IMG/VR virus record: IMGVR_UViG_3300027734_000045
Coordinates: 1-64,000 of that record
Origin: a virus
Reading direction: 5' to 3' (one strand)
Length of the DNA: 64,000 nt
Of the stretch, positions 1 to 64,000 are shown in pieces. The notes beneath the pieces are model-generated. The model worked only from the letters and a program-made list of their open reading frames with translations. It did no database searches and had not been told where the DNA came from. A program made the translations under genes and the position numbers. Position 1 is the first letter of the stretch; every line of letters starts with the position of its first letter.

Positions 1-127
1 TTGAATACCTTGTAAGCCTTGGACTCCTTGAGAACCTGTTGCGCCTTGAGAACCTGTTGCGCCTGTAGTTCCTTGAATACCTTGTAAGCCTTGGACTCCT
101 TGAGAACCTGTTAGGCCTTGTGCGCCT
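1..127. repeat. 127-bp direct repeat, copy 1 (second copy 3118-3244)
   Basis: Bases 1-127 are identical to bases 3118-3244 by direct reading; the next base differs (g versus t). Both lie inside the collagen-repeat part of the fibre gene in the same frame. The copy may extend left of the window. Confidence 0.9.
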
Positions 128-3100
128 GTTGTACCTGTTGTTCCTGTTAGGCCTTGGATACCTTGTGTTCCTTGAGAACCTGTAGCGCCTGTAGTTCCTG
201 TTAGGCCTTGTGCGCCTGTAGTTCCTTGTGTTCCTTGCGAACCTGTAGTTCCTTGTGAGCCTGTTGTTCCTTGTGAGCCTGTGTCGCCTTTATCGCCTGT
301 TCTTACAAAGGTGACTATAATGTCGTCTGAGTTTGCAAATGTGGCTGGGTTTCCAGACACGTAAGAACCAGTTACGGTGAACCAGCCTGTGTTGTTAGTT
401 AATGCTGTGATAGTAAATAATGCAAATACACTGGCATCAAATTTCTTTGCAATTCTAAAGTGACCCTTAATAGCAGAACTAGAGTCGTCAATAGTGTTAA
501 GGAAGCTGGATACATCGGTTGTTGCATCATTACTTGCATCAACATACATCTGAGTTGCAGATGAGATTGTAGCGTTGTTAAATCTTATAAAACCGGTGCC
601 TGGGTCAGCTGCTGTAGTAGTTGTGCTGTAGGTGTAGTCGAAGGTTGCTCCACCAAAGTTACCATCTCTACCTGTAAATCCTTGAATGCCTTGGACTCCT
701 TGAGAACCTGTGGCACCTTGCGCACCTGTGGCGCCTGTAGTTCCTGTTAGGCCTTGGATTCCTTGTGTTCCTTGCGAACCTGTAGTTCCTTGTGAGCCTG
801 TGGCGCCTTGCAGACCTTGCAGACCTTGGATTCCTTGTGCGCCTGTAGTTCCTTGCGCACCTGTTGCGCCTTGAGAACCTGTTGCGCCTGTAGTTCCTTG
901 AATACCTTGGTTTCCCTGAAGACCGGTTGTACCTTGGGTACCGACGTTACCGGCTCTAGCAAATGAAATAACTAATGCTTCTGAGTTGGAAGGTAAGGTT
1001 CCAGAGTAGATAGAGATAGGTACTGTATGCCATCCAGTATTGTTGACAACTGCTCCATTAACAAAAGCCAAAACATAGGTATTATCAGAGTTTGTATTTG
1101 ACTCAATTGTTATCCAGCCTCTGTTAGAACTTGTTGACGCACCCCATGCGTCAATGTATGCACTAACGTCTGCTCCCTCAACAGTAAGTGAGTCAATATA
1201 TAGTTGAGTGACTGAACCTACTGTTGCGTTGTTAAATCTAATTTTTCCTTGCCCTGGGTCTGCAGCTGTGGTGCTGGTATCAAAGCTATATCTGACTCCA
1301 CCTTTATCACCTTGAGTACCAGTTGTTCCTTGGGCTCCAACTGGACTTATAGAATCAAGTGAGCCGTCACCCTTTACATACTGAGCAGAAGTTCCACCTT
1401 GAGTGATGAACTTATCGGCGTTGATGTACTGGAAGTAGTCAATGGAGTTGGTGGTGCCGCCGGTTCCTGACGAGGCAACCAGGGTCGAGTTTGGCTTGTC
1501 GTACACGCAGTTGAGTATTGAGTAGAACCCGTTCAAAACGACTGGTGCGACATTGTTTAGTGCGGAAGTCAGTAGTTGACAGTTTGCTAAAGTAATCACA
1601 CTTGAGGCAGCCGATGTCACGGCATTGGTCACAGCAGCAACGACTACAGAATCTACAAGGCTTAGAGTTCCAGCAGTTAGAACAGGAGCAACGGTGACAG
1701 CACTTTTTACAATCACATTGGCACTAGCGTTGTTGACGGTTATGAGGTTTGGGTTACCACCAAAAATGGCGACTAGACCAGACCCAGTGATGCTTGCGGC
1801 AGCAAGGTCACACAAACGAAGGACAACGTAGTCAGCATTGCTGCTTTTTGTGAAAGTTCCAGAAATTTCACAGTTTAGAATGTTTACGTTTCCCGTGCCC
1901 GTTGGCGTGGTCACGGTCAGGTTGGTCATCTTTAGCCCAGAGATGGTGCAGCCAGTACTCGTGCTCACCGTTCCAGAGATTACGATGTTTCCACCAACAA
2001 GACCAGGTCCAGTTATGGTTGTGTACTGAGTAGTTATTGATGGGCTTTCAGTGTAAGTTCCTGGATGAACAATAATTGTTTTACGTTGTGAACCTACTAA
2101 AGTCAACGCCTTAGTAATAGAAGCGACTGGAGTAAGCAAATCACCATTACCAGTAGTATCATTTCCATCTACTTGACTAACGTGAATTTCGTAGTCGTAG
2201 CCTGTGAAGGTTGTGCCTTGTGCACCTTGAATACCTTGGATTCCTTGCAGACCTTGTAATCCTGTTGCACCTTGAGTTCCAGTTGTACCCTGTGCTCCTG
2301 TAGTTCCTGTGGCACCTGTTGTACCTTGTGCACCTGTGGTGCCTTGAGACCCTGTTAGGCCTTGTAGTCCAGTTAATCCTTGGATACCAGTAGTTCCCTG
2401 CAATCCTTGAACACCTTGAACACCTTGGTCACCGTTACCTCTAAACTCGACTACTACCGAACCGGTACTTATGCTTCCAGAGACGTAAGCAACTGGAATC
2501 TTGTAGTATCCGGTGCCGTTAATTATTGACCCAGTAATGTTAAAAATTATTGAGTTGGTAATTGCAGAGGCTAATAATTGAATTATCAGCTGGCCTTTTA
2601 TGGCTGATGTCGAGTCATCAAAGCTGTTGTACCAGGCTGTTTGGTCAGCGGAAGCTAAGTCGTTTTGGTCGATGTAGATAAAGGTTGTTAACGAGTCGGT
2701 GGCATTGTTAAATCTCATGTTTCCGCTGCCAGGGTCGCTATCAGTGGTAATAGAGCTTAAGGTGTAGCGAACTCCGCCTCGAGCTCCTGTGGCGCTAGTT
2801 CCCTGGATACCTTGCGTACCTTGATTACCTTGGATACCTGTTGTGCCTTGCACGCCCCCAGTACCTTGTACTCCTTGATTACCTTGAATACCTTGAGTGC
2901 CTTGAGCTCCAGTTGCGCCTTGAGTCCCGGTCTGACCTTGAATACCTTGAGTGCCTTGAGCTCCAGTGGTACCTTGCAGACCGTTGGTTCCTTGAGACCC
3001 GGTTAGACCTTGAAGACCGGCTAGTCCTTGAAGACCGTTTGTTCCTTGCGCGCCTGTTGCGCCTGTAGTTCCTTGCGCACCTGTTGCGCCTTGAGAACCT

Positions 3101-3630
3101 GTTGCGCCTGTAGTTCCTTGAATACCTTGTAAGCCTTGGACTCCTTGAGAACCTGTTGCGCCTTGAGAACCTGTTGCGCCTGTAGTTCCTTGAATACCTT
3201 GTAAGCCTTGGACTCCTTGAGAACCTGTTAGGCCTTGTGCGCCTTGAACTCCTTGGAGACCTTGCAGACCTTGAATGCCTTGTGTACCTTGCGCGCCTGT
3301 AGTTCCTTGCAGACCTTGCAGACCTTGCGCGCCTGTGGCACCTTGTGAGCCTGTAGTTCCCTGAAGACCTTGAACTCCTTGGAGACCTTGTGTTCCTTGT
3401 GCGCCTATTAGACCTTGGATTCCTTGCAGACCTTGAACGCCTTGGATTCCTTGTCGACCCTGGACTCCTTGAAGACCTTGAGTACCTTGAAGACCTTGAA
3501 CGCCTTGCGCGCCTTGTGGTCCGCCAATCCCGATTTCGACGTGGTTAGGTTGTTCTTGGACGATAACCTTGTTTACGTCGCGTGGGTTGACTATGACCTT
3601 GTTTGGTTGGTCTTCAAAATGAGATGTCAT
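1..3630 (-). CDS. collagen-like modular tail fibre protein (partial, 3' end outside window)
   Basis: One minus-strand frame stays open from the ATG at 3630 to the window edge, so at least 1,210 residues are encoded. I read the frame through the non-repeat parts and found no stop. The product starts MTSHFEDQPNKVIV and soon enters Gly-X-Gln type collagen repeats (GIQG, GLQG, GVQG). Three copies of a globular module interrupt the repeats, at about 2780-2430, 1320-960 and 660-300, each carrying a DPGSGN..RFNNAT signature. A segment at about 2215-1400 begins DGNDTTGNGDLLTPVASI and looks like a DUF1565/pectate-lyase type beta-helix. Such proteins form phage fibres that contact the host surface; that role is inferred. 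Its start overlaps the upstream gene's stop by one base (TAATG), so translation is probably coupled. Confidence 0.85.
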   Translation of the reverse strand, partial: MTSHFEDQPNKVIVNPRDVNKVIVQEQPNHVEIGIGGPQGAQGVQGLQGTQGLQGVQGRQGIQGVQGLQGIQGLIGAQGTQGLQGVQGLQGTTGSQGATGAQGLQGLQGTTGAQGTQGIQGLQGLQGVQGAQGLTGSQGVQGLQGIQGTTGATGSQGATGSQGVQGLQGIQGTTGATGSQGATGAQGTTGATGAQGTNGLQGLAGLQGLTGSQGTNGLQGTTGAQGTQGIQGQTGTQGATGAQGTQGIQGNQGVQGTGGVQGTTGIQGNQGTQGIQGTSATGARGGVRYTLSSITTDSDPGSGNMRFNNATDSLTTFIYIDQNDLASADQTAWYNSFDDSTSAIKGQLIIQLLASAITNSIIFNITGSIINGTGYYKIPVAYVSGSISTGSVVVEFRGNGDQGVQGVQGLQGTTGIQGLTGLQGLTGSQGTTGAQGTTGATGTTGAQGTTGTQGATGLQGLQGIQGIQGAQGTTFTGYDYEIHVSQVDGNDTTGNGDLLTPVASITKALTLVGSQRKTIIVHPGTYTESPSITTQYTTITGPGLVGGNIVISGTVSTSTGCTISGLKMTNLTVTTPTGTGNVNILNCEISGTFTKSSNADYVVLRLCDLAAASITGSGLVAIFGGNPNLITVNNASANVIVKSAVTVAPVLTAGTLSLVDSVVVAAVTNAVTSAASSVITLANCQLLTSALNNVAPVVLNGFYSILNCVYDKPNSTLVASSGTGGTTNSIDYFQYINADKFITQGGTSAQYVKGDGSLDSISPVGAQGTTGTQGDKGGVRYSFDTSTTAADPGQGKIRFNNATVGSVTQLYIDSLTVEGADVSAYIDAWGASTSSNRGWITIESNTNSDNTYVLAFVNGAVVNNTGWHTVPISIYSGTLPSNSEALVISFARAGNVGTQGTTGLQGNQGIQGTTGATGSQGATGAQGTTGAQGIQGLQGLQGATGSQGTTGSQGTQGIQGLTGTTGATGAQGATGSQGVQGIQGFTGRDGNFGGATFDYTYSTTTTAADPGTGFIRFNNATISSATQMYVDASNDATTDVSSFLNTIDDSSSAIKGHFRIAKKFDASVFALFTITALTNNTGWFTVTGSYVSGNPATFANSDDIIVTFVRTGDKGDTGSQGTTGSQGTTGSQGTQGTTGAQGLTGTTGATGSQGTQGIQGLTGTTGTTGAQGLTGSQGVQGLQGIQGTTGATGSQGATGSQGVQGLQGIQ
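3118..3244. repeat. 127-bp direct repeat, copy 2
   Basis: Identical to 1-127. A shorter match to the same block is also present near 860-912. Long exact repeats 3.1 kb apart in one gene are substrates for recombination that would delete or duplicate fibre modules. Confidence 0.9.
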
Positions 3631-3998
3631 TACCGGGTTACCTCGGCACTAACCTTAAAGTTTCCCTCTAGGATTCTGTCCACCACTCCTGTTGAGGAGA
3701 CAAGCTCTAGGTCGTACACGTACAGACCAGGAGTTAGAGCAGCCGTAGTTGTTGCTGAGACTAGTAGATTCACCTGGCCTTTTGTTCCGGCTGTATTTCC
3801 TAAAATAATTCTTCCATTTGCTGTTGTCAGCTCTAGAACTATTGACGTAGAGGCTACGGTAGCACGCACCTGCATTCGTGCCGTATAATTACCTATGTCA
3901 TAAGGTTGACGAGCAGAGTCAGTCCAAGTAATTGTGCGGCGAAACGTGGTGCCTTGACTACATGTGATGTTGTAAGTTCCAGCTATAGAGCAGCTCAT
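3630..3998 (-). CDS. small phage structural protein, probably baseplate or fibre attachment
   Basis: The protein has 122 residues and begins MSCSIAGTYNITCSQGTTFR. It is rich in beta-strand-forming residues and contains a TFRRTITWTDSARQPYDI stretch like the N-terminal Ig-like fold of small phage baseplate or adaptor proteins. It is directly upstream of the tail fibre on the same strand, with a TAATG overlap, which supports a joint role in the tail tip. Exact function is not recognisable; the structural assignment rests on context and composition. Confidence 0.6.
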   Translation of the reverse strand: MSCSIAGTYNITCSQGTTFRRTITWTDSARQPYDIGNYTARMQVRATVASTSIVLELTTANGRIILGNTAGTKGQVNLLVSATTTAALTPGLYVYDLELVSSTGVVDRILEGNFKVSAEVTR

Positions 3999-4018
3999 CT
4001 AGTTGTCCTTTTGCGCGG

Positions 4019-4128
4019 AGAGATTGGGCTAATAACCCATCGTTAATTATCACACAAAAAGCGCAAGGTGTCTAAGAAAAGTGCCACCTAGACGTATAGA
4101 GTCGTTAGGATTATGGAGGTTATAGAGC
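4019..4128. promoter_or_regulatory. divergent intergenic region with candidate promoter for 4129
   Basis: This gap separates the minus-strand fibre operon from the plus-strand genes. On the plus strand a GTTAGGATTAT near 4107-4117 resembles the GTTAGGATAG before 4426, and a strong ribosome site (ATGGAGG) precedes the ATG at 4129. No tRNA or ORF is seen. Confidence 0.4.
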
Positions 4129-4347
4129 ATGTCTAGCACTCAAATTATCGAGCACCCAGTAGACACGAAAAATAATGAGTCGGAGCAGTTTGCGCACTAC
4201 GCGAACGCGGCAAAGGTGACCGAAGGATACGTGATGGGCACGGAGGTTAGAGCTCTTTGCGGAAAGGTGTTCATACCCTCACGCGACCCAGAAAAATTAC
4301 CAATCTGCTCTGAGTGCAAAGAGATAAAAGAGCTCTACTCTTTCTAG
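4129..4347 (+). CDS. DUF3039 family protein
   Basis: The 72-residue product carries FAHYANAAKVTEGYVMGTEV, then ALCGKVFIPSRDPEKLPICS and a final CxxC (CSECKE). This matches the DUF3039 pattern of actinobacteria and their phages (HY...K...A...G..V.ALCGK.W.P.RDP...P.CP.CK). Three cysteines suggest a metal-binding fold. Function is unknown. A GGAGG ribosome site sits 10 bases before the ATG. It stands just before the ribonucleotide reductase gene but has its own terminator-free gap of 78 bases to it. Confidence 0.8.
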   Translation: MSSTQIIEHPVDTKNNESEQFAHYANAAKVTEGYVMGTEVRALCGKVFIPSRDPEKLPICSECKEIKELYSF

Positions 4348-4425
4348 GCTAAATGCACTTTCACTGGATAAAAAAGTGTTAGGATAGTCTTCTAATCCTT
4401 TACTTTACACAGACAGTGGTGCCTC

Positions 4426-6471
4426 ATGAGCTTATTTTCTTTCCGCCTAAACGATGACTTTGTCAACGAGTACAGAACCAAAAAGTCGCCTTTTGGCTAC
4501 CGCGACGCAGCCGACAACTCGGTAGGCGAAATCACCTTCCTTAGGACCTATTCCCGTTTAAAGGAGGATGGCACCAAGGAGACCTGGGTTGATGTCTGTG
4601 AAAGAGTCACCAATGGAACTTACTCGATTCAGAAGGACGAGTGCCGTGCACGTCGTCTTCCATGGAACGACTCAAAGGCACAGGCTTCCGCTAAGGAGTT
4701 TTTTGACCGTTTATTCAACCTAAAGTGGTCTCCTCCTGGACGCGGTCTTTGGGTTATGGGAACCGACATCGTAAACAACCAGAAGAACTCGGCTGCTTTG
4801 CAGAACTGTGCCTTTGTGTCTACTTTGGAAATGACTAAGCAGAACCCGGCAAAGCCGTTCGCATTTCTGATGGAGGCGTCGATGCTTGGTGTAGGTGTGG
4901 GCTTTGACGACAAGGGCGCTGACAAGGGCTTTGAAATCTACGCTCCTGACATCAAGGACGCGATGGTGTACAACATTCCAGACACGAGAGAGGGATGGAT
5001 GGAGTCTACAGTATTTTTACTGAACTCCTATCTAAAGCAAAATCACCCGGCTATGGCTTTTGGCTATGAGCAGATTCGTCCTTATGGCGCGCCTATCAAA
5101 ACCTTTGGTGGAACGGCTGCCGGTGCTGACCCGCTAAAGAAACTTCACCACAAGATTAGCGAGCTATTCGCTGGACGCGCAGGTGAAAAACTTACCCGCA
5201 GAGACATAGCTGACATTGGAAACCTAATCGGTGTTTGCGTTGTTTCTGGAAACGTCCGTCGTTCAGCTGAGTTGCTGATTGGTCGCATTGACGACGAGGA
5301 CTTCCTAAATCTCAAAAACGCTGAACGCTTCCCTGAAAGAAACTCCTACGACCCTGAAAATCCAGGTTGGGCTTGGATGAGTAATAACTCCGTTGAGGTT
5401 TCTGTTGGAACTGACTTTGCGCCTATCGTAGATGGCATCGCAAGAAATGGCGAGCCGGGCGTGATTTGGATGGACGTATCGAAGGCGTATGGCAGACTTG
5501 CTGATGCTCCCAACAACAGGGACTGGAGAGTGGCAGGCTACAACCCTTGCGCAGAGCAGAGCCTTGAAAGCTTTGAGATGTGCACGCTTGTTGAGACTTA
5601 TCTAAACCGTCACGAGAACTTGGAAGATTTTAAGCGTACGCTAAAGTTTGCGTACCTCTACGCAAAAACTGTAACTCTTCTGCCTACCCACTGGGAGGAG
5701 ACCAACGCCATCATGCAACGTAATAGACGCATTGGAACTTCTATCTCCGGTGTCGCGAACTTTGCTGACAGGAAGGGTCTCCCTGTTCTACGTCAGTGGA
5801 TGGACGAGGGGTACTCGACTATTCAAAGATACGACAACACTTACTCTGAATGGCTAGGCGTTCGTGAGTCAATCAAGACCACGACTGTCAAGCCGTCGGG
5901 CACTGTGTCTATCTTGGCTGGAGAATCTCCAGGCGTGCACTGGACACCAGGCGGTAAGTTCTTCAACCGTGCTATTCGTTTCTCGAACACGGACCCGATG
6001 CTTCCACTATTTAAAATGGCTAACTATAGAGTAGAGCCTGCTGCTGAGTCTCCTGACACTACTTCCGTCGTGTTCTTTCCAATTAAATCAGACGCGGAAC
6101 GCGCAGAGCGCGACGTGACTATCTTTGAGAAGATGGCACTTGCTGCCACCGCTCAGAGATACTGGTCAGATAACTCTGTTTCGGTGACTATCTCCTTTGA
6201 CCCTGAGAAGGAAGCAGAGCATGTTGGCACTGTACTTCACATGTACGATGGTCAGCTAAAGACAGTCTCATTCCTACCTTCTGGAAACTTTACCTACCCG
6301 CAGATGCCTTACACTCAAATCACTGAGGAGGAATACGTGGCTGCCACGGAGAAACTATTCCCGATAGACTTTGTTGGAGTGTACGCGGGAATGGCAGCTG
6401 ACGCTGTAGGCGAGGCATACTGTACCACAGATGCTTGTGAGGTAAAATTAATTACGGAGAACACGAAGTAG
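4426..6471 (+). CDS. nrdJ: adenosylcobalamin-dependent ribonucleoside-triphosphate reductase (class II)
   Basis: This 681-residue enzyme reduces ribonucleotides to deoxyribonucleotides for phage DNA synthesis. It has the landmarks of the monomeric Lactobacillus-type enzyme: an N-terminal cysteine in LQNCAFVSTL, the active-site NPCAE with a second cysteine 11 residues later (FEMC), matching the C408/E410/C419 spacing, and a C-terminal CTTDAC pair five residues apart like C731/C736. GNVRRSAELLIG and RNRRIGTSISG are further family motifs. Length is slightly below the usual ~740. It needs vitamin B12 from the host and a thiol donor; a thioredoxin is encoded at 14858. Start at the ATG 4426 lacks a strong ribosome site, but the downstream frame is certain. 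Confidence 0.95.
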   Translation: MSLFSFRLNDDFVNEYRTKKSPFGYRDAADNSVGEITFLRTYSRLKEDGTKETWVDVCERVTNGTYSIQKDECRARRLPWNDSKAQASAKEFFDRLFNLKWSPPGRGLWVMGTDIVNNQKNSAALQNCAFVSTLEMTKQNPAKPFAFLMEASMLGVGVGFDDKGADKGFEIYAPDIKDAMVYNIPDTREGWMESTVFLLNSYLKQNHPAMAFGYEQIRPYGAPIKTFGGTAAGADPLKKLHHKISELFAGRAGEKLTRRDIADIGNLIGVCVVSGNVRRSAELLIGRIDDEDFLNLKNAERFPERNSYDPENPGWAWMSNNSVEVSVGTDFAPIVDGIARNGEPGVIWMDVSKAYGRLADAPNNRDWRVAGYNPCAEQSLESFEMCTLVETYLNRHENLEDFKRTLKFAYLYAKTVTLLPTHWEETNAIMQRNRRIGTSISGVANFADRKGLPVLRQWMDEGYSTIQRYDNTYSEWLGVRESIKTTTVKPSGTVSILAGESPGVHWTPGGKFFNRAIRFSNTDPMLPLFKMANYRVEPAAESPDTTSVVFFPIKSDAERAERDVTIFEKMALAATAQRYWSDNSVSVTISFDPEKEAEHVGTVLHMYDGQLKTVSFLPSGNFTYPQMPYTQITEEEYVAATEKLFPIDFVGVYAGMAADAVGEAYCTTDACEVKLITENTK

Positions 6472-6486
6472 TAAGAGGAGAACGAC

Positions 6487-6690
6487 GTGCCAACGTACGA
6501 GTATAAATGCGAAGCGCGGCCTGAGGACCAGGAACATCGCTACAAAGAGACTAGGTCTATCACAGCTGCCGAGCCTAGAAAACTTACCTGTAAGGTTAAG
6601 GGCTGTGGAGCCAAGCTAATAAAGATCTTTTTTGCTCCACCTATCAACTTCAAAGGTGGAGGATTTAGCACCAAGGAAGAATGGCGATAG
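6487..6690 (+). CDS. FmdB-like zinc ribbon protein
   Basis: GTG start with an AGAGGAG ribosome site, 15 bases after the nrdJ stop, so probably co-transcribed. The 67-residue product opens PTYEYKCEARPEDQEH, has a CKVKGCG knuckle and ends NFKGGGFSTKEEW, the layout of the FmdB putative regulatory zinc-ribbon family. The first knuckle has only one cysteine instead of CxxC, so zinc binding may be incomplete. Role is unknown. Confidence 0.75.
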   Translation: MPTYEYKCEARPEDQEHRYKETRSITAAEPRKLTCKVKGCGAKLIKIFFAPPINFKGGGFSTKEEWR

Positions 6691-6695
6691 CTCGA

Positions 6696-6725
6696 TTGTA
6701 CAGTGCGGGCTCTTAATGTTAAAAT
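6696..6725 (+). promoter_or_regulatory. candidate promoter for whiB-like gene
   Basis: TTGTAC at 6696-6701, an 18-base spacer, then TAAAAT at 6720-6725 preceded by TG (extended -10). The downstream gene starts at 6752. Confidence 0.5.
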
Positions 6726-6751
6726 GATTCTAACGAATACGTTAGGACGAC

Positions 6752-7069
6752 ATGAGCATTGAGAACTTAGTTCCAGAGGACTACCCTGACTTTTTTGCTC
6801 AAGGAGAACCTATTTGCTCGCAGGTCGACCCGGAGGCTTTCTTTCCTCAAGAAAAAAATGGAAATAGGTTATCAAGTTACTACGACGAAAGAGGAGCAAA
6901 AGGTCTTTGCTCGACTTGTCCATATAAAGTGGCTTGCTTAGTTTACGCACTTAAATACGACGAGGCTGGTATCTGGGGTGGAACTACTGAGGGGCAGAGA
7001 AGACTAATGAAAAAAGATGCAAAAACTAGAGGCGTTTCTTTTGAAGAAATAGCGGTTGAGATACCATAG
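6752..7069 (+). CDS. WhiB-family iron-sulphur transcriptional regulator
   Basis: The 105-residue protein has the WhiB signature: a lone cysteine (EPICSQVDPEAFFP), a CSTCPYKVAC cluster, and the GIWGGTTEGQRR turn, followed by a basic RRLMKKDAK tail. The four cysteines would hold a 4Fe-4S cluster. WhiB proteins occur only in actinobacteria and their phages and act through the host sigma factor. A phage copy may redirect host transcription or block superinfection, as known for mycobacteriophage WhiB proteins. It has its own promoter candidate at 6696-6725. Confidence 0.93.
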   Translation: MSIENLVPEDYPDFFAQGEPICSQVDPEAFFPQEKNGNRLSSYYDERGAKGLCSTCPYKVACLVYALKYDEAGIWGGTTEGQRRLMKKDAKTRGVSFEEIAVEIP

Positions 7070-7131
7070 TAAAATGTAATTAGTCCTTGGGAGAGGGGTG
7101 AATCACTCACATCTATCCTAGGGAGAAAACC

Positions 7132-7401
7132 TTGAAAGTACTACTAACAATCCTCAAGAGAACCATCGCTCTTGTAATCCTAAAAGTCAGCGCTGTTTTG
7201 GCTGCTGGTTCTATCGGTGGCGTTGAACTGTGGAAGTCAGCATTGATCGCTGCTTTCGTTGGAATCATGGAAGTCGCTGAATCCTTGGCTCGTGCTTATG
7301 TTGTCGATGGAAAACTAGACCAAGACGAAATCGATGTTGCTTTTGCTTCTTCAGCAGAGGCGGCTTTGGCTGAAACTAAGAAAAAAGGCTCAGCTGAGTA
7401 A
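7132..7401 (+). CDS. small membrane protein, holin candidate
   Basis: TTG start chosen because GGGAGAAAACC lies just upstream and the frame has no better start. The 89-residue product has two hydrophobic stretches (IALVILKVSAVLAAGSIGG and WKSALIAAFVGIMEVAESLA) and an acidic/charged tail ending KKKGSAE. That topology fits a two-helix holin, but it is far from the M23 endolysin, which has its own membrane partner at 15865. It ends before a strong bidirectional terminator. Function by topology only. Confidence 0.5.
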   Translation: MKVLLTILKRTIALVILKVSAVLAAGSIGGVELWKSALIAAFVGIMEVAESLARAYVVDGKLDQDEIDVAFASSAEAALAETKKKGSAE

Positions 7402-7490
7402 AAATAGCCGCTTAGCCTGATACAGTTCTTATGTTGCATAAACATGCAACTTGGCAACCAGGCGTACTGATTACCAAAATAACTAAATAA

Positions 7491-7520
7491 AAAGCCCCCT
7501 AGTTAGCGCCAGGGGGCTTT
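7491..7520. terminator. bidirectional intrinsic terminator
   Basis: A perfect 10-bp stem, aaagccccct / agggggcttt, with a 10-base loop lies between the convergent genes ending at 7401 and 7535. It has A-runs on the left and T-runs on the right, so it can stop transcription in both directions. Confidence 0.9.
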
Positions 7521-7534
7521 TACTTTAACGGGAT

Positions 7535-7996
7535 TTAGTGATTGTTGCGCTGACGACTTCTATTGACTCCATAGTAAAGCGGGTAGGAGCCAGTCATGCC
7601 GAGAGCCGAAGCCAGTTTACCTAGAGAAACTCCGCGGTCGTACTCTGTGGCGAGCTGGTTGTGGTAATCAACGGTTCCGAGCTTTCTTGCTTCCTGCACT
7701 CTCTTGACCGCTGCCTGGAACTCGCTTGGCTCCAGTTTTGAGTGCGTTCTAGAATCTCTCATTGGAGAAGCGGCCATCGAAACTCGACGACGTAGTGAAG
7801 CGTAGGTGACTCCTAGTTCCTTGGCAAGTCTTACTAGACTGCCGCCCTCTTTTGAGTACTCTATAAGGAGTTCAGTGTATTCTCTGCTTGCCTCGTGGGC
7901 AGGTGATTCTGTGGTGCGGGCTCCATAGGCCTTGCGCGCAAGCGGCAAGAGTTTGGCCAATCGCTCTGTGTACTTTTGTACGAGCATGTCACTCAT
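7535..7996 (-). CDS. helix-turn-helix DNA-binding protein, paralogue of 43610 and 49309
   Basis: The 153-residue protein carries LLPLARKAYGARTTESPAHE and then YTELLIEY...LAKELGVTYASLRRRVS, a helix-turn-helix. The same arrangement (L-PLA-...-T..L......G.....LA...GVT....R.R) recurs in the proteins at 43610-44188 and 49309-49809, both next to packaging genes. A second HTH-like segment follows (LATEYDRGVSLGKLASALGM). It is a likely regulator or DNA-recognition protein; which one is open. It is transcribed alone on the minus strand, with an AAGGA site before the ATG. Confidence 0.7.
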   Translation of the reverse strand: MSDMLVQKYTERLAKLLPLARKAYGARTTESPAHEASREYTELLIEYSKEGGSLVRLAKELGVTYASLRRRVSMAASPMRDSRTHSKLEPSEFQAAVKRVQEARKLGTVDYHNQLATEYDRGVSLGKLASALGMTGSYPLYYGVNRSRQRNNH

Positions 7997-8055
7997 TTGA
8001 GTAACCGTCCTTTCTTCTTGGTGAATGATTTTGTCGTGATTATCTCGACTAGACC

Positions 8056-8061
8056 ATTATA
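8056..8061 (-). promoter_or_regulatory. minus-strand -10 (TATAAT) for 7996
   Basis: On the minus strand GATTATAATGG lies 60 bases before the start codon at 7996, with an upstream CTTTGCC box that recalls the module seen at 24-48 kb. Confidence 0.5.
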
Positions 8062-8110
8062 ATCTACCTAACTCTAGGCAAAGTTATAAAAAAGAAATTA
8101 TTCTAGAGCA

Positions 8111-8138
8111 TTGCGATGTCAGCGGCCTGTGATACAAT
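8111..8138 (+). promoter_or_regulatory. promoter for 8161
   Basis: TTGCGA (8111-8116), 16-base spacer and TACAAT (8133-8138), followed by AGGAGTAAGGAG and the ATG at 8161. Confidence 0.6.
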
Positions 8139-8160
8139 TGAGGAGTAAGGAGCATTGATT

Positions 8161-8307
8161 ATGGCTAAAGGTAAGAAGGCGGCAGCTCCGGCTCCGCAAA
8201 AACAAGGCGACAACAAGAGTCGCAACAATGGCAAGGCGCAGAAAAAAAGACCTAAGGTATTTGACAAGATAAGACGTCGCCTAGTCACCAATAAAGACGC
8301 GAGCTAA
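8161..8307 (+). CDS. small basic protein, 48 residues, unknown
   Basis: The frame starts at an ATG with a strong AAGGAG site and reads MAKGKKAAAPAPQKQGDNK, continuing with many lysines and arginines (KAQKKRPKVFDKIRRR). The composition suggests nucleic-acid binding or a disordered tail. It ends one base before the TTG start of the methyltransferase, so the two are probably one transcript. No family recognised. Confidence 0.65.
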   Translation: MAKGKKAAAPAPQKQGDNKSRNNGKAQKKRPKVFDKIRRRLVTNKDAS

Positions 8308-8308
8308 G

Positions 8309-9031
8309 TTGAACGACTACGGGGACTACTGGAGCAAGAACACCTTTGCGGCGGCAGAGAGAGTTAGGACCATTAGAAGTCTGCTAAACCTAAAAAACGC
8401 CAGCAGTGTTAGATACGCCAGATTTGGAAGCGCTGGAGATGGTGGTTACGTTTTAGTAGACGACATCCCTTCTGGAGTCTCTTTGGTGTCGTATGGAGTT
8501 GACGTAAACGTAGACTTTGAAAAGCATCTAAGCGACCTAGGTTGCCAGGTAGTGATGTACGACGACTCTGTTGACGGACCGCCGATTGAAATTGACGCGG
8601 TGTTCCATAAGAAGAGAATTGGAGTCCACGCTGGAGAAATCAAGATAGATGAAACTCTAACTGATAACTGTATTCTAAAGATAGACATTGAGGGTTCTGA
8701 GTGGGACGTGCTGGCTGAGGCTAAGGACCTAGGCAAGTGCCGTCAAATAACTATAGAGGCTCACTGGATGCTTGACATAGTGTATGACGCTTTCTACTAT
8801 AAGGTAGTTGAGGCTCTTGAAAATCTAAACAGAACGCACTTTCCAGTGTGGCTGCACGCCAACAACGACCAACCACTGGGAGTTATTGGCGGGCAACCGG
8901 TTCCAAACGTCTTTGAGGTGTTGTTTCTCAATAGAAAAATCTACTCGTACACGGAGGTAGTAGACAGATTCGTTAAGCTAAATGCTCCAAATAATCCGGC
9001 GTTTCCGGACATATGTTTATCGTTTCCATAG
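8309..9031 (+). CDS. FkbM-type SAM-dependent methyltransferase
   Basis: 240 residues from a TTG start one base after the preceding stop. It contains GDGGYVLVDD near the N-terminus and the hallmark CILKIDIEGSEWDVL with the acidic SAM-binding segment, as in FkbM-like enzymes that methylate sugars or small molecules. The C-terminal part has FEVLFLNRKIY, also typical of this group. In phages such enzymes may modify glycans on virions or host surface; the substrate cannot be told. Strong family match, weak substrate knowledge. Confidence 0.8.
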   Translation: MNDYGDYWSKNTFAAAERVRTIRSLLNLKNASSVRYARFGSAGDGGYVLVDDIPSGVSLVSYGVDVNVDFEKHLSDLGCQVVMYDDSVDGPPIEIDAVFHKKRIGVHAGEIKIDETLTDNCILKIDIEGSEWDVLAEAKDLGKCRQITIEAHWMLDIVYDAFYYKVVEALENLNRTHFPVWLHANNDQPLGVIGGQPVPNVFEVLFLNRKIYSYTEVVDRFVKLNAPNNPAFPDICLSFP

Positions 9032-9040
9032 AAAACAGTG

Positions 9041-9046
9041 TATAAT
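9041..9046 (+). promoter_or_regulatory. tmRNA promoter -10
   Basis: AGTGTATAATCG with TATAAT at 9041-9046 sits 42 bases before the mature tmRNA 5' end. Confidence 0.6.
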
Positions 9047-9087
9047 CGTATTGCACCAAAAATTGACAACTAAATAGAGAACAACAA

Positions 9088-9434
9088 GGGGATGACTGGT
9101 TTCGACAGTTGTCTTGATGTTAGTGAAGCAAGCCGAGACGGCCACGCACTTGTAAGTGTGGCAAAAACATAAATGCTGAATCTCGTTCCGCATTCGCTTT
9201 AGCAGCGTAATCTAATTACAACGCTTCGGCCCCTAACAAAGCACTAGTTCTAGGTGGGCAGTTAGGTCTTAAATAAATAGAACAAAACAAAGACTTTTCC
9301 CACGGAGTCTTAAAATCGTGGTAACGTCTAGACGGGTCTGGTAGGTTGTCCGTCTAGTCGCACCTAATCTACCTAAGCTTGTAGAAGAATAACTGAACGT
9401 CAATTGGACCGGGGTTCGATTCCCCGCATCTCCA
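9088..9434 (+). ncRNA. ssrA: transfer-messenger RNA (tmRNA)
   Basis: The 5' end GGGGATG pairs with CATCTCC at 9427-9433 to form the tRNA-like acceptor stem, and the T arm is CCGGGGTTCGATTCCCCG. The tag frame can be read from GGC at 9160 to TAA at 9208-9210 as GKNINAESRSAFALAA; the AFALAA ending is the degradation signal seen in actinobacterial tags. CCA is not encoded. tmRNA rescues stalled ribosomes and tags unfinished proteins for proteolysis by Clp. A phage-encoded copy could replace the host one during infection. The exact resume codon is inferred. Confidence 0.93.
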
Positions 9435-9493
9435 CGCTTGTAGACAAAGGAGCGTAAAGCGGTCTACCCGTCCTAGGCAACGGAAATCTCCAA

Positions 9494-9559
9494 GGACTGG
9501 CATAGCCAAGGTGCTATGAGTCAACTCTCGAAGTTGGTAGTGCAAATCTACACAGTCCA
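9494..9559 (+). tRNA. tRNA-like sequence, possibly degenerate
   Basis: A 6-bp acceptor (GGACTG / CAGTCC), a D-arm like hairpin (TAGC..GCTA), a middle hairpin (TCAAC / GTTGG) and a T-arm like hairpin (GTAG..CTAC) occur in tRNA order. But position 33 of the loop would be C, the T-loop is TGCAAAT, and the molecule is only 66 bases. It may be a decayed tRNA or a tRNA mimic; the identity cannot be assigned. Confidence 0.35.
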
Positions 9560-9629
9560 CTGCCACGGTATGGCAACTAGCCGTGGATAACTCCGCCTGT
9601 TGTTTCGTCATCAGGAATAGTTGCACTAA

Positions 9630-9700
9630 TGGTTCTAAGTGTTACGGCAGCACGGCGGTCTCCAACACCGCAGGCCTGGGTTCGACTCCCAGAGAACCGG
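9630..9700 (+). tRNA. tRNA-Trp (CCA)
   Basis: Acceptor GGTTCT / AGAACC (plus a terminal wobble), short D stem GTG/CAC, anticodon stem GCGGT/ACCGC with loop CTCCAAC (anticodon CCA at 9662-9664), and T arm CTGGG-TTCGACT-CCCAG. CCA end is not encoded. The D stem is only 3 bp and position 8 is A, so it is somewhat unusual. Confidence 0.75.
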
Positions 9701-9834
9701 CGAAGCTCATAGACATAAACTAATTAGCTCATGGAGCACTTGTCTATTGACGTGGTTAGGATGCATCCGGTTGCAAACGGTCTCCTATAAAGCGTCAGAT
9801 CGCGCCGGCTGGTTGAGCTAGGAAGGTGCCGGCG

Positions 9835-9931
9835 GAACTAAATGGGGATGCTCCTCCTCTGCTTCGGGAGAGATGTTTGACCGCTTCGGCGGCAGGCGTG
9901 AGAGAGGTCGGTTCGAGACCGACGTAGTTCG
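9835..9931 (+). tRNA. tRNA-Ser-like (GCT), long variable arm, shortened D arm
   Basis: Acceptor GAACTA / TAGTTC, T arm GTCGG-TTCGAGA-CCGAC, and an anticodon stem CTCCT/GGGAG with loop CTGCTTC (anticodon GCT). A long variable arm folds as a 9-bp hairpin with a TTCG loop, as expected for a type II tRNA. The segment where the D arm should be has only about 11 bases, and position 37 is T. It is either an aberrant serine tRNA or a relic. Confidence 0.5.
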
Positions 9932-10001
9932 CTTGTATAATAGTAAATAGAAAACCTAGCACTGCTCCAATATAAAGCACGATAGTACAATAAGATGATG
10001 T

Positions 10002-10031
10002 ATAAACTTAGGTTTATCTTTATAGGATAGA
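10002..10031 (+). promoter_or_regulatory. promoter with inverted repeat before 10066
   Basis: A perfect inverted repeat ATAAAC-TTAG-GTTTAT (10002-10017) overlaps the -35 area of a TATAGGATAGA box (10021-10031). The same TATAGGATAGA occurs near 19466. It likely drives the small-gene operon that starts at 10066. Confidence 0.5.
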
Positions 10032-10065
10032 CACTAAGGAATGACCAATAGACATAAGGAGACCA

Positions 10066-10293
10066 ATGAACAACGAGAACAACTTTGAACAGCAGATGGA
10101 GATAGATGACATCGTAGATGGCATCATGGCTGATAACGAAAAACGAGTGCAAGAGATGGCAAGTAATCTTGTGAAGGAAATAATCAAGCAGGAGCACGCT
10201 AGAATCGCTGAGATAGTTGAAGATTACTTTGGTTCAAACCCGATGACACAAGAAATCGTCGACCTAATAAAAGGTAAATCTCCTAATGTGTAA
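10066..10293 (+). CDS. small helical protein of the 10-11.5 kb paralogous set
   Basis: 75 residues, acidic N-terminus (NNENNFEQQMEIDDIVDGIM), long helix, and an ending EIVDLIKGKSPNV that matches the ALIKGE/ELIKGE endings of its neighbours. An AAGGAG site precedes the ATG. It is the first gene of an operon in which stops and starts overlap. Function unknown. Confidence 0.65.
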   Translation: MNNENNFEQQMEIDDIVDGIMADNEKRVQEMASNLVKEIIKQEHARIAEIVEDYFGSNPMTQEIVDLIKGKSPNV

Positions 10294-10558
10294 TGGAAAC
10301 TGCGTCTGCGGACAAGAAGCCAACGAAGACAAGACCGCGAGCCGTGGCGCGGCTATTCCAGTAGTTAGTGCTGCAGAAATGAGCTGGCTTAGACAAGGAC
10401 TTGAAGAGGGCAAGTATCGCGAGCGCGAACGCCTCGTGCAGCTGCTACAAAAGGAATTCAACTCATCGACTACTCTCGATGAAATTATAGAACTTATCAA
10501 TGACGAAACAACAAACAACAACACAAAGGAGATACAAAATGAAAAAGACAACAGCTAA
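10286..10558 (+). CDS. small protein of the paralogous set, with N-terminal cysteines
   Basis: 90 residues, overlapping the upstream gene by 8 bases. MCNGNCVCGQEA gives a CxxxCxC cluster that may bind metal. The core GLEEGKYRERERLVQLLQKE followed by LDEIIELINDE matches the family pattern of the neighbours (G..EG...ERERI..LL ... D.I.LI...). Its own end overlaps the next gene's start region. No known function. Confidence 0.65.
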   Translation: MCNGNCVCGQEANEDKTASRGAAIPVVSAAEMSWLRQGLEEGKYRERERLVQLLQKEFNSSTTLDEIIELINDETTNNNTKEIQNEKDNS

Positions 10559-10781
10559 GCAAAAGAGCACCGAGGCTTACGACTGGTTCGTAAACAAGTA
10601 CACCAAGCGTGGCTACCGTTCATTGAGCCACTTTGCCGAGGAGACTGGCATGCAGAAGTCTAGCCTAAGCAGATACTTCCACCTTGAGCGTCAGATTCCA
10701 TCTGGCACAGTTGGCAAGCTTTGCGCTATCCTAAACGTAAAGCCTACTGAACTACTAACCGTAATCGGCGCACTAGACTAG
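10539..10781 (+). CDS. XRE/Cro-like helix-turn-helix regulator
   Basis: Start at 10539 chosen because AAAGGAGATACAAA precedes this ATG. The 80-residue protein reads ...SLSHFAEETGMQKSSLSRYF..., a compact HTH, then IPSGTVGKLCAILNVKPTEL, typical of Cro/C1-type repressors. It sits inside the operon and is probably an early regulator of the phage. Confidence 0.8.
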   Translation: MKKTTAKQKSTEAYDWFVNKYTKRGYRSLSHFAEETGMQKSSLSRYFHLERQIPSGTVGKLCAILNVKPTELLTVIGALD

Positions 10782-10987
10782 TGAGCAGTGGCATACCTGG
10801 TTCGATGACGGACATTGCGTTTGGCGCGGGGGAAATTGCTGCGCGTGTCCGCATCGCCGGGTTGCTGCGAGCCGAAATTGAACGGGTTAGTAATCCGATG
10901 ATGGTTGACCGCGAGTACCTAGACGGGCTTGAGGCAGCACTTGAGATAGTTGAAGAGTTTAAGGTTGCCGAACATGGAAAACGCTAA
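10781..10987 (+). CDS. small protein of the paralogous set
   Basis: GTG start overlaps the preceding stop (TAGTG), which suggests coupled translation; an ATG eight codons later (10805) is the alternative. The 68 residues include GAGEIAARVRIAGLLRAEIE and a middle DREYLDGLEAALEIV, a variant of the G..E.A.R.RI..LL plus C-terminal helix pattern, but it lacks the KGE ending. Function unknown. Confidence 0.55.
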   Translation: MSSGIPGSMTDIAFGAGEIAARVRIAGLLRAEIERVSNPMMVDREYLDGLEAALEIVEEFKVAEHGKR

Positions 10988-11153
10988 GGCCTTTGTTCTT
11001 GGATTTGAGGCTGGAGAAGCAGCCGAGAAGGAGCGCATTGTGAAGTTGCTGAGTGGTATTGCTTGGGCAAGTATCTGTAAGACTAATGATGAATCTCGCG
11101 TGGTCGGCACTAGAGACTTGATTGCTCTTATCAAAGGAGAGACGAATGAATGA
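10974..11153 (+). CDS. small protein of the paralogous set
   Basis: 59 residues starting MENAKAFVLGFEAGEAAEKE, continuing RIVKLLSG and ending LIALIKGETNE. This is the clearest form of the shared pattern: Gly-rich helix, E-K/R-E-R-I-V-K-L-L, then a D.IALIKGE tail. It overlaps both neighbours by 8-14 bases. Start chosen at the internal ATG that gives the family N-terminus. Confidence 0.65.
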   Translation: MENAKAFVLGFEAGEAAEKERIVKLLSGIAWASICKTNDESRVVGTRDLIALIKGETNE

Positions 11154-11370
11154 CTACCCACATGACCCGGAGCAAGAAGCTATTGATATTAGACGAGGAA
11201 TTGTTCGTCAACAGCAAGCTTCATATGAAAGCTTTATTAAAACAGAAGAACGTACTCGCATCATAAACCTGCTAGTAGAGAGCAGTAAATGCACTTTGGA
11301 TGGTGGGCATAATCAACTTGGCTATTGTTTTTGCGAGGCTGTAGAGCTTATTAAGGGAGAGAACAAATGA
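11146..11370 (+). CDS. small protein of the paralogous set
   Basis: 74 residues (MNDYPHDPEQEAIDIRRGIV...). Contains ERTRIINLLVESSKC and ends CEAVELIKGENK, matching the family pattern. AAAGGAGAGACG precedes the ATG at 11146, which overlaps the upstream stop by 8 bases. Function unknown. Confidence 0.65.
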   Translation: MNDYPHDPEQEAIDIRRGIVRQQQASYESFIKTEERTRIINLLVESSKCTLDGGHNQLGYCFCEAVELIKGENK

Positions 11371-11549
11371 GCGGTATTGAAGCCTACGATTTGGGTAGAG
11401 AAGATGGGGCTGCTGAAGAGCGCAAGCGCATCCTGGATTGGCTTGAAAAGAATCGTACAGGAATTGAAATAGACGATGGCGTGTTTATGTACCGAGACCA
11501 CTTCCGTTCTGAAGACATCATTGCCTTTATCAAGGGAGAAACTGAATGA
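11367..11549 (+). CDS. small protein of the paralogous set
   Basis: 60 residues: YDLGREDGAAEERKRILDWL in the N-terminal half and EDIIAFIKGETE at the end. ATGA overlap with the upstream stop and a GGGAGAG ribosome site. Same layout as the genes at 10974 and 11146. Function unknown. Confidence 0.65.
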   Translation: MSGIEAYDLGREDGAAEERKRILDWLEKNRTGIEIDDGVFMYRDHFRSEDIIAFIKGETE

Positions 11550-11869
11550 GCGAAAAAGTAAATACACATAGGATTTGGGAATGTGTCAAAGACGACGTGG
11601 ACTTAGCCAAAGAGTTTGGTGAGCACGAATTTGAGACGCAACGCTTGGTGGTGCGGACTGCTCACTCTTACATAATGCGACGAGACGACCTGCACCTTCA
11701 ACTAAAGACCTTGTACAAAAACATCTCTCAAACTGAACTTACTGATGAAGAATTTGGTGAGGCTATTGCATCACTTGAGCATCTTACCAAGGAGGCAATG
11801 CTTTTGCTACGCAGAGATGAAGAAATAACTGAAGTAATCTGGAAGATGATGGAGCCGATAAATGAATGA
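11546..11869 (+). CDS. unknown helical protein, 107 residues
   Basis: ATGA overlap with the upstream stop. Predicted mostly helical by composition (EEFGEAIASLEHLTKEAMLLLRR), neutral to acidic, no cysteines apart from one. No family recognised. It belongs to the same operon and overlaps the next start by 8 bases. Confidence 0.6.
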   Translation: MSEKVNTHRIWECVKDDVDLAKEFGEHEFETQRLVVRTAHSYIMRRDDLHLQLKTLYKNISQTELTDEEFGEAIASLEHLTKEAMLLLRRDEEITEVIWKMMEPINE

Positions 11870-12050
11870 CAAAGTAAGTAAAAAAGAGATTCTGGTATTT
11901 GCTGGGATTTTCACTGTGATGATTGGAGCCCTGATTTACGGGTTCTTTTTCGCAGGTGCTGGACAGGTAGACAACTGCTGGGACAAGTACACGACTGAGC
12001 AGGAAGCAATAATGAACTGCGAAACTCACGGACCAATTGAGGAGGACTAG
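11862..12050 (+). CDS. single-span membrane protein, 62 residues
   Basis: The segment ILVFAGIFTVMIGALIYGFF is a clear transmembrane helix. A short tail with two cysteines (DNCWDK..., NCETHG) follows, probably on the outer side given the lysines before the helix. Unknown role; could act on the host membrane. Confidence 0.6.
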   Translation: MNDKVSKKEILVFAGIFTVMIGALIYGFFFAGAGQVDNCWDKYTTEQEAIMNCETHGPIEED

Positions 12051-12251
12051 ATGAAAGAACTAATAGTGATGATGGAGCCGATGGCAGAGTCTAGTGATGT
12101 CGGTCTACAAATCTTTGGCGCCGTTGTGGTGTCTGTATTTTTGACCACGCTGGTAGTCTCATTGGCGGCCGCTGTAATTAACCGGGCTGAAGCGATTAGA
12201 CGACTAGAGCAGGAGATAAAGAGGTTAACAGATGTCATCGCCAATAAGTAA
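12051..12251 (+). CDS. membrane-anchored coiled-coil protein, 66 residues
   Basis: Starts directly after the previous stop. One hydrophobic helix (IFGAVVVSVFLTTLVVSLAA) followed by a heptad-like RAEAIRRLEQEIKRLTDVI. The layout resembles phage Rz-type or holin-like proteins, but there is no lysis gene beside it. Overlaps the next gene by 20 bases. Confidence 0.55.
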   Translation: MKELIVMMEPMAESSDVGLQIFGAVVVSVFLTTLVVSLAAAVINRAEAIRRLEQEIKRLTDVIANK

Positions 12252-12594
12252 GCTGCCTGACAAGATAAAGATTGGTCCACAGTACTTTACCGTAGAGCAG
12301 AGAAACCGTAACGAGGACGCCACTCTTAACGATGGCGCGTACGGATACACTATTGACGATGGCAACATAATAGTCTTAGACCAAGGCGTAAGCAAAACTA
12401 AGAAACAGGTCACGCTGCTTCATGAAATCATGCACAGCATTAGGATGATAAACGACGCGTTCCCTAAGCCGGGCAAGGAAGATGACTTTGAAGCGTGGGA
12501 GCACTTCTTTATCGCCATGTGGGAGTCTAACCTTTTGATGGTGCTAAAGGATAATCCAAAACTAACTGATTGGTTGCTAGACAAAAATGAATAA
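12232..12594 (+). CDS. ImmA/IrrE-like metallopeptidase
   Basis: The 120-residue protein contains LLHEIMHSIRMINDAF, an HExxH zinc-protease motif, and a later acidic helix (DDFEAWEHFFIAMWES). IrrE/ImmA proteases often cleave phage or ICE repressors, and an XRE-type repressor-like gene lies at 10539. Whether that is the target is a guess. It overlaps the upstream gene by 20 bases. Confidence 0.75.
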   Translation: MSSPISKLPDKIKIGPQYFTVEQRNRNEDATLNDGAYGYTIDDGNIIVLDQGVSKTKKQVTLLHEIMHSIRMINDAFPKPGKEDDFEAWEHFFIAMWESNLLMVLKDNPKLTDWLLDKNE

Positions 12595-12778
12595 AAAAGA
12601 TGTAGTCTTGGCGCTTACTTTTTGGGTAGGCTATACTTCTATAATCGCTGGACTGTACGCGGCAGCGGCTAACTGGGAAGCACATTCTATAATTGGCGGA
12701 ACCTTTTTTGTGATTATCTCTAGTTGTCTTATAACTGCTTTGACAGTTGGAAGTCAAAACAAAGATAGAGATGACTGA
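12587..12778 (+). CDS. two-span membrane protein, 63 residues
   Basis: Two hydrophobic segments (VVLALTFWVGYTSIIAGLYA and GGTFFVIISSCLITALTV) with short charged ends. Overlaps upstream and downstream genes by 8 bases each. No known family. Confidence 0.55.
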   Translation: MNKKDVVLALTFWVGYTSIIAGLYAAAANWEAHSIIGGTFFVIISSCLITALTVGSQNKDRDD

Positions 12779-13445
12779 CGCCGCTACGAGTGGTGACCCA
12801 GGAATTGCGCTACTATACGCTCGTGTCTCTACGCAACTACAGGTAAATGACGGCGTCTCTCTTGACGTTCAAGAACGCTCACTGCGAGCCGCGGCCAGTT
12901 TGGCTGGGTTCGACAAGATGGAACTTGTCCGCGAAGAGGGTCGCTCAGGCAAAAGCATTAGCGGACGACCAGCGCTTACTGAGAGCTTGCGTAGATTAGA
13001 CGCAGGCGAGGCACAGGCGCTGTTCGTGACGCGCATCGATAGGCTTGCAAGAAGCACCAAGGACTTCCTGTCAATAGTTGATAGGGCAAATACAAATGGC
13101 TGGCGCATCGTGATGTTAGACCTAAACCTAGACACCTTGACTTATCAGGGAAGATTTGTAGTGACCATCATGTCAGCGCTTGCTGAGATGGAACGCGCCA
13201 TCATCGCTGAGCGTCAAAAGGACGTGCACAAGGATAGGCGAGACCGTGGAATCAAGTGGGGAGTGGACATGGGTCCGATGAACAAAACCCCGCAGGAGAT
13301 AAAGGATTACATCGCTAAACTGCGAGCCGCTGGCATGAGCTACGCTAAGATAGCGGATAGACTAAACGCAGACGAGACACCTACTCAGAATGGAAGACGT
13401 TGGTACGCAACAACGGTGAAAAACATCTATGACACAATCAAGTGA
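12771..13445 (+). CDS. small serine recombinase (resolvase/invertase family)
   Basis: 224 residues. ALLYARVSTQLQ holds the catalytic serine (Ser20), and RIDRLARS plus EMERAIIAERQK are further motifs of the resolvase core. The C-terminal part (AAGMSYAKIADRLNADETPT) is a helix-turn-helix. It lacks the long domains of serine integrases, so it more likely resolves or inverts DNA than integrates. The ATG at 12771 is chosen because the longer frame would overlap the previous gene by 32 bases. Confidence 0.88.
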   Translation: MTDAATSGDPGIALLYARVSTQLQVNDGVSLDVQERSLRAAASLAGFDKMELVREEGRSGKSISGRPALTESLRRLDAGEAQALFVTRIDRLARSTKDFLSIVDRANTNGWRIVMLDLNLDTLTYQGRFVVTIMSALAEMERAIIAERQKDVHKDRRDRGIKWGVDMGPMNKTPQEIKDYIAKLRAAGMSYAKIADRLNADETPTQNGRRWYATTVKNIYDTIK

Positions 13446-13452
13446 GGAAGAC

Positions 13453-13560
13453 ATGAAGCTAAAGGTAAAGCGGTTCAAGGAAGCTCGGGCAGCTGAAAGA
13501 AAACGTGAGTTTGAAAAGGCTAAGAGAGAACGTAAGAAGAAAGAGAAAAATGAAGGCTAA
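13453..13560 (+). CDS. short lysine-rich peptide, 35 residues
   Basis: Frame MKLKVKRFKEARAAERKRE... with almost half Lys/Arg/Glu, a charged single helix. It overlaps the methyltransferase start by 11 bases and follows the recombinase by 7, with GAGGAAGAC ahead of the ATG. Possibly a DNA-binding or leader peptide. Confidence 0.45.
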   Translation: MKLKVKRFKEARAAERKREFEKAKRERKKKEKNEG

Positions 13561-14830
13561 CTACAAAACAAAGGACGCCGTGGTCTATCACGGCAACTGC
13601 CTTGACGTACTGAAGACCTTGGCTGATAACTCAGTTGACGCCATAATCACCGACCCGCCTTATGACCTGACCGGAGGCGATGGCTCTAAGGGTGGATTCA
13701 TGGGCAACAGTTGGGACGCCACTGGAGTTGCCTTTAGAAAAGAAACTTGGGAGGAGTGCCTGCGCGTACTAAAACCTGGCGGGCATCTACTTTCGTTTGG
13801 AGGAACGCGAACCTGGCACCGCATGGCGACTGCAATCGAGGACGCAGGCTTTGAGATTCGCGACAACATCATGTGGATTTATGGAAAGGCATTTCCAAAG
13901 TCGCACAACATCAGCAAGGCTATCGATAGGAAACTGGGAGCCGTCAGGCAGGTAATCGGAGTCAACAAGAACGTAGTTAGAGAATCAAAGAAACGCGGAG
14001 GAAGCGACTACACTGGTTTCACCAAGGCAAACCCTGAGATTACGGCCGCAGCGACAGACGAAGCTAAACAGTGGGAAGGCTGGGGCACTGCGCTAAAGCC
14101 TTGCGTTGAGCCGATAGTTCTTGCGCGCAAACCGGTTGAAGGCACCGTCGCGGAAAACGTTCTGAAGTGGGGAACAGGTGGAATCAACATCGATGGTTCG
14201 CGCATTCCTGCTGGAGCTAATGAAACATTCGAAAACGTGACAGGGCAACCGATTACAAAACTTGCAACGCGACGAGCCGGCGAGACAGATGAGGAATATG
14301 AGAACAGAGTCAACAACTCTCCAGAGCAACAGGTCGCGCTTGATAAGCTAAAGAACATTGGAAGGTTTCCAGCGAACATCATTCTTGACGAGGAGGCCGC
14401 TGCCTTGATGGATAAGCAAAGTGGACACAGCAAATCAGGTGGTGCGATAAATCGCTGGAAGGGAGGAGCACGACCTTGGGGAGGAGCTGCGGGCAAGGAG
14501 TACGAATCTGTTCCTGGTCCGAGTGACGAAGGTGGAGCATCGAGGTTCTTCTACGTAGCGAAGGCTGGCGCCAAGGACCGCAGTGAGGGTCTAGAGGGAT
14601 TCAAAAATGAGCACCCGACCGTCAAGCCGACTAAGCTAATGCAGTACCTCTGCGACCTAATCACGCCTCCTGGAGGTACAATTCTAGACCCGTTTACCGG
14701 GTCAGGCTCAACGGGCAAAGCTGCTCTGCTAAACGGATACAAGTTTATTGGAATAGAGATGACTGAGGAGTACCTGCCAATAATCGAGGCAAGACTTAAG
14801 CACGCGGCTAAAAACAACCGTGTAAAATAG
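13550..14830 (+). CDS. DNA methyltransferase, N4-cytosine/N6-adenine beta-type
   Basis: 426 residues from the ATG at 13550. DPPY at residues 35-38 is the catalytic motif IV, followed by the C-terminal LDPFTGSGSTGKAAL (motif I) and GIEMTEEYLPI. Motif IV before motif I is the beta-class order. The product would methylate phage DNA to avoid host restriction. No restriction enzyme is next to it, so it is an orphan. The target site cannot be read from sequence. Confidence 0.92.
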   Translation: MKANYKTKDAVVYHGNCLDVLKTLADNSVDAIITDPPYDLTGGDGSKGGFMGNSWDATGVAFRKETWEECLRVLKPGGHLLSFGGTRTWHRMATAIEDAGFEIRDNIMWIYGKAFPKSHNISKAIDRKLGAVRQVIGVNKNVVRESKKRGGSDYTGFTKANPEITAAATDEAKQWEGWGTALKPCVEPIVLARKPVEGTVAENVLKWGTGGINIDGSRIPAGANETFENVTGQPITKLATRRAGETDEEYENRVNNSPEQQVALDKLKNIGRFPANIILDEEAAALMDKQSGHSKSGGAINRWKGGARPWGGAAGKEYESVPGPSDEGGASRFFYVAKAGAKDRSEGLEGFKNEHPTVKPTKLMQYLCDLITPPGGTILDPFTGSGSTGKAALLNGYKFIGIEMTEEYLPIIEARLKHAAKNNRVK

Positions 14831-14857
14831 ACGAGACAAAGAAAGAAAAGGTGCAAG

Positions 14858-15178
14858 ATGACAGTTAAAGAAATACACGCAGACGACTTTATTCCTGAGG
14901 TAGTCCGGGCAGGTGGACTTGTTTTAGTAGACTTCTGGGCTCCGTGGTGCGGACCGTGCAAGATGATGAACCCGGTGTTTGAAGACATCGCTACAGAGTA
15001 CGATGGCGCAATCAAGGTCGTAAAGATAAACGCCGATGAAGCTCCAGAGATGACTCAGGAGTTTGGAATCAGTTCTATTCCGACTACCATTGTTTACAAA
15101 GATGGAGTAAGAGTGAAGACTATTGTTGGAGCAAAGCCTAAGCCGGGTCTACTAAAAGAATTGCAAGATTTTATGTAA
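14858..15178 (+). CDS. trxA: thioredoxin
   Basis: 106 residues with LVDFWAPWCGPCKMM (the CGPC active site), a cis-proline region (GISSIPTTIVY) and normal family length. It may reduce the C-terminal cysteine pair of the phage ribonucleotide reductase at 4426. A GTGTAAAATAG box just upstream (14820s) could be its promoter, and it has an AAAGG ribosome site. It ends before the hairpin terminator at 15227. Confidence 0.95.
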   Translation: MTVKEIHADDFIPEVVRAGGLVLVDFWAPWCGPCKMMNPVFEDIATEYDGAIKVVKINADEAPEMTQEFGISSIPTTIVYKDGVRVKTIVGAKPKPGLLKELQDFM

Positions 15179-15226
15179 GCTTGTGTTATAGTTGTATTGG
15201 ACATGGTGTTGCTGTTGTCCTTCCTT

Positions 15227-15273
15227 AAAAAGATTCCCTCAGGTAGTTGCCCGCCTGAGGGATTTCTTTTTAA
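15227..15273 (+). terminator. intrinsic terminator
   Basis: AAAAAGA-TTCCCTCAGG pairs with CCTGAGGGATTTCTTTTT around a loop of about 10 bases, with T-run at the end. It lies between the thioredoxin and the convergent endolysin and works in both directions. Confidence 0.88.
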
Positions 15274-15280
15274 GAAGTGA

Positions 15281-15811
15281 TTACGCCTTCTTGGTAGGAA
15301 CTACCTTCTTGACTGCGCCAACAACCTTAGCTGCTACAGACTTCTTAGGAGCTGCATTGAAAAGCTTTAGTGGGTCGACTAGACGCTCGAATGGAAGCAG
15401 GTGAGCTTCTACTCCTGCGAAGTTCTTTCCCATTGTTGCAACGGTCATGTGTAGGTGAGCTCCTGTTGAAGCTGAGCCTGAAGGGGTGTTCTTTCCTCCG
15501 CCGACTAGACCTAGTACAGTCTGTCCACCGACAACCTTGTCACCCTTCTTTAGGGTTGGTGCTGCTGCAAGGTGAGCGTAAAGAACCCAGTGCTTAGCGT
15601 CTGCTGATGAGTGAACGATGATGTGACCAAGCACGTCTGTCCAGCCAACAAGTCCAACGGTGCCATCGCAGATTGCCTTGATTGGACTCTTCTCCTTTGG
15701 CGCCCAGTCCTGTCCTCTGTGTGGACGTCCGTTGCGGTATGGTGCTAGGTTGCCGAGCTCGTCTCCGCGAAGCTTTGGGTCAAATGGTTCGTAATAAATT
15801 ACGTCTGCCAT
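15281..15811 (-). CDS. endolysin, M23 metallopeptidase
   Basis: 176 residues. Zinc ligands appear as HRGQD (His31, Asp35) and the HLH pair (His119, His121), with a YAHL motif (His80) between, the M23/lysostaphin layout. The tail is lysine/alanine-rich and may bind the wall. There is no signal peptide, so it needs a holin; the gene upstream at 15865 encodes a membrane protein. M23 enzymes cleave peptide cross-bridges of peptidoglycan. Confidence 0.88.
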   Translation of the reverse strand: MADVIYYEPFDPKLRGDELGNLAPYRNGRPHRGQDWAPKEKSPIKAICDGTVGLVGWTDVLGHIIVHSSADAKHWVLYAHLAAAPTLKKGDKVVGGQTVLGLVGGGKNTPSGSASTGAHLHMTVATMGKNFAGVEAHLLPFERLVDPLKLFNAAPKKSVAAKVVGAVKKVVPTKKA

Positions 15812-15864
15812 GTTTTTCTCCTTAGTAAATGAATGGGGGTTTGCGGTTAATTCTAACTTAGTTC

Positions 15865-16059
15865 TTACTCGTCGTCTTTTTCACGACGGATAGGAAACGT
15901 TAGCACCCAAATTAGCAAGGTGATTCCAATCAACTTGCCAACTATTTCTCTGGCAGAGCCTTCTAGAAGAACCCAACCTAGCGCGAGACCTAGTAGGGTC
16001 CAAGCCTGGTCGAGCAAATCCTTGAATAGGTCTGCGATGAACTTTGTTATTTTCTTCAT
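15865..16059 (-). CDS. small membrane protein, holin candidate
   Basis: 64 residues: MKKITKFIADLFKDLLDQAW, then two hydrophobic parts (TLLGLALGWVLLEG and LIGITLLIWVLTF) and a charged end RREKDDE. Start at 16059 is set by the AGAAAGCAG before that ATG; the long upstream frame would run through the 961-residue gene. Its position just before the endolysin on the same strand fits a holin. Confidence 0.65.
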   Translation of the reverse strand: MKKITKFIADLFKDLLDQAWTLLGLALGWVLLEGSAREIVGKLIGITLLIWVLTFPIRREKDDE

Positions 16060-16060
16060 G

Positions 16061-18946
16061 TTACTGCTTTCTTCTAAATGAACCGCTTGAGCTAGCTGAA
16101 GCCATAGCGGCTGTCTGTGCGATTTGTCCAACGACAAGTGTGGTGACCACGAGTGTTTGTGCCTTTTTACGAGCCTTAGGTGAGATGTCGGCACCAACGT
16201 TTCCAACTAAGTTGAAGATTGCAACTACCGCCTTGGCTGCCTCTCCAACACCTGGAATAGAAGCCAGTGTTTCGTCGACTACGATGTCGTCCTGTTGGGC
16301 AGCTAGGAGCAACGCGTCAAGAGCTTGCTCGTATTCGGCGGAGCCTTCCTCGGCTGTTTCAAAAGTTTCTAACGCTGCCACTACAAGTTGCTCTGCCTGC
16401 GCCTCGGTAAGTTCCGTTGGGTCTACCTGCGCTAGGTCGATCTCCATAAGGTTATCCGCGGACAGGTCTTCAGGAATATCGGGTGAGCCCTCTGGTTCTG
16501 GAGCTGGGATGTCGATGGTTGCCTGCGCTTCTTCGAACGCCTGTGGAATACCTGTTGTGTCGACTGCGTCGTACGAGGAGGCGAGGGTGAGTGTTGAGGT
16601 AGACAGTGAGGTTTCAGCGGCTGACTTATCCAAGAGCGCAGTCTGTTCTAAACCTTGAGCCGAGACCAGTTCTACGGAGACGGAATCGACGTTGGTTTTG
16701 ATGTTGTTGGTTGTTTGGGTTGTGGCTGCTAGTTCTGACTGACGGGATTCCACCTCCGTGGTTGCTGCCTTCTCGTCGTTGACCGCCATGGCTAGGGACG
16801 TATCCGCGATTGCCTTATCCTGTCGCGCGGTTGCAAGTGAGAAGGCCGCCTGCTCGTTTTCAGACTGCGCGGTGGCCTCATCATCAACGGCGCTAGATAG
16901 TGAGGAGGTAGCCGCGTCTACGTTATCTTGAGCCGTGTTGGCAGCTATGGTCGCGCCTGAGTGCTCGTCTGTAAGAGTATTGTACGCCTGCTGGTTCTCT
17001 GAGACGACTTGGCTTAGCGGGTCGACCTCGGCGGACAAGGCGTTGAGTACACCCGCTGTATCGATGACGTTGTAGTATCCTGTCTGCGAATCTTGAGCCG
17101 CCTGCTGCTGGTTAGCTTGAGCTACAGTCCAGGCTTGCGTTGCCTCCTGCGCTGTCTGCGTTGCCTGGTCGTACTCCTGCTGCGCAAGTTGAAGAGCCGG
17201 GAGCAGAGACGGGTCGTTGATAAAAGGAGTGACCTGACCAGGAACTATCTCGGTGGTGTAGTAGGTTTCCTCGACGTAGGTGGTGACCTCTTCGTAGACG
17301 GTTTCTGTGGTCGCGGTCGTACCTAGGTAGGCGGCAGGAACAAGTTGATAGCCTGTTTGAGGAGTGTAGTAATAAAGCCAGACGTTAGCTCCGCCACCGT
17401 TCTCGTAATAATAAAGAGTGATGCTGTGGGTAGAACCGCCCTCTAGGTAGATTGGAGCAGAGGTAGAACCGCCACCTCCTTTATCTCGCCAGTCGCTGAT
17501 GATTTGAACTCCGTCGATTTGGAGAATTGTTCCGTCGTCCGCTGGAGAGTAGAACTGGTAGCTGCCAGAGGTTGGGAATGAGATGTTTCCAGTAAAGCGA
17601 ACGATCACGTCCTCGGAACGCCCTGAGCCTAGAACCTCTCCTCCTCCCCAGTTGAAGTTGACATCTGGAACTGTGACCGTGCGGATAGGTCTTTCATTCT
17701 GAGTAGGCAGAGGCGGAGCGTTGTTATAGCCCTGTCTGTTGAAGACGTCCGCCGTTAGACCACCTGTAAGAGTTGTGACGGTGCGAGGAACTAGAGTCAT
17801 GGTTGGAACTAAGCGGGTGTGCGCTTGCTCGTAGGTGAGCGGACTCCAGGCTGGGTCCTGTATTAGATAGGTGTCGTAATCAGACTGGCGCTGTTGCAGA
17901 ATTGCTTGTTTTTGATTTAGGTTTTGCTGAGTCTCTTGCGCGTTTGCCTGAGCCGCTAGGTACTCGCCATAGACTGTATTATAGGTGTCTAGTAATTGGT
18001 TATAGCGGACCACTACGTTATCGTAGTTTGACCTGGCAGTTGAGACCTCGAGCTGCTTGGCAGACAGAGCTTGTTGAGCCGAGGTCAGTTCCTCGAGTGA
18101 GACGCCTTTTCTTGAGAGGGTGTCAGATAGATAGGTGTTTGCTTCCTGTAGGTTTTGTTGAGCCGTGGTGAGGATTAGACGGGCTGTCTCGGTCTTAGCC
18201 TTCGACTGCTCCAGTTTGAGTGACGCCTTGTTGGCCGCTATAGTTCTGACGTTTAGTTCGCTGGTCGCTCCGGATGAGACCTGCTCGGCCTGGACCCTGG
18301 CAGAGGTTGCGGAGTTGAGAGCCGCGAGCGCGTTGGCTGCGTTTGAGGTAGCCTGGTCGAGATTTTGTTGGGCAAGTGTATAATCGACGTTTAGAAGACG
18401 GAGCCTCTCCTCGGTCGCAGTTCTTGAGGAGACCGCCTGGTTGTAGCGGGTGACGATCTTTGCTAGAGTCTCGGCCGCAGTTTGATAGGCAACTAGTTCC
18501 TGGCGGAGCTGTCTTACCTTACCCTCAAGGACCCTTATTTGACCCTCAAGGACCATAACCTTTTGGTCTAGGGTTTCCTTATTGGCTGGGTCAAGTGGAC
18601 TCTGAGAGGTCAGATTTGCAAGTTTTTCCTGGTAATTTGATAGAATAGACTCAGCGGCGGAAACATCCGCCTCTGTTATTAGATTAGGAGTCTGTGATGA
18701 AAGTTTCGTTTGAAGGATTCGACCTTGGAAGCTACCTGCTTGGAGTGGCAACCCCGCTTGTGCTTCTCTTTGTAGTTGCCGTTGTACAGGGAGTCCGAGC
18801 GCTGATACGCTCTCGTTCATAGCCATGGCCGACTGCGCCATGCAAAGCGGCGTAGAGAATAGAAGCACTGTTAGAGCAATCTGCGGTGCTTTTTTCTTTA
18901 GTTGTTTTGAGCGCTCTCCCTCGCCCCTGTTCGGGCGGAGTCTCAT
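16061..18946 (-). CDS. secreted coiled-coil protein with PA14 domain
   Basis: 961 residues. An N-terminal signal peptide follows a basic start (KKKAPQIALTVLLFSTPLCM...AMA). Residues about 80-380 and 580-790 are long alanine/glutamine-rich coiled coils. Between them (about 420-540) lies a PA14-like domain, with FTGNISFPTSGSYQFYSPAD, DGTILQIDGV and a DWRDKGGG loop. A hydrophobic helix stands near the C-terminus. PA14 domains often bind sugars. The gene precedes the holin and endolysin by one base, so it may be a surface or release-related protein rather than a virion part. Role inferred. Confidence 0.75.
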   Translation of the reverse strand: MRLRPNRGEGERSKQLKKKAPQIALTVLLFSTPLCMAQSAMAMNESVSALGLPVQRQLQREAQAGLPLQAGSFQGRILQTKLSSQTPNLITEADVSAAESILSNYQEKLANLTSQSPLDPANKETLDQKVMVLEGQIRVLEGKVRQLRQELVAYQTAAETLAKIVTRYNQAVSSRTATEERLRLLNVDYTLAQQNLDQATSNAANALAALNSATSARVQAEQVSSGATSELNVRTIAANKASLKLEQSKAKTETARLILTTAQQNLQEANTYLSDTLSRKGVSLEELTSAQQALSAKQLEVSTARSNYDNVVVRYNQLLDTYNTVYGEYLAAQANAQETQQNLNQKQAILQQRQSDYDTYLIQDPAWSPLTYEQAHTRLVPTMTLVPRTVTTLTGGLTADVFNRQGYNNAPPLPTQNERPIRTVTVPDVNFNWGGGEVLGSGRSEDVIVRFTGNISFPTSGSYQFYSPADDGTILQIDGVQIISDWRDKGGGGSTSAPIYLEGGSTHSITLYYYENGGGANVWLYYYTPQTGYQLVPAAYLGTTATTETVYEEVTTYVEETYYTTEIVPGQVTPFINDPSLLPALQLAQQEYDQATQTAQEATQAWTVAQANQQQAAQDSQTGYYNVIDTAGVLNALSAEVDPLSQVVSENQQAYNTLTDEHSGATIAANTAQDNVDAATSSLSSAVDDEATAQSENEQAAFSLATARQDKAIADTSLAMAVNDEKAATTEVESRQSELAATTQTTNNIKTNVDSVSVELVSAQGLEQTALLDKSAAETSLSTSTLTLASSYDAVDTTGIPQAFEEAQATIDIPAPEPEGSPDIPEDLSADNLMEIDLAQVDPTELTEAQAEQLVVAALETFETAEEGSAEYEQALDALLLAAQQDDIVVDETLASIPGVGEAAKAVVAIFNLVGNVGADISPKARKKAQTLVVTTLVVGQIAQTAAMASASSSGSFRRKQ

Positions 18947-18970
18947 TTATACCTTTGCGTTAGTTAAGAA

Positions 18971-19012
18971 ACTCGAGTGCGCCGGTCACCATGACTGGTG
19001 AACGACTTGAGT
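18971..19012. repeat. imperfect inverted repeat upstream of the 961-residue gene
   Basis: ACTCGAGT and TCACCA pair with TGGTGA and ACTTGAGT around a small centre. It lies between divergent genes (18946 minus, 19110 plus) and could be a regulatory site. Nothing else is recognisable in 18947-19109. Confidence 0.4.
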
Positions 19013-19109
19013 TGGGCCGTCTGGTCGATTACTCGAACCTCGGTGAATGTGTGCATTCCGGCGAACTCGGTCTCAGTATCATTGTACATGAGTTTAGAAA
19101 CGACGACTT

Positions 19110-19316
19110 ATGACGAAGACAAGCGACGAACTTGCTGTGAAATACACCAAACTTGTGAATCTCAACCTTAGAGACGGCGACGGGAAATCATTGGCAGGAG
19201 AGCCGAAAAACTGGGCTAAAGAGGTAGAAAATAGAGAAGTGGAGCAAATGAGTGGAAAAGTTAACATTAGCTATACTAAGCGAAAAAATGCAGAGAAACT
19301 CTGCGTTGCTGCATAG
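19110..19316 (+). CDS. doubtful small ORF, 68 residues
   Basis: Starts MTKTSDELAVKYTKLVNLNL, hydrophilic and lysine-rich, ends KNAEKLCVAA. No good ribosome site; only the length and direction support it. No family recognised. Confidence 0.3.
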   Translation: MTKTSDELAVKYTKLVNLNLRDGDGKSLAGEPKNWAKEVENREVEQMSGKVNISYTKRKNAEKLCVAA

Positions 19317-19357
19317 TACTCCGAATCTTGTGAATGTTGTGAAATGATTGATTATTT

Positions 19358-19427
19358 GATACTGAACTATTTTTACTATTACGCGTGGTGTATGCTCTAG
19401 GGGGGTCAGAAATAATAGTTGAGTATC
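19358..19427. promoter_or_regulatory. 14-bp inverted repeat in intergenic region 19317-19516
   Basis: gatactgaactatt (19358-19371) and aatagttgagtatc (19414-19427) are inverted copies with one mismatch, 42 bases apart, flanking a G6 run. Downstream a TATAGGATAGA box (about 19466) matches the one at 10021 and probably drives 19517. Confidence 0.45.
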
Positions 19428-19516
19428 AGAGTTTCAATTGATTCAGGTTTATTCAAAACTAGTATAGGATAGATTTGTGAATCTATGAAACTGTGATTCT
19501 TTGAATAAGGAGACAA

Positions 19517-19987
19517 ATGGAAGAGACAACAAACGAAGCAGAGGGCTTCGAGTTCCTAGACATCAGCTATAACGACGTAGTCGAGGCTGAGAGAGAAATT
19601 GGAAAAGGAGACGGCGGGCGAGACAAAAGAATCTGTGTCTGCGGTCACCCAGTCGGCAGGCACTCAAATGCGTCAGGAATCGTATACTGCAAGCCGTCAA
19701 GAATGGAGTGTCCATGTAAGGACATTAGAGCGGTGATTCGAGTTGCGGACGCGAGAAGCTTCCTAAGAAAGACAGAAGGAAGTGGAGCACTGCACGCGTT
19801 AGGTCGAGGAATCAAGGCAGCCGTAGACGCCAAGCAAAAGGTCGAGTGGCTGATTGAACAACGGTGCGACAGATGCAAGGAGCCAGGCAAGGTTGGTCCA
19901 GTAGCGGTGACACAGCGCGGAGTGATAGTTCAGAGTGCCACTGGATACGACGCACTATTGTGTGCTAAATGCCGCCAATCTGCGTAG
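19517..19987 (+). CDS. protein with two zinc-binding clusters, unknown
   Basis: 156 residues. An N-terminal cluster ICVCGHPVGRHSNASG...C...CPCK and a C-terminal one RCDRCKEPG...LCAKCRQ (two CxxC knuckles) suggest two metal sites. Strong ribosome site AAGGAGACAA. Similar Cys/His-rich proteins are common in actinophages but have no assigned role. Confidence 0.65.
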   Translation: MEETTNEAEGFEFLDISYNDVVEAEREIGKGDGGRDKRICVCGHPVGRHSNASGIVYCKPSRMECPCKDIRAVIRVADARSFLRKTEGSGALHALGRGIKAAVDAKQKVEWLIEQRCDRCKEPGKVGPVAVTQRGVIVQSATGYDALLCAKCRQSA

Positions 19988-20000
19988 TTCCTGTTATAAT
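19961..20000 (+). promoter_or_regulatory. promoter module copy 1 (drives 20029)
   Basis: TGCTAAATG box and CCTGTTATAATC with TATAAT at 19995-20000. This is the leftmost plus copy of the module found throughout 24-48 kb. Confidence 0.7.
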
Positions 20001-20028
20001 CAAATAATGACAACAACTACGGAGAGAC

Positions 20029-20376
20029 ATGCAGATAAAACAAGTAGCGCGTCCTAGACTAAAAGGCGGAAGACATAGGCCTTCGGTTGAGATGCACGTG
20101 TTCCTAACTCAGCAAGAAGTGGAGCAACTTGGACTTGACCTTGTGACAAGCAAGGAAGCCGCAAGAGCCTCTAACCGAGCGGTGTCAATGATAGGCTATT
20201 GGGTCCGAAGAGGATACGTAAAAAAGTATTATGTCTTTGGAAATGAGTACAACTATCAGGTTGACCTAGATGAGGTATTGGAGCAAGAGCAGCTAGGTCG
20301 AGGCAGGATTAGAAACCCTCACGACAAGAGCTACTATCTACCAAGCAACAGACATAAAGACGGGAAATTCAAATGA
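20029..20376 (+). CDS. MerR/excisionase-like DNA-binding protein
   Basis: 115 residues. LVTSKEAARASNRAVSMIGY followed by WVRRGYVKKYYVFG and a NYQVDLDEVL segment is the winged-helix layout of excisionase and MerR-like proteins. It could regulate transcription or assist the serine recombinase at 12771. Overlaps the next gene by 4 bases (ATGA). Confidence 0.65.
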   Translation: MQIKQVARPRLKGGRHRPSVEMHVFLTQQEVEQLGLDLVTSKEAARASNRAVSMIGYWVRRGYVKKYYVFGNEYNYQVDLDEVLEQEQLGRGRIRNPHDKSYYLPSNRHKDGKFK

Positions 20377-20684
20377 CAAAGCACAGAGGCGTAGATATAG
20401 ACGCTCCTCTTACATTCGAGCAAATGGACAACTTCGTGGAGCTAATGGAGCTAAAGGGCAAGAAAGTGACGTTCATCTACGCGGCCAACACGTCAGGTAG
20501 CATAACTCCATTTACCACAACTGGAATCCTCAACAGAGTCGAGATACACAACATCTTTTCATCATCTGCAAAAGACTACATGGTTTGGCTAGACATGCAA
20601 GTCGGAGACAACCCAGCAGCAACCCAGCAGCAACTGAGTTGCCGCTATTGGAAACTACTCAAAGAAATACCCTTGGAAGACTAG
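20373..20684 (+). CDS. unknown protein, 103 residues
   Basis: Reads TFEQMDNFVELMELKGKKVT and contains beta-rich parts (GILNRVEIHNIFSSSAKDYM). No family recognised. ATGA overlap with upstream gene, 8 bases before the next start. Confidence 0.55.
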   Translation: MTKHRGVDIDAPLTFEQMDNFVELMELKGKKVTFIYAANTSGSITPFTTTGILNRVEIHNIFSSSAKDYMVWLDMQVGDNPAATQQQLSCRYWKLLKEIPLED

Positions 20685-20692
20685 GAGAGCAA

Positions 20693-21169
20693 ATGGCAAA
20701 GAAAACAAGTGGAGCAGACACCTGGCACGGAACAAGAACGGTTATCTGGAACTCAGTTCCATGTGGCTGGTGTATGGACGCAAAGATTACTGGCCAGGAC
20801 ACATACCATCGCGGATGCAAGCATGAGACAGCCTACTATGAAAAGCTTTATCTATGCTCCTGTGACTGCAACTTAGAGTGGAAGCCTAAGGCAGTGGTCG
20901 TGAACAGAGACGGAACTCTTGGAGAAGTCCCCGCCGACCTTGTCATCGAAGACAAAATGGAGCGGAAGAGACCTGGAAAGAAGAAACCAGACGAGGCAAC
21001 CACAGAAGTGGAGCAGTCTGATACTACCGACGAGATAGACGAATCCATAGTAATCGTAGTTCATTCTGATGAAGAAAGCACGAGCAGTTTAGAAGAGCAA
21101 CCTGACGCGGATAATGAATCTGTTTCTGAAGAGGCAAAACCTATCTCAGAGAGCCCTCACTCCGAATAA
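20693..21169 (+). CDS. cysteine-containing protein with long acidic tail
   Basis: 158 residues from the ATG with AGGAGAG ahead. The first half has WNSVPCGWCMDAKITG, HRGCKHE and YLCSCDCNLEW, a set of Cys/His that may bind zinc. The second half is a highly acidic, serine-rich disordered tail (DEESTSSLEEQPDADNE). Possible nucleic-acid mimic or scaffold; not recognised. Confidence 0.6.
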   Translation: MAKKTSGADTWHGTRTVIWNSVPCGWCMDAKITGQDTYHRGCKHETAYYEKLYLCSCDCNLEWKPKAVVVNRDGTLGEVPADLVIEDKMERKRPGKKKPDEATTEVEQSDTTDEIDESIVIVVHSDEESTSSLEEQPDADNESVSEEAKPISESPHSE

Positions 21170-21271
21170 AACTTCCGAGAACAGTATACGATTACAACTA
21201 CCGCGTAGTAGACGAATGACTTAAATCGCCTGCGCGGTTTGTCGCATCGTAGGCTCGCGGTCGTTCGCGGA

Positions 21272-21312
21272 GCGGACGGTGCCCGAGACTCTCCCCAGTA
21301 GGTGCCGTCCGT
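21272..21312. promoter_or_regulatory. hairpin in leader of 21332
   Basis: CGGACGG (21273-21279) pairs with CCGTCCG (21305-21311) within a GC-rich stretch. The gap 21170-21331 marks a visible shift from AT-rich to GC-rich sequence and holds no gene. Confidence 0.4.
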
Positions 21313-21331
21313 TCCGTTTTACATTTGCCTA

Positions 21332-22249
21332 ATGGAAAATGATAAAGAACTTGCTGCGTTCGGTGCTCCAGTCGAGGAGACTCCAATTATCGAAATCGAC
21401 GAGCCAACGAACCTTCGCCCCGACCTCTCGGAAATCGGCATCGTGGAAGCGGAGCGAGGCGTCTGCGAGGACACCTACGAAAACCGCTCCATTCTTCGCC
21501 GAGCGAAGATGGGCTGGGACACCGTGTACGCGAGCAATGGCGTGCCAACCGGACTAATCATGGCTCGCTCAGACGCGATGAACAAGGAGCGTAGGCTCCT
21601 CTCACTCGCCGAGAAGAAACCGATTATGGTCGACCCAAACGATAAGAACTCGGATTACCTAACCGGCTTGGACCTCATCGTGGAGAGTGCCTCAGACTAC
21701 CTCGTTCCGCCCTGGGTAATTGGAGCAACCAAGATGTGGCTAAAGGAGCAGGACGAACCCCAGCTCTCAGCTAAGAGAAAACCCACCGCACTTCCTCACC
21801 GCTGTCGCGCGGTGAAGGACGACGGAATCCGCTGTATGCTTTGGACCTCCGGCCGCCCGAAGGACGACGGCCTCTGCCGCGTCCACCTCCGCACCCAGTC
21901 TCGGAAACCGAGCGATGACATCGAACGTGCCCGCCAGCGGCTTATGCAGTCCGCTCCATTTGCGGTGAACGTCCTCGAGGAACTAATGGAGACCGCGGAA
22001 TCCGAGCCTGTAAAACTTAAGGCGGCAACGGAGATTCTGGACCGCGCCGGGGTAAGAGGTGGTGTAGAGTTAGATACGACCGTAAGTATCGACGTCCGCC
22101 CAGCGGCCGCGGTAATCGCGGAACGGTTGCAACGGCTTGGTCTGGCTGCAAGTCAGGCAGCCGCCAGGCTCGTGGATTCAGGAGTCGAGGTTCCCGTAGA
22201 CGCAGAGATCGTGGTTGAAGAGGAGAAGGAAGAAGAGAATGAAGGATAG
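21332..22249 (+). CDS. unknown phage protein with zinc-knuckle and helical C-terminus
   Basis: 305 residues from the ATG at 21332 (a GTG ten codons upstream is possible but lies in the hairpin). A central HRCRAVKDDGIRCMLWTSGR...CRVHL is a Cys/His cluster. The C-terminal half (KLKAATEILDRAGVRGGVEL) resembles the helical region of small terminase-like phage proteins, and the tail is glutamate-rich. It may be a packaging or DNA-recognition protein. Codon use is more GC-rich than in the flanks. Confidence 0.5.
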   Translation: MENDKELAAFGAPVEETPIIEIDEPTNLRPDLSEIGIVEAERGVCEDTYENRSILRRAKMGWDTVYASNGVPTGLIMARSDAMNKERRLLSLAEKKPIMVDPNDKNSDYLTGLDLIVESASDYLVPPWVIGATKMWLKEQDEPQLSAKRKPTALPHRCRAVKDDGIRCMLWTSGRPKDDGLCRVHLRTQSRKPSDDIERARQRLMQSAPFAVNVLEELMETAESEPVKLKAATEILDRAGVRGGVELDTTVSIDVRPAAAVIAERLQRLGLAASQAAARLVDSGVEVPVDAEIVVEEEKEEENEG

Positions 22250-22412
22250 CGAAATCCGAGAACTTGCGGCAACGGCTCGCGCCCTGGCGGAGGTCCTCAC
22301 CGGGGACGTCTCCCTAGCGTCCACCCGGGAGGAGCACATCCGGCTTACGGCTCGTGCAAATGAAGCCCAGACCCTAGCCACTTCCCTGGAGGAAGTGACC
22401 GATGAACCTTAA
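22239..22412 (+). CDS. small helical protein, 57 residues
   Basis: MKDSEIRELAATARALAEVL, alanine/glutamate-rich and probably all helical. Overlaps both neighbours by about 11 bases, with AGGAAGAAGAG before the ATG. Unknown. Confidence 0.5.
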   Translation: MKDSEIRELAATARALAEVLTGDVSLASTREEHIRLTARANEAQTLATSLEEVTDEP

Positions 22413-23202
22413 CCTTCGGCTAGAGGTTCAAGGTTTCACCTCCTCGAAGGTTCTCCGCTCCAAGTTTGTGGAGCAGGCGCTCTCATACGAGGGGCAGCAG
22501 GCAATGGAGCGTGGAGGGATTTCCACCTTTGGTTCCCGGGTTGGCTACGGCAGTGCGCCCTGGGACGGTGCATTTGTAGACGTTGTGGGCCGCGAGGCGG
22601 GCGTTTACCTCCCGTCCTGTGTTTCCACCTCCGCCGCGCTTTCCGAGTTCATACTGGACGACCGGGTACGTTCTCGCCCCAGGGTGGGCGACCTAGTCTT
22701 TTTCGCCGTTTCGTCCGAGGCGTTTGGCCAACCCCGGCTCGGAATCGTGGTTTCCGTGGAGGGATGGGAGCGAAGCGGCAGGTTCATCACCATCGAGGGT
22801 AACTCCTCCTCCGGCCTACCCCGGAGCAACGATCTTCCTACCGGGGTCTTCCGCCGCACTCACTTCAACACGGAGGTTCTCGCCTTCGCTCGCCCCAGAT
22901 TCCGAGCCTTAAATTCCGTGAAACCGGTTTCAGACAAGGTTGACACGCCTGTTGTCAACTTTTCCTACCTCACCTCCTCGCGGAAGAACAAGCACATCCG
23001 CGCCGTTCAGCTCGCCCTGGCACAGGCCGTGGGCTTACGCGGGTACGAACCGGGGAGCTGGTGCCGGCTCACGGTTAGCGCCTTTGCGCGCTACCAACGC
23101 CGCATCGGCTTCGCCGGCAGGGACGCGACGGGCGAGCCAAACCACACGGCCATAGCGCGCCTAGCGGAGCAGACCGGGTTGTTTGTTATCGAAAAGTTAT
23201 AA
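22402..23202 (+). CDS. CHAP-like protein lacking catalytic residues, with peptidoglycan-binding-like C-terminus
   Basis: 266 residues. The N-terminal 150 follow the CHAP amidase layout: FGSRVGYGSAPWDGAFVDVV where active enzymes have PWCxxFV, and PRVGDLVFF...RLGIVVSVEG where active ones have HVGIV. Both the cysteine (here Asp) and histidine (here Arg) are replaced, so hydrolase activity is unlikely. Residues about 200-266 (LTVSAFARYQRRIGFAGRDA) resemble a peptidoglycan-binding repeat. It may be a wall-binding virion protein. Confidence 0.65.
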   Translation: MNLNLRLEVQGFTSSKVLRSKFVEQALSYEGQQAMERGGISTFGSRVGYGSAPWDGAFVDVVGREAGVYLPSCVSTSAALSEFILDDRVRSRPRVGDLVFFAVSSEAFGQPRLGIVVSVEGWERSGRFITIEGNSSSGLPRSNDLPTGVFRRTHFNTEVLAFARPRFRALNSVKPVSDKVDTPVVNFSYLTSSRKNKHIRAVQLALAQAVGLRGYEPGSWCRLTVSAFARYQRRIGFAGRDATGEPNHTAIARLAEQTGLFVIEKL

Positions 23203-23207
23203 TCTTT

Positions 23208-23248
23208 TTATCAAATGTGCCACCGAGCTGCGAGAAACCTGTTATAAT
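23208..23248 (+). promoter_or_regulatory. promoter module copy (drives 23288)
   Basis: ATCAAATGTGC box, then AACCTGTTATAATG with TATAAT at 23243-23248, 40 bases before the ATG. Confidence 0.75.
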
Positions 23249-23287
23249 GTTATTACGCGGAAAAACAAACGCGGGTTGGAGAGACGG

Positions 23288-23488
23288 ATGGCAATAAAGA
23301 AAACCATTTGGATTGTGGACTACCGGGACGAAGCCGGGAACGCCAAGTACGTGGCACGGCAAGCCGACACCGAGGCGGAACTCCGCGGGCTGATAGCCAG
23401 GGAGTCGCCGGGCTCCAAGGTGGAGCGGGTGTGGCTCTTCATGGAGCCGCAGGAACCGGCCGCAACCCGGGAGCCGTCGGAGACCTAA
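23288..23488 (+). CDS. unknown small protein, 66 residues
   Basis: MAIKKTIWIVDYRDEAGNAK then ARQADTEAELRGLIAR. It has a beta-rich N-terminus and one helix, no cysteine. GGAGAGACGG ribosome site. It is the only gene under the promoter at 23243 before the hairpin array. Not recognised. Confidence 0.6.
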   Translation: MAIKKTIWIVDYRDEAGNAKYVARQADTEAELRGLIARESPGSKVERVWLFMEPQEPAATREPSET

Positions 23489-23559
23489 CCGGGCATTAGT
23501 TTTCCGGGCGAAGTCTCCAAGGGGTTGGAAGTTGGGCTCGGAATTGGTCGCGGGTTAAC

Positions 23560-23945
23560 CGGGTTCAGTGAAACCCGGACCCGCGGCTCACACTTTCGCC
23601 GGGTTCAACCCGGGGAGCACTCGGAAAGCAGCCGGGCTGCCAAATTCCGAGCGTTTGCAACCCGGGGACAGGGGAATCTCTGCCGGGCTGCCTTTTTCTC
23701 GGAAATGCAACCCGGGGGCAGGTAAACCTGCGCCGGGCTGTGTTTTTTGCAACGTGCAACCCGGGGGGACTAAATCCGTGCGCCGGGCATCACTTTTCGA
23801 AAGTGCAACCCGGGGGGCACGGAATTAGCGACGGGCTGCCTTTTTTGAAGTGCAACCCGGGGGGCACGGAATTAGCGACGGGCTGCCTTTTTTGAAGTGC
23901 AACCCGGGGGAGGTGCACAAGTGCGACGGGCTGTGTTTTTGGGTT
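23560..23945 (+). repeat. tandem array of terminator-like GC hairpins, 47-50 bp period
   Basis: GCAACCCGG recurs at about 23657, 23707, 23756, 23805, 23852 and 23899, and CGGGCTG (or CGGGCAT) at about 23632, 23683, 23733, 23783, 23832, 23879 and 23926. In each unit GCA-a-CCCG can pair with CGGG-c-TGC, and a T-run follows the second arm in most units. The last two 47-bp units are identical. The left edge has perfect palindromes such as CCGGGTT-C-AACCCGG. No ORF in it has a ribosome site. Confidence 0.75.
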
Positions 23946-23966
23946 GCTCCAATATTTATTATGAAA

Positions 23967-23998
23967 TTTCGCCTTTTCAGGCGAAACCAGGTTATAAT
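23967..23998 (+). promoter_or_regulatory. promoter with overlapping operator-like inverted repeat (drives 24058)
   Basis: TTTCGCC-TTTTCA-GGCGAAA (23967-23986) stands directly before CCAGGTTATAATCG (TATAAT 23993-23998). The inverted repeat covers the -35 to -20 area, unlike other module copies, so this copy may be repressed by a dimeric regulator. Confidence 0.65.
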
Positions 23999-24057
23999 CG
24001 AATCATGAAGCCAAATCCCTAGGTTTCCAACGATAAAAAGACAAGGAGTGATGTCTA

Positions 24058-24669
24058 ATGACAACACCAAGTAAAAAATTAAGTCCTGGACTTGCTACTT
24101 TTATAGAAGAGCGAGTCTTTAATTCTCTGCTTTTTCGAGAAGAGATCCAAAATATTCTGAAAAAGCAATCGCAACCTTTAACAATTCCAGAAATCAAGGC
24201 ACTTGTTTCAAAGGAAACTGGGCGCAACGTTGACAAGATGACAATGTACACGCACGTCAAAGAGCTCATCAACGAAGGAGCTTTAGTCTCTCGCGTCGAA
24301 ACTATCGAAGAGCGTGCATTGCGCGCCAAAAATAGGGTTACGACAGGAAAGTTTGCGACTCTTTATATTACTCCGCGCACTTGGAGCCAAGACGTTCCAG
24401 CGCGCACTGTAGCTGAAGCAGTCCCTGGAGTAGTTCTCTCCTCCACCAGCGATCGTCGTCCAAGAAAACCAAAGGCGAAAAAGCGTGGTCGTCCAATTGG
24501 AAGCAAGAACAGACCTAAGACCGAAGCCAAAACAGACAACCTGCACGACCTCGTTGCGCAAGTTGTTAAGGCTCACCAAACTTCTATCTCGCAAGAGCTG
24601 GAGGAAACCAAGGGAAAACTGGAGTTGGTGACGAAGACTCTCTCCGAGCTTCTTCAAAAAATCAGTTAG
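24058..24669 (+). CDS. winged-helix protein with AT-hook
   Basis: 203 residues. The N-terminal half (PLTIPEIKALVSKETGRNVD and VDKMTMYTHVKELINEGALV) is a winged helix-turn-helix. KAKKRGRPIGSKNRPK at about 137-152 is an AT-hook (RGRP core) for minor-groove binding. The last 50 residues form a coiled coil. It is the first gene after the hairpin array and may be the main regulator of the 24-48 kb region, whose AT-rich promoter boxes would suit an AT-hook protein (inference). Confidence 0.75.
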   Translation: MTTPSKKLSPGLATFIEERVFNSLLFREEIQNILKKQSQPLTIPEIKALVSKETGRNVDKMTMYTHVKELINEGALVSRVETIEERALRAKNRVTTGKFATLYITPRTWSQDVPARTVAEAVPGVVLSSTSDRRPRKPKAKKRGRPIGSKNRPKTEAKTDNLHDLVAQVVKAHQTSISQELEETKGKLELVTKTLSELLQKIS

Positions 24670-24682
24670 CTCCAGTTGAGTT

Positions 24683-24946
24683 ATGGTGGCTTCTAGGAAA
24701 CTGGAGGCCACCATTACTCGTATCGAAGTCATTATCGTTGAGAGCGAAGAAGACCTAGCGGAATTGTCCGCAGGCGAAGACATCGACATTCTCCCTGGAG
24801 AAGAGTGCGCGCACTGCGGAGAAGACATCGACGACTTCGAATCCGGGGACTTCGAGCCATTTGTCGTCGTCATCGACTCAGATGACTCATTCTGGCCTCT
24901 CTGCGTCGAGTGCTCGCTCCCGGTGATCGATCCAAAGGTTCACTAA
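24683..24946 (+). CDS. small acidic zinc-binding protein
   Basis: 87 residues with ECAHCGED and LCVECSLP, two CxxC knuckles, in a very acidic background (ESEEDLAELSAGEDIDILPG). 13 bases after the previous stop, same transcript. Not recognised beyond the zinc motif. Confidence 0.6.
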   Translation: MVASRKLEATITRIEVIIVESEEDLAELSAGEDIDILPGEECAHCGEDIDDFESGDFEPFVVVIDSDDSFWPLCVECSLPVIDPKVH

Positions 24947-24952
24947 ACTTTT

Positions 24953-24993
24953 TTTGCAAATGGGAATAATTCTGCGGAGATTCCTGTTATTAT
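24953..24993 (+). promoter_or_regulatory. promoter module copy, GGGAAT type (drives 25024)
   Basis: TTTGCAAATGGGAATAAT followed by TTCCTGTTATTATAG; -10 TATTAT at 24988-24993. Confidence 0.75.
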
Positions 24994-25023
24994 AGTCATA
25001 GGTAAACGACACAAGGAGACTCA

Positions 25024-25362
25024 ATGATTAAAGAGAGACCTATTCAGCAGGACAGATTATTTGTCAGCGGAATGAACATGAATCCGCAATTCCCAAACGG
25101 CTCGCCGCTCTATCGAATCGAGCACGTTGGCTACATACTTTCGAAAGAAGACGAACCTTGGAAATACAGAATCGTCACGAGCAATAAGTTCACGGCAGAC
25201 TGGGACCTCTCAACAAAGCACGAAATCTTTAGAGAGGGCACGGGAACTTGTCTTGGAGTTTTCAACGTTGTTGGGTTCATCAGATTCTATACGATGGAGA
25301 CTCGCGGTTATGTCCCTACGAAAAAGATTCCACACTGGATAGACAGAGAAGAGAAGCTATGA
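25024..25362 (+). CDS. unknown protein, 112 residues
   Basis: Reads MIKERPIQQDRLFVSGMNMN, with aromatic-rich beta segments (EPWKYRIVTSNKFTADWDL). No cysteine clusters, no known family. ATGA overlap with the next gene, so the two are translated together. Confidence 0.6.
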   Translation: MIKERPIQQDRLFVSGMNMNPQFPNGSPLYRIEHVGYILSKEDEPWKYRIVTSNKFTADWDLSTKHEIFREGTGTCLGVFNVVGFIRFYTMETRGYVPTKKIPHWIDREEKL

Positions 25363-25640
25363 GATATCGCACTGTGCTTGGCGAAGCAATCTACAAAATT
25401 CGTTTAGAGAAGAATCTCACGCTAAGAGACGTTTCACAGAGAGGCGCTCTCTCAATCGGACATCTTTCTGAAGTAGAGAGAGGAATGAAAGAGGCAAGCA
25501 GCGAAATCCTAGAAGCGATAGCGACAGGTCTCGATATCTCTCTTTATCAAATCATTATCGAGGCAGGTTATCGCCTTGGTGAGTATGAAGGAGCTTTTGA
25601 TAGAGTACCGGAGACTTTTGCGGTCGAGAAAAAAGTTTAA
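25359..25640 (+). CDS. ClgR-like XRE-family regulator
   Basis: 93 residues. LGEAIYKIRLEKNLTLRDVS, LSIGHLSEVERGMKEASSEI and LEAIATGLDISLYQII closely follow actinobacterial ClgR (LR.VS....VSLGYLSEVERG.KEASSELL..I...L). ClgR controls clp protease genes in the host. The C-terminal activation region of ClgR is not obvious, so this may be a dominant-negative or rewired copy (inference). Start overlaps the upstream stop (ATGA). Confidence 0.8.
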   Translation: MRYRTVLGEAIYKIRLEKNLTLRDVSQRGALSIGHLSEVERGMKEASSEILEAIATGLDISLYQIIIEAGYRLGEYEGAFDRVPETFAVEKKV

Positions 25641-25646
25641 AAAATC

Positions 25647-25687
25647 TTTGCAAATGGGAATAAAAGCAGAGCTTTTCCTGTTATTAT
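25647..25687 (+). promoter_or_regulatory. promoter module copy, GGGAAT type (drives 25728)
   Basis: TTTGCAAATGGGAATAAAAG then TTCCTGTTATTATAG; TATTAT at 25682-25687. Confidence 0.78.
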
Positions 25688-25727
25688 AGTTAGGTAGCAA
25701 AAAGACAAAATGACAAAAGGAGTCGCT

Positions 25728-25913
25728 ATGACAGACAGCAAAAAACCAGAAATGATGCTCGAGCTTGAAGCGTTGGTTAGAGCAAAAAACCCTCAATACA
25801 CAACACAGGTGACTTACGCGGCGCTGTTTGGAATTCTCGCTGCGTTCATCTCGGAGGAAGACTTCCAGAGAGCGATAGACATCTGGCCTAAAATCGACGA
25901 GAAGAAAGCGTAG
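25728..25913 (+). CDS. unknown helical protein, 61 residues
   Basis: Start at 25728 preferred to 25710 because AAAGGAGTCGCT precedes it. MTDSKKPEMMLELEALVRAK then LFGILAAFISEEDFQRAIDI. Probably helical. Unknown role; first of two genes. Confidence 0.6.
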   Translation: MTDSKKPEMMLELEALVRAKNPQYTTQVTYAALFGILAAFISEEDFQRAIDIWPKIDEKKA

Positions 25914-25919
25914 AGATAA

Positions 25920-26168
25920 ATGAGCGAAATCAAGTTGAGAAAAGCACAGTTCTATAAGGACGCAAAAGATAATCGCTACGTCTGGGACGCAGTAGAAGCT
26001 TGGACAGACAGTCCGTTCCATCCACTGCCTTCGAGCAAAGTGGTCTGCAAGGTCTGCGGAGAGCAAACTCCTCGCATGCTCATGCAATTCTACACAAAGC
26101 CTCTCGTCTTCTTTTGCGGAGAGCACTTACCGGAGAATCTTGAGAAATGGTACCGAAGAGGTCCGTAA
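25920..26168 (+). CDS. small zinc-binding protein, 82 residues
   Basis: VVCKVCGEQTPRMLMQFYTK and FFCGEHLPENL give a CxxC...CxxH cluster, a zinc-ribbon-like fold. Begins MSEIKLRKAQFYKDA, the MSEIK start shared with several neighbours. Six bases after the previous stop. Confidence 0.6.
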   Translation: MSEIKLRKAQFYKDAKDNRYVWDAVEAWTDSPFHPLPSSKVVCKVCGEQTPRMLMQFYTKPLVFFCGEHLPENLEKWYRRGP

Positions 26169-26184
26169 AACTTTTTCAAAAATC

Positions 26185-26225
26185 TTTGTAAATGTGCAGC
26201 ATATTTGCTAAAAACCTGTTATTAT
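26185..26225 (+). promoter_or_regulatory. promoter module copy (drives 26286)
   Basis: TTTGTAAATGTGCAGCATAT and AACCTGTTATTATAG; TATTAT 26220-26225. Confidence 0.75.
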
Positions 26226-26285
26226 AGATAAGTAGCAAAAACAACTGAATATCGAGTAAACGAAAAAACGACAGAAGGAGCTCAC

Positions 26286-26717
26286 ATGAGCGAAATCAAA
26301 ATCAGTAAATTGGAAAAATCAGTGTACCCACGAAAGTACGAGTACAAGCAGCAGAGAAGCGATCGACCAGATTCACCATCACGAGTCTTTTTAGACTTCG
26401 GTGAAAATGTTTGGGAGCACTTAGAGAACAGACGCTCGAGAGACTACAACACTTTGCGTCCACTCGTTGCAGAGAAGCTTCGCGAAATGGGAGTCGACTT
26501 CGAAAAGCTAAGTTGGAATCGATACGCAGGATGCGACATGTGTCCTTGCTCCGGTGGATTCGTTTTGAAAGACGGAGAGAACGGAATCGACTACTGGGCG
26601 AAATTCGAAAGCGTCGAGTCACCAGACGTTTCAGTTTGCAGTCATCCAACAGAGTGCTTCGTTGAAGCGACATCAAGTTGCGGAGTCTGCCAAGAAGTTT
26701 TGGAGGTGGTCGCATGA
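26286..26717 (+). CDS. cysteine-rich protein, 143 residues, unknown
   Basis: AGCDMCPCSGGFVLKDG in the middle and VCSHPTECF plus SSCGVCQEVL near the end give eight cysteines in pairs, likely metal sites. Start MSEIKISKLEKSVYPRKYEY with AGAAGGAG ahead. Similar proteins occur in actinophages without known function. ATGA overlap with the next gene. Confidence 0.6.
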   Translation: MSEIKISKLEKSVYPRKYEYKQQRSDRPDSPSRVFLDFGENVWEHLENRRSRDYNTLRPLVAEKLREMGVDFEKLSWNRYAGCDMCPCSGGFVLKDGENGIDYWAKFESVESPDVSVCSHPTECFVEATSSCGVCQEVLEVVA

Positions 26718-26926
26718 GTGAAATCAAAGAAGTCTACGTTGGAACTTTAGAGACTTCAAGTTTCAAGTTCCTAATCTGCGGCGACAGCGAAGAGCACGTG
26801 ATTGCTCTCGCTGAAGCAGCATGGAACAAACATCGCGCAGACACTGGAGCGCGGTGGGAATGGCAAGATGTCGAAGACAGTCTTTACATCTTAAAGATGC
26901 AACCCGGACAAGTTCAGAAGAACTAG
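26714..26926 (+). CDS. unknown protein, 70 residues
   Basis: MSEIKEVYVGTLETSSFKFL, then EEHVIALAEAAWNKHRADTG. Mixed alpha/beta, one cysteine. The ATG overlaps the preceding stop. Not recognised. Confidence 0.6.
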   Translation: MSEIKEVYVGTLETSSFKFLICGDSEEHVIALAEAAWNKHRADTGARWEWQDVEDSLYILKMQPGQVQKN

Positions 26927-26939
26927 AGAGCGAGACAAA

Positions 26940-27284
26940 ATGAAAACATTCAAATTAGTGTCAGACGAAAAATCAAACGCAACGTACAGAGTAAACACTC
27001 TGCGCACAACGCGAAACGTTCTCACGCAAATCTTCGGAGAGCCTGAGGAAGTCGAATCGTTCGATAACAAGGTAACTGTCCGTTGGACGATCGCTATCGA
27101 AGACTCAGTGATTGTGACTCTGTACGATTATAAACGCTATGAACTTGGAACTCCTAGGCTCAATGAAGTGTATGATTGGCATGTCGGAGGTTTCAGCGAT
27201 GAAGCTTACGATGAGTTGCTCTCTGTTGTATTGGAGCAGTTCAACGAAATCGTAAAAAAGAAAGCTGAAGAAGAAGATGAGTGA
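26940..27284 (+). CDS. unknown protein, 114 residues
   Basis: MKTFKLVSDEKSNATYRVNT and RTTRNVLTQIFGEPEEVESF; an alpha/beta fold with an acidic lysine tail. Reminiscent of small single-domain proteins that are frequent in this promoter region. No family recognised. Confidence 0.55.
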   Translation: MKTFKLVSDEKSNATYRVNTLRTTRNVLTQIFGEPEEVESFDNKVTVRWTIAIEDSVIVTLYDYKRYELGTPRLNEVYDWHVGGFSDEAYDELLSVVLEQFNEIVKKKAEEEDE

Positions 27285-27414
27285 TTACGCTAAAGAGCAC
27301 ATTTGCGAAAAGTGCTTCCTAACCTATAGCAACTATCAAAGACACATGGAGCTCGAACACGGAGAAGCTGTCGTTGACTCGAGTGACGAAGAAGACGCGT
27401 CGAAAGAGGACTAA
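27277..27414 (+). CDS. C2H2-type zinc-finger-like peptide, 45 residues
   Basis: MSDYAKEHICEKCFLTYSNY followed by QRHMELEHGEA. The C-x2-C ... H-x4-H order is that of a classical zinc finger, but only nine residues separate the Cys and His pairs instead of about 12. An acidic tail follows. It overlaps the upstream gene by 8 bases. Confidence 0.6.
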   Translation: MSDYAKEHICEKCFLTYSNYQRHMELEHGEAVVDSSDEEDASKED

Positions 27415-27430
27415 AAACTTTTCGAAAAAG

Positions 27431-27473
27431 TTTGCTCTTTTGGGAATAAAATCTATCTAAACATGATTATAAT
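27431..27473 (+). promoter_or_regulatory. promoter module copy, GGGAAT type, no gene directly after
   Basis: TTTGCTCTTTTGGGAATAAA and ATGATTATAATAG (TATAAT 27468-27473). No start codon with ribosome site occurs before the next module at 27537, so two promoters are in tandem for 27617. Confidence 0.7.
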
Positions 27474-27506
27474 AGATAGGTAATAAAAAACGGCAAAAAC
27501 TAGTGA

Positions 27507-27577
27507 TTATAACAGAATGATAACTTTCAAAAAAAGTTTGCTAAATGAGCAGTTTTATAGCAAAAACCTGTTATAAT
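27507..27577 (+). promoter_or_regulatory. promoter module copy with upstream extension (drives 27617)
   Basis: TTATAACAGAATGATAAC (27507-27524), then TTTGCTAAATGAGCAG and AACCTGTTATAATG (TATAAT 27572-27577). The upstream part matches the element before the minus-strand promoters at 46-48 kb. Confidence 0.78.
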
Positions 27578-27616
27578 GATTAGGTACCAAAAATAAACGA
27601 CAAAAGGAGTCTGCAC

Positions 27617-27925
27617 ATGAGTGTAAACGAAAACGAAAAGTACCAAACAATCAGCTTGTCAACTGCAGTTGCAAATGGCGAGTACTGGTCCATAAACGAC
27701 ATCAACGACCTGCGTTCAATGAAGGCAGCGAAGATGGCAGCTGTAGAGATCGCTCGAGCACTCGGACGAACCTACTACTCAGTGAACACAAAGCTTATTG
27801 AGCTTGGACTCACAAAGAGACAGTCAAAGCCAAGAGCAAGAGTCATCAAGAACGTCTACACACAAGCGCTTCCAACTTGTGACAACTGCTTCATGGTGTT
27901 GAGTGCTAGAGTCCACGACTGCTAG
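27617..27925 (+). CDS. HTH-like protein, 102 residues
   Basis: EYWSINDINDLRSMKAAKMA, then AVEIARALGRTYYSVNTKLI is a helix-turn-helix like those of SANT/Myb-type or GcrA-like phage regulators. A C-terminal CDNCFMV knuckle and a final cysteine follow. It may control genes from the promoter modules around it. AAGGAG ribosome site. Confidence 0.6.
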   Translation: MSVNENEKYQTISLSTAVANGEYWSINDINDLRSMKAAKMAAVEIARALGRTYYSVNTKLIELGLTKRQSKPRARVIKNVYTQALPTCDNCFMVLSARVHDC

Positions 27926-27948
27926 CACTCAAAAAAGATTTAAAAATC

Positions 27949-27989
27949 TTTGCTAAACGAGCAGTTTGTTAGCAAAAACCTGTTATAAT
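27949..27989 (+). promoter_or_regulatory. promoter module copy (drives 28051)
   Basis: TTTGCTAAACGAGCAG, then AACCTGTTATAATCG; TATAAT 27984-27989. Confidence 0.78.
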
Positions 27990-28050
27990 CGAATAGTACC
28001 AAAAAATAACTAAATACAAAATGACAAAAAGACAAAAGGAGTTGGTCAGT

Positions 28051-28296
28051 ATGACTGAAACAAAGTGGGTTCTCTTGAGTGAATCAGATGGTGCACGCGG
28101 AGACAACGGTAAGAAGAAGGTTTACGAGATCGTTGTCAAGGACAACATGTTGTTTACCTCATGGGGAATGGCAGAGAAGTCGACTCGAGCATCGAGCACG
28201 AAGTTCTTTGGCAGTCACAACGCAGCGATGTCAGAAGCTCTTGAAAAGCTTTCGGCGAAGACTGCAAAGGGTTATGTGATTGCGTACAAAGCGTAA
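28051..28296 (+). CDS. WGR-domain-like protein
   Basis: 81 residues. KKKVYEIVVKDNMLFTSWGM followed by AEKSTRASSTKFFGSHNAAM and a final TAKGYVIAY matches the WGR fold (K.YE....+....+RWG..G.......F.+...A......K...K...GY). WGR domains bind nucleic acid in PARPs and in bacterial regulators. A paralogue lies at 48181-48426. ATG at 28051 chosen because AAAAGGAGTT lies before it. Confidence 0.6.
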   Translation: MTETKWVLLSESDGARGDNGKKKVYEIVVKDNMLFTSWGMAEKSTRASSTKFFGSHNAAMSEALEKLSAKTAKGYVIAYKA

Positions 28297-28348
28297 TCAC
28301 TAACCCGAGCACCAAAGCAAAAGACAAACGACAAACAGAGGAGTTCAC

Positions 28349-28525
28349 ATGAGTGAAAAGATAAAAGTCACATTGGAGCTAACCGAAAAGCAACTCGCGC
28401 TTCTGCAAGAAGCAATTTACGACGCAATGGATTCGGACAACTGGGAAGGCGACGAAAAGTTCGTTGACGAGATGTTCGGTGAAATGTACAACACAGTTAC
28501 TAAAGCTTTGAAGGGAGCTAAATAA
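28349..28525 (+). CDS. small acidic helical protein, 58 residues
   Basis: MSEKIKVTLELTEKQLALLQ..., then EAIYDAMDSDNWEGDEKFVD. GAGGAG ribosome site; stop overlaps the next start (TAATG). Pattern of an anti-CRISPR-sized acidic protein, but no family match can be claimed. Confidence 0.6.
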   Translation: MSEKIKVTLELTEKQLALLQEAIYDAMDSDNWEGDEKFVDEMFGEMYNTVTKALKGAK

Positions 28526-28839
28526 TGACGACTAAAGAAGACATCATGGTAAGCAACTTATCCGAATTCAAAAGAGTCCTGGCGAAGCCTGGAGTCACTT
28601 TGACAATAACGTCATGTGTTCACCCGGTGACGGAAGCAAACCTTCCTCACAAGTACTTGAACGTCACAAGACGCATTCGAAAACTGCAGAGCAATAGCTT
28701 TGTGTTGGAGACATCACCAGGCATGAACGTAAGTTGGGGAGACTACGACAAAGCTTCCCGCTGGTCTTTTGACGAAGACACAGCGACAGTCAGATACGAC
28801 CACATAGTTCTCACATACAAAATCGGAATAGGAGCATAA
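28525..28839 (+). CDS. unknown protein, 104 residues
   Basis: MTTKEDIMVSNLSEFKRVLA; beta-rich middle (SFVLETSPGMNVSWGDYDKA). Coupled by TAATG to the previous gene and 2 bases before the next. A similar layout is found in single-domain phage proteins of unknown role. Confidence 0.6.
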   Translation: MTTKEDIMVSNLSEFKRVLAKPGVTLTITSCVHPVTEANLPHKYLNVTRRIRKLQSNSFVLETSPGMNVSWGDYDKASRWSFDEDTATVRYDHIVLTYKIGIGA

Positions 28840-28841
28840 GT

Positions 28842-29198
28842 ATGAGCGAAAACAAAAGCAACACAGTGCGGACGATAAGAATCTCCGCAGACAGCAAGGT
28901 GGATGAGTTGGCAGTAGACTTCTCATCCTTAGAGGACACTCAAAAGTTGGTTGGTGGATTACTACAGGTAATCGACTTCTCACCCACACTGAGTGCCTGG
29001 ATGAATGAAGAAGGTAAGCTGATGCAGCTACCTGTCAACCTGTCAGCTACAAAAGTCTGGGAGTTCTTCTTTGGATTCTCAGATGTCTTGTGCGGAGACG
29101 TTCTCTTCTCTGGAGGAGTAGACAGCGACGGAAACGTCGTAGGCATTGGAGACCGAGAGATTGCGATGCTGCGAGGCATCTTGGCTGGAGGTAACTAA
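28842..29198 (+). CDS. DUF3846-like protein
   Basis: 118 residues. LEDTQKLVGGLLQVIDFSPT, WMNEEGKLMQLPVNLSATKV and CGDVLFSGGVDSDGNVVGIG follow the DUF3846 order (lqk.VGG.ie.v......l.vNEeGkl..LP.N..At......d.I.Gdv...g.D..G.). This family is widespread in actinobacterial plasmids and phages; function unknown. ATGA-like coupling with the next gene. Confidence 0.75.
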   Translation: MSENKSNTVRTIRISADSKVDELAVDFSSLEDTQKLVGGLLQVIDFSPTLSAWMNEEGKLMQLPVNLSATKVWEFFFGFSDVLCGDVLFSGGVDSDGNVVGIGDREIAMLRGILAGGN

Positions 29199-29494
29199 TG
29201 AAGCTGCGTAAAGAAGTGAAGACGTTTTACGGAGACGTCGAAGTCGCGAACGCTGAAGCGCTATCACACATCGCAGATGTCTCTGGAGCGCAGATGAGAC
29301 ACTGGCTCAAGGATGCAAGGTATTCGGATGGCAGACCGCAACCAGTCATCGTAGAGAACTCTAAGAGCATCTACTACAATCTCAACGAAGTGATGCAGTG
29401 GCTTGAGCCTCTCATTGCCAAGACGCGAAGTCGTCAGCTGAGTGGAGTCGGAAGGCCGAGAAGCCTGAGAACTCCGGTAACAAAGCAGTTATAA
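29198..29494 (+). CDS. MerR/excisionase-like winged-helix protein
   Basis: 98 residues. EALSHIADVSGAQMRHWLKD, GRPQPVIVENSKSIYYNLNE and VMQWLEPLIA resemble the DNA-binding domain of excisionases. Basic C-terminus (KTRSRQLSGVGRPRSLR). Overlaps the upstream stop by one base (TAATG). Confidence 0.6.
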   Translation: MKLRKEVKTFYGDVEVANAEALSHIADVSGAQMRHWLKDARYSDGRPQPVIVENSKSIYYNLNEVMQWLEPLIAKTRSRQLSGVGRPRSLRTPVTKQL

Positions 29495-29509
29495 AACTTT
29501 TCAAAAATC

Positions 29510-29551
29510 TTTGCTAAATGGGAATAAAAACAGGCTAAAACCTGTTATAAT
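29510..29551 (+). promoter_or_regulatory. promoter module copy, GGGAAT type (drives 29589)
   Basis: TTTGCTAAATGGGAATAAAA and AACCTGTTATAATG; TATAAT 29546-29551. Confidence 0.78.
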
Positions 29552-29588
29552 GATTAGGTAGCAAAAACAAACGACACAAGGAGTCAAA

Positions 29589-29882
29589 ATGGCAAGAATG
29601 AAATCAATCAAGATAACCACAGCAACAATCGACTTCGGCGACTGGAAGCTCGAGGCATCTGGTCAGCTCGAAGAGTTTTACGACTGGAGATTCACAATGA
29701 ACTTCAAAGGCGTAATCTCAAGCAGCGACTGGACAACGAACGAGTACTTCAGCGACCAGGAAGAGCTCGAGACTTACATGTGGGAAGAAGTCGAGAGACT
29801 CAACAAGAAGTACTCATCTTGCGTGTTCACCGAATCAACCGAAGAGGTTGAGGACGAGGACTACGAAGAGGACGAAGAGTAG
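29589..29882 (+). CDS. acidic protein, 97 residues
   Basis: MARMKSIKITTATIDFGDWK starts a beta-rich part; the C-terminus is strongly acidic (EEVEDEDYEEDEE). Acidic small proteins of phages often mimic DNA, but nothing specific shows here. AAGGAG site. Confidence 0.6.
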   Translation: MARMKSIKITTATIDFGDWKLEASGQLEEFYDWRFTMNFKGVISSSDWTTNEYFSDQEELETYMWEEVERLNKKYSSCVFTESTEEVEDEDYEEDEE

Positions 29883-29904
29883 TCCTCAAAACTTTTTCAA
29901 AAAA

Positions 29905-29946
29905 GTTGCAGAATGTGCAGCTAATTTGGAGAATACCTGTTATAAT
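29905..29946 (+). promoter_or_regulatory. promoter module copy (drives 30016)
   Basis: GTTGCAGAATGTGCAGC and TACCTGTTATAATG; TATAAT 29941-29946. Preceded by an AACTTTTT-C-AAAAAAGTT hairpin that may end the upstream transcript. Confidence 0.78.
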
Positions 29947-30015
29947 GAATAGGTACCAAAAAATAACTGAATATCGAAAACCTCACTACATACACAATGA
30001 CAATAGGAGTCTAAA

Positions 30016-30387
30016 TTGAGTGAAATCAAGGTAGCAACAAAGGCAACAAAGGTTACGACAACCGTCGTATCATCATCAACCGTCGCAACTACTAAGGTAG
30101 TTGTAGACCTAACTGGAACAGATGTCCAGAAGTGGACAGACCAGTTAGCTCAAGCTCGCGAAGCCATCAAGGCTTTTGAGGCTATGGAAAACGAAGCTAA
30201 AGAAGCTTTGCAGTCACTGATGGGTGACGCAGACTTCGGTGCAGTTGAAGGCATCAACGTCGTTCAGACAATGAACGGAAAGTCAACTGGAATCGATCGC
30301 GCCATCTTGAAGGAAGCGTTCCCAGACGCATACACTGCAACTTACTGGGAGAAGCCAACCCGCTGGTTCAAGGTTCTCTCCAAGTAA
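30016..30387 (+). CDS. unknown protein with coiled-coil and basic C-terminus, 123 residues
   Basis: TTG start after TAGGAGTCTAAA. Threonine/valine-rich N-terminus, then a helix (LAQAREAIKAFEAMENEAKE) and FGAVEGINVVQTMNG...GIDRAILKEAFPDAYTA. The last part resembles small proteins that accompany phage recombination exonucleases, but no exonuclease is near. Function unknown. Confidence 0.6.
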   Translation: MSEIKVATKATKVTTTVVSSSTVATTKVVVDLTGTDVQKWTDQLAQAREAIKAFEAMENEAKEALQSLMGDADFGAVEGINVVQTMNGKSTGIDRAILKEAFPDAYTATYWEKPTRWFKVLSK

Positions 30388-30391
30388 TCTG

Positions 30392-30433
30392 AGGAGGTTG
30401 CCTGACGGCGAAAGCCGTCAGGTACCTGCCTCC
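30392..30433 (+). terminator. stable hairpin after 30387, GAAA loop
   Basis: CCTGACGGC-GAAA-GCCGTCAGG is a perfect 9-bp stem, extended by GGAGG..CCTCC. No T-run follows on the plus strand, so it is either a processing/stability element or an atypical terminator. Confidence 0.55.
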
Positions 30434-30441
30434 AAAAAAGT

Positions 30442-30482
30442 TTTGCAAATGTGCAGCATAGAGCACGAAAACCTGTTATAAT
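30442..30482 (+). promoter_or_regulatory. promoter module copy (drives 30527)
   Basis: TTTGCAAATGTGCAGCATAG and AACCTGTTATAATCG; TATAAT 30477-30482. Confidence 0.8.
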
Positions 30483-30526
30483 CGAACTACGGTGAAAACC
30501 AAATACAAAAAGACGAAGGAGTTCAA

Positions 30527-30976
30527 ATGAACGAAACGACAAAGAACAAAAAAGCAATGTACATGGAGTTCCAAACTGGAAACTTCATAGTTCAAATGCT
30601 AATCACACCAGAAGGTGAGAGACTGGGGAGCACAGTTCCATTAGTAATCTACCGTCGACGTGTGAGCAACGACTCACCAAAAAGCCAATGGAAGGGTTAT
30701 CCAGCAGTCACTAAAACGACTCTTGGACAAACGGTAGACACAAAGTCTGCGGCACTCAACATCGGAAAGATGAGAGTCGCTCACATCGATTCTCTGCTGA
30801 AGCAGCTTGAGACTCGTGGCTACAAACTAGTGAATCAGCCATTCGTGGTCGACTTCACTCAAGAAGACTTGGCGGATACTTGTGCACTCAAGACTCCGTA
30901 CAAGGTTTTGAACAGAGTGCTAAAAAGCAGAACTTACTTAGGTTTCGCAGAATTACCAAAAACTGTTGCAAAATAG
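30527..30976 (+). CDS. unknown protein, 149 residues
   Basis: MNETTKNKKAMYMEFQTGNF with beta-rich N-terminal half (FIVQMLITPEGERLGSTVPL) and a helical C-terminal half. The stop lies next to the -10 of the next promoter. Not recognised. Confidence 0.6.
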   Translation: MNETTKNKKAMYMEFQTGNFIVQMLITPEGERLGSTVPLVIYRRRVSNDSPKSQWKGYPAVTKTTLGQTVDTKSAALNIGKMRVAHIDSLLKQLETRGYKLVNQPFVVDFTQEDLADTCALKTPYKVLNRVLKSRTYLGFAELPKTVAK

Positions 30977-30984
30977 GTTATAAT
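30964..30984 (+). promoter_or_regulatory. shortened promoter copy (drives 31026)
   Basis: GTTGCAAAATAGGTTATAATAG: TATAAT 30979-30984 with GTTGCAAA only about 9 bases upstream. The long box spacing of the other copies is missing. Confidence 0.6.
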
Positions 30985-31025
30985 AGACCTAGGCAACAAA
31001 CAACGAAAAAACGACAAGGAGCATT

Positions 31026-32000
31026 ATGGAATATTTAGAGAAGCAATACAGTGGAATCACGGAAGCAATGTACGCAGTCGCAGGACAAGGCGTACACGCA
31101 GAGGCAACAGACTACATTCCAGCGAAGATGGTAATCGCTGCTGGTACAGTAGACGTCAAGGTCGCAAAGAAGAAGGTGGTTACAGTGACAGAGATAGCGT
31201 CACTCACAGGTTTAGTGAAGTATCCTAGACCAAACGGTGAAGACTACTTTGCTCGTCTTTGGGGTGGACACTCAGATGTCGAGGCAGTTCGCAAGTCAAG
31301 AGCGAAGAATCACTTCGTCTTGCTTTACGGAGCACCAGGCTGTGGAAAGACTGCTTTGGTTGAAGCTGCTTTTGGCGAAGAGCTCGAGACAATCATCGGA
31401 ACCGGTGACACCGAAGTTGGAGACTTCATCGGTGGATACGTTCAGACTCCAAGCGGAGGATTCGACTGGGTCGATGGTCCACTTGTTAGAGCTGCAGAGC
31501 AAGGTAAAGTTCTGCTAATCGACGAGATTGGTCTGATCGATCCAAAGGTGCTTTCGCTGGTGTACGGTCTGATGGATGGACGTGATGAATTAGTAGTCAC
31601 TGCGAATCCAGAGAGAGGCACAGTGAAGGCCAAGGACGGATTCTACGTGATTGCGGCCACTAACCCGAACGCACCAGGAGTGAACCTCTCTGAGGCTCTC
31701 TTGTCCCGATTCAGCATCCAGGCGGAGATGTCAACAGATTACTCGTTGGCAAAGAAGCTCGGTGCTCCACAGTTGATTGTGACTGCGGCAATGAATCTCG
31801 CGAAGAAGCAAGCGAGCCAAGAAGTGTCTTGGGCTCCGCAGATGCGCGAGCTTCTAAAGTTCAAGCAAATCAGCGAGGACTTTGGAACTACATGGGCAAT
31901 TTCGAATCTACTCGCTTGTGCTCCGTTTGAGGATCGTCCAGTCGTCGCAGACGTATTGACGAGAGTCTTCGGTGAAGAGTTCAAGCCAGCCAAAATCTAA
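31026..32000 (+). CDS. MoxR/CobS-like AAA+ ATPase
   Basis: 324 residues. Walker A GAPGCGKTAL (about 101-110), GTGDTEVGDFIGGYVQTPSG, Walker B VLLIDEIGLIDP (about 161-172), and sensor ATNPNAPGVNLSEALLSRFS. This is the MoxR/CobS branch. Such ATPases act with VWA-domain partners as chaperone-like complexes; the partner is encoded next, at 32215. The target in phage infection is unknown. Confidence 0.9.
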   Translation: MEYLEKQYSGITEAMYAVAGQGVHAEATDYIPAKMVIAAGTVDVKVAKKKVVTVTEIASLTGLVKYPRPNGEDYFARLWGGHSDVEAVRKSRAKNHFVLLYGAPGCGKTALVEAAFGEELETIIGTGDTEVGDFIGGYVQTPSGGFDWVDGPLVRAAEQGKVLLIDEIGLIDPKVLSLVYGLMDGRDELVVTANPERGTVKAKDGFYVIAATNPNAPGVNLSEALLSRFSIQAEMSTDYSLAKKLGAPQLIVTAAMNLAKKQASQEVSWAPQMRELLKFKQISEDFGTTWAISNLLACAPFEDRPVVADVLTRVFGEEFKPAKI

Positions 32001-32009
32001 CGCGTAAGC

Positions 32010-32077
32010 TTCGGGTCGTTTTTCTTCGTCGTTTCTCGACCCGAAATGACAGTCGGTTTTTTCGTTTCCCGACTGTC
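32010..32077 (+). terminator. two consecutive hairpins after the ATPase gene
   Basis: TTCGGGTCG/CGACCCGAA (32010-32045) and GACAGTCGG/CCGACTGTC (32048-32077), with T-rich loops. A further GGAGG/CCTCC pair follows. They separate the ATPase and VWA genes and may reduce read-through. Confidence 0.6.
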
Positions 32078-32135
32078 GGAGGGAGGGGACTGTGTCCATT
32101 CCGGTCTCCTCCTTCTCAAAACTTTATATAAAAAG

Positions 32136-32176
32136 TTTCCAAAAATGACAGATTCTAGAGTATTTCCTGTTATAAT
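32136..32176 (+). promoter_or_regulatory. promoter module copy (drives 32215)
   Basis: TTTCCAAAAATGACAG in place of the usual box, then TTCCTGTTATAATCG; TATAAT 32171-32176. Confidence 0.75.
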
Positions 32177-32214
32177 CGTATTAGGCAAGTAAGAGACAGA
32201 ACGAAGGAGAACAC

Positions 32215-34074
32215 ATGGCTCACTTGAAAGACGGAACAACAAAGGCACAGAACACGCCACCGCAGTGGTTGCCTGTAGGTGCAAACATCGGTCGAGTAGT
32301 AAATGACTGGGCGAACCGAGGAGACCTAGTTGTCTATCTTGGTCCAGGCGCTGGAGGACCTGCTCCAGCATGTTACACTCCATCTCTCGCTGAAATTGAA
32401 ATCAACACAGACGTAGCGTTCGGAGCTATCACAGACCCGAAGACAATCGGAGACCTATCTGTTCGCAAGAATCAGTACAAGTATCCAAAGGCGATTGGCG
32501 CTATCATGCACGAATCATTCCACGCACGCTTCACTCGCTGGGACTTGGTTGCGGCAGCTAAGGCTCTTCAACCTGATGAGCTTGCTGCTCTGCATTGGCT
32601 GGAAGAGACTCGAATCGAAAAGTTTGGACTTAGGTCTATGCCGAAGAATCGCGCGTTCCTTCGCAGTTGTGCTTTGGAAATCGTTATCGACGACATGCAC
32701 GAAGGAATCAAGTCAGCGAAGTCAGTCGAGGCGGTTGCGCAGATAGCAGCTTTAGTTCTCGCAAGAATCGACGCAGGAGTAATCGATCGCGTTGACGTGT
32801 ACGCACTGGCTCCGATGATTGAGTCGATGCTCGGTGAAGAGCTACTTGCAAGTCTTCGTGAAATCTGGTTGGAATTCCAGGAACACGATGAGCACGCGAA
32901 TCCACTTCCACTTTACGACTTAGCTCGCGAATGGGCGAAGCTCGTTAGAGAAGTAGCCGAAGAAGGAGAAGGCGAAGGCGAAGGCGAAGGCGAAGGCGAA
33001 GGCGAAGGTTCCGGTGAAGGCGATTGCGAAAAACCTGGCAGTGGCAAAGGTAAAGGCAAGGGTAAAGGCACAGGAGACTACGAAGTACTCGTGCAAGAAC
33101 TTGTAGATGCTCTCAGCGAAGCTGCCGAAGACGCAATCATCAACGCTCAATCAGAACTTGACGACCAGGAACTAAGTGACGACTACAAAGAAGAAGCAGA
33201 CATGCGAACTCGCTACAATCAAGAAGTTGCGAAGAACGCCGAAGTCGCTAAGAACGTTTTCTCAAGAGCCACTGGACCAGGCAGTGGACAGGCAACTTCA
33301 TCAAGTCTTATTGAATCTCGCGTGCCAACATCTAAAGAGAGAATTGCGGCAGTGCAGGTTGCCAACGCGTTGAAGAAGGCAAAATACCGTGATCGTTCAG
33401 AGACCACAGTGTCATCTGTGATTCCACCTGGACGTCTGCGTACTCGCACTCTGGTGCAGGGAACTGCGGCGAAGACTAAAAACCCGATGGCTTCTGTTGA
33501 GCCATGGCGTCAAACAAAGCGTAAGCACGTGGACGACCCAGAACTTAAAATCGGAGTGATGGTTGACATCTCTGGTTCTATGGGTGGAGCGATGCAGCCA
33601 ATGGCTTCTGCAGCTTGGATTCTTTCAGAGGCGACCAAGCGAGTTCAAGGAAAAGCAGCAATGGTCTACTACGGTAGCAGCGTCTTCCCGACTCTAAAGC
33701 CTGGACAAAACCTAGACAAGGTGAATGTCTACTCGGCTCCGGACGGAACTGAAGAGTTCGACACAGCGTTCAGAGTTCTTGACGGAGGTCTGAACTTGAC
33801 TGCTGGGACAGGAGCTCGTCTGCTCGTCGTAGTTTCCGATGGACACTACACTCCTGAGCAGACTAAGCTTGCGAAAGCTGCAGTGGCAAAGTGCGCGAGT
33901 GCCGGAGTTGGAGTTCTCTGGATTACGTTCCAGCGAGATGGTGGAGTAATCCAAAACTATCTGAATGGAAAGCCTGGAACAAAGTTAGTCCAAGTTCTTG
34001 ACAAGGACTTCACCAAAGCAGCGATGGAAATCGGTGCGGCAGCTGCGCAGGCATTGACTGCAGCAGGAAGATAA
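32215..34074 (+). CDS. VWA-domain protein, CobT-like partner of the MoxR ATPase
   Basis: 619 residues. The C-terminal VWA domain has the metal-ion site DISGSMGG (about 451-458) and LLVVVSDGHYTPEQ. The N-terminal region has IMHESFHARF, an HExxH-like motif that could be a protease site or chance. A Glu-Gly repeat and a Gly-Lys repeat form a flexible linker (about 250-285). The layout of N-terminal region, charged linker and C-terminal VWA is that of CobT and related proteins. Same order as ATPase-VWA pairs in bacteria. Confidence 0.88.
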   Translation: MAHLKDGTTKAQNTPPQWLPVGANIGRVVNDWANRGDLVVYLGPGAGGPAPACYTPSLAEIEINTDVAFGAITDPKTIGDLSVRKNQYKYPKAIGAIMHESFHARFTRWDLVAAAKALQPDELAALHWLEETRIEKFGLRSMPKNRAFLRSCALEIVIDDMHEGIKSAKSVEAVAQIAALVLARIDAGVIDRVDVYALAPMIESMLGEELLASLREIWLEFQEHDEHANPLPLYDLAREWAKLVREVAEEGEGEGEGEGEGEGEGSGEGDCEKPGSGKGKGKGKGTGDYEVLVQELVDALSEAAEDAIINAQSELDDQELSDDYKEEADMRTRYNQEVAKNAEVAKNVFSRATGPGSGQATSSSLIESRVPTSKERIAAVQVANALKKAKYRDRSETTVSSVIPPGRLRTRTLVQGTAAKTKNPMASVEPWRQTKRKHVDDPELKIGVMVDISGSMGGAMQPMASAAWILSEATKRVQGKAAMVYYGSSVFPTLKPGQNLDKVNVYSAPDGTEEFDTAFRVLDGGLNLTAGTGARLLVVVSDGHYTPEQTKLAKAAVAKCASAGVGVLWITFQRDGGVIQNYLNGKPGTKLVQVLDKDFTKAAMEIGAAAAQALTAAGR

Positions 34075-34085
34075 GAGGAGAGCAA

Positions 34086-34226
34086 ATGAAAGAGTCAAAA
34101 AAGTATACGCTGGTTGAGTACCTACTTGACGGCAACAAGGTTGTCTCTGCGATTCATTACCGAGACTTTTGGCAGTTCATGCGTGAGCATCCAGAAGCTG
34201 TGATAGTGAAATCTACCGGCAAATAG
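34086..34226 (+). CDS. small protein, 46 residues
   Basis: MKESKKYTLVEYLLDGNKVV, then SAIHYRDFWQFMREHPEAVI. AGAGGAGAGCAA ribosome site, 11 bases after the VWA gene stop, same transcript. Unknown. Confidence 0.55.
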   Translation: MKESKKYTLVEYLLDGNKVVSAIHYRDFWQFMREHPEAVIVKSTGK

Positions 34227-34350
34227 ATTTTGGTCCTGGGCAACCTACTCCTTCAGGTTGTCCAGGCCAAAGCTCTCAGAGGTCCAATGAGACCACGAGA
34301 CACGGAGACCATAGTAGTTGCCATCCGGCTAGTTCAAGGGTCTCACGGAG
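34227..34350 (+). ncRNA. structured non-coding stretch between 34226 and the promoter at 34373
   Basis: TTTGG-t-CCTGGgCAACCT pairs with AGGTTGtCCAGGCCAAA (34227-34272), a 15+ bp stem. A second helix TGAGACC/GGGTCTCA encloses about 50 bases further on. No ORF with a ribosome site. Could be a terminator plus leader or a small RNA. Confidence 0.45.
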
Positions 34351-34372
34351 GCTCAAAAAATCTTAAAAAATC

Positions 34373-34414
34373 TTTGCAGAATGGGAATAAAAGCGGAGCA
34401 AAACCTGTTATTAT
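34373..34414 (+). promoter_or_regulatory. promoter module copy, GGGAAT type (drives 34448)
   Basis: TTTGCAGAATGGGAATAAAA, then AACCTGTTATTATAG; TATTAT 34409-34414. Confidence 0.78.
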
Positions 34415-34447
34415 AGATAGGTAGCAACTAAACGAAGGTAGAAAAAC

Positions 34448-34630
34448 ATGGACAAACAAAAAGTCAATGGGGTCTGGGAAATCAGAACGAAGAACGACGA
34501 CAAGATGATTCTCAGATTCAGAGCGTATAAGCAGAGAGACATCAACCTCCAACTCAAGAAGGCGGAGATTGGATTGAAGATTCCAGCCGACAACTTGGTT
34601 GCGGTATTCATAGCCGAATGGCTAGATTAG
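34448..34630 (+). CDS. unknown protein, 60 residues
   Basis: MDKQKVNGVWEIRTKNDDKM then ILRFRAYKQRDINLQLKKAE. Basic N-terminal half. Ribosome site GAAGG. Overlaps the next frame by 13 bases. Unknown. Confidence 0.55.
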   Translation: MDKQKVNGVWEIRTKNDDKMILRFRAYKQRDINLQLKKAEIGLKIPADNLVAVFIAEWLD

Positions 34631-34806
34631 TGAGAAGGCGCGAAGACAGAGTGCTGGTTCTGTTGGCCAAGGATTCTGACAGTCTAGAGGGACGCAAGGG
34701 AGTCTTAGAGCTGGTGTCCTGTAGACGCGGTAAGCACTGTGAGATTCACGGACAAAAGCGTTTACAAAAAAGTTATAAAAAGTTTCGCAAATGTGCAGCA
34801 AAGTAG
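34618..34806 (+). CDS. doubtful basic ORF, 62 residues
   Basis: MARLVRRREDRVLVLLAKDS, basic, two cysteines. It runs into the promoter box at 34783, and its last codons are part of the conserved module, so the C-terminal end is questionable. Overlap with the upstream gene is the only support. Confidence 0.28.
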   Translation: MARLVRRREDRVLVLLAKDSDSLEGRKGVLELVSCRRGKHCEIHGQKRLQKSYKKFRKCAAK

Positions 34807-34824
34807 AGCGAAACCTGTTATAAT
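34783..34824 (+). promoter_or_regulatory. promoter module copy (drives 34876)
   Basis: TTTCGCAAATGTGCAGC and AACCTGTTATAATCG; TATAAT 34819-34824. Confidence 0.78.
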
Positions 34825-34875
34825 CGAATAGTAGCAAAAACCAAATACAAATGACAAACGACAAAAGGAGTCAAC

Positions 34876-35112
34876 ATGGCAACTGTAAAAAGCCTAATCG
34901 AACAACTTCAAGAAATTGAAGACCAGAACCAACCAATCATCTTTCAGTACTACATCGCTGAACACTTCATCGACCCGGAGACAAACGACAACCTGGAGCC
35001 AAAGCGCTTTGAAATAGTTGCGGAAAACGTCGAAAGAATCGATGGACTTTGGGAAGACATCTACGAAGAAATTGCAACCAACGTAATGGCATTGGAGAGC
35101 GACAATGAGTAA
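34876..35112 (+). CDS. acidic protein, 78 residues
   Basis: MATVKSLIEQLQEIEDQNQP, very acidic, no cysteines. 8-base overlap with the next start. AAAAGGAG ribosome site. Unknown. Confidence 0.6.
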   Translation: MATVKSLIEQLQEIEDQNQPIIFQYYIAEHFIDPETNDNLEPKRFEIVAENVERIDGLWEDIYEEIATNVMALESDNE

Positions 35113-35326
35113 TCAAACCACAATCGAAATCACAACTCAACGCTGCATGTTTTGCGGAGACAACTCCGTGATGACAGTTGATGCGGCAAGTTACGTGGCA
35201 TGGAAAGATGGAGCATTGATTCAGGATGCTTTTCCAGAGTTCGACGCAGCAACAAGAGAAGTAATCAAAACTGGAACTCACGGCAAATGCTGGGAGCAAA
35301 TGTTCGGTATTCCGGACACACTGTAG
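35105..35326 (+). CDS. small zinc-binding protein common in actinophages, 73 residues
   Basis: RCMFCGDNSVMTVDAASYVA...AFPEFDAATREVIKTGTHGKCWEQMFG. One CxxC and a final GxCWE motif; this pattern of a zinc knuckle plus AFP.....RE..ITG.H..CW is recurrent in actinobacteria and phages. Role unknown. Confidence 0.7.
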   Translation: MSNQTTIEITTQRCMFCGDNSVMTVDAASYVAWKDGALIQDAFPEFDAATREVIKTGTHGKCWEQMFGIPDTL

Positions 35327-35339
35327 AGACGGAGAAACT

Positions 35340-35726
35340 ATGAAAGAAAAAATCCTAGTTGAAGGCACAGAAACAAACGCAGCTGCTTATCCAAACGCAC
35401 TAAATGGTCCTTGGACAGCATCTATTCACCAGATACTTCACAACGACGACAGACTCTGGTACGTCATCGAGTACACGAGTCCAAACTACGGTGAAGGCAA
35501 ATACTCTTGCACTTATAAAGGCGGAGCGACCCTCGAGTTGATGAAGCAAGCTCTTGCCGACCAGATTACCAAGGTCTCAGAATCTGATGTCACGGAAGAC
35601 ACTCCACGCTTTGGTTCGTGCACCTACTGCGACCGCAAAGCGACTCCTGCTGGATACCAACTAAGTTCTCTACTCCCTTGGGCTATTGAGGACGACAACT
35701 ACGATGGTTGCCGAGGTTGGGACTAA
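35340..35726 (+). CDS. unknown protein, 128 residues
   Basis: Beta-rich N-terminus (ASIHQILHNDDRLWYVIEYT), a single helix, and a CTYCDRKATP knuckle near the C-terminus. Same operon as the two preceding genes. Not recognised. Confidence 0.6.
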   Translation: MKEKILVEGTETNAAAYPNALNGPWTASIHQILHNDDRLWYVIEYTSPNYGEGKYSCTYKGGATLELMKQALADQITKVSESDVTEDTPRFGSCTYCDRKATPAGYQLSSLLPWAIEDDNYDGCRGWD

Positions 35727-35742
35727 AAATAGTCGAAAAATC

Positions 35743-35783
35743 TTTGCTCAAATGCAGCTTTTGCTCTAAATACCTGTTATAAT
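35743..35783 (+). promoter_or_regulatory. promoter module copy (drives 35814)
   Basis: TTTGCTCAAATGCAGC and TACCTGTTATAATCG; TATAAT 35778-35783. Confidence 0.78.
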
Positions 35784-35813
35784 CGTATTAGACAAAAAGA
35801 CGGAGGATTCAAA

Positions 35814-35975
35814 ATGGCAAATACACACGCACATTCAATCGAAAACAAAAGCTACATCAAGGCGATGCGCGAGATTCGCAGAAGCAACGCGGCAGGATTA
35901 CACGCCGACAAGCGAACACGGAGAGCACGCACTCGTTCAGCATCACTAACCCGCGCAATGCGCGATTACAACTAG
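35814..35975 (+). CDS. small arginine-rich protein, 53 residues
   Basis: MANTHAHSIENKSYIKAMRE..., then KRTRRARTRSASLTRAMRDYN. Strongly basic, possible DNA or RNA binding. CGGAGGATTC ribosome site. Eight bases before the next ATG. Confidence 0.6.
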   Translation: MANTHAHSIENKSYIKAMREIRRSNAAGLHADKRTRRARTRSASLTRAMRDYN

Positions 35976-35983
35976 GAGAAAAA

Positions 35984-36361
35984 ATGACAGAAAACGAAAA
36001 CACAAACGAACTGGTCTCGCTAGAACGCGAGCTAACCGAGACTGAGGCAAGAAGCCTAAGTCGTGAGCAGGTGGCAACTCGAAAGAAGCTGAAGTGGGAA
36101 AACTATCCTGCTGTCCACGGACACATCGTAAAGCACATCACCGAGCTCGAGCACTCTCCTGTAGAGTACTACGAGTGGTTTTGGACAAAGGCACCAGAGT
36201 GTCCTAGTTGCGGTGGATTCATTCCAAACAATGAGAACCCTGGGGCTTACATGGGAGCAATCTCACGGAAAGATAACAAGACCGAAATCTGTTCTGCTTG
36301 CGGAACGATCGAGGCAATAGCAGACTTTTACGAAAGTCAGAAGGCAGGTAGCAATGAGTAG
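35984..36361 (+). CDS. zinc-ribbon protein, 125 residues
   Basis: APECPSCGGFIPNN and TEICSACGTIEAI form a four-cysteine zinc ribbon. Helical N-terminus with acidic residues (LERELTETEARSLSREQVAT). The C-terminal IEAIADFYESQKAG resembles ribbons fused to small regulatory helices. Overlaps the next gene by 8 bases. Confidence 0.65.
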   Translation: MTENENTNELVSLERELTETEARSLSREQVATRKKLKWENYPAVHGHIVKHITELEHSPVEYYEWFWTKAPECPSCGGFIPNNENPGAYMGAISRKDNKTEICSACGTIEAIADFYESQKAGSNE

Positions 36362-36725
36362 CGAAATCAAAGAAGAAATGACTCTTGACGCATTGATGAG
36401 CAAAGTTCTGGAGATTCTTCCGGATGCGATTCTCTCTGAAGAATCTGGAGAAATCGTGATTGCCACTGGGTTGCGGGAAAACTCTCCCGGTGACGTGCTG
36501 ACTCCAGCAGATGTCATCGATGGAGATACGGTATCCTCAACTCACTACTTCACAGACGATGGAACCTACGGCTCCGTCGATGGGATGGAAATCATGGACA
36601 CCTCGGCTTGGACTTCAGAGGACTGGGAACGAATCGAGGAAGCCGGAGACTCTGCTCGCCTCGCTGAGGCAAGAGTAATCTCAAGTCTCAGAAAAAAGCA
36701 AAACGAAAAAGAAGGCGGTAACTAA
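36354..36725 (+). CDS. unknown protein, 123 residues
   Basis: MSSEIKEEMTLDALMSKVLE; a beta-strand-rich middle (TVSSTHYFTDDGTYGSVDGM). Acidic. One-base overlap with the next start (TAATG). Unknown. Confidence 0.6.
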   Translation: MSSEIKEEMTLDALMSKVLEILPDAILSEESGEIVIATGLRENSPGDVLTPADVIDGDTVSSTHYFTDDGTYGSVDGMEIMDTSAWTSEDWERIEEAGDSARLAEARVISSLRKKQNEKEGGN

Positions 36726-36919
36726 TGTTCGATTACGATTCATGGAAAACCAGTGGGTACGGAGACGATGAAGTTGCAATGACTGTCTCCTTTGAGTGCG
36801 ACAAGTGCGAGCATCAAAACGATGACATGGAAGCTGTCGGCTCACGTCGAAGTGACGAAGTCTACGTTGAATGTGAAGAATGCGGTAAAGAAAACTGCGT
36901 TAGCGTCGGTGGAGACTAG
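36725..36919 (+). CDS. zinc-ribbon protein, 64 residues
   Basis: SFECDKCEHQNDDMEAVGSR and VECEECGKENCVSVGG give a four-cysteine ribbon. Very acidic. TAATG coupling with the gene before. Confidence 0.65.
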   Translation: MFDYDSWKTSGYGDDEVAMTVSFECDKCEHQNDDMEAVGSRRSDEVYVECEECGKENCVSVGGD

Positions 36920-36941
36920 TTACAAAAAAGTTATAAAAAAC

Positions 36942-36982
36942 TTTGCAAATGTGCAGCTTTTTGCTCCAGTTCCTGTTATAAT
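36942..36982 (+). promoter_or_regulatory. promoter module copy (drives 37023)
   Basis: TTTGCAAATGTGCAGC, then TTCCTGTTATAATCG; TATAAT 36977-36982. Confidence 0.8.
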
Positions 36983-37022
36983 CGAACTAGAAACAAAAAG
37001 ACAAACGACAAAAGGAGCTCAA

Positions 37023-37328
37023 ATGACCGAATTCGCGGAATGGCTAGAAAAGTCAAAGGTAGTAGCTGAAGCACGCAAAACCGAAATCTGGAGTACGGAG
37101 AACGGAGAACTTGTATGCGTAGACAGTAGCTGCATGGGAAACAGGATGTACACTGAAGTCACTTCAAGTAAGCGTAAGAAGACTACTCAAGATGGTGGAT
37201 ACTTACTTGACGCTCGCGAAATCGAGTACATGAGAAACTTCTTAATCAATGAAATCGGAGAAAAATCTCCAACCTGCACTTGCGGCAGGGTAGAAATCAA
37301 AGTCGCTGAAGCAATAAGCGTCAGCTAA
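37023..37328 (+). CDS. unknown protein, 101 residues
   Basis: Start after AAAGGAGCTCAA. MTEFAEWLEKSKVVAEARKT, then a CVDSSCMGN pair and a CTCGRVEIKV end. Probable metal site from four cysteines. Longer frames upstream cross the promoter and are not used. Confidence 0.6.
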   Translation: MTEFAEWLEKSKVVAEARKTEIWSTENGELVCVDSSCMGNRMYTEVTSSKRKKTTQDGGYLLDAREIEYMRNFLINEIGEKSPTCTCGRVEIKVAEAISVS

Positions 37329-37344
37329 ACAGAAAGAAGCAAAG

Positions 37345-37530
37345 ATGAAAATCTACTCACTAAAAATCACACCTGCTAACGCAGACCACGCTTCACCTAT
37401 TTACGAAGTTCATTCTTGGGAAAAGGTAGAAGAAATCATCAAATCGACAAAAGAACTCTACAACGGAGAATTCACTTTTGAAGTCTTCGGTAGAGTAGAA
37501 GCTCGAGTAGCGGAAACGGAGACACTATGA
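37345..37530 (+). CDS. unknown protein, 61 residues
   Basis: MKIYSLKITPANADHASPIY, EVHSWEKVEEIIKSTKELYN. Small alpha/beta protein. ATGA overlap with the next gene. Confidence 0.55.
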   Translation: MKIYSLKITPANADHASPIYEVHSWEKVEEIIKSTKELYNGEFTFEVFGRVEARVAETETL

Positions 37531-37748
37531 GTATGAAAATATACTGGGACGAAATGTCTGAAGCAGAAATGAAAAAGTCTGGTGCCGAATACCACGCTTG
37601 CAACAACAAAGCCTGCGGACACACACCACTCATCTGGCAGCAAGCCGTTGGAGACGCAGTCTGCGAAGGTTGCGGTAAATGGCAAAATGAAGAAGAAGAA
37701 GAAGAAGAAGAAGAAGAAGAAGAAGAAGAAAGCGAGAAAAGCGAATGA
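37527..37748 (+). CDS. zinc-ribbon-like protein with poly-glutamate tail
   Basis: 73 residues. HACNNKACGHTPL and AVCEGCGKWQN form a zinc ribbon. A run of about 14 glutamates, encoded by a GAA microsatellite (about 37688-37729), follows. Overlaps both neighbours by 4 bases. Confidence 0.65.
   Translation: MSMKIYWDEMSEAEMKKSGAEYHACNNKACGHTPLIWQQAVGDAVCEGCGKWQNEEEEEEEEEEEEEESEKSE
37688..37729 (+). repeat. (GAA)n microsatellite within coding sequence
   Basis: About 14 consecutive GAA codons. It keeps the reading frame because the unit is 3 bases, so slippage would change only the length of the acidic tail. Confidence 0.9.
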
Positions 37749-38050
37749 GTGAAAACCAACCAACGCAAGAAGAAATCCTATTCAATCTAACGCAGGCTCT
37801 GCAGAACGCCAACGCACTGCTTGGACAACTAGAGCAAACTGACTTGGTGAAACTTCACCGCAGACGAATCGGCAAACTTTGGTCTTTCTATCTGAAGAAG
37901 CGAGTCGCTGCAGCGCAAAAAATAACCTGGGGCGAATGGCTTTCTGACGAGGCGAACATGGCCAAGTTTAAGGCTTGGTTATTTAATGACGAAGTCGACG
38001 AAGAACTTATCTCTCTTAGCAACGGAGAAGAAGGCGAGAAAAACCAATGA
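37745..38050 (+). CDS. unknown helical protein, 101 residues
   Basis: LFNLTQALQNANALLGQLEQ and KLHRRRIGKLWSFYLKKRVA suggest a helical basic/amphipathic protein, ending with an acidic part. ATGA overlap upstream and downstream. Unknown. Confidence 0.6.
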   Translation: MSENQPTQEEILFNLTQALQNANALLGQLEQTDLVKLHRRRIGKLWSFYLKKRVAAAQKITWGEWLSDEANMAKFKAWLFNDEVDEELISLSNGEEGEKNQ

Positions 38051-38292
38051 GAACTATCGGTCGTTTCTTGATTGCGGTAGTCACCGCACCAATCGTACTA
38101 ATCGCCTACGGACTTCTCTGGGTTCTTTTGATAGGACTCGGAGCAGAGGATAACGGAATGTTCTATTCGAACCTTCCATTCATTGCAGCCGGCTGGATTA
38201 CAACGCTAACTGCGTTCCCGTGGCTGATGAGATTAACGGATTCCATCGACAGATGGATGGAAAACCAAGCACGAACACCATACAAAAAATAA
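38047..38292 (+). CDS. two-span membrane protein, 81 residues
   Basis: FLIAVVTAPIVLIAYGLLWV and LPFIAAGWITTLTAFPWLMR are transmembrane segments; basic C-terminus (RTPYKK). Overlaps the upstream gene by 4 bases. Role unknown. Confidence 0.6.
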   Translation: MRTIGRFLIAVVTAPIVLIAYGLLWVLLIGLGAEDNGMFYSNLPFIAAGWITTLTAFPWLMRLTDSIDRWMENQARTPYKK

Positions 38293-38304
38293 GGAGAGAC
38301 AAAA

Positions 38305-38625
38305 ATGTCTGAAAAAACCAAAGCAGCACCAAAAACCCGTTTAGAGTCGCTTCCGCGCCTTCCAGAAGGCGTGCAGTTGCCGGAAGGGTATGTACCTGCC
38401 TACTACCGTAAACGCGCCAGTCTCGCGGTCCTAAGGGCCTTAGACGGCAGCGGATACAAGGTTCTTGAGGTACAAACCGGAATCATTCACGACGCAAAAA
38501 CCACAAGAGAGACATCTCGCTTGATGGCACAAATTGGCCGCGACATTAGAGCGGTAAGAGAAGCATCTAAGCCCGCGAAGGTGACAGTTTCAACTGAAAC
38601 CCTGGTAGAATCAAAGGAAGCCTAA
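38305..38625 (+). CDS. unknown basic protein, 106 residues
   Basis: LPEGVQLPEGYVPAYYRKRA then SLAVLRALDGSGYKVLEV and two helices. Ribosome site AAGGAG. Ends before a gap (38626-38701) with a stem CGACC/GGTCG around the next ribosome site. Unknown. Confidence 0.6.
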   Translation: MSEKTKAAPKTRLESLPRLPEGVQLPEGYVPAYYRKRASLAVLRALDGSGYKVLEVQTGIIHDAKTTRETSRLMAQIGRDIRAVREASKPAKVTVSTETLVESKEA

Positions 38626-38701
38626 ACTTTAGGTCCAGGAGATAACCAAAACCCCTGAACACAATACGACCGAGTACTAACTCACGGAAAGGTAGGTCGG
38701 A

Positions 38702-39268
38702 ATGAAAAAGAAGAAATGGTTATCGTTTGTGCTGACTGCGTTGTTCACGCTAGCTCTTGCTAGTGGAAGCGATGCGGCAGTAGGCACGGAGGTCCGAGCG
38801 TCGCAAGACGTAAAGGTAAAGTCTGTGCCTTCAAGTGAAACAACCCAAGCGAATTTCGCTTTCGTCCAGAAGCTAATAAAAGCATCGGAGAGAAAGAGAA
38901 TCGCGCAAGTCGTGCGGAGGCTGAAGTACTATGTTGGTAAAACAAGATACGTATTTTCTGGTGACACTCCTCAAGGCTGGGACTGCTCGGGTCTCGTCCG
39001 CTGGACGTACGAGAAACTAGGAGTCACTCTAGAGCATTCTGCTACAAAGCAGAAGAACTCTGGAACCCTGGTAAAAAACCCTCTTCCCGGGGATATCGTG
39101 GCCTTCAGCTACGGTAGCGGAAGTAGTTTCTACCACTCGGGTATCTACATCGGAAATGGAAAAGTTCTTCATGCTCAACAGGCACGCGGAACATTCATCA
39201 GTTCGTTAGATAGCCCGCTCTTCGCAGGTAATAAGATTACCTTCACGCGAATCATAATAAACCAATAA
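38702..39268 (+). CDS. secreted NlpC/P60 peptidoglycan endopeptidase
   Basis: 188 residues with an N-terminal signal peptide (KKKKWLSFVLTALFTLALAS). The catalytic cysteine is in GWDCSGLVRW (Cys95), the histidines in YHSGIYIG (His145) and VLHA (His157), with PLPGDIVAF between. NlpC/P60 enzymes cut D-gamma-Glu-mesoDap bonds. As a Sec-exported protein it can act on the wall from outside during infection, without a holin. It may help release or prevent superinfection. Confidence 0.9.
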   Translation: MKKKKWLSFVLTALFTLALASGSDAAVGTEVRASQDVKVKSVPSSETTQANFAFVQKLIKASERKRIAQVVRRLKYYVGKTRYVFSGDTPQGWDCSGLVRWTYEKLGVTLEHSATKQKNSGTLVKNPLPGDIVAFSYGSGSSFYHSGIYIGNGKVLHAQQARGTFISSLDSPLFAGNKITFTRIIINQ

Positions 39269-39284
39269 TCCCGTTCAGGGGAAT

Positions 39285-39323
39285 CTCCGGTCACCGTCGG
39301 CTTCTGTCGGCGGTGATCTTTTT
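39285..39323 (+). terminator. intrinsic terminator
   Basis: GGTCACCG(tcgg) pairs with CGGTGATC around a short loop and is followed by TTTTT, 17 bases after the NlpC/P60 stop. Confidence 0.7.
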
Positions 39324-39394
39324 CGCCTTGAAGCGCAAAGTCACGCGGAAAGCACCCTTGCTAGAATCGCACTATGAATCTGAAGGGAAATCAA

Positions 39395-39634
39395 ATGAAA
39401 GACAAAATCTCACCTATCGTAGCGGATACATCAGGCTGGTACCGTAAAGCTCAGGACGCGGAATTGTATTGCGGATGGTGCTTACCAGCGAGAGCAGCTC
39501 TAGCTCACCAAGCGCACCCTGAACGAAAGTGGATTGCCACGGAAACCGGCGACTTCCTAGTTCTCGTCGGAGACGTCTTGGACAAAGTCTCTGAGGCAGA
39601 AAAGAACCTGCATCGCAGCTGCGAAAACGGATAG
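39395..39634 (+). CDS. unknown protein, 79 residues
   Basis: Two starts are possible: the ATG at 39374, which lies only seven bases after a TAGAAT -10 box (leaderless), or the one at 39395 with GAAGGGAAATCAA. I list the second. Content: CGWCLPARAALAHQAHPERK and a late cysteine. Unknown function. Confidence 0.5.
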   Translation: MKDKISPIVADTSGWYRKAQDAELYCGWCLPARAALAHQAHPERKWIATETGDFLVLVGDVLDKVSEAEKNLHRSCENG

Positions 39635-39640
39635 TTCTAA

Positions 39641-39687
39641 AAAAGTTATAAAACTAGGTGTACTTTCTGCCAAGTACCTGTTATAAT
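39641..39687 (+). promoter_or_regulatory. promoter module copy, diverged box (drives 39728)
   Basis: GTTATAAAACTAGGTGTAC in the upstream position, then GTACCTGTTATAATG; TATAAT 39682-39687. Confidence 0.7.
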
Positions 39688-39727
39688 GATTATACGGTAA
39701 TCATAACGACAGAAAGAGGTGAGTGCC

Positions 39728-39931
39728 ATGGAAATACAAGTAGGAAAAATCTCGACTTGGTTAAGTCCAAACGGAGAAGTCTGTAGAGTAAAAGTAGTTT
39801 CTGTAGAAGACGGAAGACAAGGTAAAGTCTTTACGGGCTACAGAGTGAATGAGAAAGACGAGCCTTTGCAAAACGAAGCAGGCTTCTTTTATCCAACCTT
39901 CTCCGGAATGGCAGAATCTCTCGGAGGTTAA
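39728..39931 (+). CDS. unknown protein, 67 residues
   Basis: MEIQVGKISTWLSPNGEVCR; short beta-rich protein. ATG at 39728 preferred because AAAGAGGTGAGTGCC precedes it. Unknown. Confidence 0.55.
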   Translation: MEIQVGKISTWLSPNGEVCRVKVVSVEDGRQGKVFTGYRVNEKDEPLQNEAGFFYPTFSGMAESLGG

Positions 39932-39987
39932 CGGCAAATTGCAACTCGATGCGGTAAAATAATACAAAGAAACCAATCGAGGTAGAA

Positions 39988-40224
39988 ATGTCTGAAAACC
40001 CGCAAATCGGAAGCAGAGCGGTAGCAAGAAACTTAGTGATGCGTCTTCTACAGCAATACGAAAGACATCAGCTAAATCCGCTCGACCTCTCTTATCAAGA
40101 GCTAGCTCACATAAACTACGCAATAAAGCTTGCAGACCTGGGAAGAGATTCCGAGTCGCTGAATGACTTTGCGGAAGCAATAGAAAAACTCTTCACAATC
40201 TTCACTCCAAAGTTCGAAGACTAA
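39988..40224 (+). CDS. unknown helical protein, 78 residues
   Basis: AVARNLVMRLLQQYERHQLN, SYQELAHINYAIKLADLGRD: helical. A GCGGTAAAATAAT box near 39950 may be its own promoter. GAGGTAGAA ribosome site. Confidence 0.55.
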   Translation: MSENPQIGSRAVARNLVMRLLQQYERHQLNPLDLSYQELAHINYAIKLADLGRDSESLNDFAEAIEKLFTIFTPKFED

Positions 40225-40238
40225 AATAAGGAAAACAA

Positions 40239-40466
40239 ATGACGCAACACGGTTACGACAAAAGAAGCTTTGAATCTGGCCAGCGCGATGGCATTCGCCG
40301 AGGATACAACTCCGCTATCGACAAGATGCTGGCGGAAATAGACAAATGCACGGAGCTCGCTCGGGGAAATAAGAAAGCCACAAAAGAAAACATAAACCCT
40401 CTGACGATTCTTTCGATGCTCCGAGACTTCTGCGTTGACTTGGACCAAAATCTTTACGAAGAGTAG
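40239..40466 (+). CDS. unknown protein, 75 residues, distant member of the 10-11.5 kb set?
   Basis: GYDKRSFESGQRDGIRRGYN then SAIDKMLAEIDKC. The Gly-spaced N-terminal helix resembles the small proteins at 10.3-11.5 kb, but the LIKGE tail is missing. 14 bases after the previous stop. Unknown. Confidence 0.55.
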   Translation: MTQHGYDKRSFESGQRDGIRRGYNSAIDKMLAEIDKCTELARGNKKATKENINPLTILSMLRDFCVDLDQNLYEE

Positions 40467-40493
40467 ACTTTTGGGCTAAATGCCTGGTATAAT
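40467..40493 (+). promoter_or_regulatory. short promoter copy (drives 40538)
   Basis: TTTTGGGCTAAATGCCTGGTATAAT; TATAAT 40488-40493. The box lies closer than usual. Confidence 0.55.
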
Positions 40494-40537
40494 AAACTTG
40501 CGATTCACAATTTACACCTCAAAAAAGGAATGATACA

Positions 40538-40816
40538 ATGAGAACTGACCAAAAGCTAGAAGTGTTAGCGGTTGATTGCCACAGAAACGGAATCGACGGC
40601 TTGCCATTCAAGGTCGCTATCGTTTACGATTCTTTTTACGGAGATAAGAAACTTGTAGTGATGTTTGAAGAAAAGAACGCTACCGCGGTGTTCAGTCTCG
40701 ATAAACTAATTGCGGAAGCGGACATAAAAAGCATCTCTAACTCTTGGCGCGGAGACATTTACGACGAAGCTCTAAGAAAAGAGCTTTGGCCAAAAGAGAG
40801 TGAGAAAAATGCTTGA
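40538..40816 (+). CDS. unknown protein, 92 residues
   Basis: LEVLAVDCHRNGIDGLPFKV, then IVYDSFYGDKKLVVMFEEKN: a beta-rich fold with one cysteine. Overlaps the next start by 8 bases. Unknown. Confidence 0.6.
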   Translation: MRTDQKLEVLAVDCHRNGIDGLPFKVAIVYDSFYGDKKLVVMFEEKNATAVFSLDKLIAEADIKSISNSWRGDIYDEALRKELWPKESEKNA

Positions 40817-41018
40817 AATTCTAGGAATACTCATCATAGTAGTCGGCGTCGTTCTTTTAGTGTGCCTTGTCGCAGCAGGATTCTTGATTCTTATGGGAAC
40901 TGTTGCCGGTTTAGACATCTACGACCACGATGAAATCGAAGAAAACGAACCGACTGCTCTTCTCGGAGTAGTTTCGCCAAAAAACCATTCAAATTCAAAA
41001 GGAGACATCAATGCTTAA
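40809..41018 (+). CDS. single-span membrane protein, 69 residues
   Basis: ILGILIIVVGVVLLVCLVAA and GFLILMGTVAGL form one long or two short membrane helices; acidic outer/inner tail (DHDEIEENEP). ATG at 40809 chosen over GTG at 40800. Overlaps the next gene by 8 bases. Confidence 0.55.
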   Translation: MLEILGILIIVVGVVLLVCLVAAGFLILMGTVAGLDIYDHDEIEENEPTALLGVVSPKNHSNSKGDINA

Positions 41019-41184
41019 ACTACTTATCGCCCGCTTACGCGAGCTCGTTTGGCCAGCGGTCATTTCCGTGCTACTAATCGCGGTGTCCTTGGTCATCGTC
41101 GTAGTTTCTCCCGGGTTCTCAACTGGGGCAGGAGTCTTTGCCTTGGCTGGAATTGGGTTCGCAATCCTGGCTCAGAGGGCCTAA
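41011..41184 (+). CDS. two-span membrane peptide, 57 residues
   Basis: MLKLLIARLRELVWPAVISV then LLIAVSLVIVVVSPGFSTGA and GVFALAGIGFAIL. AAAAGGAGACATCA ribosome site. Codon use here is richer in GC than in neighbours. Unknown role. Confidence 0.6.
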   Translation: MLKLLIARLRELVWPAVISVLLIAVSLVIVVVSPGFSTGAGVFALAGIGFAILAQRA

Positions 41185-41201
41185 AAAATAGTTCAAAAAT
41201 C

Positions 41202-41242
41202 TTTGCAAATGTGCAGCTTTCTGCTCTAAAACCTGTTATAAT
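41202..41242 (+). promoter_or_regulatory. promoter module copy (drives 41282)
   Basis: TTTGCAAATGTGCAGC and AACCTGTTATAATAAA; TATAAT 41237-41242. Confidence 0.8.
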
Positions 41243-41281
41243 AAATAAGTAATAAAAAACGAGTTCCTTTAGGAGGAAATT

Positions 41282-41836
41282 ATGGCAGATACAATGATTC
41301 AAGCAACCGGACCTCAGGTCAACTTTGTGAAGGTTCTTTTGGCAGAACGAGTAATCGATGACGTAGACTGGGCAGAAGAGATTGCGGCAAAAATCGACGA
41401 AAACAAACTAAGCAAAAAAGATGCAAGTCAGGTAATTGACAAGTTGATAAACGCGAAGAGAATCCCGAAAGACCCTGTACTTCAGAGCGTTCTTTCTTCA
41501 ATTCCAAAATCAAAGTACGCAATCCCGACTTCAGAACTTGACGTCTTCGTAGAAGAAAAAGTAAACGGAGACTTGTTGTTCGTCGAAGTCAAAGAGTACA
41601 TGAACATACTTTACATGAGAAAACTTCTCGGTGCACCTGGCGGATTCACAAGAACCAAGCTTTCAGTTTCTGACGTGAAAGAAATCGTAAACATCATCGC
41701 TGCAGACCCTGTAAAGTACGCGAGAATCTTCGGTGAACACTACAGCTGCTGCGGTAAGTGTGGAGCAGAGTTGACAGACCCGATAAGCAGAAAACTGCAG
41801 TTCGGACCAACATGTCGAGCAGAGTTTGGACTGTAA
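41282..41836 (+). CDS. protein with DUF3072-like N-terminus and DUF6011-like zinc C-terminus
   Basis: 184 residues. The start MADTMIQATGPQVNFVKVLL followed by LSKKDASQVIDKLI is a small helical domain that also occurs twice in the giant protein at 54690. The C-terminal CCGKCGAELTDPISRKLQFG and PTC motif matches a DUF6011-type zinc site (C..C...LTDP.S...G..C). These combined domains are known in phage single-strand or DNA-metabolism proteins but have no proven role. AGGAGG ribosome site. Confidence 0.65.
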   Translation: MADTMIQATGPQVNFVKVLLAERVIDDVDWAEEIAAKIDENKLSKKDASQVIDKLINAKRIPKDPVLQSVLSSIPKSKYAIPTSELDVFVEEKVNGDLLFVEVKEYMNILYMRKLLGAPGGFTRTKLSVSDVKEIVNIIAADPVKYARIFGEHYSCCGKCGAELTDPISRKLQFGPTCRAEFGL

Positions 41837-41898
41837 AGTCCAAATTCTCGCTTCGGCGAAAGCAAAAACCAAATGACAAAAAGAAAGCGAGGTAGCTC

Positions 41899-42339
41899 AT
41901 GTGGCTATTTACGGAAACCGGATTCATGAGTGCTGTGAGACATCGAACGTCTCCAGACAACCTAGTAGTTAGAGCAAGAGACAGACAGTCTCTACTCGAG
42001 CTTTCGGAGTTCTCTAAAGAAGAGATACAGTTTACTCCGTATGCCGACTATCCATACAGAGTCATCGTTCACGAGAAGCAACTAAGAACTTTTATGGACG
42101 ACGCTCTTAAAAATCTGAAGTACGATAACTTCAAGAGTAGAGTTCAGAAGACTCGCGGACTACAGTTCGTCGATGCTCTGCAGGATGTCTGGGCAACAAT
42201 GCACAAAGTCGAAGACTTAGAGTCTGCAAACCGCTGGGAAAAGTATCCGGTGGAAGAGACTCTTCCTGGATTCGACGATTCACCAGACCCTTACGATTAC
42301 GATTCATTTCCAGACTGGGAGCCGGATGAAAAGTCCTAA
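41899..42339 (+). CDS. conserved hypothetical protein (MWLFTETGF family)
   Basis: 146 residues. MWLFTETGFMSAVRHRTSPD, NLVVRARDRQSLLEL, ADYPYRVIV and YDNFKSRVQKTRG follow a widespread bacterial and phage family that starts MWLFT..GF.S.V and has ADY.YR. and Y.NFK motifs. Function unknown. It may be host-derived. Overlaps the next gene by 14 bases. Confidence 0.72.
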   Translation: MWLFTETGFMSAVRHRTSPDNLVVRARDRQSLLELSEFSKEEIQFTPYADYPYRVIVHEKQLRTFMDDALKNLKYDNFKSRVQKTRGLQFVDALQDVWATMHKVEDLESANRWEKYPVEETLPGFDDSPDPYDYDSFPDWEPDEKS

Positions 42340-42907
42340 AGTAGCGGCTGCGTTGGTGCTTGCGTTTGCTTTTGTAAGCGCAGGTATTCAACCAACTGTT
42401 CCGCAAGAAATAAAAATCGTGCAACAAAAAGAAAAAGAAAAAGAAAAAGAAAAAGTCTCCCCGGTGGAGAAGTTTCGAAACGCAAAGAAGCTAAACGGAA
42501 TCCAACTCGCGGCAATTTTAGCGCACGTTGGGTTTCGCGGGAACTCGCACAAAATCGCTTGGGCTCTTGCAATGAGAGAATCTCACGGGAACCCGTTATC
42601 ACACAACCGCAACGCTGCTACGGCTGATGACTCGTATGGGCTCTTTCAAATAAACATGCGTGGATACCTGGGTAAGGCAAGAAGAGTGACTTACGGGCTC
42701 TCTAGGGACTCTAAACTGTTCGACCCGTTGACTAATGCGTGGGTAGCGTATCGGATGAGTAAAGGGGGCAGAGACTTTGGTCCCTGGGGCATAGGCCCGA
42801 ACGCCTACAGAGCGAACCGGGGAATCGGAACCATCTCTAAGCATTTTGCGTCTTATCCTGGGTATCCAAAGACAAAAACGGTACACAGCGGTAAGAAATC
42901 CAAATAA
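42326..42907 (+). CDS. secreted lytic transglycosylase-like protein
   Basis: 193 residues with a signal peptide (SPKVAAALVLAFAFVSAG) and a Lys-Glu repeat linker (KEKEKEKEK, about 35-43). The SLT-type domain has the catalytic glutamate in ALAMRESHGNP (Glu85) and SYGLFQINM (about 103-111). These enzymes cleave the glycan strands. Export by Sec would let it act without a holin. The C-terminus is basic. Confidence 0.85.
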   Translation: MKSPKVAAALVLAFAFVSAGIQPTVPQEIKIVQQKEKEKEKEKVSPVEKFRNAKKLNGIQLAAILAHVGFRGNSHKIAWALAMRESHGNPLSHNRNAATADDSYGLFQINMRGYLGKARRVTYGLSRDSKLFDPLTNAWVAYRMSKGGRDFGPWGIGPNAYRANRGIGTISKHFASYPGYPKTKTVHSGKKSK

Positions 42908-42937
42908 AATCTTACAAAATCAAGTTTTGGAGAAAAA

Positions 42938-43495
42938 ATGTCTGAAGAAATCGTAAACCCTGAAGAAAACATCACCCCGGAAGACACTTCAGCCCCCGAA
43001 GAGAGCCAAGAGCCGGAAGTCCAGGTGGATACCCCGGAAATCCGTGAAGAGGCTGTCACCCCGGAAGAGAGGCCAGTTGCGACCCCGATTCCGGCTCCAA
43101 TCCGGGTCTCCGTTCCGGAAAAACCAAAGCAGGAGAAGAAAATTGCAGTTCCTGTTGCGGTAAGTGCTGAAGAAATAGAAAAAGTAGTAGAGAAATCTAC
43201 AAATTCGGTGATTGTTGGAACAGGCGACAAGGACGAAGTTAAGTTGTCGGCAATAGTCTACAAAAACTTTCAGTCAACTCGTTCTGTGAGCGTTTTCCAC
43301 GTTCAAAGAAGACTTTACGAACTTGGATACCAGGATTCTGCTTCAGACAGAAGAGGCTTTTTCGGAGACAACACAAAAAACGCACTCACCTACTTTCAAA
43401 GTGCAAATGGCTTAGAAGCAAGTGGACTTCCGAACGCTGAAACTCTAACTCTTCTCTTCACCGGAGACGAAAACGTTTCTCTAACTTTAGACTAA
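42938..43495 (+). CDS. peptidoglycan-binding protein with long acidic N-terminus
   Basis: 185 residues. The first ~85 are proline/glutamate-rich and disordered (EENITPEDTSAPEESQEPEV). Residues about 115-180 (FHVQRRLYELGYQDSASDRR, GFFGDNTKNALTYFQ) match the PG_binding_1 repeat. No signal peptide. It may be a virion component or an accessory of the transglycosylase before it. Confidence 0.75.
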   Translation: MSEEIVNPEENITPEDTSAPEESQEPEVQVDTPEIREEAVTPEERPVATPIPAPIRVSVPEKPKQEKKIAVPVAVSAEEIEKVVEKSTNSVIVGTGDKDEVKLSAIVYKNFQSTRSVSVFHVQRRLYELGYQDSASDRRGFFGDNTKNALTYFQSANGLEASGLPNAETLTLLFTGDENVSLTLD

Positions 43496-43518
43496 GAGAT
43501 TCTTCTATCCCGATTATT

Positions 43519-43546
43519 ATTATACCATACTTTTAGCTAAAAGTTT
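43519..43546 (-). promoter_or_regulatory. minus-strand promoter copy with 16-bp palindrome, no minus gene downstream
   Basis: The plus sequence ATTATACC followed by ACTTTTAGCTAAAAGT (43529-43544, perfect palindrome) reads on the minus strand as AGTATGGTATAATAATAATC. It nearly repeats the promoter at 45927. Transcription from it would run antisense to 42938-43495. Confidence 0.6.
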
Positions 43547-43592
43547 CTCTATTTATCAAACAGTTATAAAACTTACTGTTTTTAGTCTACGG

Positions 43593-43600
43593 TATACAAT
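43593..43600 (+). promoter_or_regulatory. promoter -10 for leaderless start of 43610
   Basis: GGTATACAATTG: a TACAAT at 43595-43600 places the transcript start within a few bases of the ATG at 43610, with no ribosome site. This suggests a leaderless mRNA, common in actinobacteria. Confidence 0.5.
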
Positions 43601-43609
43601 TGCATCATC

Positions 43610-44188
43610 ATGAATGCGATTACAAAACAAAATCACAAGCTTCCAACGACTGTAGCTTTCGTCTTCAAAGAAATCGCCACAACGCGAGAGCTAAGAGACA
43701 ACTACATCTCTGTTCTTAGAGAAAATGAATGGACTTTACAGTCGATTGCAGATTGCTGCGAACTCACTAGGGAGAGAGTCAGACAGCTTGCTTCTCGGAA
43801 ATCAGACCCCGGAGTAGTCTCCGAACTCATTCGCCTTGGGGCTGTGATTCCGACTCCACCGGAGAAACCTAAACGGGAAGTTGCCTTCAAGCCGGAAATA
43901 AAACCGGAGACCCTAGAGAAATTGCTAGAACTTCAGCCGCTTGCGCAACAAGTTCGCTCAAATAGCACGAAGTTCCGGGAAGAAGCTGAAGTCTACACGG
44001 CTCTTTTGTTTGACGCGTATAAAAACCAGGGAGTTTCTCTGTATCGGCTTGCAAAACTTCTCGGAGTTACTCATGGGGCGATAAGATTTAGGCTGGCGAG
44101 ATACGGATACATAAAACCTCAAGGCGGAAGCAGCAAAGTTTACGCTCTCGTAAAATCAGAAAACAGGGTGAAAATCTCAAATGGCTAA
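43610..44188 (+). CDS. two-HTH protein upstream of terminase, small-terminase candidate
   Basis: 192 residues. The first HTH (TLQSIADCCELTRERVRQLA) looks like sigma region 4; the second (GVSLYRLAKLLGVTHGAIRF preceded by LQPLAQQVRSNSTKF) matches the domain in 7535-7996 and 49309-49809. It overlaps the large terminase start by 8 bases, the place of the small terminase subunit. Function is inferred from place and the DNA-binding motifs. Confidence 0.65.
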   Translation: MNAITKQNHKLPTTVAFVFKEIATTRELRDNYISVLRENEWTLQSIADCCELTRERVRQLASRKSDPGVVSELIRLGAVIPTPPEKPKREVAFKPEIKPETLEKLLELQPLAQQVRSNSTKFREEAEVYTALLFDAYKNQGVSLYRLAKLLGVTHGAIRFRLARYGYIKPQGGSSKVYALVKSENRVKISNG

Positions 44189-45578
44189 AAGCATTATGGA
44201 ACAGTTAGCTCTTTTGCCGGAAGCGGAGAGATTAGAGATTCTTGCGGGCATGGACCCTGATACTTTGCTGTGGGATTGGTCGGTATGGGGAAGACCAGAA
44301 CAGCAAGCGCCTCAGGGTGAGTGGTCTATTTGGATGTATCTAGCCGGAAGAGGCGCGGGAAAAACGAGAGCTGCAGCGGAGTGGATTCGTGAAGAAGCAA
44401 AGTACACTACAACTGGGCAGAGAAGATTCGCCCTCGTTGCGAGAACTGCAGCAGACGTTAGAGATGTCATCGTTGAAGGTGAGTCGGGAATCATTTCCGT
44501 TACTCCGCCTTCCGAACGCCCTCTTTACGAGCCTTCGAAACGTCGACTCACTTGGCCAAATGGAAATACGGCAACTTGCTTCACAGCTGACGAACCTGAT
44601 TCACTCCGTGGACCTCAGTTTACTCACGCTTGGGGAGATGAGGTTGCGGCATGGAGGCAAACTCCGGACGCTGCCGGGATGACTGCTTTCGACAACTTGC
44701 GCGTTGGAACTCGTTTGGGCTCAAATCCAAAAATCATGATAACCACTACACCAAAAAGAGTGCCCTTGCTCTATCAGCTTTTAGAAGAAGAGAGAAAGAC
44801 GGGAAGAGTCGTCGTAACTCGTGGGTCGACTTTGGATAACTCAGGGAACTTATCAAGCTCTTACATCGATGCTATCACAGGAGTTTACGCTGGTACGAGA
44901 CTCGCGGCTCAAGAGCTTTACGGTGAAATGTTAGATAACGTTGAAGGCGCTCTGTGGACTGAAGAAATGATCGATAAAGGAAGAGAAACTGTCTTTCCAA
45001 TTGGATCTCCATTGAGAGTAATCGGTGTCGACCCTTCGGTTGCCGAGAACCCTAGAGACGAATGCGGTATCGTTGTCGTTGCTTCAACTGCAGAAAGAGA
45101 TTTATATAAACGACACGCTTGGGTTTTAGAAGACGCAACGATTCTCGGCTCGCCAGAAACTTGGGCGAATAAAGTAGTCGCCATGGCTCGTAAATGGGGA
45201 TGTCCAGTCGTTGCTGAAGTGAATCAGGGAGGCGCATTAGTTAGAAACGCAATTAACGCAATCGACCCTAACATCAAAGTTTTCGAAGTTCACTCAAAGT
45301 ACGGGAAAGCTCTTCGCGCAGAACCGGTGACTCTTGCTTACGAACAGAACAGAGTTCATCACGTAAACTACTTACCCGAACTTGAATCTCAAATGTATTC
45401 TTGGATTCCGGGAGAAGGAAAGTCTCCAGACCGAGTCGATGCTTTAGTTCACGCGCTTACTGCTCTGCTAATTAAACCACCGCAAGGTTTCGTCGGTGGA
45501 AAGATTACCGCAAAGTCAGTTGCTCACAGAAAGTTCGATACGGGAAGAGGCGGCGGAGGAATCTTCAAAGTTCGCTAA
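44181..45578 (+). CDS. terL: terminase large subunit
   Basis: 465 residues. Walker A AGRGAGKTRAAAEW (about 55-68), Walker B HAWGDEVAAW, and C-terminal nuclease motifs VIGVDPSVAENPRDE and RVDALVHALTAL. This is the packaging motor that cuts and translocates phage DNA into the prohead. Length is normal. The next gene on the plus strand in the packaging order, the portal, lies 5 kb away because of the inserted minus-strand block. A terminator follows at once. Confidence 0.95.
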   Translation: MAKSIMEQLALLPEAERLEILAGMDPDTLLWDWSVWGRPEQQAPQGEWSIWMYLAGRGAGKTRAAAEWIREEAKYTTTGQRRFALVARTAADVRDVIVEGESGIISVTPPSERPLYEPSKRRLTWPNGNTATCFTADEPDSLRGPQFTHAWGDEVAAWRQTPDAAGMTAFDNLRVGTRLGSNPKIMITTTPKRVPLLYQLLEEERKTGRVVVTRGSTLDNSGNLSSSYIDAITGVYAGTRLAAQELYGEMLDNVEGALWTEEMIDKGRETVFPIGSPLRVIGVDPSVAENPRDECGIVVVASTAERDLYKRHAWVLEDATILGSPETWANKVVAMARKWGCPVVAEVNQGGALVRNAINAIDPNIKVFEVHSKYGKALRAEPVTLAYEQNRVHHVNYLPELESQMYSWIPGEGKSPDRVDALVHALTALLIKPPQGFVGGKITAKSVAHRKFDTGRGGGGIFKVR

Positions 45579-45589
45579 GAGAGATTAAA

Positions 45590-45622
45590 GAAATCGCCCT
45601 CTTTCGAGGGCTTTTTCTTTTT
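45590..45622. terminator. bidirectional terminator between terL and 45633
   Basis: GCCCTC-TTTC-GAGGGC flanked by AAAGAAA and TTTTTCTTTTTT; convergent genes end on both sides. Confidence 0.9.
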
Positions 45623-45632
45623 TCTCTTTCGC

Positions 45633-45887
45633 TTACTTATTCGCAGCGATTGCGCATGGGTAAACTTTTACGTCTCGAGACCAAATCCACGGGTCGTCGT
45701 AACCATTCTCTTCGCTCATGTCTTCGTTGAAGTTTTTCTCTGCGGTCGCTAAGTCAACTTCTTCGTAGTAGACATCGCTGAACTTTCTAGCTTTTTGCAA
45801 GTCGCTGCAACCAACTCTGTGGCAAACATCTGTTCCGTCGATTTCTCTGATAACTGCTACTGCTTTTGTGTTTTCGTTTACGTTCAT
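45633..45887 (-). CDS. unknown acidic protein, 84 residues (insulated unit 4)
   Basis: Start MNVNENTKAVAVIREIDGTD chosen because AAAGGAAAACAA precedes it. Two cysteines (DVCHRVGCSDL) and an aromatic acidic part (NGYDDPWIWSRDVKVYPC). Own promoter at 45927-45967. Function unknown. Confidence 0.6.
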   Translation of the reverse strand: MNVNENTKAVAVIREIDGTDVCHRVGCSDLQKARKFSDVYYEEVDLATAEKNFNEDMSEENGYDDPWIWSRDVKVYPCAIAANK

Positions 45888-45926
45888 TTGTTTTCCTTTT
45901 GTCATTTTGTTTTTGTTTCTAAGATT

Positions 45927-45967
45927 ATTATACCATACTTTTAGCTAAAATACTGCACATTTGCAAA
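45927..45967 (-). promoter_or_regulatory. minus-strand promoter module copy (drives 45887)
   Basis: Minus strand: TTTGCAAATGTGCAGTATTT, then GTATGGTATAATAATC; TATAAT at 45932-45927. Confidence 0.8.
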
Positions 45968-46136
45968 GATTTTTCTATTATTTATCATTTTGTTATAAAG
46001 CTGTTTTGCGGTAGATTTGCGGTAGTTTCTCTTCGTTCTCTTCAAGCTTTCTCTCAGCTTTTTCTCTTTTAGAGAAGCTTCTCTTCAAGCTCTCTGCTTC
46101 TCTCAGATTTCTCTTTTTCCTTCCTTCAGCTTGAAC

Positions 46137-46179
<43 letters not shown>

Positions 46180-46188
46180 AAAAGAAAG

Positions 46189-46209
46189 CGACCGCTTTTT
46201 CGGCGATCG
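46189..46209 (-). terminator. terminator of unit 3 (minus strand)
   Basis: On the minus strand CGATCGC-(c GAAAA a)-GCGGTCG followed by CTTTCTTTTT, 18 bases after the stop of the gene at 46228. Confidence 0.8.
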
Positions 46210-46227
46210 ATTTCTAAGTTTTCGACT

Positions 46228-46521
46228 TTAGATTTCGGAGACTTTCTTTGCGAAGATTTCATACTCTTCTTTTGAAGTCAAGAATCTCTTTACGCATTCG
46301 TTTCCAAGTCTCTTCACTTTAGCGTCTGCTTGCTCTTCTGCGAACGGAACTAAAGAATCTGTTTTCCAATTCCAACTAACTAACCAACCAGAATCTTCTG
46401 TCATCGCCTTTGCGCAATGTTCGCACCAAGTTTCAAAGTTGTTTTTGTAGTTTCTCTTCATGTTCATTTCGTACTGAGTGTGAGCTCCGAATCCATAACA
46501 CTTGATTTCGTTTACGGTCAT
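46228..46521 (-). CDS. unknown protein, 97 residues (insulated unit 3)
   Basis: MTVNEIKCYGFGAHTQYEMN with a CEHCAKAMTEDSGW knuckle; mixed alpha/beta. AAAGGAAAAAGCAA ribosome site. The CxxC suggests a metal site. Single gene between its own promoter (46564-46604) and terminator. Confidence 0.6.
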   Translation of the reverse strand: MTVNEIKCYGFGAHTQYEMNMKRNYKNNFETWCEHCAKAMTEDSGWLVSWNWKTDSLVPFAEEQADAKVKRLGNECVKRFLTSKEEYEIFAKKVSEI

Positions 46522-46563
46522 TTGCTTTTTCCTTTTGTCGTTTTGTTTTTTGTTTCTAAGATT

Positions 46564-46604
46564 ATTATAACAGGAACTTAGCAAAATAAACACACTTTAG
46601 CAAA
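46564..46604 (-). promoter_or_regulatory. minus-strand promoter module copy (drives 46521)
   Basis: Minus strand: TTTGCTAAAGTGTGTTTATT, then GTTCCTGTTATAATAATC; TATAAT at 46569-46564. Confidence 0.8.
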
Positions 46605-46640
46605 GATTTTTAGACAAGTTATCATTTTGTTATAAAGTTG

Positions 46641-46825
46641 ATTCCGGCTTGAACTACGGTGAAAGTTCGCACTTCGATGAGAAGTTTTCTACTTTTTCTG
46701 AAGTCTTTCGATTTCAAAAAGTTCTAAGTTTTCTGCGAAAGCAAAAAGCTTGAAGAGAGTAGAGTTGAGATTTCTCTTTTCTTAGATTTCTGAAGTCTTC
46801 AGATTTTTCTTCGTTGAGAGAGTTA
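46641..46825. repeat. low-complexity polypyrimidine spacer
   Basis: Repeats of TTTCTGAAGTCTT(C/T) and related words without an ORF. It begins with attccggcttgaactacggtgaaagtt, which also starts the spacer at 47263. Confidence 0.7.
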
Positions 46826-46830
46826 AAAAG

Positions 46831-46856
46831 AATCGACCGCATTTCTGTGATCGATT
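46831..46856 (-). terminator. terminator of unit 2 (minus strand)
   Basis: Minus strand AATCGATC...GGTCGATT followed by CTTTTT, 16 bases after the stop of the gene at 46872. Confidence 0.75.
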
Positions 46857-46871
46857 TCTTCTCGCTTTCGC

Positions 46872-47144
46872 TTATTCCCAAATGCTCGAGAAGTCAGTTC
46901 TCTCTTTTTTGTTCGTCAAGACGATTTCTTGTCGAGTGATTGGATTTTTAGCAATGATTCCGTACTTGTATTTTGCATCTTCTCCAAAGACTTTGACGTT
47001 TGTTTCGATAACTTTGTACTTTGTTGAGAAGTAGAAGACTGTGTCTCCAACTTTCTTTTCTCCAAGTGAGAACATTGCTCTTGCCAACTTGTTTAATTCT
47101 GGATTGCTGTTGTAAAGTACGTTGTCTTTGATTACTTCGTTCAT
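46872..47144 (-). CDS. unknown protein, 90 residues (insulated unit 2)
   Basis: MNEVIKDNVLYNSNPELNKL, then GEKKVGDTVFYFSTKYKVIE: lysine-rich, beta-strand-rich, no cysteine. AAAGGAAAAGCGA ribosome site. Own promoter and terminator. Unknown. Confidence 0.6.
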   Translation of the reverse strand: MNEVIKDNVLYNSNPELNKLARAMFSLGEKKVGDTVFYFSTKYKVIETNVKVFGEDAKYKYGIIAKNPITRQEIVLTNKKERTDFSSIWE

Positions 47145-47186
47145 TCGCTTTTCCTTTTGTCGTTTATTTATTTTTGGTACATAATC

Positions 47187-47228
47187 ATTATAACATGAAC
47201 TTAGCAAAAATACTGCACATTTAGCAAA
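47187..47228 (-). promoter_or_regulatory. minus-strand promoter module copy (drives 47144)
   Basis: Minus strand: TTTGCTAAATGTGCAGTATT, then TTCATGTTATAATGATT; TATAAT at 47192-47187. TTATAACAAAATGATAAC lies further upstream (about 47258-47240). Confidence 0.82.
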
Positions 47229-47262
47229 GATTTTCTACTTGTTATCATTTTGTTATAATCAC

Positions 47263-48130
47263 TATTCCGGCTTGAACTACGGTGAAAGTTTGCGGTAAAA
47301 GCTCACACTCTCTGAAGTTTCTGAAGTTTCTGAAGTTTCTGAAGTCTTCAGATTTCGCTTTCACTTTTGAGCTCTCTGTCGAAAGCAAAGTTGCGATTTT
47401 GAGTTCTCTGTCGAAAGCTGAGATTTTGTTTAGAGCTCTCAATCGAAAGCTGAGATTCATTTTTCTCTCTCTGTCGATTTCTTAGTTTCGATTTAGATCT
47501 CTTTATCAAAAGTAGAGATTCGATTTCTGAAGTCTTTAGAGTTCTTTAGATTTCTTTCGATTTCTTAGAAGTTTCTAAAGTCTTCAGATTTTCGATTTTG
47601 TTTTTAGATTTCTCTTTCGATTTCTGAAGTCTTTAGATTCTTTAGATTCTTTAGAAGATTTTCTAAGTTTTCTAAAGTTTTCTGAAGTTTCTAAAGTTCT
47701 CTGAAGTTTTTCTTTCGCTACTAAAGTTCTCTGAAGTTTCTAAAGTTCTCTAAAGTCTTTCGATTTCTTAGAAGTTTCTAAAGTCTTTCGATTTCTCTTT
47801 CGATTTCTGAAGTCTTTCGATTTCTGCTTTTCTCTTTTGACTTCTCTTTTGATTTCTGAAGTTTTTAGATTTCTTCAAAGTCTCTGAAGTCTTTAGATTC
47901 GTTTAGTTGATTGCGGTAAATGATTGCGGTGAATTCGAACTCTCTTCAAAGTTTCTGAAGTCTTTCGATTTCTGAAGTCTTCAGATTTTTGATTTTAGTT
48001 TTTCGATTTCTGAAGTCTTCAGATTTCTTTCGCAACTTTAGATTTCTTTAGATTTCTTTCGCAACTTTAGATTTCTTTCGCAACTTTAGATTTCTGTTTT
48101 TCTTTTTCTCTTTCTCTTTAGAGTTAAGAA
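47263..48130. repeat. 870-bp low-complexity spacer of short degenerate repeats
   Basis: Words such as TTTCTGAAGTCTTCAGATTT, GAAGTTTCTGAAG, TTTCGATTTCT and CTCTGTCGAAAGCTGAGATT recur with variations. The plus strand is pyrimidine-biased. There is no frame with a start, ribosome site and plausible composition. It lies outside the promoter-terminator units. Confidence 0.8.
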
Positions 48131-48134
48131 AGAA

Positions 48135-48156
48135 GCGACCGTTTTTCAACGATCGC
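48135..48156 (-). terminator. terminator of unit 1 (minus strand)
   Basis: Minus strand GCGA-CGTT...AACG-TCGC followed by TTCTTTCTT, 25 bases after the stop of the gene at 48181. Confidence 0.75.
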
Positions 48157-48180
48157 AACTTTTGTTGAGTGATTTCTTAC

Positions 48181-48426
48181 TTACACAACGTAAGCAAGAA
48201 CGTATCCACCATTCAATTTCTCTTGAACTTTTTCTTGAGCGATTGAAAGTGCACTTTGGTTTGAGTAAGCGTTTACAACTTTGTTCTGTCTCTGTGATTT
48301 CTCTGCCATTCCCCAAGACATTGAAACTTTATTATCAACAACGATTACTTCATAGATTTTCTTCTTGCCATTTAGTCCACGGTTTCCGTCACTGACCTTT
48401 AGTAGACACCATTTCTTTTCGTTCAT
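48181..48426 (-). CDS. WGR-domain-like protein, paralogue of 28051 (insulated unit 1)
   Basis: 81 residues: KKWCLLKVSDGNRGLNGKKK, IYEVIVVDNKVSMSWGMAEK, and an end NGGYVLAY. It aligns over its full length with the protein at 28051-28296 (K-W-LL..SDG.RG.NGKKK.YE..V.DN....SWGMAEKS). AAAGGAAAAAA ribosome site. Nucleic-acid binding is inferred from the WGR similarity. Confidence 0.65.
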   Translation of the reverse strand: MNEKKWCLLKVSDGNRGLNGKKKIYEVIVVDNKVSMSWGMAEKSQRQNKVVNAYSNQSALSIAQEKVQEKLNGGYVLAYVV

Positions 48427-48474
48427 TTTTTTCCTTTTGTCGTTTTGTCGTTTATTTATTTTTGGTACATAATC

Positions 48475-48515
48475 ATTATACACTATTTTTAGCAAAATAG
48501 CTGCACTTTAGCAAA
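48475..48515 (-). promoter_or_regulatory. minus-strand promoter module copy (drives 48426)
   Basis: Minus strand: TTTGCTAAAGTGCAGC, then AATAGTGTATAATGATT; TATAAT at 48480-48475. Confidence 0.78.
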
Positions 48516-48559
48516 GATTTTTGCTAAGTTATCACTTTGTTATAAAGAGTTATTTTGCG

Positions 48560-49010
48560 GTGATTTGCGGTGATTTCTTGATTTTTCTCGTATTTTTGAA
48601 CAAATGTTCAGGTCGCTAAGATTCATTATAATCAACTGTCTTTTGTTCTTGACTTTGATTTCTCTTTGTCATTTTGTGGAGCAATTCTGGGCGACATGAC
48701 AAAAGGGCACAAAAAGCTACAATGAGCGCAAAGTCTCTTCTTTTCTCAATTTCTCACTTTCTTCGCACTCTCTCACTCTCACTCACTTTCGTCGACTTTC
48801 TCTTCTTTTCTCTCGCTCTCGCTTTCTCTCACTCTCTCACTCTCACTTTCTCTCGCTATTTTTCTCTCGCTCTCGCTCTCGCTCTCTTCTTCTCTCACTT
48901 TGGCTCACACAAAAGCTCACGCAAAAGCGAAAGACTTTTCGACTTCTCGCTCTCTTCTTCTCTCACTCTAAGCGCTTTCATGAGCTTCTTTTTTCTTTAG
49001 AGAGTCTCGG
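48560..49010. repeat. CTCTCA/CTCGCT low-complexity region
   Basis: Long runs of CTCTCA, CTCGCT and CACTTTC words between the minus-strand block and the plus-strand structural genes. No supported gene; the one long frame has only Leu/Ser/Phe repeats. Confidence 0.75.
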
Positions 49011-49011
49011 C

Positions 49012-49164
49012 TGTGTGGAGTGAGCGCAGTTATAAAAATGTTATCATTAGAGTTGTGTGGAGTGAGAGAAGTCGTGTGATTGTGTGGTGTGGAGTGTAAT
49101 GAGAAAGTTATAATTGGTCGGTTTGGTGATTCGGGTCTCTGTTTGGGTCGGTTTGGTGATTCGG
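49012..49164. repeat. direct repeats: TGTGTGGAGTG (three) and GGTCGGTTTGGTGATTCGG (two)
   Basis: TGTGTGGAGTGAG at about 49012 and 49054, with a shorter copy near 49087. The 19-base GGTCGGTTTGGTGATTCGG is at 49116-49134 and again at 49146-49164 (30 bases apart). Such iterated sites are typical of operators or replication initiator sites. Confidence 0.75.
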
Positions 49165-49295
49165 TGGAGACGTTTTCAAGAAGCTCACACACTAACCGCA
49201 ACCCTCTCTTTCACCAAAGACACCTAACCTTACTGTACTGCTTCCTCTCCTCTGTACACAACCTCTCCGCCGTAGTCAGTTGTACACTCGCATGA

Positions 49296-49301
49296 TACAG
49301 T
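49296..49301 (+). promoter_or_regulatory. promoter -10 for leaderless start of 49309
   Basis: TGATACAGT with TACAGT at 49296-49301 puts the transcript start at about the ATG of 49309, which has no ribosome site. Confidence 0.45.
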
Positions 49302-49308
49302 ATCTCGC

Positions 49309-49809
49309 ATGGAAGATAAGGCGAGAGTCGCGGCGCGAGGTCAGGCGCTCCCTCCCTCGGAGGCGAGCCTGCTCGCCGGTCTGCAACCGCGAGCCGTAAG
49401 GCAGCGCTGCGCGGACCTCTATAAGGCTGGGTGGACGCTTGACGCGATAGGCAACGCGCTCGTTCCGCCGCGTGGTCGCTCCACCGTTCGGTCGTGGGTC
49501 GCAAAGAGCACCTCAACACTCAAGGAGACACTTCCTCCTCTTCCTCTACCAACTGCCCGTCCGGCTCATAAAAGTGCACCCACGACCCATCCAGGTATCC
49601 CCGAGGCCACGGTCTCCCGAATACGAGAACTGGCTCCGCTTGCCCGGCATTACCGTTCTAGAACGGCGTCCACCTCAACGGCGGCCCGCGCGAACACTGA
49701 GCTAACCGCTCTCTGTCTTAGTTTACACGCCAGCGGCGTGACCACCGCTGAACTAGCCCGTGCCGCGGGAGTGACGTACCGTGCAATGGCACGCCGTCTT
49801 GGAAGATAA
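49309..49809 (+). CDS. two-HTH protein, paralogue of 43610 and 7535
   Basis: 166 residues. An N-terminal HTH (RCADLYKAGWTLDAIGNALV) and a C-terminal one (GVTTAELARAAGVTYRAMAR) preceded by LAPLARHYRSRTASTS. The C-terminal domain is shared with the proteins at 7535 and 43610. Higher GC codon use than those. It starts the structural operon and may be the true small terminase subunit or an operon regulator. Confidence 0.65.
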   Translation: MEDKARVAARGQALPPSEASLLAGLQPRAVRQRCADLYKAGWTLDAIGNALVPPRGRSTVRSWVAKSTSTLKETLPPLPLPTARPAHKSAPTTHPGIPEATVSRIRELAPLARHYRSRTASTSTAARANTELTALCLSLHASGVTTAELARAAGVTYRAMARRLGR

Positions 49810-49824
49810 AGGAGAAAATAAAGG

Positions 49825-50202
49825 GTGAGAATTCTACAGGACACCTTTCCAGCGCTGGTCTCAGTTGCTGGAAGTCCACCGCCCGCTGGGGAGACAATTC
49901 CTCCCGGCTCAAGAAAGTATCGCGCCAAGGTTGTTGACCGCGCGAGAGTTATCGTCACCGCGGACCGAGTTATCATTGCCGTTGACGGCACCAGCGACGA
50001 AGGTCCGCTTATCGTCTTTAGTCAGCCGTACTCTGCCGGGAACTTTGTCAAGGCAGGCAACGCGGATAACGCGTCAACGGTTATCACCGACAACGGAGCG
50101 TACGTCTCCTTCTCGCGAGGACAGGACTGCGCCTGCGGCTCACGTCTTCGCGGCTGGAACCCGTTTAGAGCCATAAGCTCAAGCAGAGACCCACAGGTGT
50201 AG
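49825..50202 (+). CDS. unknown structural-operon protein, 125 residues
   Basis: GTG start after GGAGAAAATAAAG. Beta-rich (RARVIVTADRVIIAVDGTSD), then CACGSRLRGWNPFRAI near the end, a motif found in small phage proteins around portal genes. Function unknown. Confidence 0.6.
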   Translation: MRILQDTFPALVSVAGSPPPAGETIPPGSRKYRAKVVDRARVIVTADRVIIAVDGTSDEGPLIVFSQPYSAGNFVKAGNADNASTVITDNGAYVSFSRGQDCACGSRLRGWNPFRAISSSRDPQV

Positions 50203-50203
50203 A

Positions 50204-50494
50204 GTGCAGGACCTAGTAGAACTAATAGTCTTAGCCCTCGCTGTTTTTCGCGTGACCCGGCTCGTCACCACGGACTATATAACTGAGCCAATTCGAAACT
50301 TTATCTGGAAACGCTTCCCGCCGGAGTCCACGAAAACAGGTTATCTATTCACCTGCGACTGGTGCACGTCAATCTGGGTTTCGTCACTGTTTGCGATTCC
50401 TTATACGATAGTTCCAACGGAGACCGTGGCGGTTTCGCTCATACCAGCGTTGTCTGCAGTCGCCTCCATAATAGCCGCGCGAGTTGATAGATGA
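50204..50494 (+). CDS. DUF1360-like membrane protein
   Basis: 96 residues from a GTG. LVELIVLALAVFRVTRLVTT, GYLFTCDWCTSIWVSSLFAI and a last hydrophobic segment follow DUF1360 (FR.TRL...D.i..P.R......  G.L..C..C...W). Present in many phages of Gram-positives; role unknown. Confidence 0.75.
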   Translation: MQDLVELIVLALAVFRVTRLVTTDYITEPIRNFIWKRFPPESTKTGYLFTCDWCTSIWVSSLFAIPYTIVPTETVAVSLIPALSAVASIIAARVDR

Positions 50495-50533
50495 TGTCGA
50501 CCGTTCCGCAATCTAAAGACGAGGAGTTAACCA

Positions 50534-52267
50534 TTGGGTGTATTTAGCCGAGAGCCACAGCCGCTTCGTGCAAGTGGCGCGACAGGCCGCATAGCTCCTC
50601 CGTCTATCCTGTCTACCACCTTTGGCAATGGATACCAAAGTCTTCCGTACTCAGCTCCTCGAGGTCTAACTGCCGCTGCCGCGCAGATAAGACTAAACGA
50701 TAAGGGAGAGGCCGAGCAGTTCAAGGCTCGTCGCGCAACCGCGGTATCCGCCTGGCAAAACGAGGCGTGGGAATACTACGACGCAATCGGTGAAATCAAG
50801 TACGCCTTTAATCTAGTTTCCTCCGTCGTAAGCCGCATTCGTCTATACGTGGCCGTTGTCGAAAACCCGGCCCAGACTCCAGTTGCAGTTAGAAGTGCCG
50901 CCAGCGTTGACGGTCGACTAGCCGGAGCCGCCGAGCGCGCGCTTGACCGTCTGAACTCAGCGTATGGAGGACAGGCAGGTCTTCTCAGAGACGCGGCACT
51001 AAACCTGTCCGTCACTGGAGAGTGCTATCTTGTTCAAATTCCAGAGCGCCTAGGTTCCGGTATCCCTGAGAGCTGGGACATCCGCTCAACCGACGAGCTC
51101 CTAATCGACTCAAGAGGAAACTACGCGATCGCGCCAAGACGCGACCTCACCGTAGCTACCGGAGGCGGAGATAAGAAGGGGATTATCCAGCTGCCGACCA
51201 ACGCATTTGTTGGCAGAATCTGGCGTGCACATCCGCGCTACTCAGAGGAGGCCGACAGTTCTCTACGCGGTCTGCTAGACATGTGTGCCGAACTACTACT
51301 TCTAAACCGCACCTTCCGTGCAACGGCGCGTTCCCGTCTGAACGCTGGTGCGCTCTATCTCCCAGACGGCCTAAGCGTCGCGGCTGGACCAGACCCTAAC
51401 TATCCTTACGATGACCCGGACGGTCTGACCGACGCTCCGACTCCTGAGGAGATGCAGGACGAGTTCGAGGACCAACTTGTTGACGCGATGACCACTCCTA
51501 TTAGAGATGAAGATTCTGCCTCAGCGGTTGTTCCACTTATTATTCGTGGTCCTGCGGAACTTGGCGACAAGATTAAGCAGTTTAAATTTGAACGCTCATT
51601 TGACCCGGCGTTGGCAGAGCGCTCAGACCGCGTTCTTGAGAGAATCCTTCAGGGACTAGACGTTCCAAAGGACGTGGTCACTGGACTTGCCAACGTAAAG
51701 TATTCAAACGCGCTGCAGATTGATGAGGCACTTTACAAGGCACACATCGAACCGATGATGCTGCTTATCGCGGATGCCATTACCGTTGTCTATCTTCGTC
51801 CTTATCTTATTGCAAATGGATTTGACGCGGTTGACGTCAATAGACTGGTTATCTGGTATGACCCGTCTCTAGTCGCAACCCGCAACGACCGCGCGATGGA
51901 CGCGGACGCAGGATTCGACCGCATGGCAGTTTCATTCGAAACATGGAGACGCGCGCACGGATTCTCAGACGCAGACGCTCCAAGTCCAACTGAGCTTGGT
52001 CTACGTCTACTTGTCGAGAAGGGCGCGATTACTCCTGAGCTAAGCGAGGCCCTGCTGAACGCGGTCGCACCTGACATCATGAAGGCTGCCCGTGATGCCT
52101 CACAGGCAACGAGCGTTGCGCCAATTCCAGACATGGTAAACCAGATGCTTAGCGGACAGGCTCCAGCAGCACCAGCAGCTCCAGCAGCAGAGCCAATCGC
52201 GCCAGCAGACGCAGCGCCGCCTCCACCCGAGGAAGCTCCACCAGGATTAGCAGAACCAATAGTATAG
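50534..52267 (+). CDS. portal protein
   Basis: 577 residues from a TTG after GAGGAGTTAACCA. AWQNEAWEYYDAIGEIKYAF and the central LLLLNRTFRATARSRLNAGA and FKFERSFDPALAERSDRVLE...ILQGLDVPKDVVTGL are typical of phage portals. It forms the dodecameric DNA gate at the head vertex. The C-terminus is a proline/alanine-rich tail. Follows small packaging-type genes and precedes the Dps fusion by 14 bases. Confidence 0.88.
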   Translation: MGVFSREPQPLRASGATGRIAPPSILSTTFGNGYQSLPYSAPRGLTAAAAQIRLNDKGEAEQFKARRATAVSAWQNEAWEYYDAIGEIKYAFNLVSSVVSRIRLYVAVVENPAQTPVAVRSAASVDGRLAGAAERALDRLNSAYGGQAGLLRDAALNLSVTGECYLVQIPERLGSGIPESWDIRSTDELLIDSRGNYAIAPRRDLTVATGGGDKKGIIQLPTNAFVGRIWRAHPRYSEEADSSLRGLLDMCAELLLLNRTFRATARSRLNAGALYLPDGLSVAAGPDPNYPYDDPDGLTDAPTPEEMQDEFEDQLVDAMTTPIRDEDSASAVVPLIIRGPAELGDKIKQFKFERSFDPALAERSDRVLERILQGLDVPKDVVTGLANVKYSNALQIDEALYKAHIEPMMLLIADAITVVYLRPYLIANGFDAVDVNRLVIWYDPSLVATRNDRAMDADAGFDRMAVSFETWRRAHGFSDADAPSPTELGLRLLVEKGAITPELSEALLNAVAPDIMKAARDASQATSVAPIPDMVNQMLSGQAPAAPAAPAAEPIAPADAAPPPPEEAPPGLAEPIV

Positions 52268-52281
52268 GAAAAGGAACATAA

Positions 52282-54693
52282 ATGCTTGACATTCTCCCGG
52301 ACGACCCGCTGGGTAGGGAAGAGCTTGCCGACGCGCTAGCCGAGACCTTATCTAACGTAGTTGTCTTTCAATACATGGCTCACGGTTTCCACTGGAACGT
52401 AAAGGGTCCGCACTTTGCTCAGTTCCACGAGTTCTTTGGAGAAATCTACGAGGACGCTCAAGGTTCAGAGGACGACCTAGCCGAAAACATTAGAAGAATC
52501 GGATACGACGCTCCGTCTGCGTTGCCACAGTTCATGGCACTATCAAACGTTCAATACGTTGAGTGTTCAAGTGACCCGCTAGAGATGAGCCAGGTTCTAC
52601 TGGAGGCCAACTCAGTTGTAATCGACTCGCTAAATGGTACGTTCACAATCGCCAACGCGATAAATGAACAAGGAGTTGCAAACCTAATCGCCGAGCGCAT
52701 CGACATGCACAAGAAATGGCAGTGGCAGCTAATCTCTACGCTAGGTCTTGACGAAAAGTCAATGGGAAAATCTAAGGCTGAATCTCCTTTAGAAGTATCG
52801 GACCACGATTACTCGTTGTTCGAAACGGACGTTCAGCCAGAAGAAGTTTTTGTTCCAACAACGGCTGCGGTTGGAAAAATAGTCTCAGAGGAGCAGGACC
52901 TAGCACAGGCTCTTCTTGACATCGCAAATAAGTATGGAAAGTTTAACGAAGACGATACCGGTATCTGGGCTGGGTACACTCCAGCGGCAGAAAACGAAGT
53001 TGCAGCCATTGGCGTCAAGTGCAGCAACTGCGTTCTTTATCGTGGCGGCTCAGAATGTGCAATCATCTCTGCTGAAGTAGAGCCTGAAGGCAAGTGCCGC
53101 TTTGCGGTAATTCCAGATGGCGTAGTTAGTTTAGACGAAAATCCTATAGAGAAGATGTTTTCTAAGCCACCTTACCTAGCTCAGGACGAGCTAAAGCAAA
53201 AGGTAGAAGACCTAGACGACTACGAGGAAGAATACCTAAACATCTCTGATTTGATTCCAACTCAGACTCATCTAGACCCAAGTAAGTTTAAGGACGCTCG
53301 CTCAATCACGAAGCCGGTAATCGTTTACGAAGACGCCGACGGATATAAGTTAGTTGACGGACATCATAGATGCGCTTCTAAGGCCATCGCAGGTGAAACT
53401 AAGATTATGGCAAGGGTCTACAGAGGTTTAGTAGCGGCAGCTTCATTGTTTACCGCGATACCAATAAGTCCTGACGACATAGAGCTTTCAGCCGATGGCC
53501 CTTGCTGGGACGGCTATGAGCAAATCGGCATGAAGATGAAGAACGGCAAGAAGGTTCCTAACTGCGTTCCGATAAACGCCGCCGCGACTGAGTTCGCTGC
53601 AACTGAAGATTCCTGTCCACCTGCCACTAGAGACATCGTTCTAAACGTCACCAACAGACAGAACGCCATCGACAACGTTGGCTACGGACCACTAAACCCA
53701 CTCGAGCCAAACGACGAGTTCTGGCAGGAGAAGGCAGACCGCTGGAAGACAACCCCAGAAGAGTCAAAGAAAAGCATTTGCGGAAACTGTGTATTCTTCG
53801 TGAGAACACCGAGCATGCTTAATTGCATTGAAGGCGGACTTGCCGAGGGTGGCTCAGGAGAACAAAACGCCTGGGACGCAATCGACAAAGCAGAGCTAGG
53901 CTACTGCGAAGCGCTTGACTTCAAGTGCGCTGCGTCTAGAACATGCAACGCGTGGGCAGCTGGTGGACCAATCACCGAGGAAAAGAGCTCTACTGAGACG
54001 TCAGACGACACCGTCAGCTACTCACCTGCCGACGCTCGCAACGCAGTCTACGCGTCTGGTTCTAAGCCTGCGCCAAAGAAGGACCGCATAAAAGGTTCTA
54101 AGAAAAACGCCCCAGGCTCTGCTAAGAACAAGAAAAAGGTAATAACCTTTTCAAAGGAAGTAGAGGCCTCTCTTCGCAAGAAGGTCACAGACCACAACGC
54201 TAAAGCGAAGACCGAGGGTCGTCAGGCAACATTGCCAATGCTAAAGGCCGTTTACCGCCGAGGAGCCGGAGCGTACTCAAGTTCTCATAGACCAAACATC
54301 TCTCGCGCAGCCTGGGCAATGGCAAGAGTAAACGCTTTCCTACACCTGCTCAAGACAGGTAAGCCTGCTAGCGTGAAGTACACCCAAGACAACGATCTAC
54401 TTCCAGCTAAGCATCCAAAAGCTCCAGGCGCGATTACCGCAAGTATTTTTAGCGAGCTTGCCGTTGAGCTTAAGGAAGAAAATGAATACGCGTCTCCAGA
54501 ACATGCTATATTTGCACTAGCAGAGTTCTCGGGAATGGGTTACGAGATTATTCCTGCACTTCGCGCAAGCTGGGCAAGAGCTGTTAAAAACGACGAAACA
54601 CCTTACAAACGAGCAATGAACCTTGCCACAAAGTTGTACAATAGTAATGACGCTGACCTGCTACCAGCAGATAAGAAAGGCACCTTAGAGTGA
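52282..54693 (+). CDS. fusion protein: Dps-like ferritin domain + Cys-rich parts + ParB-like domain + phage C-terminal domain
   Basis: 803 residues. Residues 1-155 are Dps-like: HWNVKGPHFAQFH (two His 12 apart), then EDDLAE with Asp 15 residues after the second His and Glu 4 later, the exact spacing of the E. coli ferroxidase ligands. About 243-275 is CSNCVLYRGG...C...GKCRF. About 317-385 is ParB-like (NISDLIPTQ, VDGHHRCASKAIAG). About 405-566 holds two more Cys-rich parts (GNCVFFVRT, CEALDFKCAASRTC). About 640-710 is AVYRRGAGAYSSSHRP and YTQDNDLLP, common in phage head genes. Likely a virion protein; iron oxidation is inferred from residues only. Confidence 0.8.
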   Translation: MLDILPDDPLGREELADALAETLSNVVVFQYMAHGFHWNVKGPHFAQFHEFFGEIYEDAQGSEDDLAENIRRIGYDAPSALPQFMALSNVQYVECSSDPLEMSQVLLEANSVVIDSLNGTFTIANAINEQGVANLIAERIDMHKKWQWQLISTLGLDEKSMGKSKAESPLEVSDHDYSLFETDVQPEEVFVPTTAAVGKIVSEEQDLAQALLDIANKYGKFNEDDTGIWAGYTPAAENEVAAIGVKCSNCVLYRGGSECAIISAEVEPEGKCRFAVIPDGVVSLDENPIEKMFSKPPYLAQDELKQKVEDLDDYEEEYLNISDLIPTQTHLDPSKFKDARSITKPVIVYEDADGYKLVDGHHRCASKAIAGETKIMARVYRGLVAAASLFTAIPISPDDIELSADGPCWDGYEQIGMKMKNGKKVPNCVPINAAATEFAATEDSCPPATRDIVLNVTNRQNAIDNVGYGPLNPLEPNDEFWQEKADRWKTTPEESKKSICGNCVFFVRTPSMLNCIEGGLAEGGSGEQNAWDAIDKAELGYCEALDFKCAASRTCNAWAAGGPITEEKSSTETSDDTVSYSPADARNAVYASGSKPAPKKDRIKGSKKNAPGSAKNKKKVITFSKEVEASLRKKVTDHNAKAKTEGRQATLPMLKAVYRRGAGAYSSSHRPNISRAAWAMARVNAFLHLLKTGKPASVKYTQDNDLLPAKHPKAPGAITASIFSELAVELKEENEYASPEHAIFALAEFSGMGYEIIPALRASWARAVKNDETPYKRAMNLATKLYNSNDADLLPADKKGTLE

Positions 54694-57600
54694 GCATCCA
54701 AAACATAGTCCTACCTCTGTCTCTTCGACTTCGCATTGCCGAAATCGTATCCGAAAAGAACAACTCGGTACTTGCGGCTCGTCAGGTTCCGTTGACCGCT
54801 GCCTACGTGGTTGCCAGACGTGCAATCGCCCTGACGGCAAGCCTCGACCCTTCAGTTGAAGGCTACGTGGCAATCAAGGCAGTCACCGCCTTTACCACGC
54901 TTGCGATCGACGGTAGGACGTCCCTTACCGCAAGCAGCGGGTTAGACATCTACCGCGACGTGCTTCCAATTGGTCACCCTGAGTTTTCAAACGCGGCCGT
55001 CTTGCCAATTAAGACGCTTAGAGCTGCCCGCGCAGAATGGCTAGCCGCAGACCCACGAATCGCCGACGAGTACCGTCCGCTAGTTGCCTCTGCGTTTGGA
55101 GCGACTCCTGGCTCGCTTGAACAGCGCCACGCCCGTGCGCGTTTAGACCGCGTCGACTCTCACAGCGTGCCGCTCGACATCGTACTTGCTCCACTAATTG
55201 CCGCTGCTAGAAAAATTGACATCGCAGCTCTAAAGGCTCGTGTTGCTGACCAGCTCCGCGACCCACACACTGGACAGTGGATTGAGGAAGGCCACTTTGC
55301 GATGTTTGACCTAAAGGGTCCTAGCGGAAAGATTCGCAAGGTGTTCGGTCAACTTGTTGGTGGTAACGACATGCTCGGCTACGGTGAGATTCACGTGACC
55401 GATGACCCAGACCTCGGCACCGGTGTAGTCAAGGTAAACAAGGCTAACATTACAGCTGTAGGCGGTATGCTTACAGACGAAAACCTAGAAAAAGCAGGCG
55501 TTGACCCACAGGGCAAGCAGAGAGTTTACCTAAACACTGATGCACAGAGTCTAAACGACCTAGCTAAGACCATGGACGTCGCGCCTAGTGACTGGACCTG
55601 GGATGCAAACGAAGACAACTCAAACGGCAGCAAGGGAGCGTTTATCTCTGCCGACGGTTTCAAGGCCGTTCCTGTTGGCGAAGGCGGACAGAACGCCAAG
55701 ACCTTCGACATCTTTGACGCAGATGACAAGCCGATTGAAACTCTGCAGGGTGAAGGTTGGGGAAACATCCAGGGCGGTCTACAAAAGATTCGCCAGGACA
55801 TGGCAAAGAAGGTGGACGCAGGTAAGCCTGCAACCGAGAGCACCGGTACCGCGCAGATGATTCCTGCTGGAAAGCTCCAGGCTGGAGACAAGGTTGACGT
55901 GGCAGGCAAAGAGAACACCGTTGTCTCAGTTAGCAAGCCGTATAAATACAAGGTAAAGCCTACTGACCTAAAGCAGACCAAGTCTGGCTATAGAAACGTG
56001 GTAGACGTCACCCTTGAAGACGAGAACGGCGAGCGCGTCACTAAGCGCTGGAACCCTGCGACTGAAATCCAGGCTATTCGTCCAGAAGGCAAGGAAGAAG
56101 CTCCAGCAGTCGAAGGAGAAGTAGAACACGGTCTATCCGATACTTGGACCAGCGTAATGAACGGCGCGTTAGGCAAGCGCGAGCAGCAGCTGCGCGACCT
56201 TGAAAAGTCATTCCCGCCAGACGCCGCGGCAACCGCTGAAATGAACGAGTTAGCAGCGGCTAGAGCAAGAATCAAATCAGGAGTGGTCACCGAGGCAGAC
56301 CTTGAAAAGGTCAAAGAACTTCTCAGTCAGGAGGACGGCGCCGATAGCCTGTTTACAAAGCCAGGTTCAACGATATCCCAAATCGACAAGCTTCTAAAAT
56401 ACAAGTTTGGTAAAGACGGTGCTCCTAGGAGCATGAGCCAAGAGTCCGATGACGCCGGTAAAACTCCTATCGAACCTGGCCAGAAGGTTAAGGGAGGCGT
56501 TTCTGACCTTCTCGACGACTACGATAAAGAATTACAGAAGAGCGGCTTCGACGTAGGAATGCGCGACGGCACCTGGACATCAGCAGATGGCCGTTTGGAA
56601 CTCTCTTACGAGGATGACGCATGGAACGTCAAGTTCGATGGAGAACTAGCGGCTAAGGTCACCATATGGGAAGAAGACGAGAACGGTAAGTATTACGAAC
56701 CCGACGACGACAGCATCTATGAGTCAATTTTCGACAGTCTTTATGGCGAACTAACAAAGGACTTTACCAAGGAAGACTACGTCGACGACATGGTCAGCAG
56801 CGGCCAAAGATCGATCCAAGAAATAAAGGACCTTGGAAAACTTCCTGACGAATCTGATGAAGACTTTGGTGCAAGAATCAAGAAACTAGAAGACGGCCTA
56901 TCATCTTTAGAAAGCTACATACGCTCAGATGACTTTAAGTACCTTCCAGATTCAATGAGAACAGAAGCCTATGGCACCTACACTCCGGGTACCAAAGCCT
57001 CTCCTATGGAACAAAAGCTAAACTCGCTATTAGAGTCTGCAAGACACGCTGGTTATAAGTCTCGTGAACTGTATTTGAAAGATCTCTTCGCTAAGAAGAA
57101 GGCCGAAATAGACGAAGCTAGTAAAGCTACAGGACCTTCACCTGATGCTGCCGCTGAAGGCAAGGTGAAGGCCAAGAACAAGGCCGAGGCAAAAGGCAAG
57201 ATGGCCGAGCCTGCCACGGACGCGCAAAAAAACTACGTAAAGGCAATGCTGAAGAACCCAGCAGTTCCAGACGATGTTCGCTCTAGAATTCAGGCTGACC
57301 TCGATGAGCAAGGCGACGCGATAAACAAGAACGACATCGGTCTTCACATCGCTGAGCTAAAGAACTACCCGAGCAAGAGTCTGCCGACAGACAAGATGTA
57401 TAACTCGATACAGCGTGAGCTCTACGCCCGCGGAGCCTCTCCTGAAGAAGTCGATAAGATTCTTGCTGACCTGCCTAACATGGACAAGAAGCAGGCCTCA
57501 GACCTAATCGGTTCGCTGAAGGAGAAACCAGACCTTGCCGGCGAAGAGGCAACTAAAAACGGATTTGAAGAAACCACCAATGAGTCTGATAAGTACGATG

Positions 57601-60600
57601 GTCAGCGCCGCTGGACGAAGGTTGAAGCAGGTAAGCGAACTACAGTTCTGCTAAACGGTGATGGCTGGAGAGTTAATCACCAAAGCAACGTAGACCCAGC
57701 AACTGGAACCTGGAACGACTCGCAAATGCAGTCGATAGACCACGACTCAGAAAAGAGTTCCAGCGCCGACGACGTGTTTAAGAACGCGGCTGACACCCAC
57801 GAAACTCTCGGAGCCAAGGAAGAGCTTCCAATCGACGAGAGTGCTGTTGCCGCTGACGTAGCCGCAGAAGTTAAGGAGCTTAGCGACAAGCAAAAAGAGC
57901 CTGCCACCGATAAGCAGCGCGCGTTTGTTGATAGTCTTCTTGCCAACCCAAAGGTTCCAGCCGACGTAAAGAGTGACATCGAGTCTAAACTTGCCGCAAA
58001 GCCAGACATGAACAAGGCAGAGATTGGCGAGATTATTGGTGCCCTAAAGAAGCTCCCTGGCTCAGACGCACCTACCAGTAAGATGCTCAACTCAGTAAAG
58101 CGCGAGCTCATCGCACGTGGCGTTCCAGTCAACGAGGCGAATGAGACTAGAGCTAACCTAGACGGCATGAGCAAGAGCGAGGTCTCAGACCTAATCAGCA
58201 AGCTAAAGAGTAAGGACGATGCCGCAGGAGCTCAAGCAGCGGCTAACGGCTTTGTTGAGGCCACCACTCCAGAGGACCAGGCAGGCGGAGTTCGCAGGTT
58301 CAACCTACTTGGAAGTGACGATGAGCTTCTAGCTGCACTTACGCTAGACGGCGAAGGCTTCACCGTGAACCGCAAGGATGAGAACGGCGAGGACGACGAG
58401 TTGTTCCTTGGTCGCAACCTAGGTAGCTTTGAGAGAATCGCAAACGCGGCTAAGGCTGCGCAGGACCTAAAGAACACAGACGTCACTAAGACTCCTGGAT
58501 TCGACAGTGAGTCAGACAGAGAAAAGAAGATTGCTACGGCTACGTACAACAGACCTGGAGACAGTGGCACCTGGATGGAGGGCAAGACTCCAGATGGACA
58601 GCGCGGTTGGTCGTACTACGATGCCGATGGAAATGTTACTGAGGTAACTGAAAATCCCGATGGCTCATTTACTAGACGCAGCAGCGACGCCCCTGAGCCT
58701 GTCACCTTTGATAGCGTAGACGAGGCGTTCTCGCTTGACAGTAAGCCAAGCGACACTGGCAGTAAGATGTCAGACTTCCAGGACGACTTTGACGACATAA
58801 TCGAGGCGGTTCAAGGACTAGACTTGTCAGGAGACGATGAGTCAAGCGACGACACTCCTGCGTCAGACCTAAAGAACTACGTGTCTAATCAAGTTACGCA
58901 AGCGGAAGAGCTCATCAAGAAAGGTGACCTTCTCTCCGCGCAGGCCTCGCTGGCCCTTGCCGCGGCTGACGCAAACGATTCAGACGTCCCTGGAGCAGAT
59001 GAGCTAGGAGACGCGCTGAACAACGCAGCTAAGTCGATAGCTGACATTAGAGAAGCGCAAAAGGCACTTGGCCAAGGTAGTGGCGGCGGAGATGAGCCTC
59101 CAAGCACTAACGCTCCTTCGTCTGCAGGCGACGACGACTTTGAAAACAACGTACGTGACGTCTCTGGCGACATCATGAGCATAGGCGAGGAACTAGACAA
59201 GAACCTCAAGAGCTCTGCGATAAACGCCATAGAAGAGCGCGAGGTTGCAGACGGTAGAACTATTCTAAAGAACGCAGAAGACTCAATGGGTCAGGCGCAG
59301 GAGGCACTTGCCGCTGGAGACACTGAGACTGCAAGAAAGCTTATCGACCAGGCAGCTAGTCAACTAGCCGACGCGTCAGACGTCTTCGAAAACATCTTGG
59401 ACCAGTCCGATGAAGGCAAGGCGGTAAGAAAGCTTGGAAAGAGTGCCGGTGACCTCGCTCTTAAGATAAGAGAAACTCTTCTTGATGGACAACCGCGAGG
59501 CGGAGGATCTGCCGGTGACAGAATCTTTGGCAAGGCTGGAATCTCCGATGACAGAATCATGCAGGCCATGGAGGACGTTGACGACTGGGTGGCATCCGAG
59601 AAAGGCAACGAGGTTTCTGGATGGGATAACAAGGTAGGCAACCTAGACCAGATGATTTCTAGTTTCAACGACGAGCCAGAGGCGCGCATGCAGAAGACCG
59701 CAGAGGCTCTGTACGAGCTAGGTCGTGAACTTGAAGACAATGGCTACAAGGATTCTGCGAACACCTTGTTCGACATGTCCAAGGCACTTTCAGACGAGTT
59801 CTACGGTGACTCTGACGAAGACGAAGACGAGACCTCCACTTCAGGCACTGCAGAGTACGCGCCGGCGACAGACTGGACTCCTGCTGAGAACGGGTTTAAC
59901 TTTACTGGCGGAGATGAGCCGGGAGAGGTCTCAGCAGCCTTAGCTAAAAAGAAGAAAAAGGTAGAAGACCTTATCGCAGATGGCGACTACGGAGGCGCGC
60001 TAGACGAGCTCTTCGACGGAGCGGCGAGCATTCCAATGAGCCGCGCCATGGAAGACGACCTCTCTGGATCGTACGACGGCATTCAAGATGGAGACGTCTT
60101 CTACCAAAACGCCGATACCATAGTCTATAAAACCAAGGATGGTCGCTGGAGAGTCTACTCTAAAGACGAGACGGACGGGTTTATCGACACCGGAGAGCCT
60201 GCCACTGACCAACTAGCCGACGAGCTTCTTAAGGAGATGATGGCGCCAAAGAGTGATTGGACACAGGCAAGATTCTATGACCCTCGCCTAAATGACTTGT
60301 TCCACGCCAACAACGCGCCTGGCCCGAGCGGAAACCCAGCTAACCACACGAGTACTCCTAACTACAAGATTAGCTTCGACGGTCTTCGCATGCCAGACGA
60401 CTGGGCAGGTGACCTTGGTCTTCCTGAAAAGGGCGAGGAAGAAGAACCTTACTCTGACGGTGAACTAATCGACACCTGGCTAAAAAATAACGGTCTAGAT
60501 GAGCTTGGCGTAAAGTGGGACCCAAGCTCAACAGAGACTACGTTTGGCGGAGCAAACGTCAACTTTGAGATTCCTGAAGGTGCCAAGGACAAGTTTGGCG

Positions 60601-63600
60601 AGGCCTACTATGGAGAAGGTGCCACCTGGAAGGACCTCGAAGACGACGAGATTCCAGAGGCCATCGAAGGCGGAGAACCCTCTTCATCAATCTATTCAGA
60701 CACCGAGAAAGCTGCGATGAATCGCAATATCGGCGACAGCGTAGTAGTAGTTGGTAAGAAGGGCAAGGAGAAGCCTGGAAAGATTATCGGCGTCGTACCT
60801 AGTTCTATCGGACAGTACATAGTAGAGCACGATGATGGAAGCACCTCTCTTCCTTGGTACTTTGACCTCAAGCCAGAAGGCGCAGAAACTCCTTCCGCTG
60901 ACAAAAAGCCTACAGAGGCCAGATTCAACGGCAAGATTGGCGACAGCGTAGTAGTAGTTGGTAAGAAGGGCAAGGAGAAGCCTGGAAAGATTATCGGCTA
61001 CGTACCTGGCTCAATCGGGCAGTACATCGTAGAACACGATGACGGAAGCTCCTCTCTTCCTTGGTACTTCGACATGAAGGCAGACGGCTTAGAAACTCCT
61101 TCCGCAGATGGAGAAGGTACTACAACCTCTCCAGCAGAAACTGAGAAACCTAAAAAGGGTAACCAGATTGGCGAACGTATCGTCGTGATTGGTAAGAAGG
61201 GCAAGGAGAAGCCTGGAAAGATTATCGGCTACGTACCTGGCTCAATCGGGCAGTACATCGTAGAACACGACGATGGAACAACATCTCTTCCTTGGTCCTA
61301 CGAAACTAAACCTGAAGGTGGAGAAACTAACCTAGGCTCAAGCGGCAGAAGCTCCGAGCAAGTGGCTAGAGACGCAGAAAACGCTAAGAAGACTGCGAAC
61401 GAGCTTGCCGCGGAGTGGAACAGCAAACCTTTCCCTATCGCAGACCCAGACAGTCTTGCCAGTGAAGAGTCTCTCACTAAGATGAGAAACATACTGCTAG
61501 ACGGCGCAACCAACTCTGATTACTTTGGTCCAGCGTTGAAGGCAATAGACGACCCAAATCTGTCAGGCACCGAGAAACTACAAAGAATCGCTGACGCGCT
61601 AACTGAACGTGGAGTTGGCTCTGATGGAAAAGGCGTCGACCTCCCTAATGCAAACCCTGGACTTCCTCTAAACGGAGACTACTCTGGAAGAGAAAAGGCC
61701 TTGTGGGCTAAGTCAAACATAACAAGGGCGCTAAATCTAAATGGAATTTTCTCTACCAAGGAAAAAGAAGCAGGAAAAGATAAGCTAAGTCCTAGGCTAC
61801 AAAAAATCGTTGACGCAGAGCTAAAGAAGCGCAGTGAAGGTGACGAGGGCAACGAAGGTACAGGTGGTGTCGACCCAAAAGTACCAAGCCCTAGTAAGCC
61901 AGGGGGAGGTGGCGCAGAGGCTAGTACCAGCGAAAACTCCTCGCCGGAGCTCACGTCAAAGGTAGAAGGAACAAACGCGCAGCTCACAAAGCGCTTTGCC
62001 TCTCGCGACGAACGAGACGCCTGGCTAAAAAGCATTCCTAAAGGAGCAGAGGCCGGAATTGCAATATCTATATCCAGCCCGACTGACTTTGATTTTTACA
62101 ACAAAAAGCGTGAACACTACGAAGTAAAAATCGACTTCGACACGCGCACCGAGGGGCTAGGCGTGCCTAAGGGGTTAGGCGCAGGTAGAAAGAAGGCTAT
62201 CGAGTGGGCCGAAAAGGAAGGATTCGATCTCTCTGAGGGAGAGCACAGCAGCGAATCCCTGGTTCCAAAGGTTAACGTTGACGACAAGATTACAATGTCC
62301 AACATTAGATTTGATGACAAGATCGACCAAGCCGAAAAGATTGAGGCTAAACTAAAGCCTGGAGAAGAAAAGGACTCAGCGAGACTTAGAATTAAGTTGG
62401 CTAGAGACAAGATTTCTAAGGCAAGAAAGGCTCGCCTAGACGGAGACCTCGAGGAAAGCGAAAAGCTAACTGAGGAGGCCTCGGCCGAGCTAACCGCGAT
62501 GGCTGAGGACATAGAAAAATACATGGTTAGCCCAAAAAGCCAAGACGCTAAGTATGGATTAAAGAACAAAGAGATACGAGAAGACGCAGCAAAGCTAGCC
62601 AAAGCAGTCGAAGCAGTTACGGCAAAAAGTAGAATAGCCTTTGCTGAAGAAAAAGAGGCTAAGTCGACTGAGTCTTCTGCATCTAGCTCAAGTACCATAA
62701 CAGGCGACAAGTACAAGAAACTTATCGACAACGCGTACGAAAAGTACGACCCGGGAGTAGCTCAGCACAGCTGGGACACAAAGGGAATTGGCGAGTCAAT
62801 CATGTCTCACCTTACCGGGATAGCTGACGACATCAAGTCAGGCAAGGAACTAGACGCCAAGGACGCCGCAAAGAAGATGCGTCAGCTTGCCTCGATGTAC
62901 AACGAACTTGCTGACGCAGCAACTGGCAGTGAGGGAGAAGATGGAGCTGAGTGGAGCACAGACGACTCCTCGATACAGGACCTTATCCAAGGTGCCCAAG
63001 AACTTGAGAAGCAGGCTGACCTGCTTGACCCTAAGGCGGTCGATAGCCCAAAAGCTGAAGCGCCTAGCGAACCTGACAGCGGTGAAACACAGGAGCCTAT
63101 TTCAGTAGACAGTGTACTTACAGATGGAAGTTTAGCCAGCAAAATTACAAAGAACGCAGACATGGACGCAGCTGAGCTCGAGCAGCTGAGCACCAGAATA
63201 GCTAAAGAGTTAGAGAACAATCCTCAACTAGCCGCGGTGCTAAAGCTTAGTGGAGATAGTCCTATTCTTAGCGCCCTTGAAGAACTAAACTCCTCTAATG
63301 GAGAGTCTTCACAAGGTTTAGAAGGCGACCTCAACGTTCTAAGAGACACCCTAGACTCTACAATAGAAGACAGCGAACTAATAGACTCGCTAACTAGGCT
63401 GCTAAAGAGCGTAGAAAAGAAAAACAACACCAAGAACCTAACTGGTTTTAAAAAGATTAGCGAGGCCAAGGGCTCTAACCCAGGTGGAATCTACGAGGAC
63501 CCTAAGACAGGCGAGCGCTTCTACGTAAAGTTCCCTAAGTCAACACTTCATGGCGAAAACGAGGCACTTGCCTCAGCCATCTACGAAGAGCTAGGTGTAC

Positions 63601-64000
63601 GCTCAGTCAAGGTCGAGCAGGGAGAACTTGATGGCAAGCCTGTCACCTACACCAGGATGATAGACGGCGCTAAGAGTGACCTAAAGGATAAGCTATCAGA
63701 CAAGTTCTACATGAAGCAGCTGCAGGAAGGCTTTGCGGTTGACGCTCTTCTTGCCAACTGGGACGTGGCCGGCCTAGAGTACGACAACGTGGTATCTGAC
63801 GCAGAGGGACTTCCTGTTCGCGTTGACCCAGGAGGCGCGCTTCTGTTCCGCGCTCAGGGAACTCCAAAGACAGACGACCAGTTCAATGAAAACGTACCCG
63901 AGCTGGACACCTTTACCGACAAGAACAGCTCGCGTCCTGCCGCCAAGATATTTAGCTCGATGACTGCAAGTGAAAAGTTGGACTCCGCGGTAAAGCTTAG
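54690..64000 (+). CDS. giant multi-domain structural protein (partial, 3' end outside window)
   Basis: A GTG overlapping the previous stop (GTGA) opens a frame that I checked at many points to the window edge: at least 3,103 codons. Recognised parts: an N-terminal head-protein-like segment with RDPHTGQWIEEGHFAMFDLK (about 185-205); two copies of a PATD.Q..FV..LL helical domain (about 841 and 1071); acidic helical repeats (about 1400-1700); three KOW/SH3-like repeats (VVVGKKGKEKPGKIIG, about 2013, 2083, 2159); and a HipA-like kinase domain at the end (YVKFPKSTLHGENEALAS, LLANWDVAGLEYDNVV, RVDPGG). Head-associated or injected protein is inferred. Confidence 0.85.
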   Translation, partial: MSIQNIVLPLSLRLRIAEIVSEKNNSVLAARQVPLTAAYVVARRAIALTASLDPSVEGYVAIKAVTAFTTLAIDGRTSLTASSGLDIYRDVLPIGHPEFSNAAVLPIKTLRAARAEWLAADPRIADEYRPLVASAFGATPGSLEQRHARARLDRVDSHSVPLDIVLAPLIAAARKIDIAALKARVADQLRDPHTGQWIEEGHFAMFDLKGPSGKIRKVFGQLVGGNDMLGYGEIHVTDDPDLGTGVVKVNKANITAVGGMLTDENLEKAGVDPQGKQRVYLNTDAQSLNDLAKTMDVAPSDWTWDANEDNSNGSKGAFISADGFKAVPVGEGGQNAKTFDIFDADDKPIETLQGEGWGNIQGGLQKIRQDMAKKVDAGKPATESTGTAQMIPAGKLQAGDKVDVAGKENTVVSVSKPYKYKVKPTDLKQTKSGYRNVVDVTLEDENGERVTKRWNPATEIQAIRPEGKEEAPAVEGEVEHGLSDTWTSVMNGALGKREQQLRDLEKSFPPDAAATAEMNELAAARARIKSGVVTEADLEKVKELLSQEDGADSLFTKPGSTISQIDKLLKYKFGKDGAPRSMSQESDDAGKTPIEPGQKVKGGVSDLLDDYDKELQKSGFDVGMRDGTWTSADGRLELSYEDDAWNVKFDGELAAKVTIWEEDENGKYYEPDDDSIYESIFDSLYGELTKDFTKEDYVDDMVSSGQRSIQEIKDLGKLPDESDEDFGARIKKLEDGLSSLESYIRSDDFKYLPDSMRTEAYGTYTPGTKASPMEQKLNSLLESARHAGYKSRELYLKDLFAKKKAEIDEASKATGPSPDAAAEGKVKAKNKAEAKGKMAEPATDAQKNYVKAMLKNPAVPDDVRSRIQADLDEQGDAINKNDIGLHIAELKNYPSKSLPTDKMYNSIQRELYARGASPEEVDKILADLPNMDKKQASDLIGSLKEKPDLAGEEATKNGFEETTNESDKYDGQRRWTKVEAGKRTTVLLNGDGWRVNHQSNVDPATGTWNDSQMQSIDHDSEKSSSADDVFKNAADTHETLGAKEELPIDESAVAADVAAEVKELSDKQKEPATDKQRAFVDSLLANPKVPADVKSDIESKLAAKPDMNKAEIGEIIGALKKLPGSDAPTSKMLNSVKRELIARGVPVNEANETRANLDGMSKSEVSDLISKLKSKDDAAGAQAAANGFVEATTPEDQAGGVRRFNLLGSDDELLAALTLDGEGFTVNRKDENGEDDELFLGRNLGSFERIANAAKAAQDLKNTDVTKTPGFDSESDREKKIATATYNRPGDSGTWMEGKTPDGQRGWSYYDADGNVTEVTENPDGSFTRRSSDAPEPVTFDSVDEAFSLDSKPSDTGSKMSDFQDDFDDIIEAVQGLDLSGDDESSDDTPASDLKNYVSNQVTQAEELIKKGDLLSAQASLALAAADANDSDVPGADELGDALNNAAKSIADIREAQKALGQGSGGGDEPPSTNAPSSAGDDDFENNVRDVSGDIMSIGEELDKNLKSSAINAIEEREVADGRTILKNAEDSMGQAQEALAAGDTETARKLIDQAASQLADASDVFENILDQSDEGKAVRKLGKSAGDLALKIRETLLDGQPRGGGSAGDRIFGKAGISDDRIMQAMEDVDDWVASEKGNEVSGWDNKVGNLDQMISSFNDEPEARMQKTAEALYELGRELEDNGYKDSANTLFDMSKALSDEFYGDSDEDEDETSTSGTAEYAPATDWTPAENGFNFTGGDEPGEVSAALAKKKKKVEDLIADGDYGGALDELFDGAASIPMSRAMEDDLSGSYDGIQDGDVFYQNADTIVYKTKDGRWRVYSKDETDGFIDTGEPATDQLADELLKEMMAPKSDWTQARFYDPRLNDLFHANNAPGPSGNPANHTSTPNYKISFDGLRMPDDWAGDLGLPEKGEEEEPYSDGELIDTWLKNNGLDELGVKWDPSSTETTFGGANVNFEIPEGAKDKFGEAYYGEGATWKDLEDDEIPEAIEGGEPSSSIYSDTEKAAMNRNIGDSVVVVGKKGKEKPGKIIGVVPSSIGQYIVEHDDGSTSLPWYFDLKPEGAETPSADKKPTEARFNGKIGDSVVVVGKKGKEKPGKIIGYVPGSIGQYIVEHDDGSSSLPWYFDMKADGLETPSADGEGTTTSPAETEKPKKGNQIGERIVVIGKKGKEKPGKIIGYVPGSIGQYIVEHDDGTTSLPWSYETKPEGGETNLGSSGRSSEQVARDAENAKKTANELAAEWNSKPFPIADPDSLASEESLTKMRNILLDGATNSDYFGPALKAIDDPNLSGTEKLQRIADALTERGVGSDGKGVDLPNANPGLPLNGDYSGREKALWAKSNITRALNLNGIFSTKEKEAGKDKLSPRLQKIVDAELKKRSEGDEGNEGTGGVDPKVPSPSKPGGGGAEASTSENSSPELTSKVEGTNAQLTKRFASRDERDAWLKSIPKGAEAGIAISISSPTDFDFYNKKREHYEVKIDFDTRTEGLGVPKGLGAGRKKAIEWAEKEGFDLSEGEHSSESLVPKVNVDDKITMSNIRFDDKIDQAEKIEAKLKPGEEKDSARLRIKLARDKISKARKARLDGDLEESEKLTEEASAELTAMAEDIEKYMVSPKSQDAKYGLKNKEIREDAAKLAKAVEAVTAKSRIAFAEEKEAKSTESSASSSSTITGDKYKKLIDNAYEKYDPGVAQHSWDTKGIGESIMSHLTGIADDIKSGKELDAKDAAKKMRQLASMYNELADAATGSEGEDGAEWSTDDSSIQDLIQGAQELEKQADLLDPKAVDSPKAEAPSEPDSGETQEPISVDSVLTDGSLASKITKNADMDAAELEQLSTRIAKELENNPQLAAVLKLSGDSPILSALEELNSSNGESSQGLEGDLNVLRDTLDSTIEDSELIDSLTRLLKSVEKKNNTKNLTGFKKISEAKGSNPGGIYEDPKTGERFYVKFPKSTLHGENEALASAIYEELGVRSVKVEQGELDGKPVTYTRMIDGAKSDLKDKLSDKFYMKQLQEGFAVDALLANWDVAGLEYDNVVSDAEGLPVRVDPGGALLFRAQGTPKTDDQFNENVPELDTFTDKNSSRPAAKIFSSMTASEKLDSAVKL
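60729..61310 (+). repeat. three in-frame repeats of a KOW/SH3-like module
   Basis: GGTAAGAAGGGCAAGGAGAA and the bases around it occur three times (starts about 60729, 60938 and 61166), nearly identical in DNA. The encoded unit reads GDSVVVVGKKGKEKPGKIIG, then SIGQYIVEHDDG and SLPW. Near-identity suggests recent duplication. Confidence 0.88.

What the first reader, a model, noticed from the sequence alone, without database searches (positions are those of the whole stretch)
23560..23945. Array of seven terminator-like hairpins with 47-50 bp period
Each unit pairs GCAaCCCG with CGGGcTGC, and a T-run follows the second arm, so each looks like an intrinsic terminator. The array lies where the GC-rich block ends and the AT-rich small-gene region begins. 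A row of terminators could be a strong transcription barrier. Other options are iterons or a structured RNA. The loop and the inter-unit parts vary while the stems persist.
Basis: partly seen in the sequence, partly recalled or inferred. Interest (0 to 1): 0.7.

Follow-up and report, generated by a model that had tools for sequence, protein, structure and literature searches.

The report
Oriented repeat array near phage end

Summary
The array is real: seven units at 23605-23940 (start spacing 47-52 bp) plus a degenerate eighth at 23462. It is probably not a row of terminators. In the eight units the boxes CAACCCGGG (A) and CGGGC (B) never vary, while the outer stem breaks without compensation. 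Most units fold no better than shuffled sequence. A relative (L017) carries a six-unit array at the same place, with boxes GCAACCTGC and GCCGGAC, no shared hairpin, and A-runs where the window has T-runs.

The array is the tandem form of a family-wide signal. In 64 non-redundant relatives the endolysin gene is loaded, on the + strand only and in all frames, with A-type (GCCTGG) and B-type (ACGG) boxes, far above synonymous-codon shuffles. A precedes B by 25-32 bp (96 pairs, 25 expected). In cultured Microbacterium phage Zooman the first 2.6 kb of the record, the start of its 17,079-bp terminal repeat, holds AACCG 37 times on + and 0 on -.

Best guess, inferred only: repeated, oriented recognition sites near the genome end for the phage's own DNA-handling proteins, most likely terminase (packaging). 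An iteron-type replication origin is the main rival. Binding and function are untested.

The parts
21302..22249 (+). small-terminase-like gene (terS); ATG alternative start at 21332; left part of the motif-rich zone
   Evidence: 67% and 35% identical to DSL-LC01 and Pumpernickel homologues; Cece homologue annotated 'terminase small subunit'; profile hits PDB 7joq 'Small Terminase subunit' E=7.8e-4; weak phrog_2538 terminase small subunit E=0.006
22402..23202 (+). endolysin gene; in relatives this gene carries the densest oriented A/B boxes
   Evidence: phrog_9589 endolysin E=1.7e-9; tblastn to 8 phage records; motif profile
23287..23488 (+). small ORF of unknown function, absent between endolysin and HTH gene in DSL-LC01; its end overlaps the degenerate unit
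23462..23502 (+). degenerate unit 0 (GCAACCCGGGA...ACCGGGC)
23549..23585 (+). imperfect palindrome CGCGGGTTAACCGGG...CCCGGACCCGCG; a strong local hairpin about one period before unit 1, not of the A-B type
   Evidence: fold -24.8 kcal/mol, z -3.14 for 23549-23600
23605..23648 (+). array unit 1 (TCAACCCGGGG...GCCGGGC; no T-run)
23657..23698 (+). array unit 2
23707..23748 (+). array unit 3
23756..23797 (+). array unit 4 (3' arm CGGGCATC, outer pairing lost)
23805..23845 (+). array unit 5
23852..23892 (+). array unit 6 (identical to unit 5)
23899..23940 (+). array unit 7
23951..23998 (+). AT-rich stretch, small hairpin TTTCGCCTTTTCAGGCGAAA (23967-23986) without T-run, and TATAAT (23993-23998) in the same GTTATAATNGAATC-like context as promoter-like sites of DSL-LC01
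   Evidence: direct reading; promoter call is inference
24058..24669 (+). winged-helix (WH_Rok-like) DNA-binding protein gene, first gene behind the array
   Evidence: Pfam PF23159 E=9.4e-6, just under its cut-off; homologue in DSL-LC01
44181..45578 (+). terminase large subunit gene, 22 kb from terS as in DSL-LC01 and Zooman
   Evidence: phrog_979 E=6.8e-24

Best explanation
The array is a noncoding tandem block of an oriented two-part DNA motif: box A (C[AG][AG]CC[TCG]..., here CAACCCGGG), about 20 bp, then box B (here [AC]CGGGC), with an A- or T-run between units. The same motif family fills the terS-to-endolysin segment of related phages. In cultured relatives that segment is the left end of the genome, inside the long direct terminal repeat. 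Shown: the motif, its one-strand orientation, the A-B spacing, its independence of reading frame and RNA structure, and its place at the deposited genome start of Zooman. Inferred: these are repeated sites for the phage's own DNA-handling machinery, most likely the small terminase, which would bind many sites in one orientation (perhaps wrapping GC-rich boxes alternating with bendable A/T runs) and so mark where and in which direction packaging of the concatemer begins. Box sequence differs between lineages, as expected if it follows a diverging phage-encoded binding protein. In the window phage and in L017 the zone has grown past the endolysin stop as a tandem array.
For: Same-place array in L017: A boxes at 8948-9195 spaced 50, 46, 54, 47 and 50, with a B box in each unit. 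64 non-redundant loci aligned at the endolysin stop: ACGG 4.1, 5.3 and 3.3 per 300 bp over the last 900 bp against about 1 in most flanking bins, reverse complement 0.9, 0.7 and 0.45; GGCCTGG 0.45, 0.66 and 0.47 against 0, 0.03 and 0.03. Synonymous-codon shuffles: GCCTGG 125 against 36.2 (z 16.6), ACGG 729 against 517 (z 16.9), their reverse complements not enriched, all three frames used. A-to-B start distance 25-32: 96 against about 25 expected, 0 of 1000 random shifts; 38 of 56 loci have a pair at 25-31. RNA fold z about -0.5 and -0.6 on the two strands, 48 loci. Zooman: AACCG 37/0 (+/-) in bases 1-2600, 171/201 in the remaining 173 kb of one genome unit; exact terminal repeat of 17,079 bp; the record starts 62 bp before terS. 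A3Wally 29/1, Pumpernickel 22/3, Cece 16/3 in bases 1-2600. terS lies at the left edge of the zone. SPP1 pac is a known case of direct repeats overlapping the start of a small terminase gene, with A/T runs and GC pairs proposed to favour wrapping (passages of PMC4737164 and PMC6316719).
Against: No binding, cleavage or packaging data. The densest part is 1-2.5 kb inside the end, in and behind the endolysin gene, not at the cut, and it is longer than the pac regions in the passages I read. In SF6 the terminase DNA-binding domain showed little sequence preference for the pac repeats (PMC4737164 passages). The terS model was poor (pTM 0.32) and its fold search useless. An unbiased test put the zone first in only 17 of 52 loci (2.0 expected), and the window's own pre-array zone was not outstanding: 14 of 44 other stretches scored as high. 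Remote Arthrobacter phage Mimi shows no AACCG excess (4/5). That the window phage has a terminal repeat starting near 21.25 kb is inferred from gene order only.
Confidence: 0.4

Rival explanations
1. Iteron-type replication origin: the array is a set of direct repeats bound by a phage replication initiator, next to an AT-rich unwinding stretch (23951-23975).
For: Tandem, same-orientation repeats of about 48 bp next to an AT-rich stretch in both arrays. SPP1 origins combine direct repeats with an AT-rich region, one of them inside a gene (PMC6316719 passage).
Against: In most relatives the boxes are spread over about 1 kb of endolysin coding sequence without a tandem array; TRF finds the post-endolysin array only in the window and one related lineage among 142 loci. 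No initiator gene identified next to it, and no composition or skew test of origin function was made.
Confidence: 0.22
2. Row of intrinsic terminators insulating the early promoter at about 23.99 kb from transcription coming from terS-endolysin.
For: T-run of 4 or more after the second arm in 6 of 7 units; the array sits between genes just upstream of a promoter-like TATAAT; 89.8% of stem cells pair, more than when partners are slid; the whole region folds better than shuffles, z -5.7, as repeats with palindromic GC cores would.
Against: Units mostly no better than shuffles; zero covariation with a nearly invariant 5' arm; the related array has A-runs and no shared hairpin; loops of about 20 nt; nothing found by the terminator scan.
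Confidence: 0.13
3. Sites for a strand-specific nicking system, of the type that leaves nicks in one strand of phage DNA.
For: Precedent in print: 14 nicks of phage tf all lie in one strand at TACT/RTGMC, and T5 and phiKMV-like phages have other consensus sites (passages of PMC3517423). One-strand orientation fits.
Against: In tf the sites are spread over the genome (as I read the passages), whereas here they are crowded into one 2.5-kb zone; the two-box 25-32-bp spacing has no counterpart there.
Confidence: 0.08
4. RNA-level signal: boxes in the terS-endolysin transcript bound by an RNA-binding protein (timing of lysis, message stability).
For: Orientation always follows the transcribed strand; in the window and L017 the zone ends close to the next promoter-like site.
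Against: No excess RNA structure. In L066, L082 and L110 boxes continue for several hundred bases behind the endolysin, past promoter-like TTGACA sites in L110, which favours DNA (reading, not counted).
Confidence: 0.1
5. Chi-like or other recombination sites that help the terminal repeats recombine.
For: Oriented short motif near a genome end, within a terminal repeat.
Against: The rest of the Zooman genome shows no strand bias of that kind for AACCG (171/201); boxes differ between related phages. Host genomes were not tested.
Confidence: 0.05

Closest known systems
SPP1/SF6 pac region (PMC4737164, PMC6316719; passages read)
   Same: direct repeats at and in the small terminase gene; A/T runs alternating with GC pairs; small terminase as the expected binder
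   Different: here some 10-40 short boxes over about 2.5 kb reaching through the endolysin gene, with a two-box unit and lineage-specific sequence; the cultured relatives have long direct terminal repeats, not headful ends
Phage replication origins with iterons (SPP1 oriL/oriR, PMC6316719 passage)
   Same: same-orientation tandem repeats next to AT-rich DNA
   Different: in most relatives boxes are dispersed in coding sequence rather than a compact array; no initiator found
One-strand nick sites of phages tf, phiKMV-like and T5 (PMC3517423 passages)
   Same: short motif confined to one strand; T5 also has long terminal repeats
   Different: spread over the genome in tf and T5, clustered here
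T5 injection stop signal (PMC13250531, one passage)
   Same: repeats and inverted repeats tied to the part of the genome that enters first
   Different: described there by multiple repeats, palindromes and DnaA boxes; no oriented two-box motif is mentioned in that passage
Tandem intrinsic terminators
   Same: GC-rich arms followed by T-runs in the window array
   Different: no covariation, long loops, T-runs not conserved in the related array
Intergenic repeats of Microbacterium phages, clusters EC, EG and EI (PMC7302621 passages)
   Same: repeated motifs in actinobacteriophages
   Different: those lie in short intergenic regions, many at fixed distances upstream of start codons; these lie in coding sequence and one array

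Membership tests
intrinsic terminator array | GC-rich stem with short loop directly before a T-run | tested here: inconclusive
   T-run in 6 of 7 units, but loop about 20 nt and no hit in the scan
intrinsic terminator array | hairpins more stable than shuffled sequence | tested here: not met
   five of units 2-7 have z between -0.74 and 0.86, one -2.46
intrinsic terminator array | stem kept by compensatory changes between copies | tested here: not met
   0 of 7 pairs with change on both sides among 7 distinct units
intrinsic terminator array | transcripts end in the array | not testable with these tools
   no RNA data
pac / terminase recognition region | lies at or beside the small terminase gene | tested here: met
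   terS at 21302-22249, zone to 23940; same in relatives
pac / terminase recognition region | lies at a packaged genome end | tested here: inconclusive
   met for the deposited linear record of Zooman with exact 17,079-bp terminal repeat; ends of the window phage unknown
pac / terminase recognition region | repeated sites in one orientation | tested here: met
pac / terminase recognition region | bound by small terminase and needed for packaging | not testable with these tools
   needs binding and packaging assays
iteron replication origin | tandem same-orientation repeats beside an AT-rich stretch | tested here: met
   window and L017 arrays
iteron replication origin | initiator protein gene and origin activity | not tested
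   no initiator identified in the genes scanned
structured RNA family | match to a known family or conserved fold | tested here: not met
   Rfam gathering hits in the window are only tmRNA and tRNA; no covariation
protein-coding repeat | one conserved frame through the repeats | tested here: not met
   window array spacings 52, 50, 49, 49, 47, 47 are not multiples of 3; boxes use all three frames in the endolysin genes

The most novel reading that the evidence does not exclude
A so far undescribed class of genome-end signal in large actinobacteriophages with long terminal repeats: an oriented, two-box motif repeated tens of times over about 2.5 kb from the small terminase gene through the endolysin gene, written into coding sequence by synonymous choice, rapidly changing in sequence between lineages but keeping A-B geometry, and sometimes expanded into a tandem array; it tells the packaging or DNA-entry machinery which end and which direction.
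Probability: 0.38. Interest if true: 0.8.

Novelty: new variant of a known kind. Interest (0 to 1): 0.62.

Why it matters
How terminase recognises phage DNA at the ends of long terminal repeats is, as far as I know, poorly understood. If these boxes are the recognition sites, the phages offer many natural variants of site and protein side by side, including a cultured, host-tractable one (Zooman on Microbacterium foliorum), so the recognition code could be read and tested directly. It also shows a case where a signal of tens of copies hides in coding sequence and is seen only by comparing the two strands.

Tried and rejected
Rfam search (only tmRNA and tRNA). Exact unit pattern in IMG/VR: 11 single hits, judged chance because none had more than one match. 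HTH-gene search in IMG/VR: no relative. Mobile-element reading of the dispersed boxes, first suggested by L004: set aside because boxes are too short and too uniform in orientation. Hairpin reading of A-B: rejected. Helical phasing of AACCG in Zooman: only weak maxima between 9.5 and 11.9 bp periods, no conclusion. Structure of terS: low confidence, fold search without significant match. Whether box sequence follows terS divergence more than overall kinship was not tested, because the zone overlaps the genes being compared. Literature: no description of such an oriented zone surfaced (listings; passages of six papers read); the held library is open-licence PMC only.

Rows dropped: for the 64-locus set, loci with an endolysin match under 200 residues or on the other strand were left out, near-duplicates (over half of 12-mers shared) were merged and Pumpernickel (L003) was left out by hand and looked at separately. 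One search used the first 48 of 64; the 52 of 64 with at least 9 kb; the 56 of 64 having both boxes in the last 900 bp. For the terS alignments, rows with stops (L044, L050, L057, L081) were left out, and not all passing rows were used.

Full report
1. Observation. The array is there. Units start at 23605, 23657, 23707, 23756, 23805, 23852 and 23899, with spacings of 52 to 47 bp; a degenerate unit at 23462 lies inside the end of a small ORF. The core GCAACCCGGGG with at most one mismatch occurs 9 times in the window, against 0.42 expected. Tandem Repeats Finder finds the same block. The window is part of a 121-kb virus record related to Actinomycetia phage DSL-LC01 from a lake. The array lies between an endolysin gene and a winged-helix gene; DSL-LC01 has only 99 bp there.

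2. Not a row of terminators, on present evidence. Folded one by one, five of units 2-7 are no more stable than shuffled sequence. Counting pairs over eight units (seven distinct), the inner four pairs never vary, the outer three vary on one side or break, and none changes on both sides. The terminator scan reports nothing in the array. In favour of terminators, a T-run follows six of seven units, the stem register pairs much better than slid registers (89.8% against at most 49%), and the whole stretch folds better than shuffles (z -5.7). A GC-rich repeat with a palindromic CCCGGG core would also do that.

3. A second array at the same place. Profiles of terS and endolysin brought in 80 and 48 related IMG/VR loci. 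In L017 (the same lineage also appears as L016, L102 and L103) the space behind the endolysin holds six units whose A boxes, GCAACCTGC, start at 8948, 8998, 9044, 9098, 9145 and 9195, each with a GCCGGAC or GTCGGGC box behind it. Period, place and box order agree with the window. The homopolymer between units is an A-run in five of six cases and a T-run in one, where the window has T-runs, and the six units share no hairpin. So a sequence pair is shared, not a hairpin with a T-run. Among 142 loci no other noncoding array lies directly behind the endolysin stop; L131 has a lysine/alanine-rich repeat 300 bp further on that reads as coding (and reading).

4. The array belongs to a family-wide signal. 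Aligning 64 non-redundant loci at the endolysin stop, the + strand of the last 900 bp carries ACGG at 3.3-5.3 per 300 bp, against 0.5-0.9 for its reverse complement there and about 1 in most flanking bins, and GGCCTGG at 0.45-0.66 against 0-0.03; both fall at the stop codon. ACGG stays mildly raised behind the stop (2.2, 2.1 and 1.5 per 300 bp between +300 and +1200) and over terS (2.6-3.0). Synonymous-codon shuffles of the 64 genes give 36 GCCTGG where 125 are seen, and 517 ACGG where 729 are seen; reverse complements are not enriched (CCGT 112 against 132; CCAGGC 18 against 22), and all frames are used. CAGGC alone is also raised (131 against 90), which I cannot explain beyond overlap with palindromic forms. 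The A box (GCCTG[GC]) is followed by ACGG at 25-32 bp 96 times where random shifts give about 25, 0 of 1000 reaching it, and 38 of 56 loci have such a pair at 25-31. In the window array GCAACCC and [AC]CGGGC start 26-27 bp apart (23-24 if counted in the register of GCCTGG); in L017 GCAACCTGC and its B box start 20-32 bp apart. The endolysin messages show no excess structure on either strand. In an unbiased search for the most strand-biased 6-mer, the zone was the best of its locus in 17 of 52 loci (2.0 expected), and many winners are ACGG or GCCTG forms; the window's own zone before the array was not outstanding. In the window the CGGG count climbs from 1 to 12 per 300 bp between 21.9 and 24.0 kb and then is 0.

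5. At a genome end in cultured relatives. Microbacterium phages Pumpernickel, Zooman, Cece and A3Wally start their linear records about 60 bp before the terS homologue, and the endolysin appears twice. Joining the fetched pieces of Zooman in a script shows an exact terminal repeat of 17,079 bp; AACCG occurs 37 times on + and never on - in bases 1-2600, against 171 and 201 in the other 173 kb. AACCGT in bases 1001-2500 is the most extreme strand-biased 6-mer of any 1.5-kb window of that genome. A3Wally (29/1), Pumpernickel (22/3) and Cece (16/3) agree; the remote Arthrobacter phage Mimi (4/5) does not. CAACCG fits the A box seen as CAACCCGG (window), CAACCTGC (L017), CAGCCTGG and CGGCCTGG (others). 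The window phage has the same order, terS, endolysin, small genes, then terL at 44181-45578 and portal at 50534-52267, so I infer, but have not shown, that its packaged end lies near 21.25 kb.

6. What it does. Shown: an oriented, two-box DNA-level signal, repeated many times, from terS through the endolysin, at the deposited genome end of cultured relatives. Inferred: a protein of the phage reads it. The small terminase is the first candidate because the signal begins in its gene, because pac regions of other phages are repeats at that gene (SPP1/SF6), and because packaging is directional. The gene is a terminase small subunit by annotation in Cece and by a profile match to PDB 7joq (E 7.8e-4); four invariant residues C158, C168, C182 and H185 suggest a metal site (inference). 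Against it: the densest part lies 1-2.5 kb inside the end, SF6 terminase showed little sequence preference, and no structure could be modelled well. A replication origin with iterons is the main rival because the arrays abut AT-rich DNA. Nick sites, an RNA-level signal, Chi-like sites and terminators remain possible with lower weight.

7. Hosts. A terS relative sits in a contig binned as Aquiluna, which with Microbacterium suggests hosts in or near Microbacteriaceae (family placement recalled).

8. Verdict. Observation confirmed; terminator reading not supported; a real, oriented, family-wide genome-end signal of undetermined function, most likely packaging-related.

Noticed in passing
window 46400-48900: AT-rich (33-37% GC) repeat field between terL and portal; GATTTCT 24 times on + and 0 on - in 1.5 kb. 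DSL-LC01 has CACGCA 29/0 at the same gene interval, record about 45.3-46.8 kb: a second oriented, lineage-specific repeat zone.
   Followed up: partly
window 1-3500: collagen-like 18/9-bp CCTTG repeats, probably a tail-fibre-like gene on the - strand
   Followed up: no
window 9088-9437 and 9630-9701: phage-encoded tmRNA with tag AESRSAFALAA and a tRNA-Trp
   Followed up: no
L021, L022, L027, L097, L034, L025, L142, spacer behind endolysin: other lineage-specific short hairpin-like elements: ACTTCCGTGTAGAAGT forms, CTTCTTAGTA...TACTAAGAAG, AACTTTT...AAAAGTT
   Followed up: no
L004 2650-3130: GTCCGGCCTGG...GCAGACGG pairs inside the endolysin gene in different frames; the first hint of the two-box signal
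   Followed up: yes
Zooman record 71.0-72.5 kb and 95.5-97 kb (L149): two more local strand-biased 6-mers: CGGAGC 12/0 and GGTTAT 9/0
   Followed up: no
L153 (Arthrobacter phage Mimi) 2250-4500: ATGCGG 7/0 and TGCGGT 8/0 around a ParB-like gene near the left end
   Followed up: no
L066, L082, L110 behind the endolysin: noncoding stretches rich in AACGG and GGTGCCTG..TTTTCCA that look like less regular versions of the zone extension
   Followed up: partly

Follow-up and report, generated by a model that had tools for sequence, protein, structure and literature searches.

The nearest characterised counterpart of the domain reported here is the Dps of Pseudomonas aeruginosa (PA0962), a mini-ferritin whose crystal structure shows two irons coordinated by H37, H49, D64 and E68. 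It oxidises Fe2+ with H2O2 and not with O2, and at neutral pH it forms a 12-mer only in the presence of divalent cations (PMC10002758). The same domain family is encoded by phages (phrog_3636), among them Lactobacillus phages, 'Gratiaviridae' and phages of Streptomyces, Aeromonas and Proteus, and stand-alone phage Dps proteins have already been described (PMC6669764, PMC8008677). Freshwater phages carry ferritin among their genes against reactive oxygen species (ROS), for which a role in the host cell is proposed; the passages found there do not mention fusion to a head-maturation protease or to a protein encoded behind the portal (PMC6802176, 2019). In Vi01-like phages ('Ferrojan horse') a ferritin-like protein has been detected by mass spectrometry, but this is a different protein which is proposed to function in tails and entry, and when iron-uptake mutants were tested for infection no dependence was seen (PMC10892097). 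Polyvalent phage proteins are mosaic, multi-domain proteins encoded together with portal and head genes and include ParB-like domains (PMC5512222, 2017), and encapsulin iron compartments such as IMEF consist of a shell of the HK97 fold that encloses a Dps-related ferroxidase cargo (PMC6668986).

The window, the whole stretch of 64,000 nucleotides that was analysed, belongs to an IMG/VR virus record of 121 kb whose remainder is covered by loci L081-L084. It encodes a protein of several modules directly behind the portal gene (Table 1), as the first-pass annotation had stated; the gap to the portal stop codon is 14 nt, and the stretch AGGAAAAGGAA precedes the ATG. The TGA stop of the reading frame overlaps the GTG start of a giant gene (GTGA). 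The genes behind that one encode a protein of 220 aa, a head-maturation-protease protein of 1342 aa, a scaffold-like protein of 151 aa and the major head protein. An identical gene layout is found in a related Actinomycetia phage, DSL-LC01, which comes from Dishui Lake, and this kinship, together with a WhiB-like gene read from the sequence at record positions 109528-110037, suggests that the host of the window virus is actinobacterial. The giant protein (L081:91-13266) has almost no Pfam matches and hits only phrog_636; its residues ~2950-3150 look kinase-like by eye and recur in relatives. A small ORF at window positions 48181-48495 (-), which runs counter to the head genes, reads like a WGR domain (KWCLLKVSDG...SMSWG), and a minus-strand protein elsewhere in the record (L084:5391-8060, record 118390-121059) contains collagen-like GTTGSQGTQGIQG repeats.

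Table 1. Head-operon features of the window and modules of the 803-aa protein
Feature	Coordinates	Strand	Residues	Basis
Terminase large subunit	44181..45578	+		read from sequence; homologue annotated in DSL-LC01
Portal protein	50534..52267	+		phrog_776 1.1e-104; immediate upstream neighbour of the Dps ORF
Whole multi-domain protein	52282..54693	+	1-803	ORF with ATG; second head-operon gene, after portal
Dps (mini-ferritin) domain	52315..52752	+	12-157	Pfam Ferritin 4.6e-17; phrog_3636 1.7e-23; PDB 8ff9 1.3e-19; predicted fold
HIP1, probable HiPIP-type iron-sulfur domain	52879..53139	+	200-286	C-x2-C-x8-C-x12-C
ParB/Srx-like segment	53257..53439	+	326-386	VDGHHR motif; profile matches
Two-cysteine motif CWDGY...VPNCVP	53494..53598	+	405-439	21 non-redundant copies, positions vary
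CYS2	53608..53979	+	443-566	alignment: seven invariant Cys
DUF5824 domain	54133..54396	+	618-705	Pfam PF19141 8.4e-07
CTER, helical C-terminal module	54430..54690	+	717-803	recurs in relatives
Start of giant protein (4391 aa)	54690..63998, on to 67865 of the 121-kb record	+		ORF

Profile searches and the predicted fold agree that residues 12-157 are a genuine Dps domain, which confirms the initial assignment of the N-terminal ~155 residues. AlphaFold2 predictions, made for monomers only and with a 29-sequence alignment, give residues 12-154 a pLDDT of ~93 and show a four-helix bundle (helices 12-39, 45-72, 99-126 and 130-154) with a short BC-loop helix (81-87). The structural comparison that had been proposed as a check bears this out, as the best Foldseek matches of the model in the PDB are all Dps proteins, with top target-normalised TM values of 0.87-0.92. 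In the full-length model the mean pLDDT is 53 and most of the chain beyond Dps is poorly modelled. The nearest solved structure is P. aeruginosa Dps (PDB 8ff9), which shares 29% identity, the fold, a conserved Trp and four ligands at identical residue numbers, with the difference that the window Dps is the N-terminal domain of a much larger head-operon protein. Among predicted structures in BFVD the model is best matched by UniProt entries A0A6J7WPK9, A0A6J7XDU5 and A0A6J5N5R9 from uncultured Caudovirales, which are called 'Prohead protease' or 'Ferritin/DPS'; these names appear to be automatic, and no description of the proteins was found in the literature searched.

The predicted di-iron ligands are H37, H49 (+12), D64 (+15) and E68 (+4), exactly the E. 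coli Dps spacing that the first reading had claimed, whereas the Asp found four residues past the second His in E. coli and Listeria innocua is replaced by G here and by Q, E, G or A in relatives. All four ligands are kept in 94 of 94 non-redundant phage relatives with a median pairwise identity of 44%, and they belong to only 10 invariant columns out of 143 (H37, W38, N39, G42, F45, H49, Y56, D64, E68 and W148); the probability that four given columns would all be among the invariant ones by chance is ~1e-5. Iron binding, one of the functions originally suggested, is strongly supported by this conservation. The invariance of W38 and Y56 near the metal site would suit catalysis, since the conserved Trp/Tyr pair of L. 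innocua Dps traps radicals, and taken together the constancy of ligands, Trp and Tyr argues for a working metal site. A chance or artefactual origin of the Dps match is ruled out by the many independent contigs and by Pfam scores far above the cut-offs. A recent transfer from host to phage is not supported, as only five contigs match among one genome per species from 84,980 species; three of these lie in metagenome-assembled bins and are perhaps phage contigs, and two are distant (26-32% identity).

The Cys-rich parts noted in the first-pass annotation are real and conserved. All four Cys of HIP1 are invariant and their spacing is that of PioC, which is also the first PDB match of a HIP1 profile built from 16 relatives (E 0.064), with HiPIP 3h31 third (0.5). 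Pfam HIPIP is matched by 12 of the 16 relatives, at best with 0.006 and below the formal cut-offs, and the window protein scores 13.3 bits, the cut-off being 22; the structure model is weak (pLDDT 58). These matches are suggestive, and HIP1 is probably a HiPIP-type cluster domain. CYS2 matches Pfam HIPIP marginally (0.08) and a profile search against the PDB found no relative, although a stand-alone CYS2 gene in DSL-LC01 is annotated 'high potential iron-sulfur protein'. HIP1 or CYS2 may bind zinc instead of an iron-sulfur cluster. An additional Cys-rich stretch, CPLCG..GCVCPGC...CLC...C.C..C, occurs between Dps (or its remnant) and the HiPIP-like module in L010 and, by family consensus, in other relatives; it is absent from the window protein. 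In two loci (L125:3043-5151 and L144:3115-5175) a HiPIP-like module is joined to a Zeta-toxin kinase domain 5' of a stand-alone Dps gene.

The protein had also been described as a fusion to a ParB-like protein. The motif is there and profiles match weakly (phrog_1033 2e-4, a PDB ParB family protein 0.0038), and all five members of the segment family match Pfam ParBc_2, at best with 3.4e-4, the window member scoring under the Pfam cut-off. The segment is ParB-like but weak, and it is a small, optional module that is present in few relatives. DUF5824 sits in a very basic stretch (residues 589-714, net +22), and the model of CTER has a pLDDT of 69-86 over residues ~731-790. Matches to the profile GIANT_N were disregarded because it had drifted onto this C-terminal module. 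Pfam and PHROG searches gave no match to a Peptidase S78 domain in the window protein. The chain joins several disparate domains and is encoded with packaging and head genes, two features it shares with polyvalent proteins.

When the Dps domain alone served as the query, it was found at no fewer than 576 viral places. Among the best 80 of these at least 576 places, which are the nearest relatives and not a random sample, Dps lies in the head operon at 57, directly after the portal at 49 (26 stand-alone, 22 fused and one cut by a contig end) and within a protease polypeptide at eight; at 23 it was not seen beside the portal or in a protease. The proposal of a Dps domain in a head-operon protein that is ferroxidase-competent by its predicted ligands is supported, and the arrangement is recurrent. 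In 79 related viral loci these modules have been rearranged, separated and lost: Dps forms a gene of its own between the portal and the remaining modules in L002, L045 and L060, and part of a protease polyprotein in L057 and L062, where it lies beside protease and scaffold-like segments. Five relatives that lack the domain (L005, L010, L018, L021 and L035) retain a stub of helix A which ends before the first ligand and scores above shuffled controls, which implies that Dps has been lost in some lineages, and the many close relatives without it indicate that the domain is dispensable. A further group (L110, L126, L132, L140, L143 and relatives) encodes stand-alone Dps proteins of 144-174 aa beside small lysine-rich proteins and on the strand opposite to baseplate-like genes, a context unlike the head operon.

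Dps is also fused to head-maturation proteases. The S78 domain is present in eight relatives, of which L095, L099, L102 and L103 combine a HAD phosphatase-like domain, Ferritin (5e-14 to 5e-16) and Peptidase S78 (~1e-48) in one chain that is flanked by the portal and the major head protein in HK97-type operons. L177 has the order Dps-S78, in L163 and L166 Dps is placed between another N-terminal module and S78 (PROT_N-Dps-S78), and the S78 domain is likewise found in L178. An S78-Dps-scaffold-like architecture occurs as well; in L109 an XkdF-type S78_2 domain precedes Dps, and in L131 Dps follows a head maturation protease (phrog_2753) and adjoins a Phage_capsid gene. Relatives of the HAD-Dps-S78 protein without the Dps part exist (L179-L194), and Dps is likewise missing from this protease in phiPsal1, a cultured Pontimonas phage. 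A tree of fusion origins gives five changes by parsimony, of which strongly supported branches force only one, its columns being too few to prove several independent fusions; the distinct architectures argue for more than one independent fusion. The operon of L131 (1723-3738, 6609-7841) also holds, upstream of the protease-Dps fusion, a portal fused to an ADP-ribosyltransferase (Pfam 2.8e-10), and its capsid gene weakly matches the encapsulin model Linocin_M18.

The head-maturation proteases of HK97-type phages act inside the prohead and often leave it or are degraded after maturation. Repeated fusion to enzymes that work there is the best indication that Dps is meant for the assembling head, and since relatives carry the same domain on such proteases the window protein is likely to be present in virions. 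The preferred reading, which is given an even chance, is that this modular protein carries an N-terminal Dps domain that works as a head-associated di-iron ferroxidase and consumes Fe2+ and H2O2. The protein would be synthesised late and incorporated into the procapsid as the head is assembled, where the Dps domain would bind Fe2+ and oxidise it mainly with H2O2, as its closest characterised relative does. This would clear both Fenton reagents from the surroundings of the head proteins and of the genome, whether packaged or newly injected. The Cys-rich neighbours, one of them probably of HiPIP type, may add redox or structural roles, and the ParB-like, DUF5824 and other modules may be interchangeable passengers as in polyvalent proteins. 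Points against a head-associated ferroxidase are that a protease which leaves or is degraded could take its Dps passenger with it, that Dps lies elsewhere at 23 of the 80 loci, that none of the isolated phages searched was found to carry the fusion, and that many close relatives do without the domain.

Defence of the infected cell against ROS is a less probable explanation, according to which a free Dps acts late in the host as an auxiliary ('moron') gene and its place in the head operon means only late and strong expression. Freshwater phages commonly carry ferritin and other ROS-defence genes for which protection of the infected host is proposed (PMC6802176), stand-alone Dps genes exist in phages including those of Bacteroides in addition to the groups named above, and the copies directly after the portal include the 26 stand-alone ones. 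Against this explanation stand the in-frame fusion, in several architectures, to proteases that must act inside the prohead, and the fusion to a mosaic protein whose modules occur in protease polypeptides. The constancy of the ligands might also stem from oligomerisation that depends on metal, and not from catalysis. The Dps bundle would then form a metal-triggered or scaffold-like core in head assembly, its site stabilising the structure without turnover, which would fit the divalent cations needed by the P. aeruginosa 12-mer (PMC10002758) and the scaffold-like neighbours of Dps in L057 and L062. Such a purely structural use is nevertheless improbable, as the invariant W38 and Y56 suit catalysis and heads evidently form in many close relatives that lack the domain.

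It is yet less probable that the whole protein is an injected polyvalent effector, packaged and delivered with the DNA so that its Dps, Cys-rich and ParB-like modules exert their effect in or on the newly infected host. The related loci do contain ParB-like domains, giant multi-domain neighbours and fusions with ADP-ribosyltransferase and Zeta-toxin that fit polyvalent proteins, a class with some packaged members, but the main text of the survey mentions no ferritin, Dps or iron domain (PMC5512222), and the ParB-like segment is weakly matched and seldom present. Compaction or protection of DNA by direct binding of Dps inside the head, which the first-pass annotation had also considered, is the most improbable of these explanations. 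The family name, the role of E. coli Dps and the possibility that the chain binds DNA through its basic DUF5824 stretch speak for it. Compaction is disfavoured by the charge of the domain, which is acidic in all 94 phage relatives (net -2 to -17): residues 1-158 of the window protein have a net charge of -19, and the N-terminal 16 residues (net -4) form no lysine-rich tail, whereas the tail of E. coli Dps is basic. Such a basic tail occurs in only some Dps proteins and is no condition for belonging to the family.

The fusion of Dps to head proteins appears to be undescribed. None of 50,697 records of isolated phages matches the fusion over 80% of its length, the isolated-phage features that do match are annotated as Dps, DNA-binding or hypothetical and none is a fusion to head proteins, and literature searches found no paper on a protease-ferritin or head-protein-Dps fusion. 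The earlier remark that no role was known for such a fusion holds to this extent, and does not extend to stand-alone phage Dps and ferritin-based ROS defence, which are known. A bolder and rather doubtful extension, drawn by analogy, is that the heads of several phage lineages are encapsulin-like iron-redox compartments in which Dps would be loaded into an HK97-type shell through fusion to the protease or a post-portal protein, HiPIP-like modules would serve as electron partners and the packaged genome would be protected or chemically conditioned. The comparison with encapsulins is an analogy only, as phage heads package DNA.

Phage ferritins have so far been read as host-protection genes. A ferroxidase that is recurrently fused to head-building enzymes and portal-linked proteins would place iron and peroxide chemistry inside virions or in their assembly. 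This could matter for how well virions survive in water that is sunlit and rich in peroxide, and the encapsulin iron compartments may here have a counterpart in phages.
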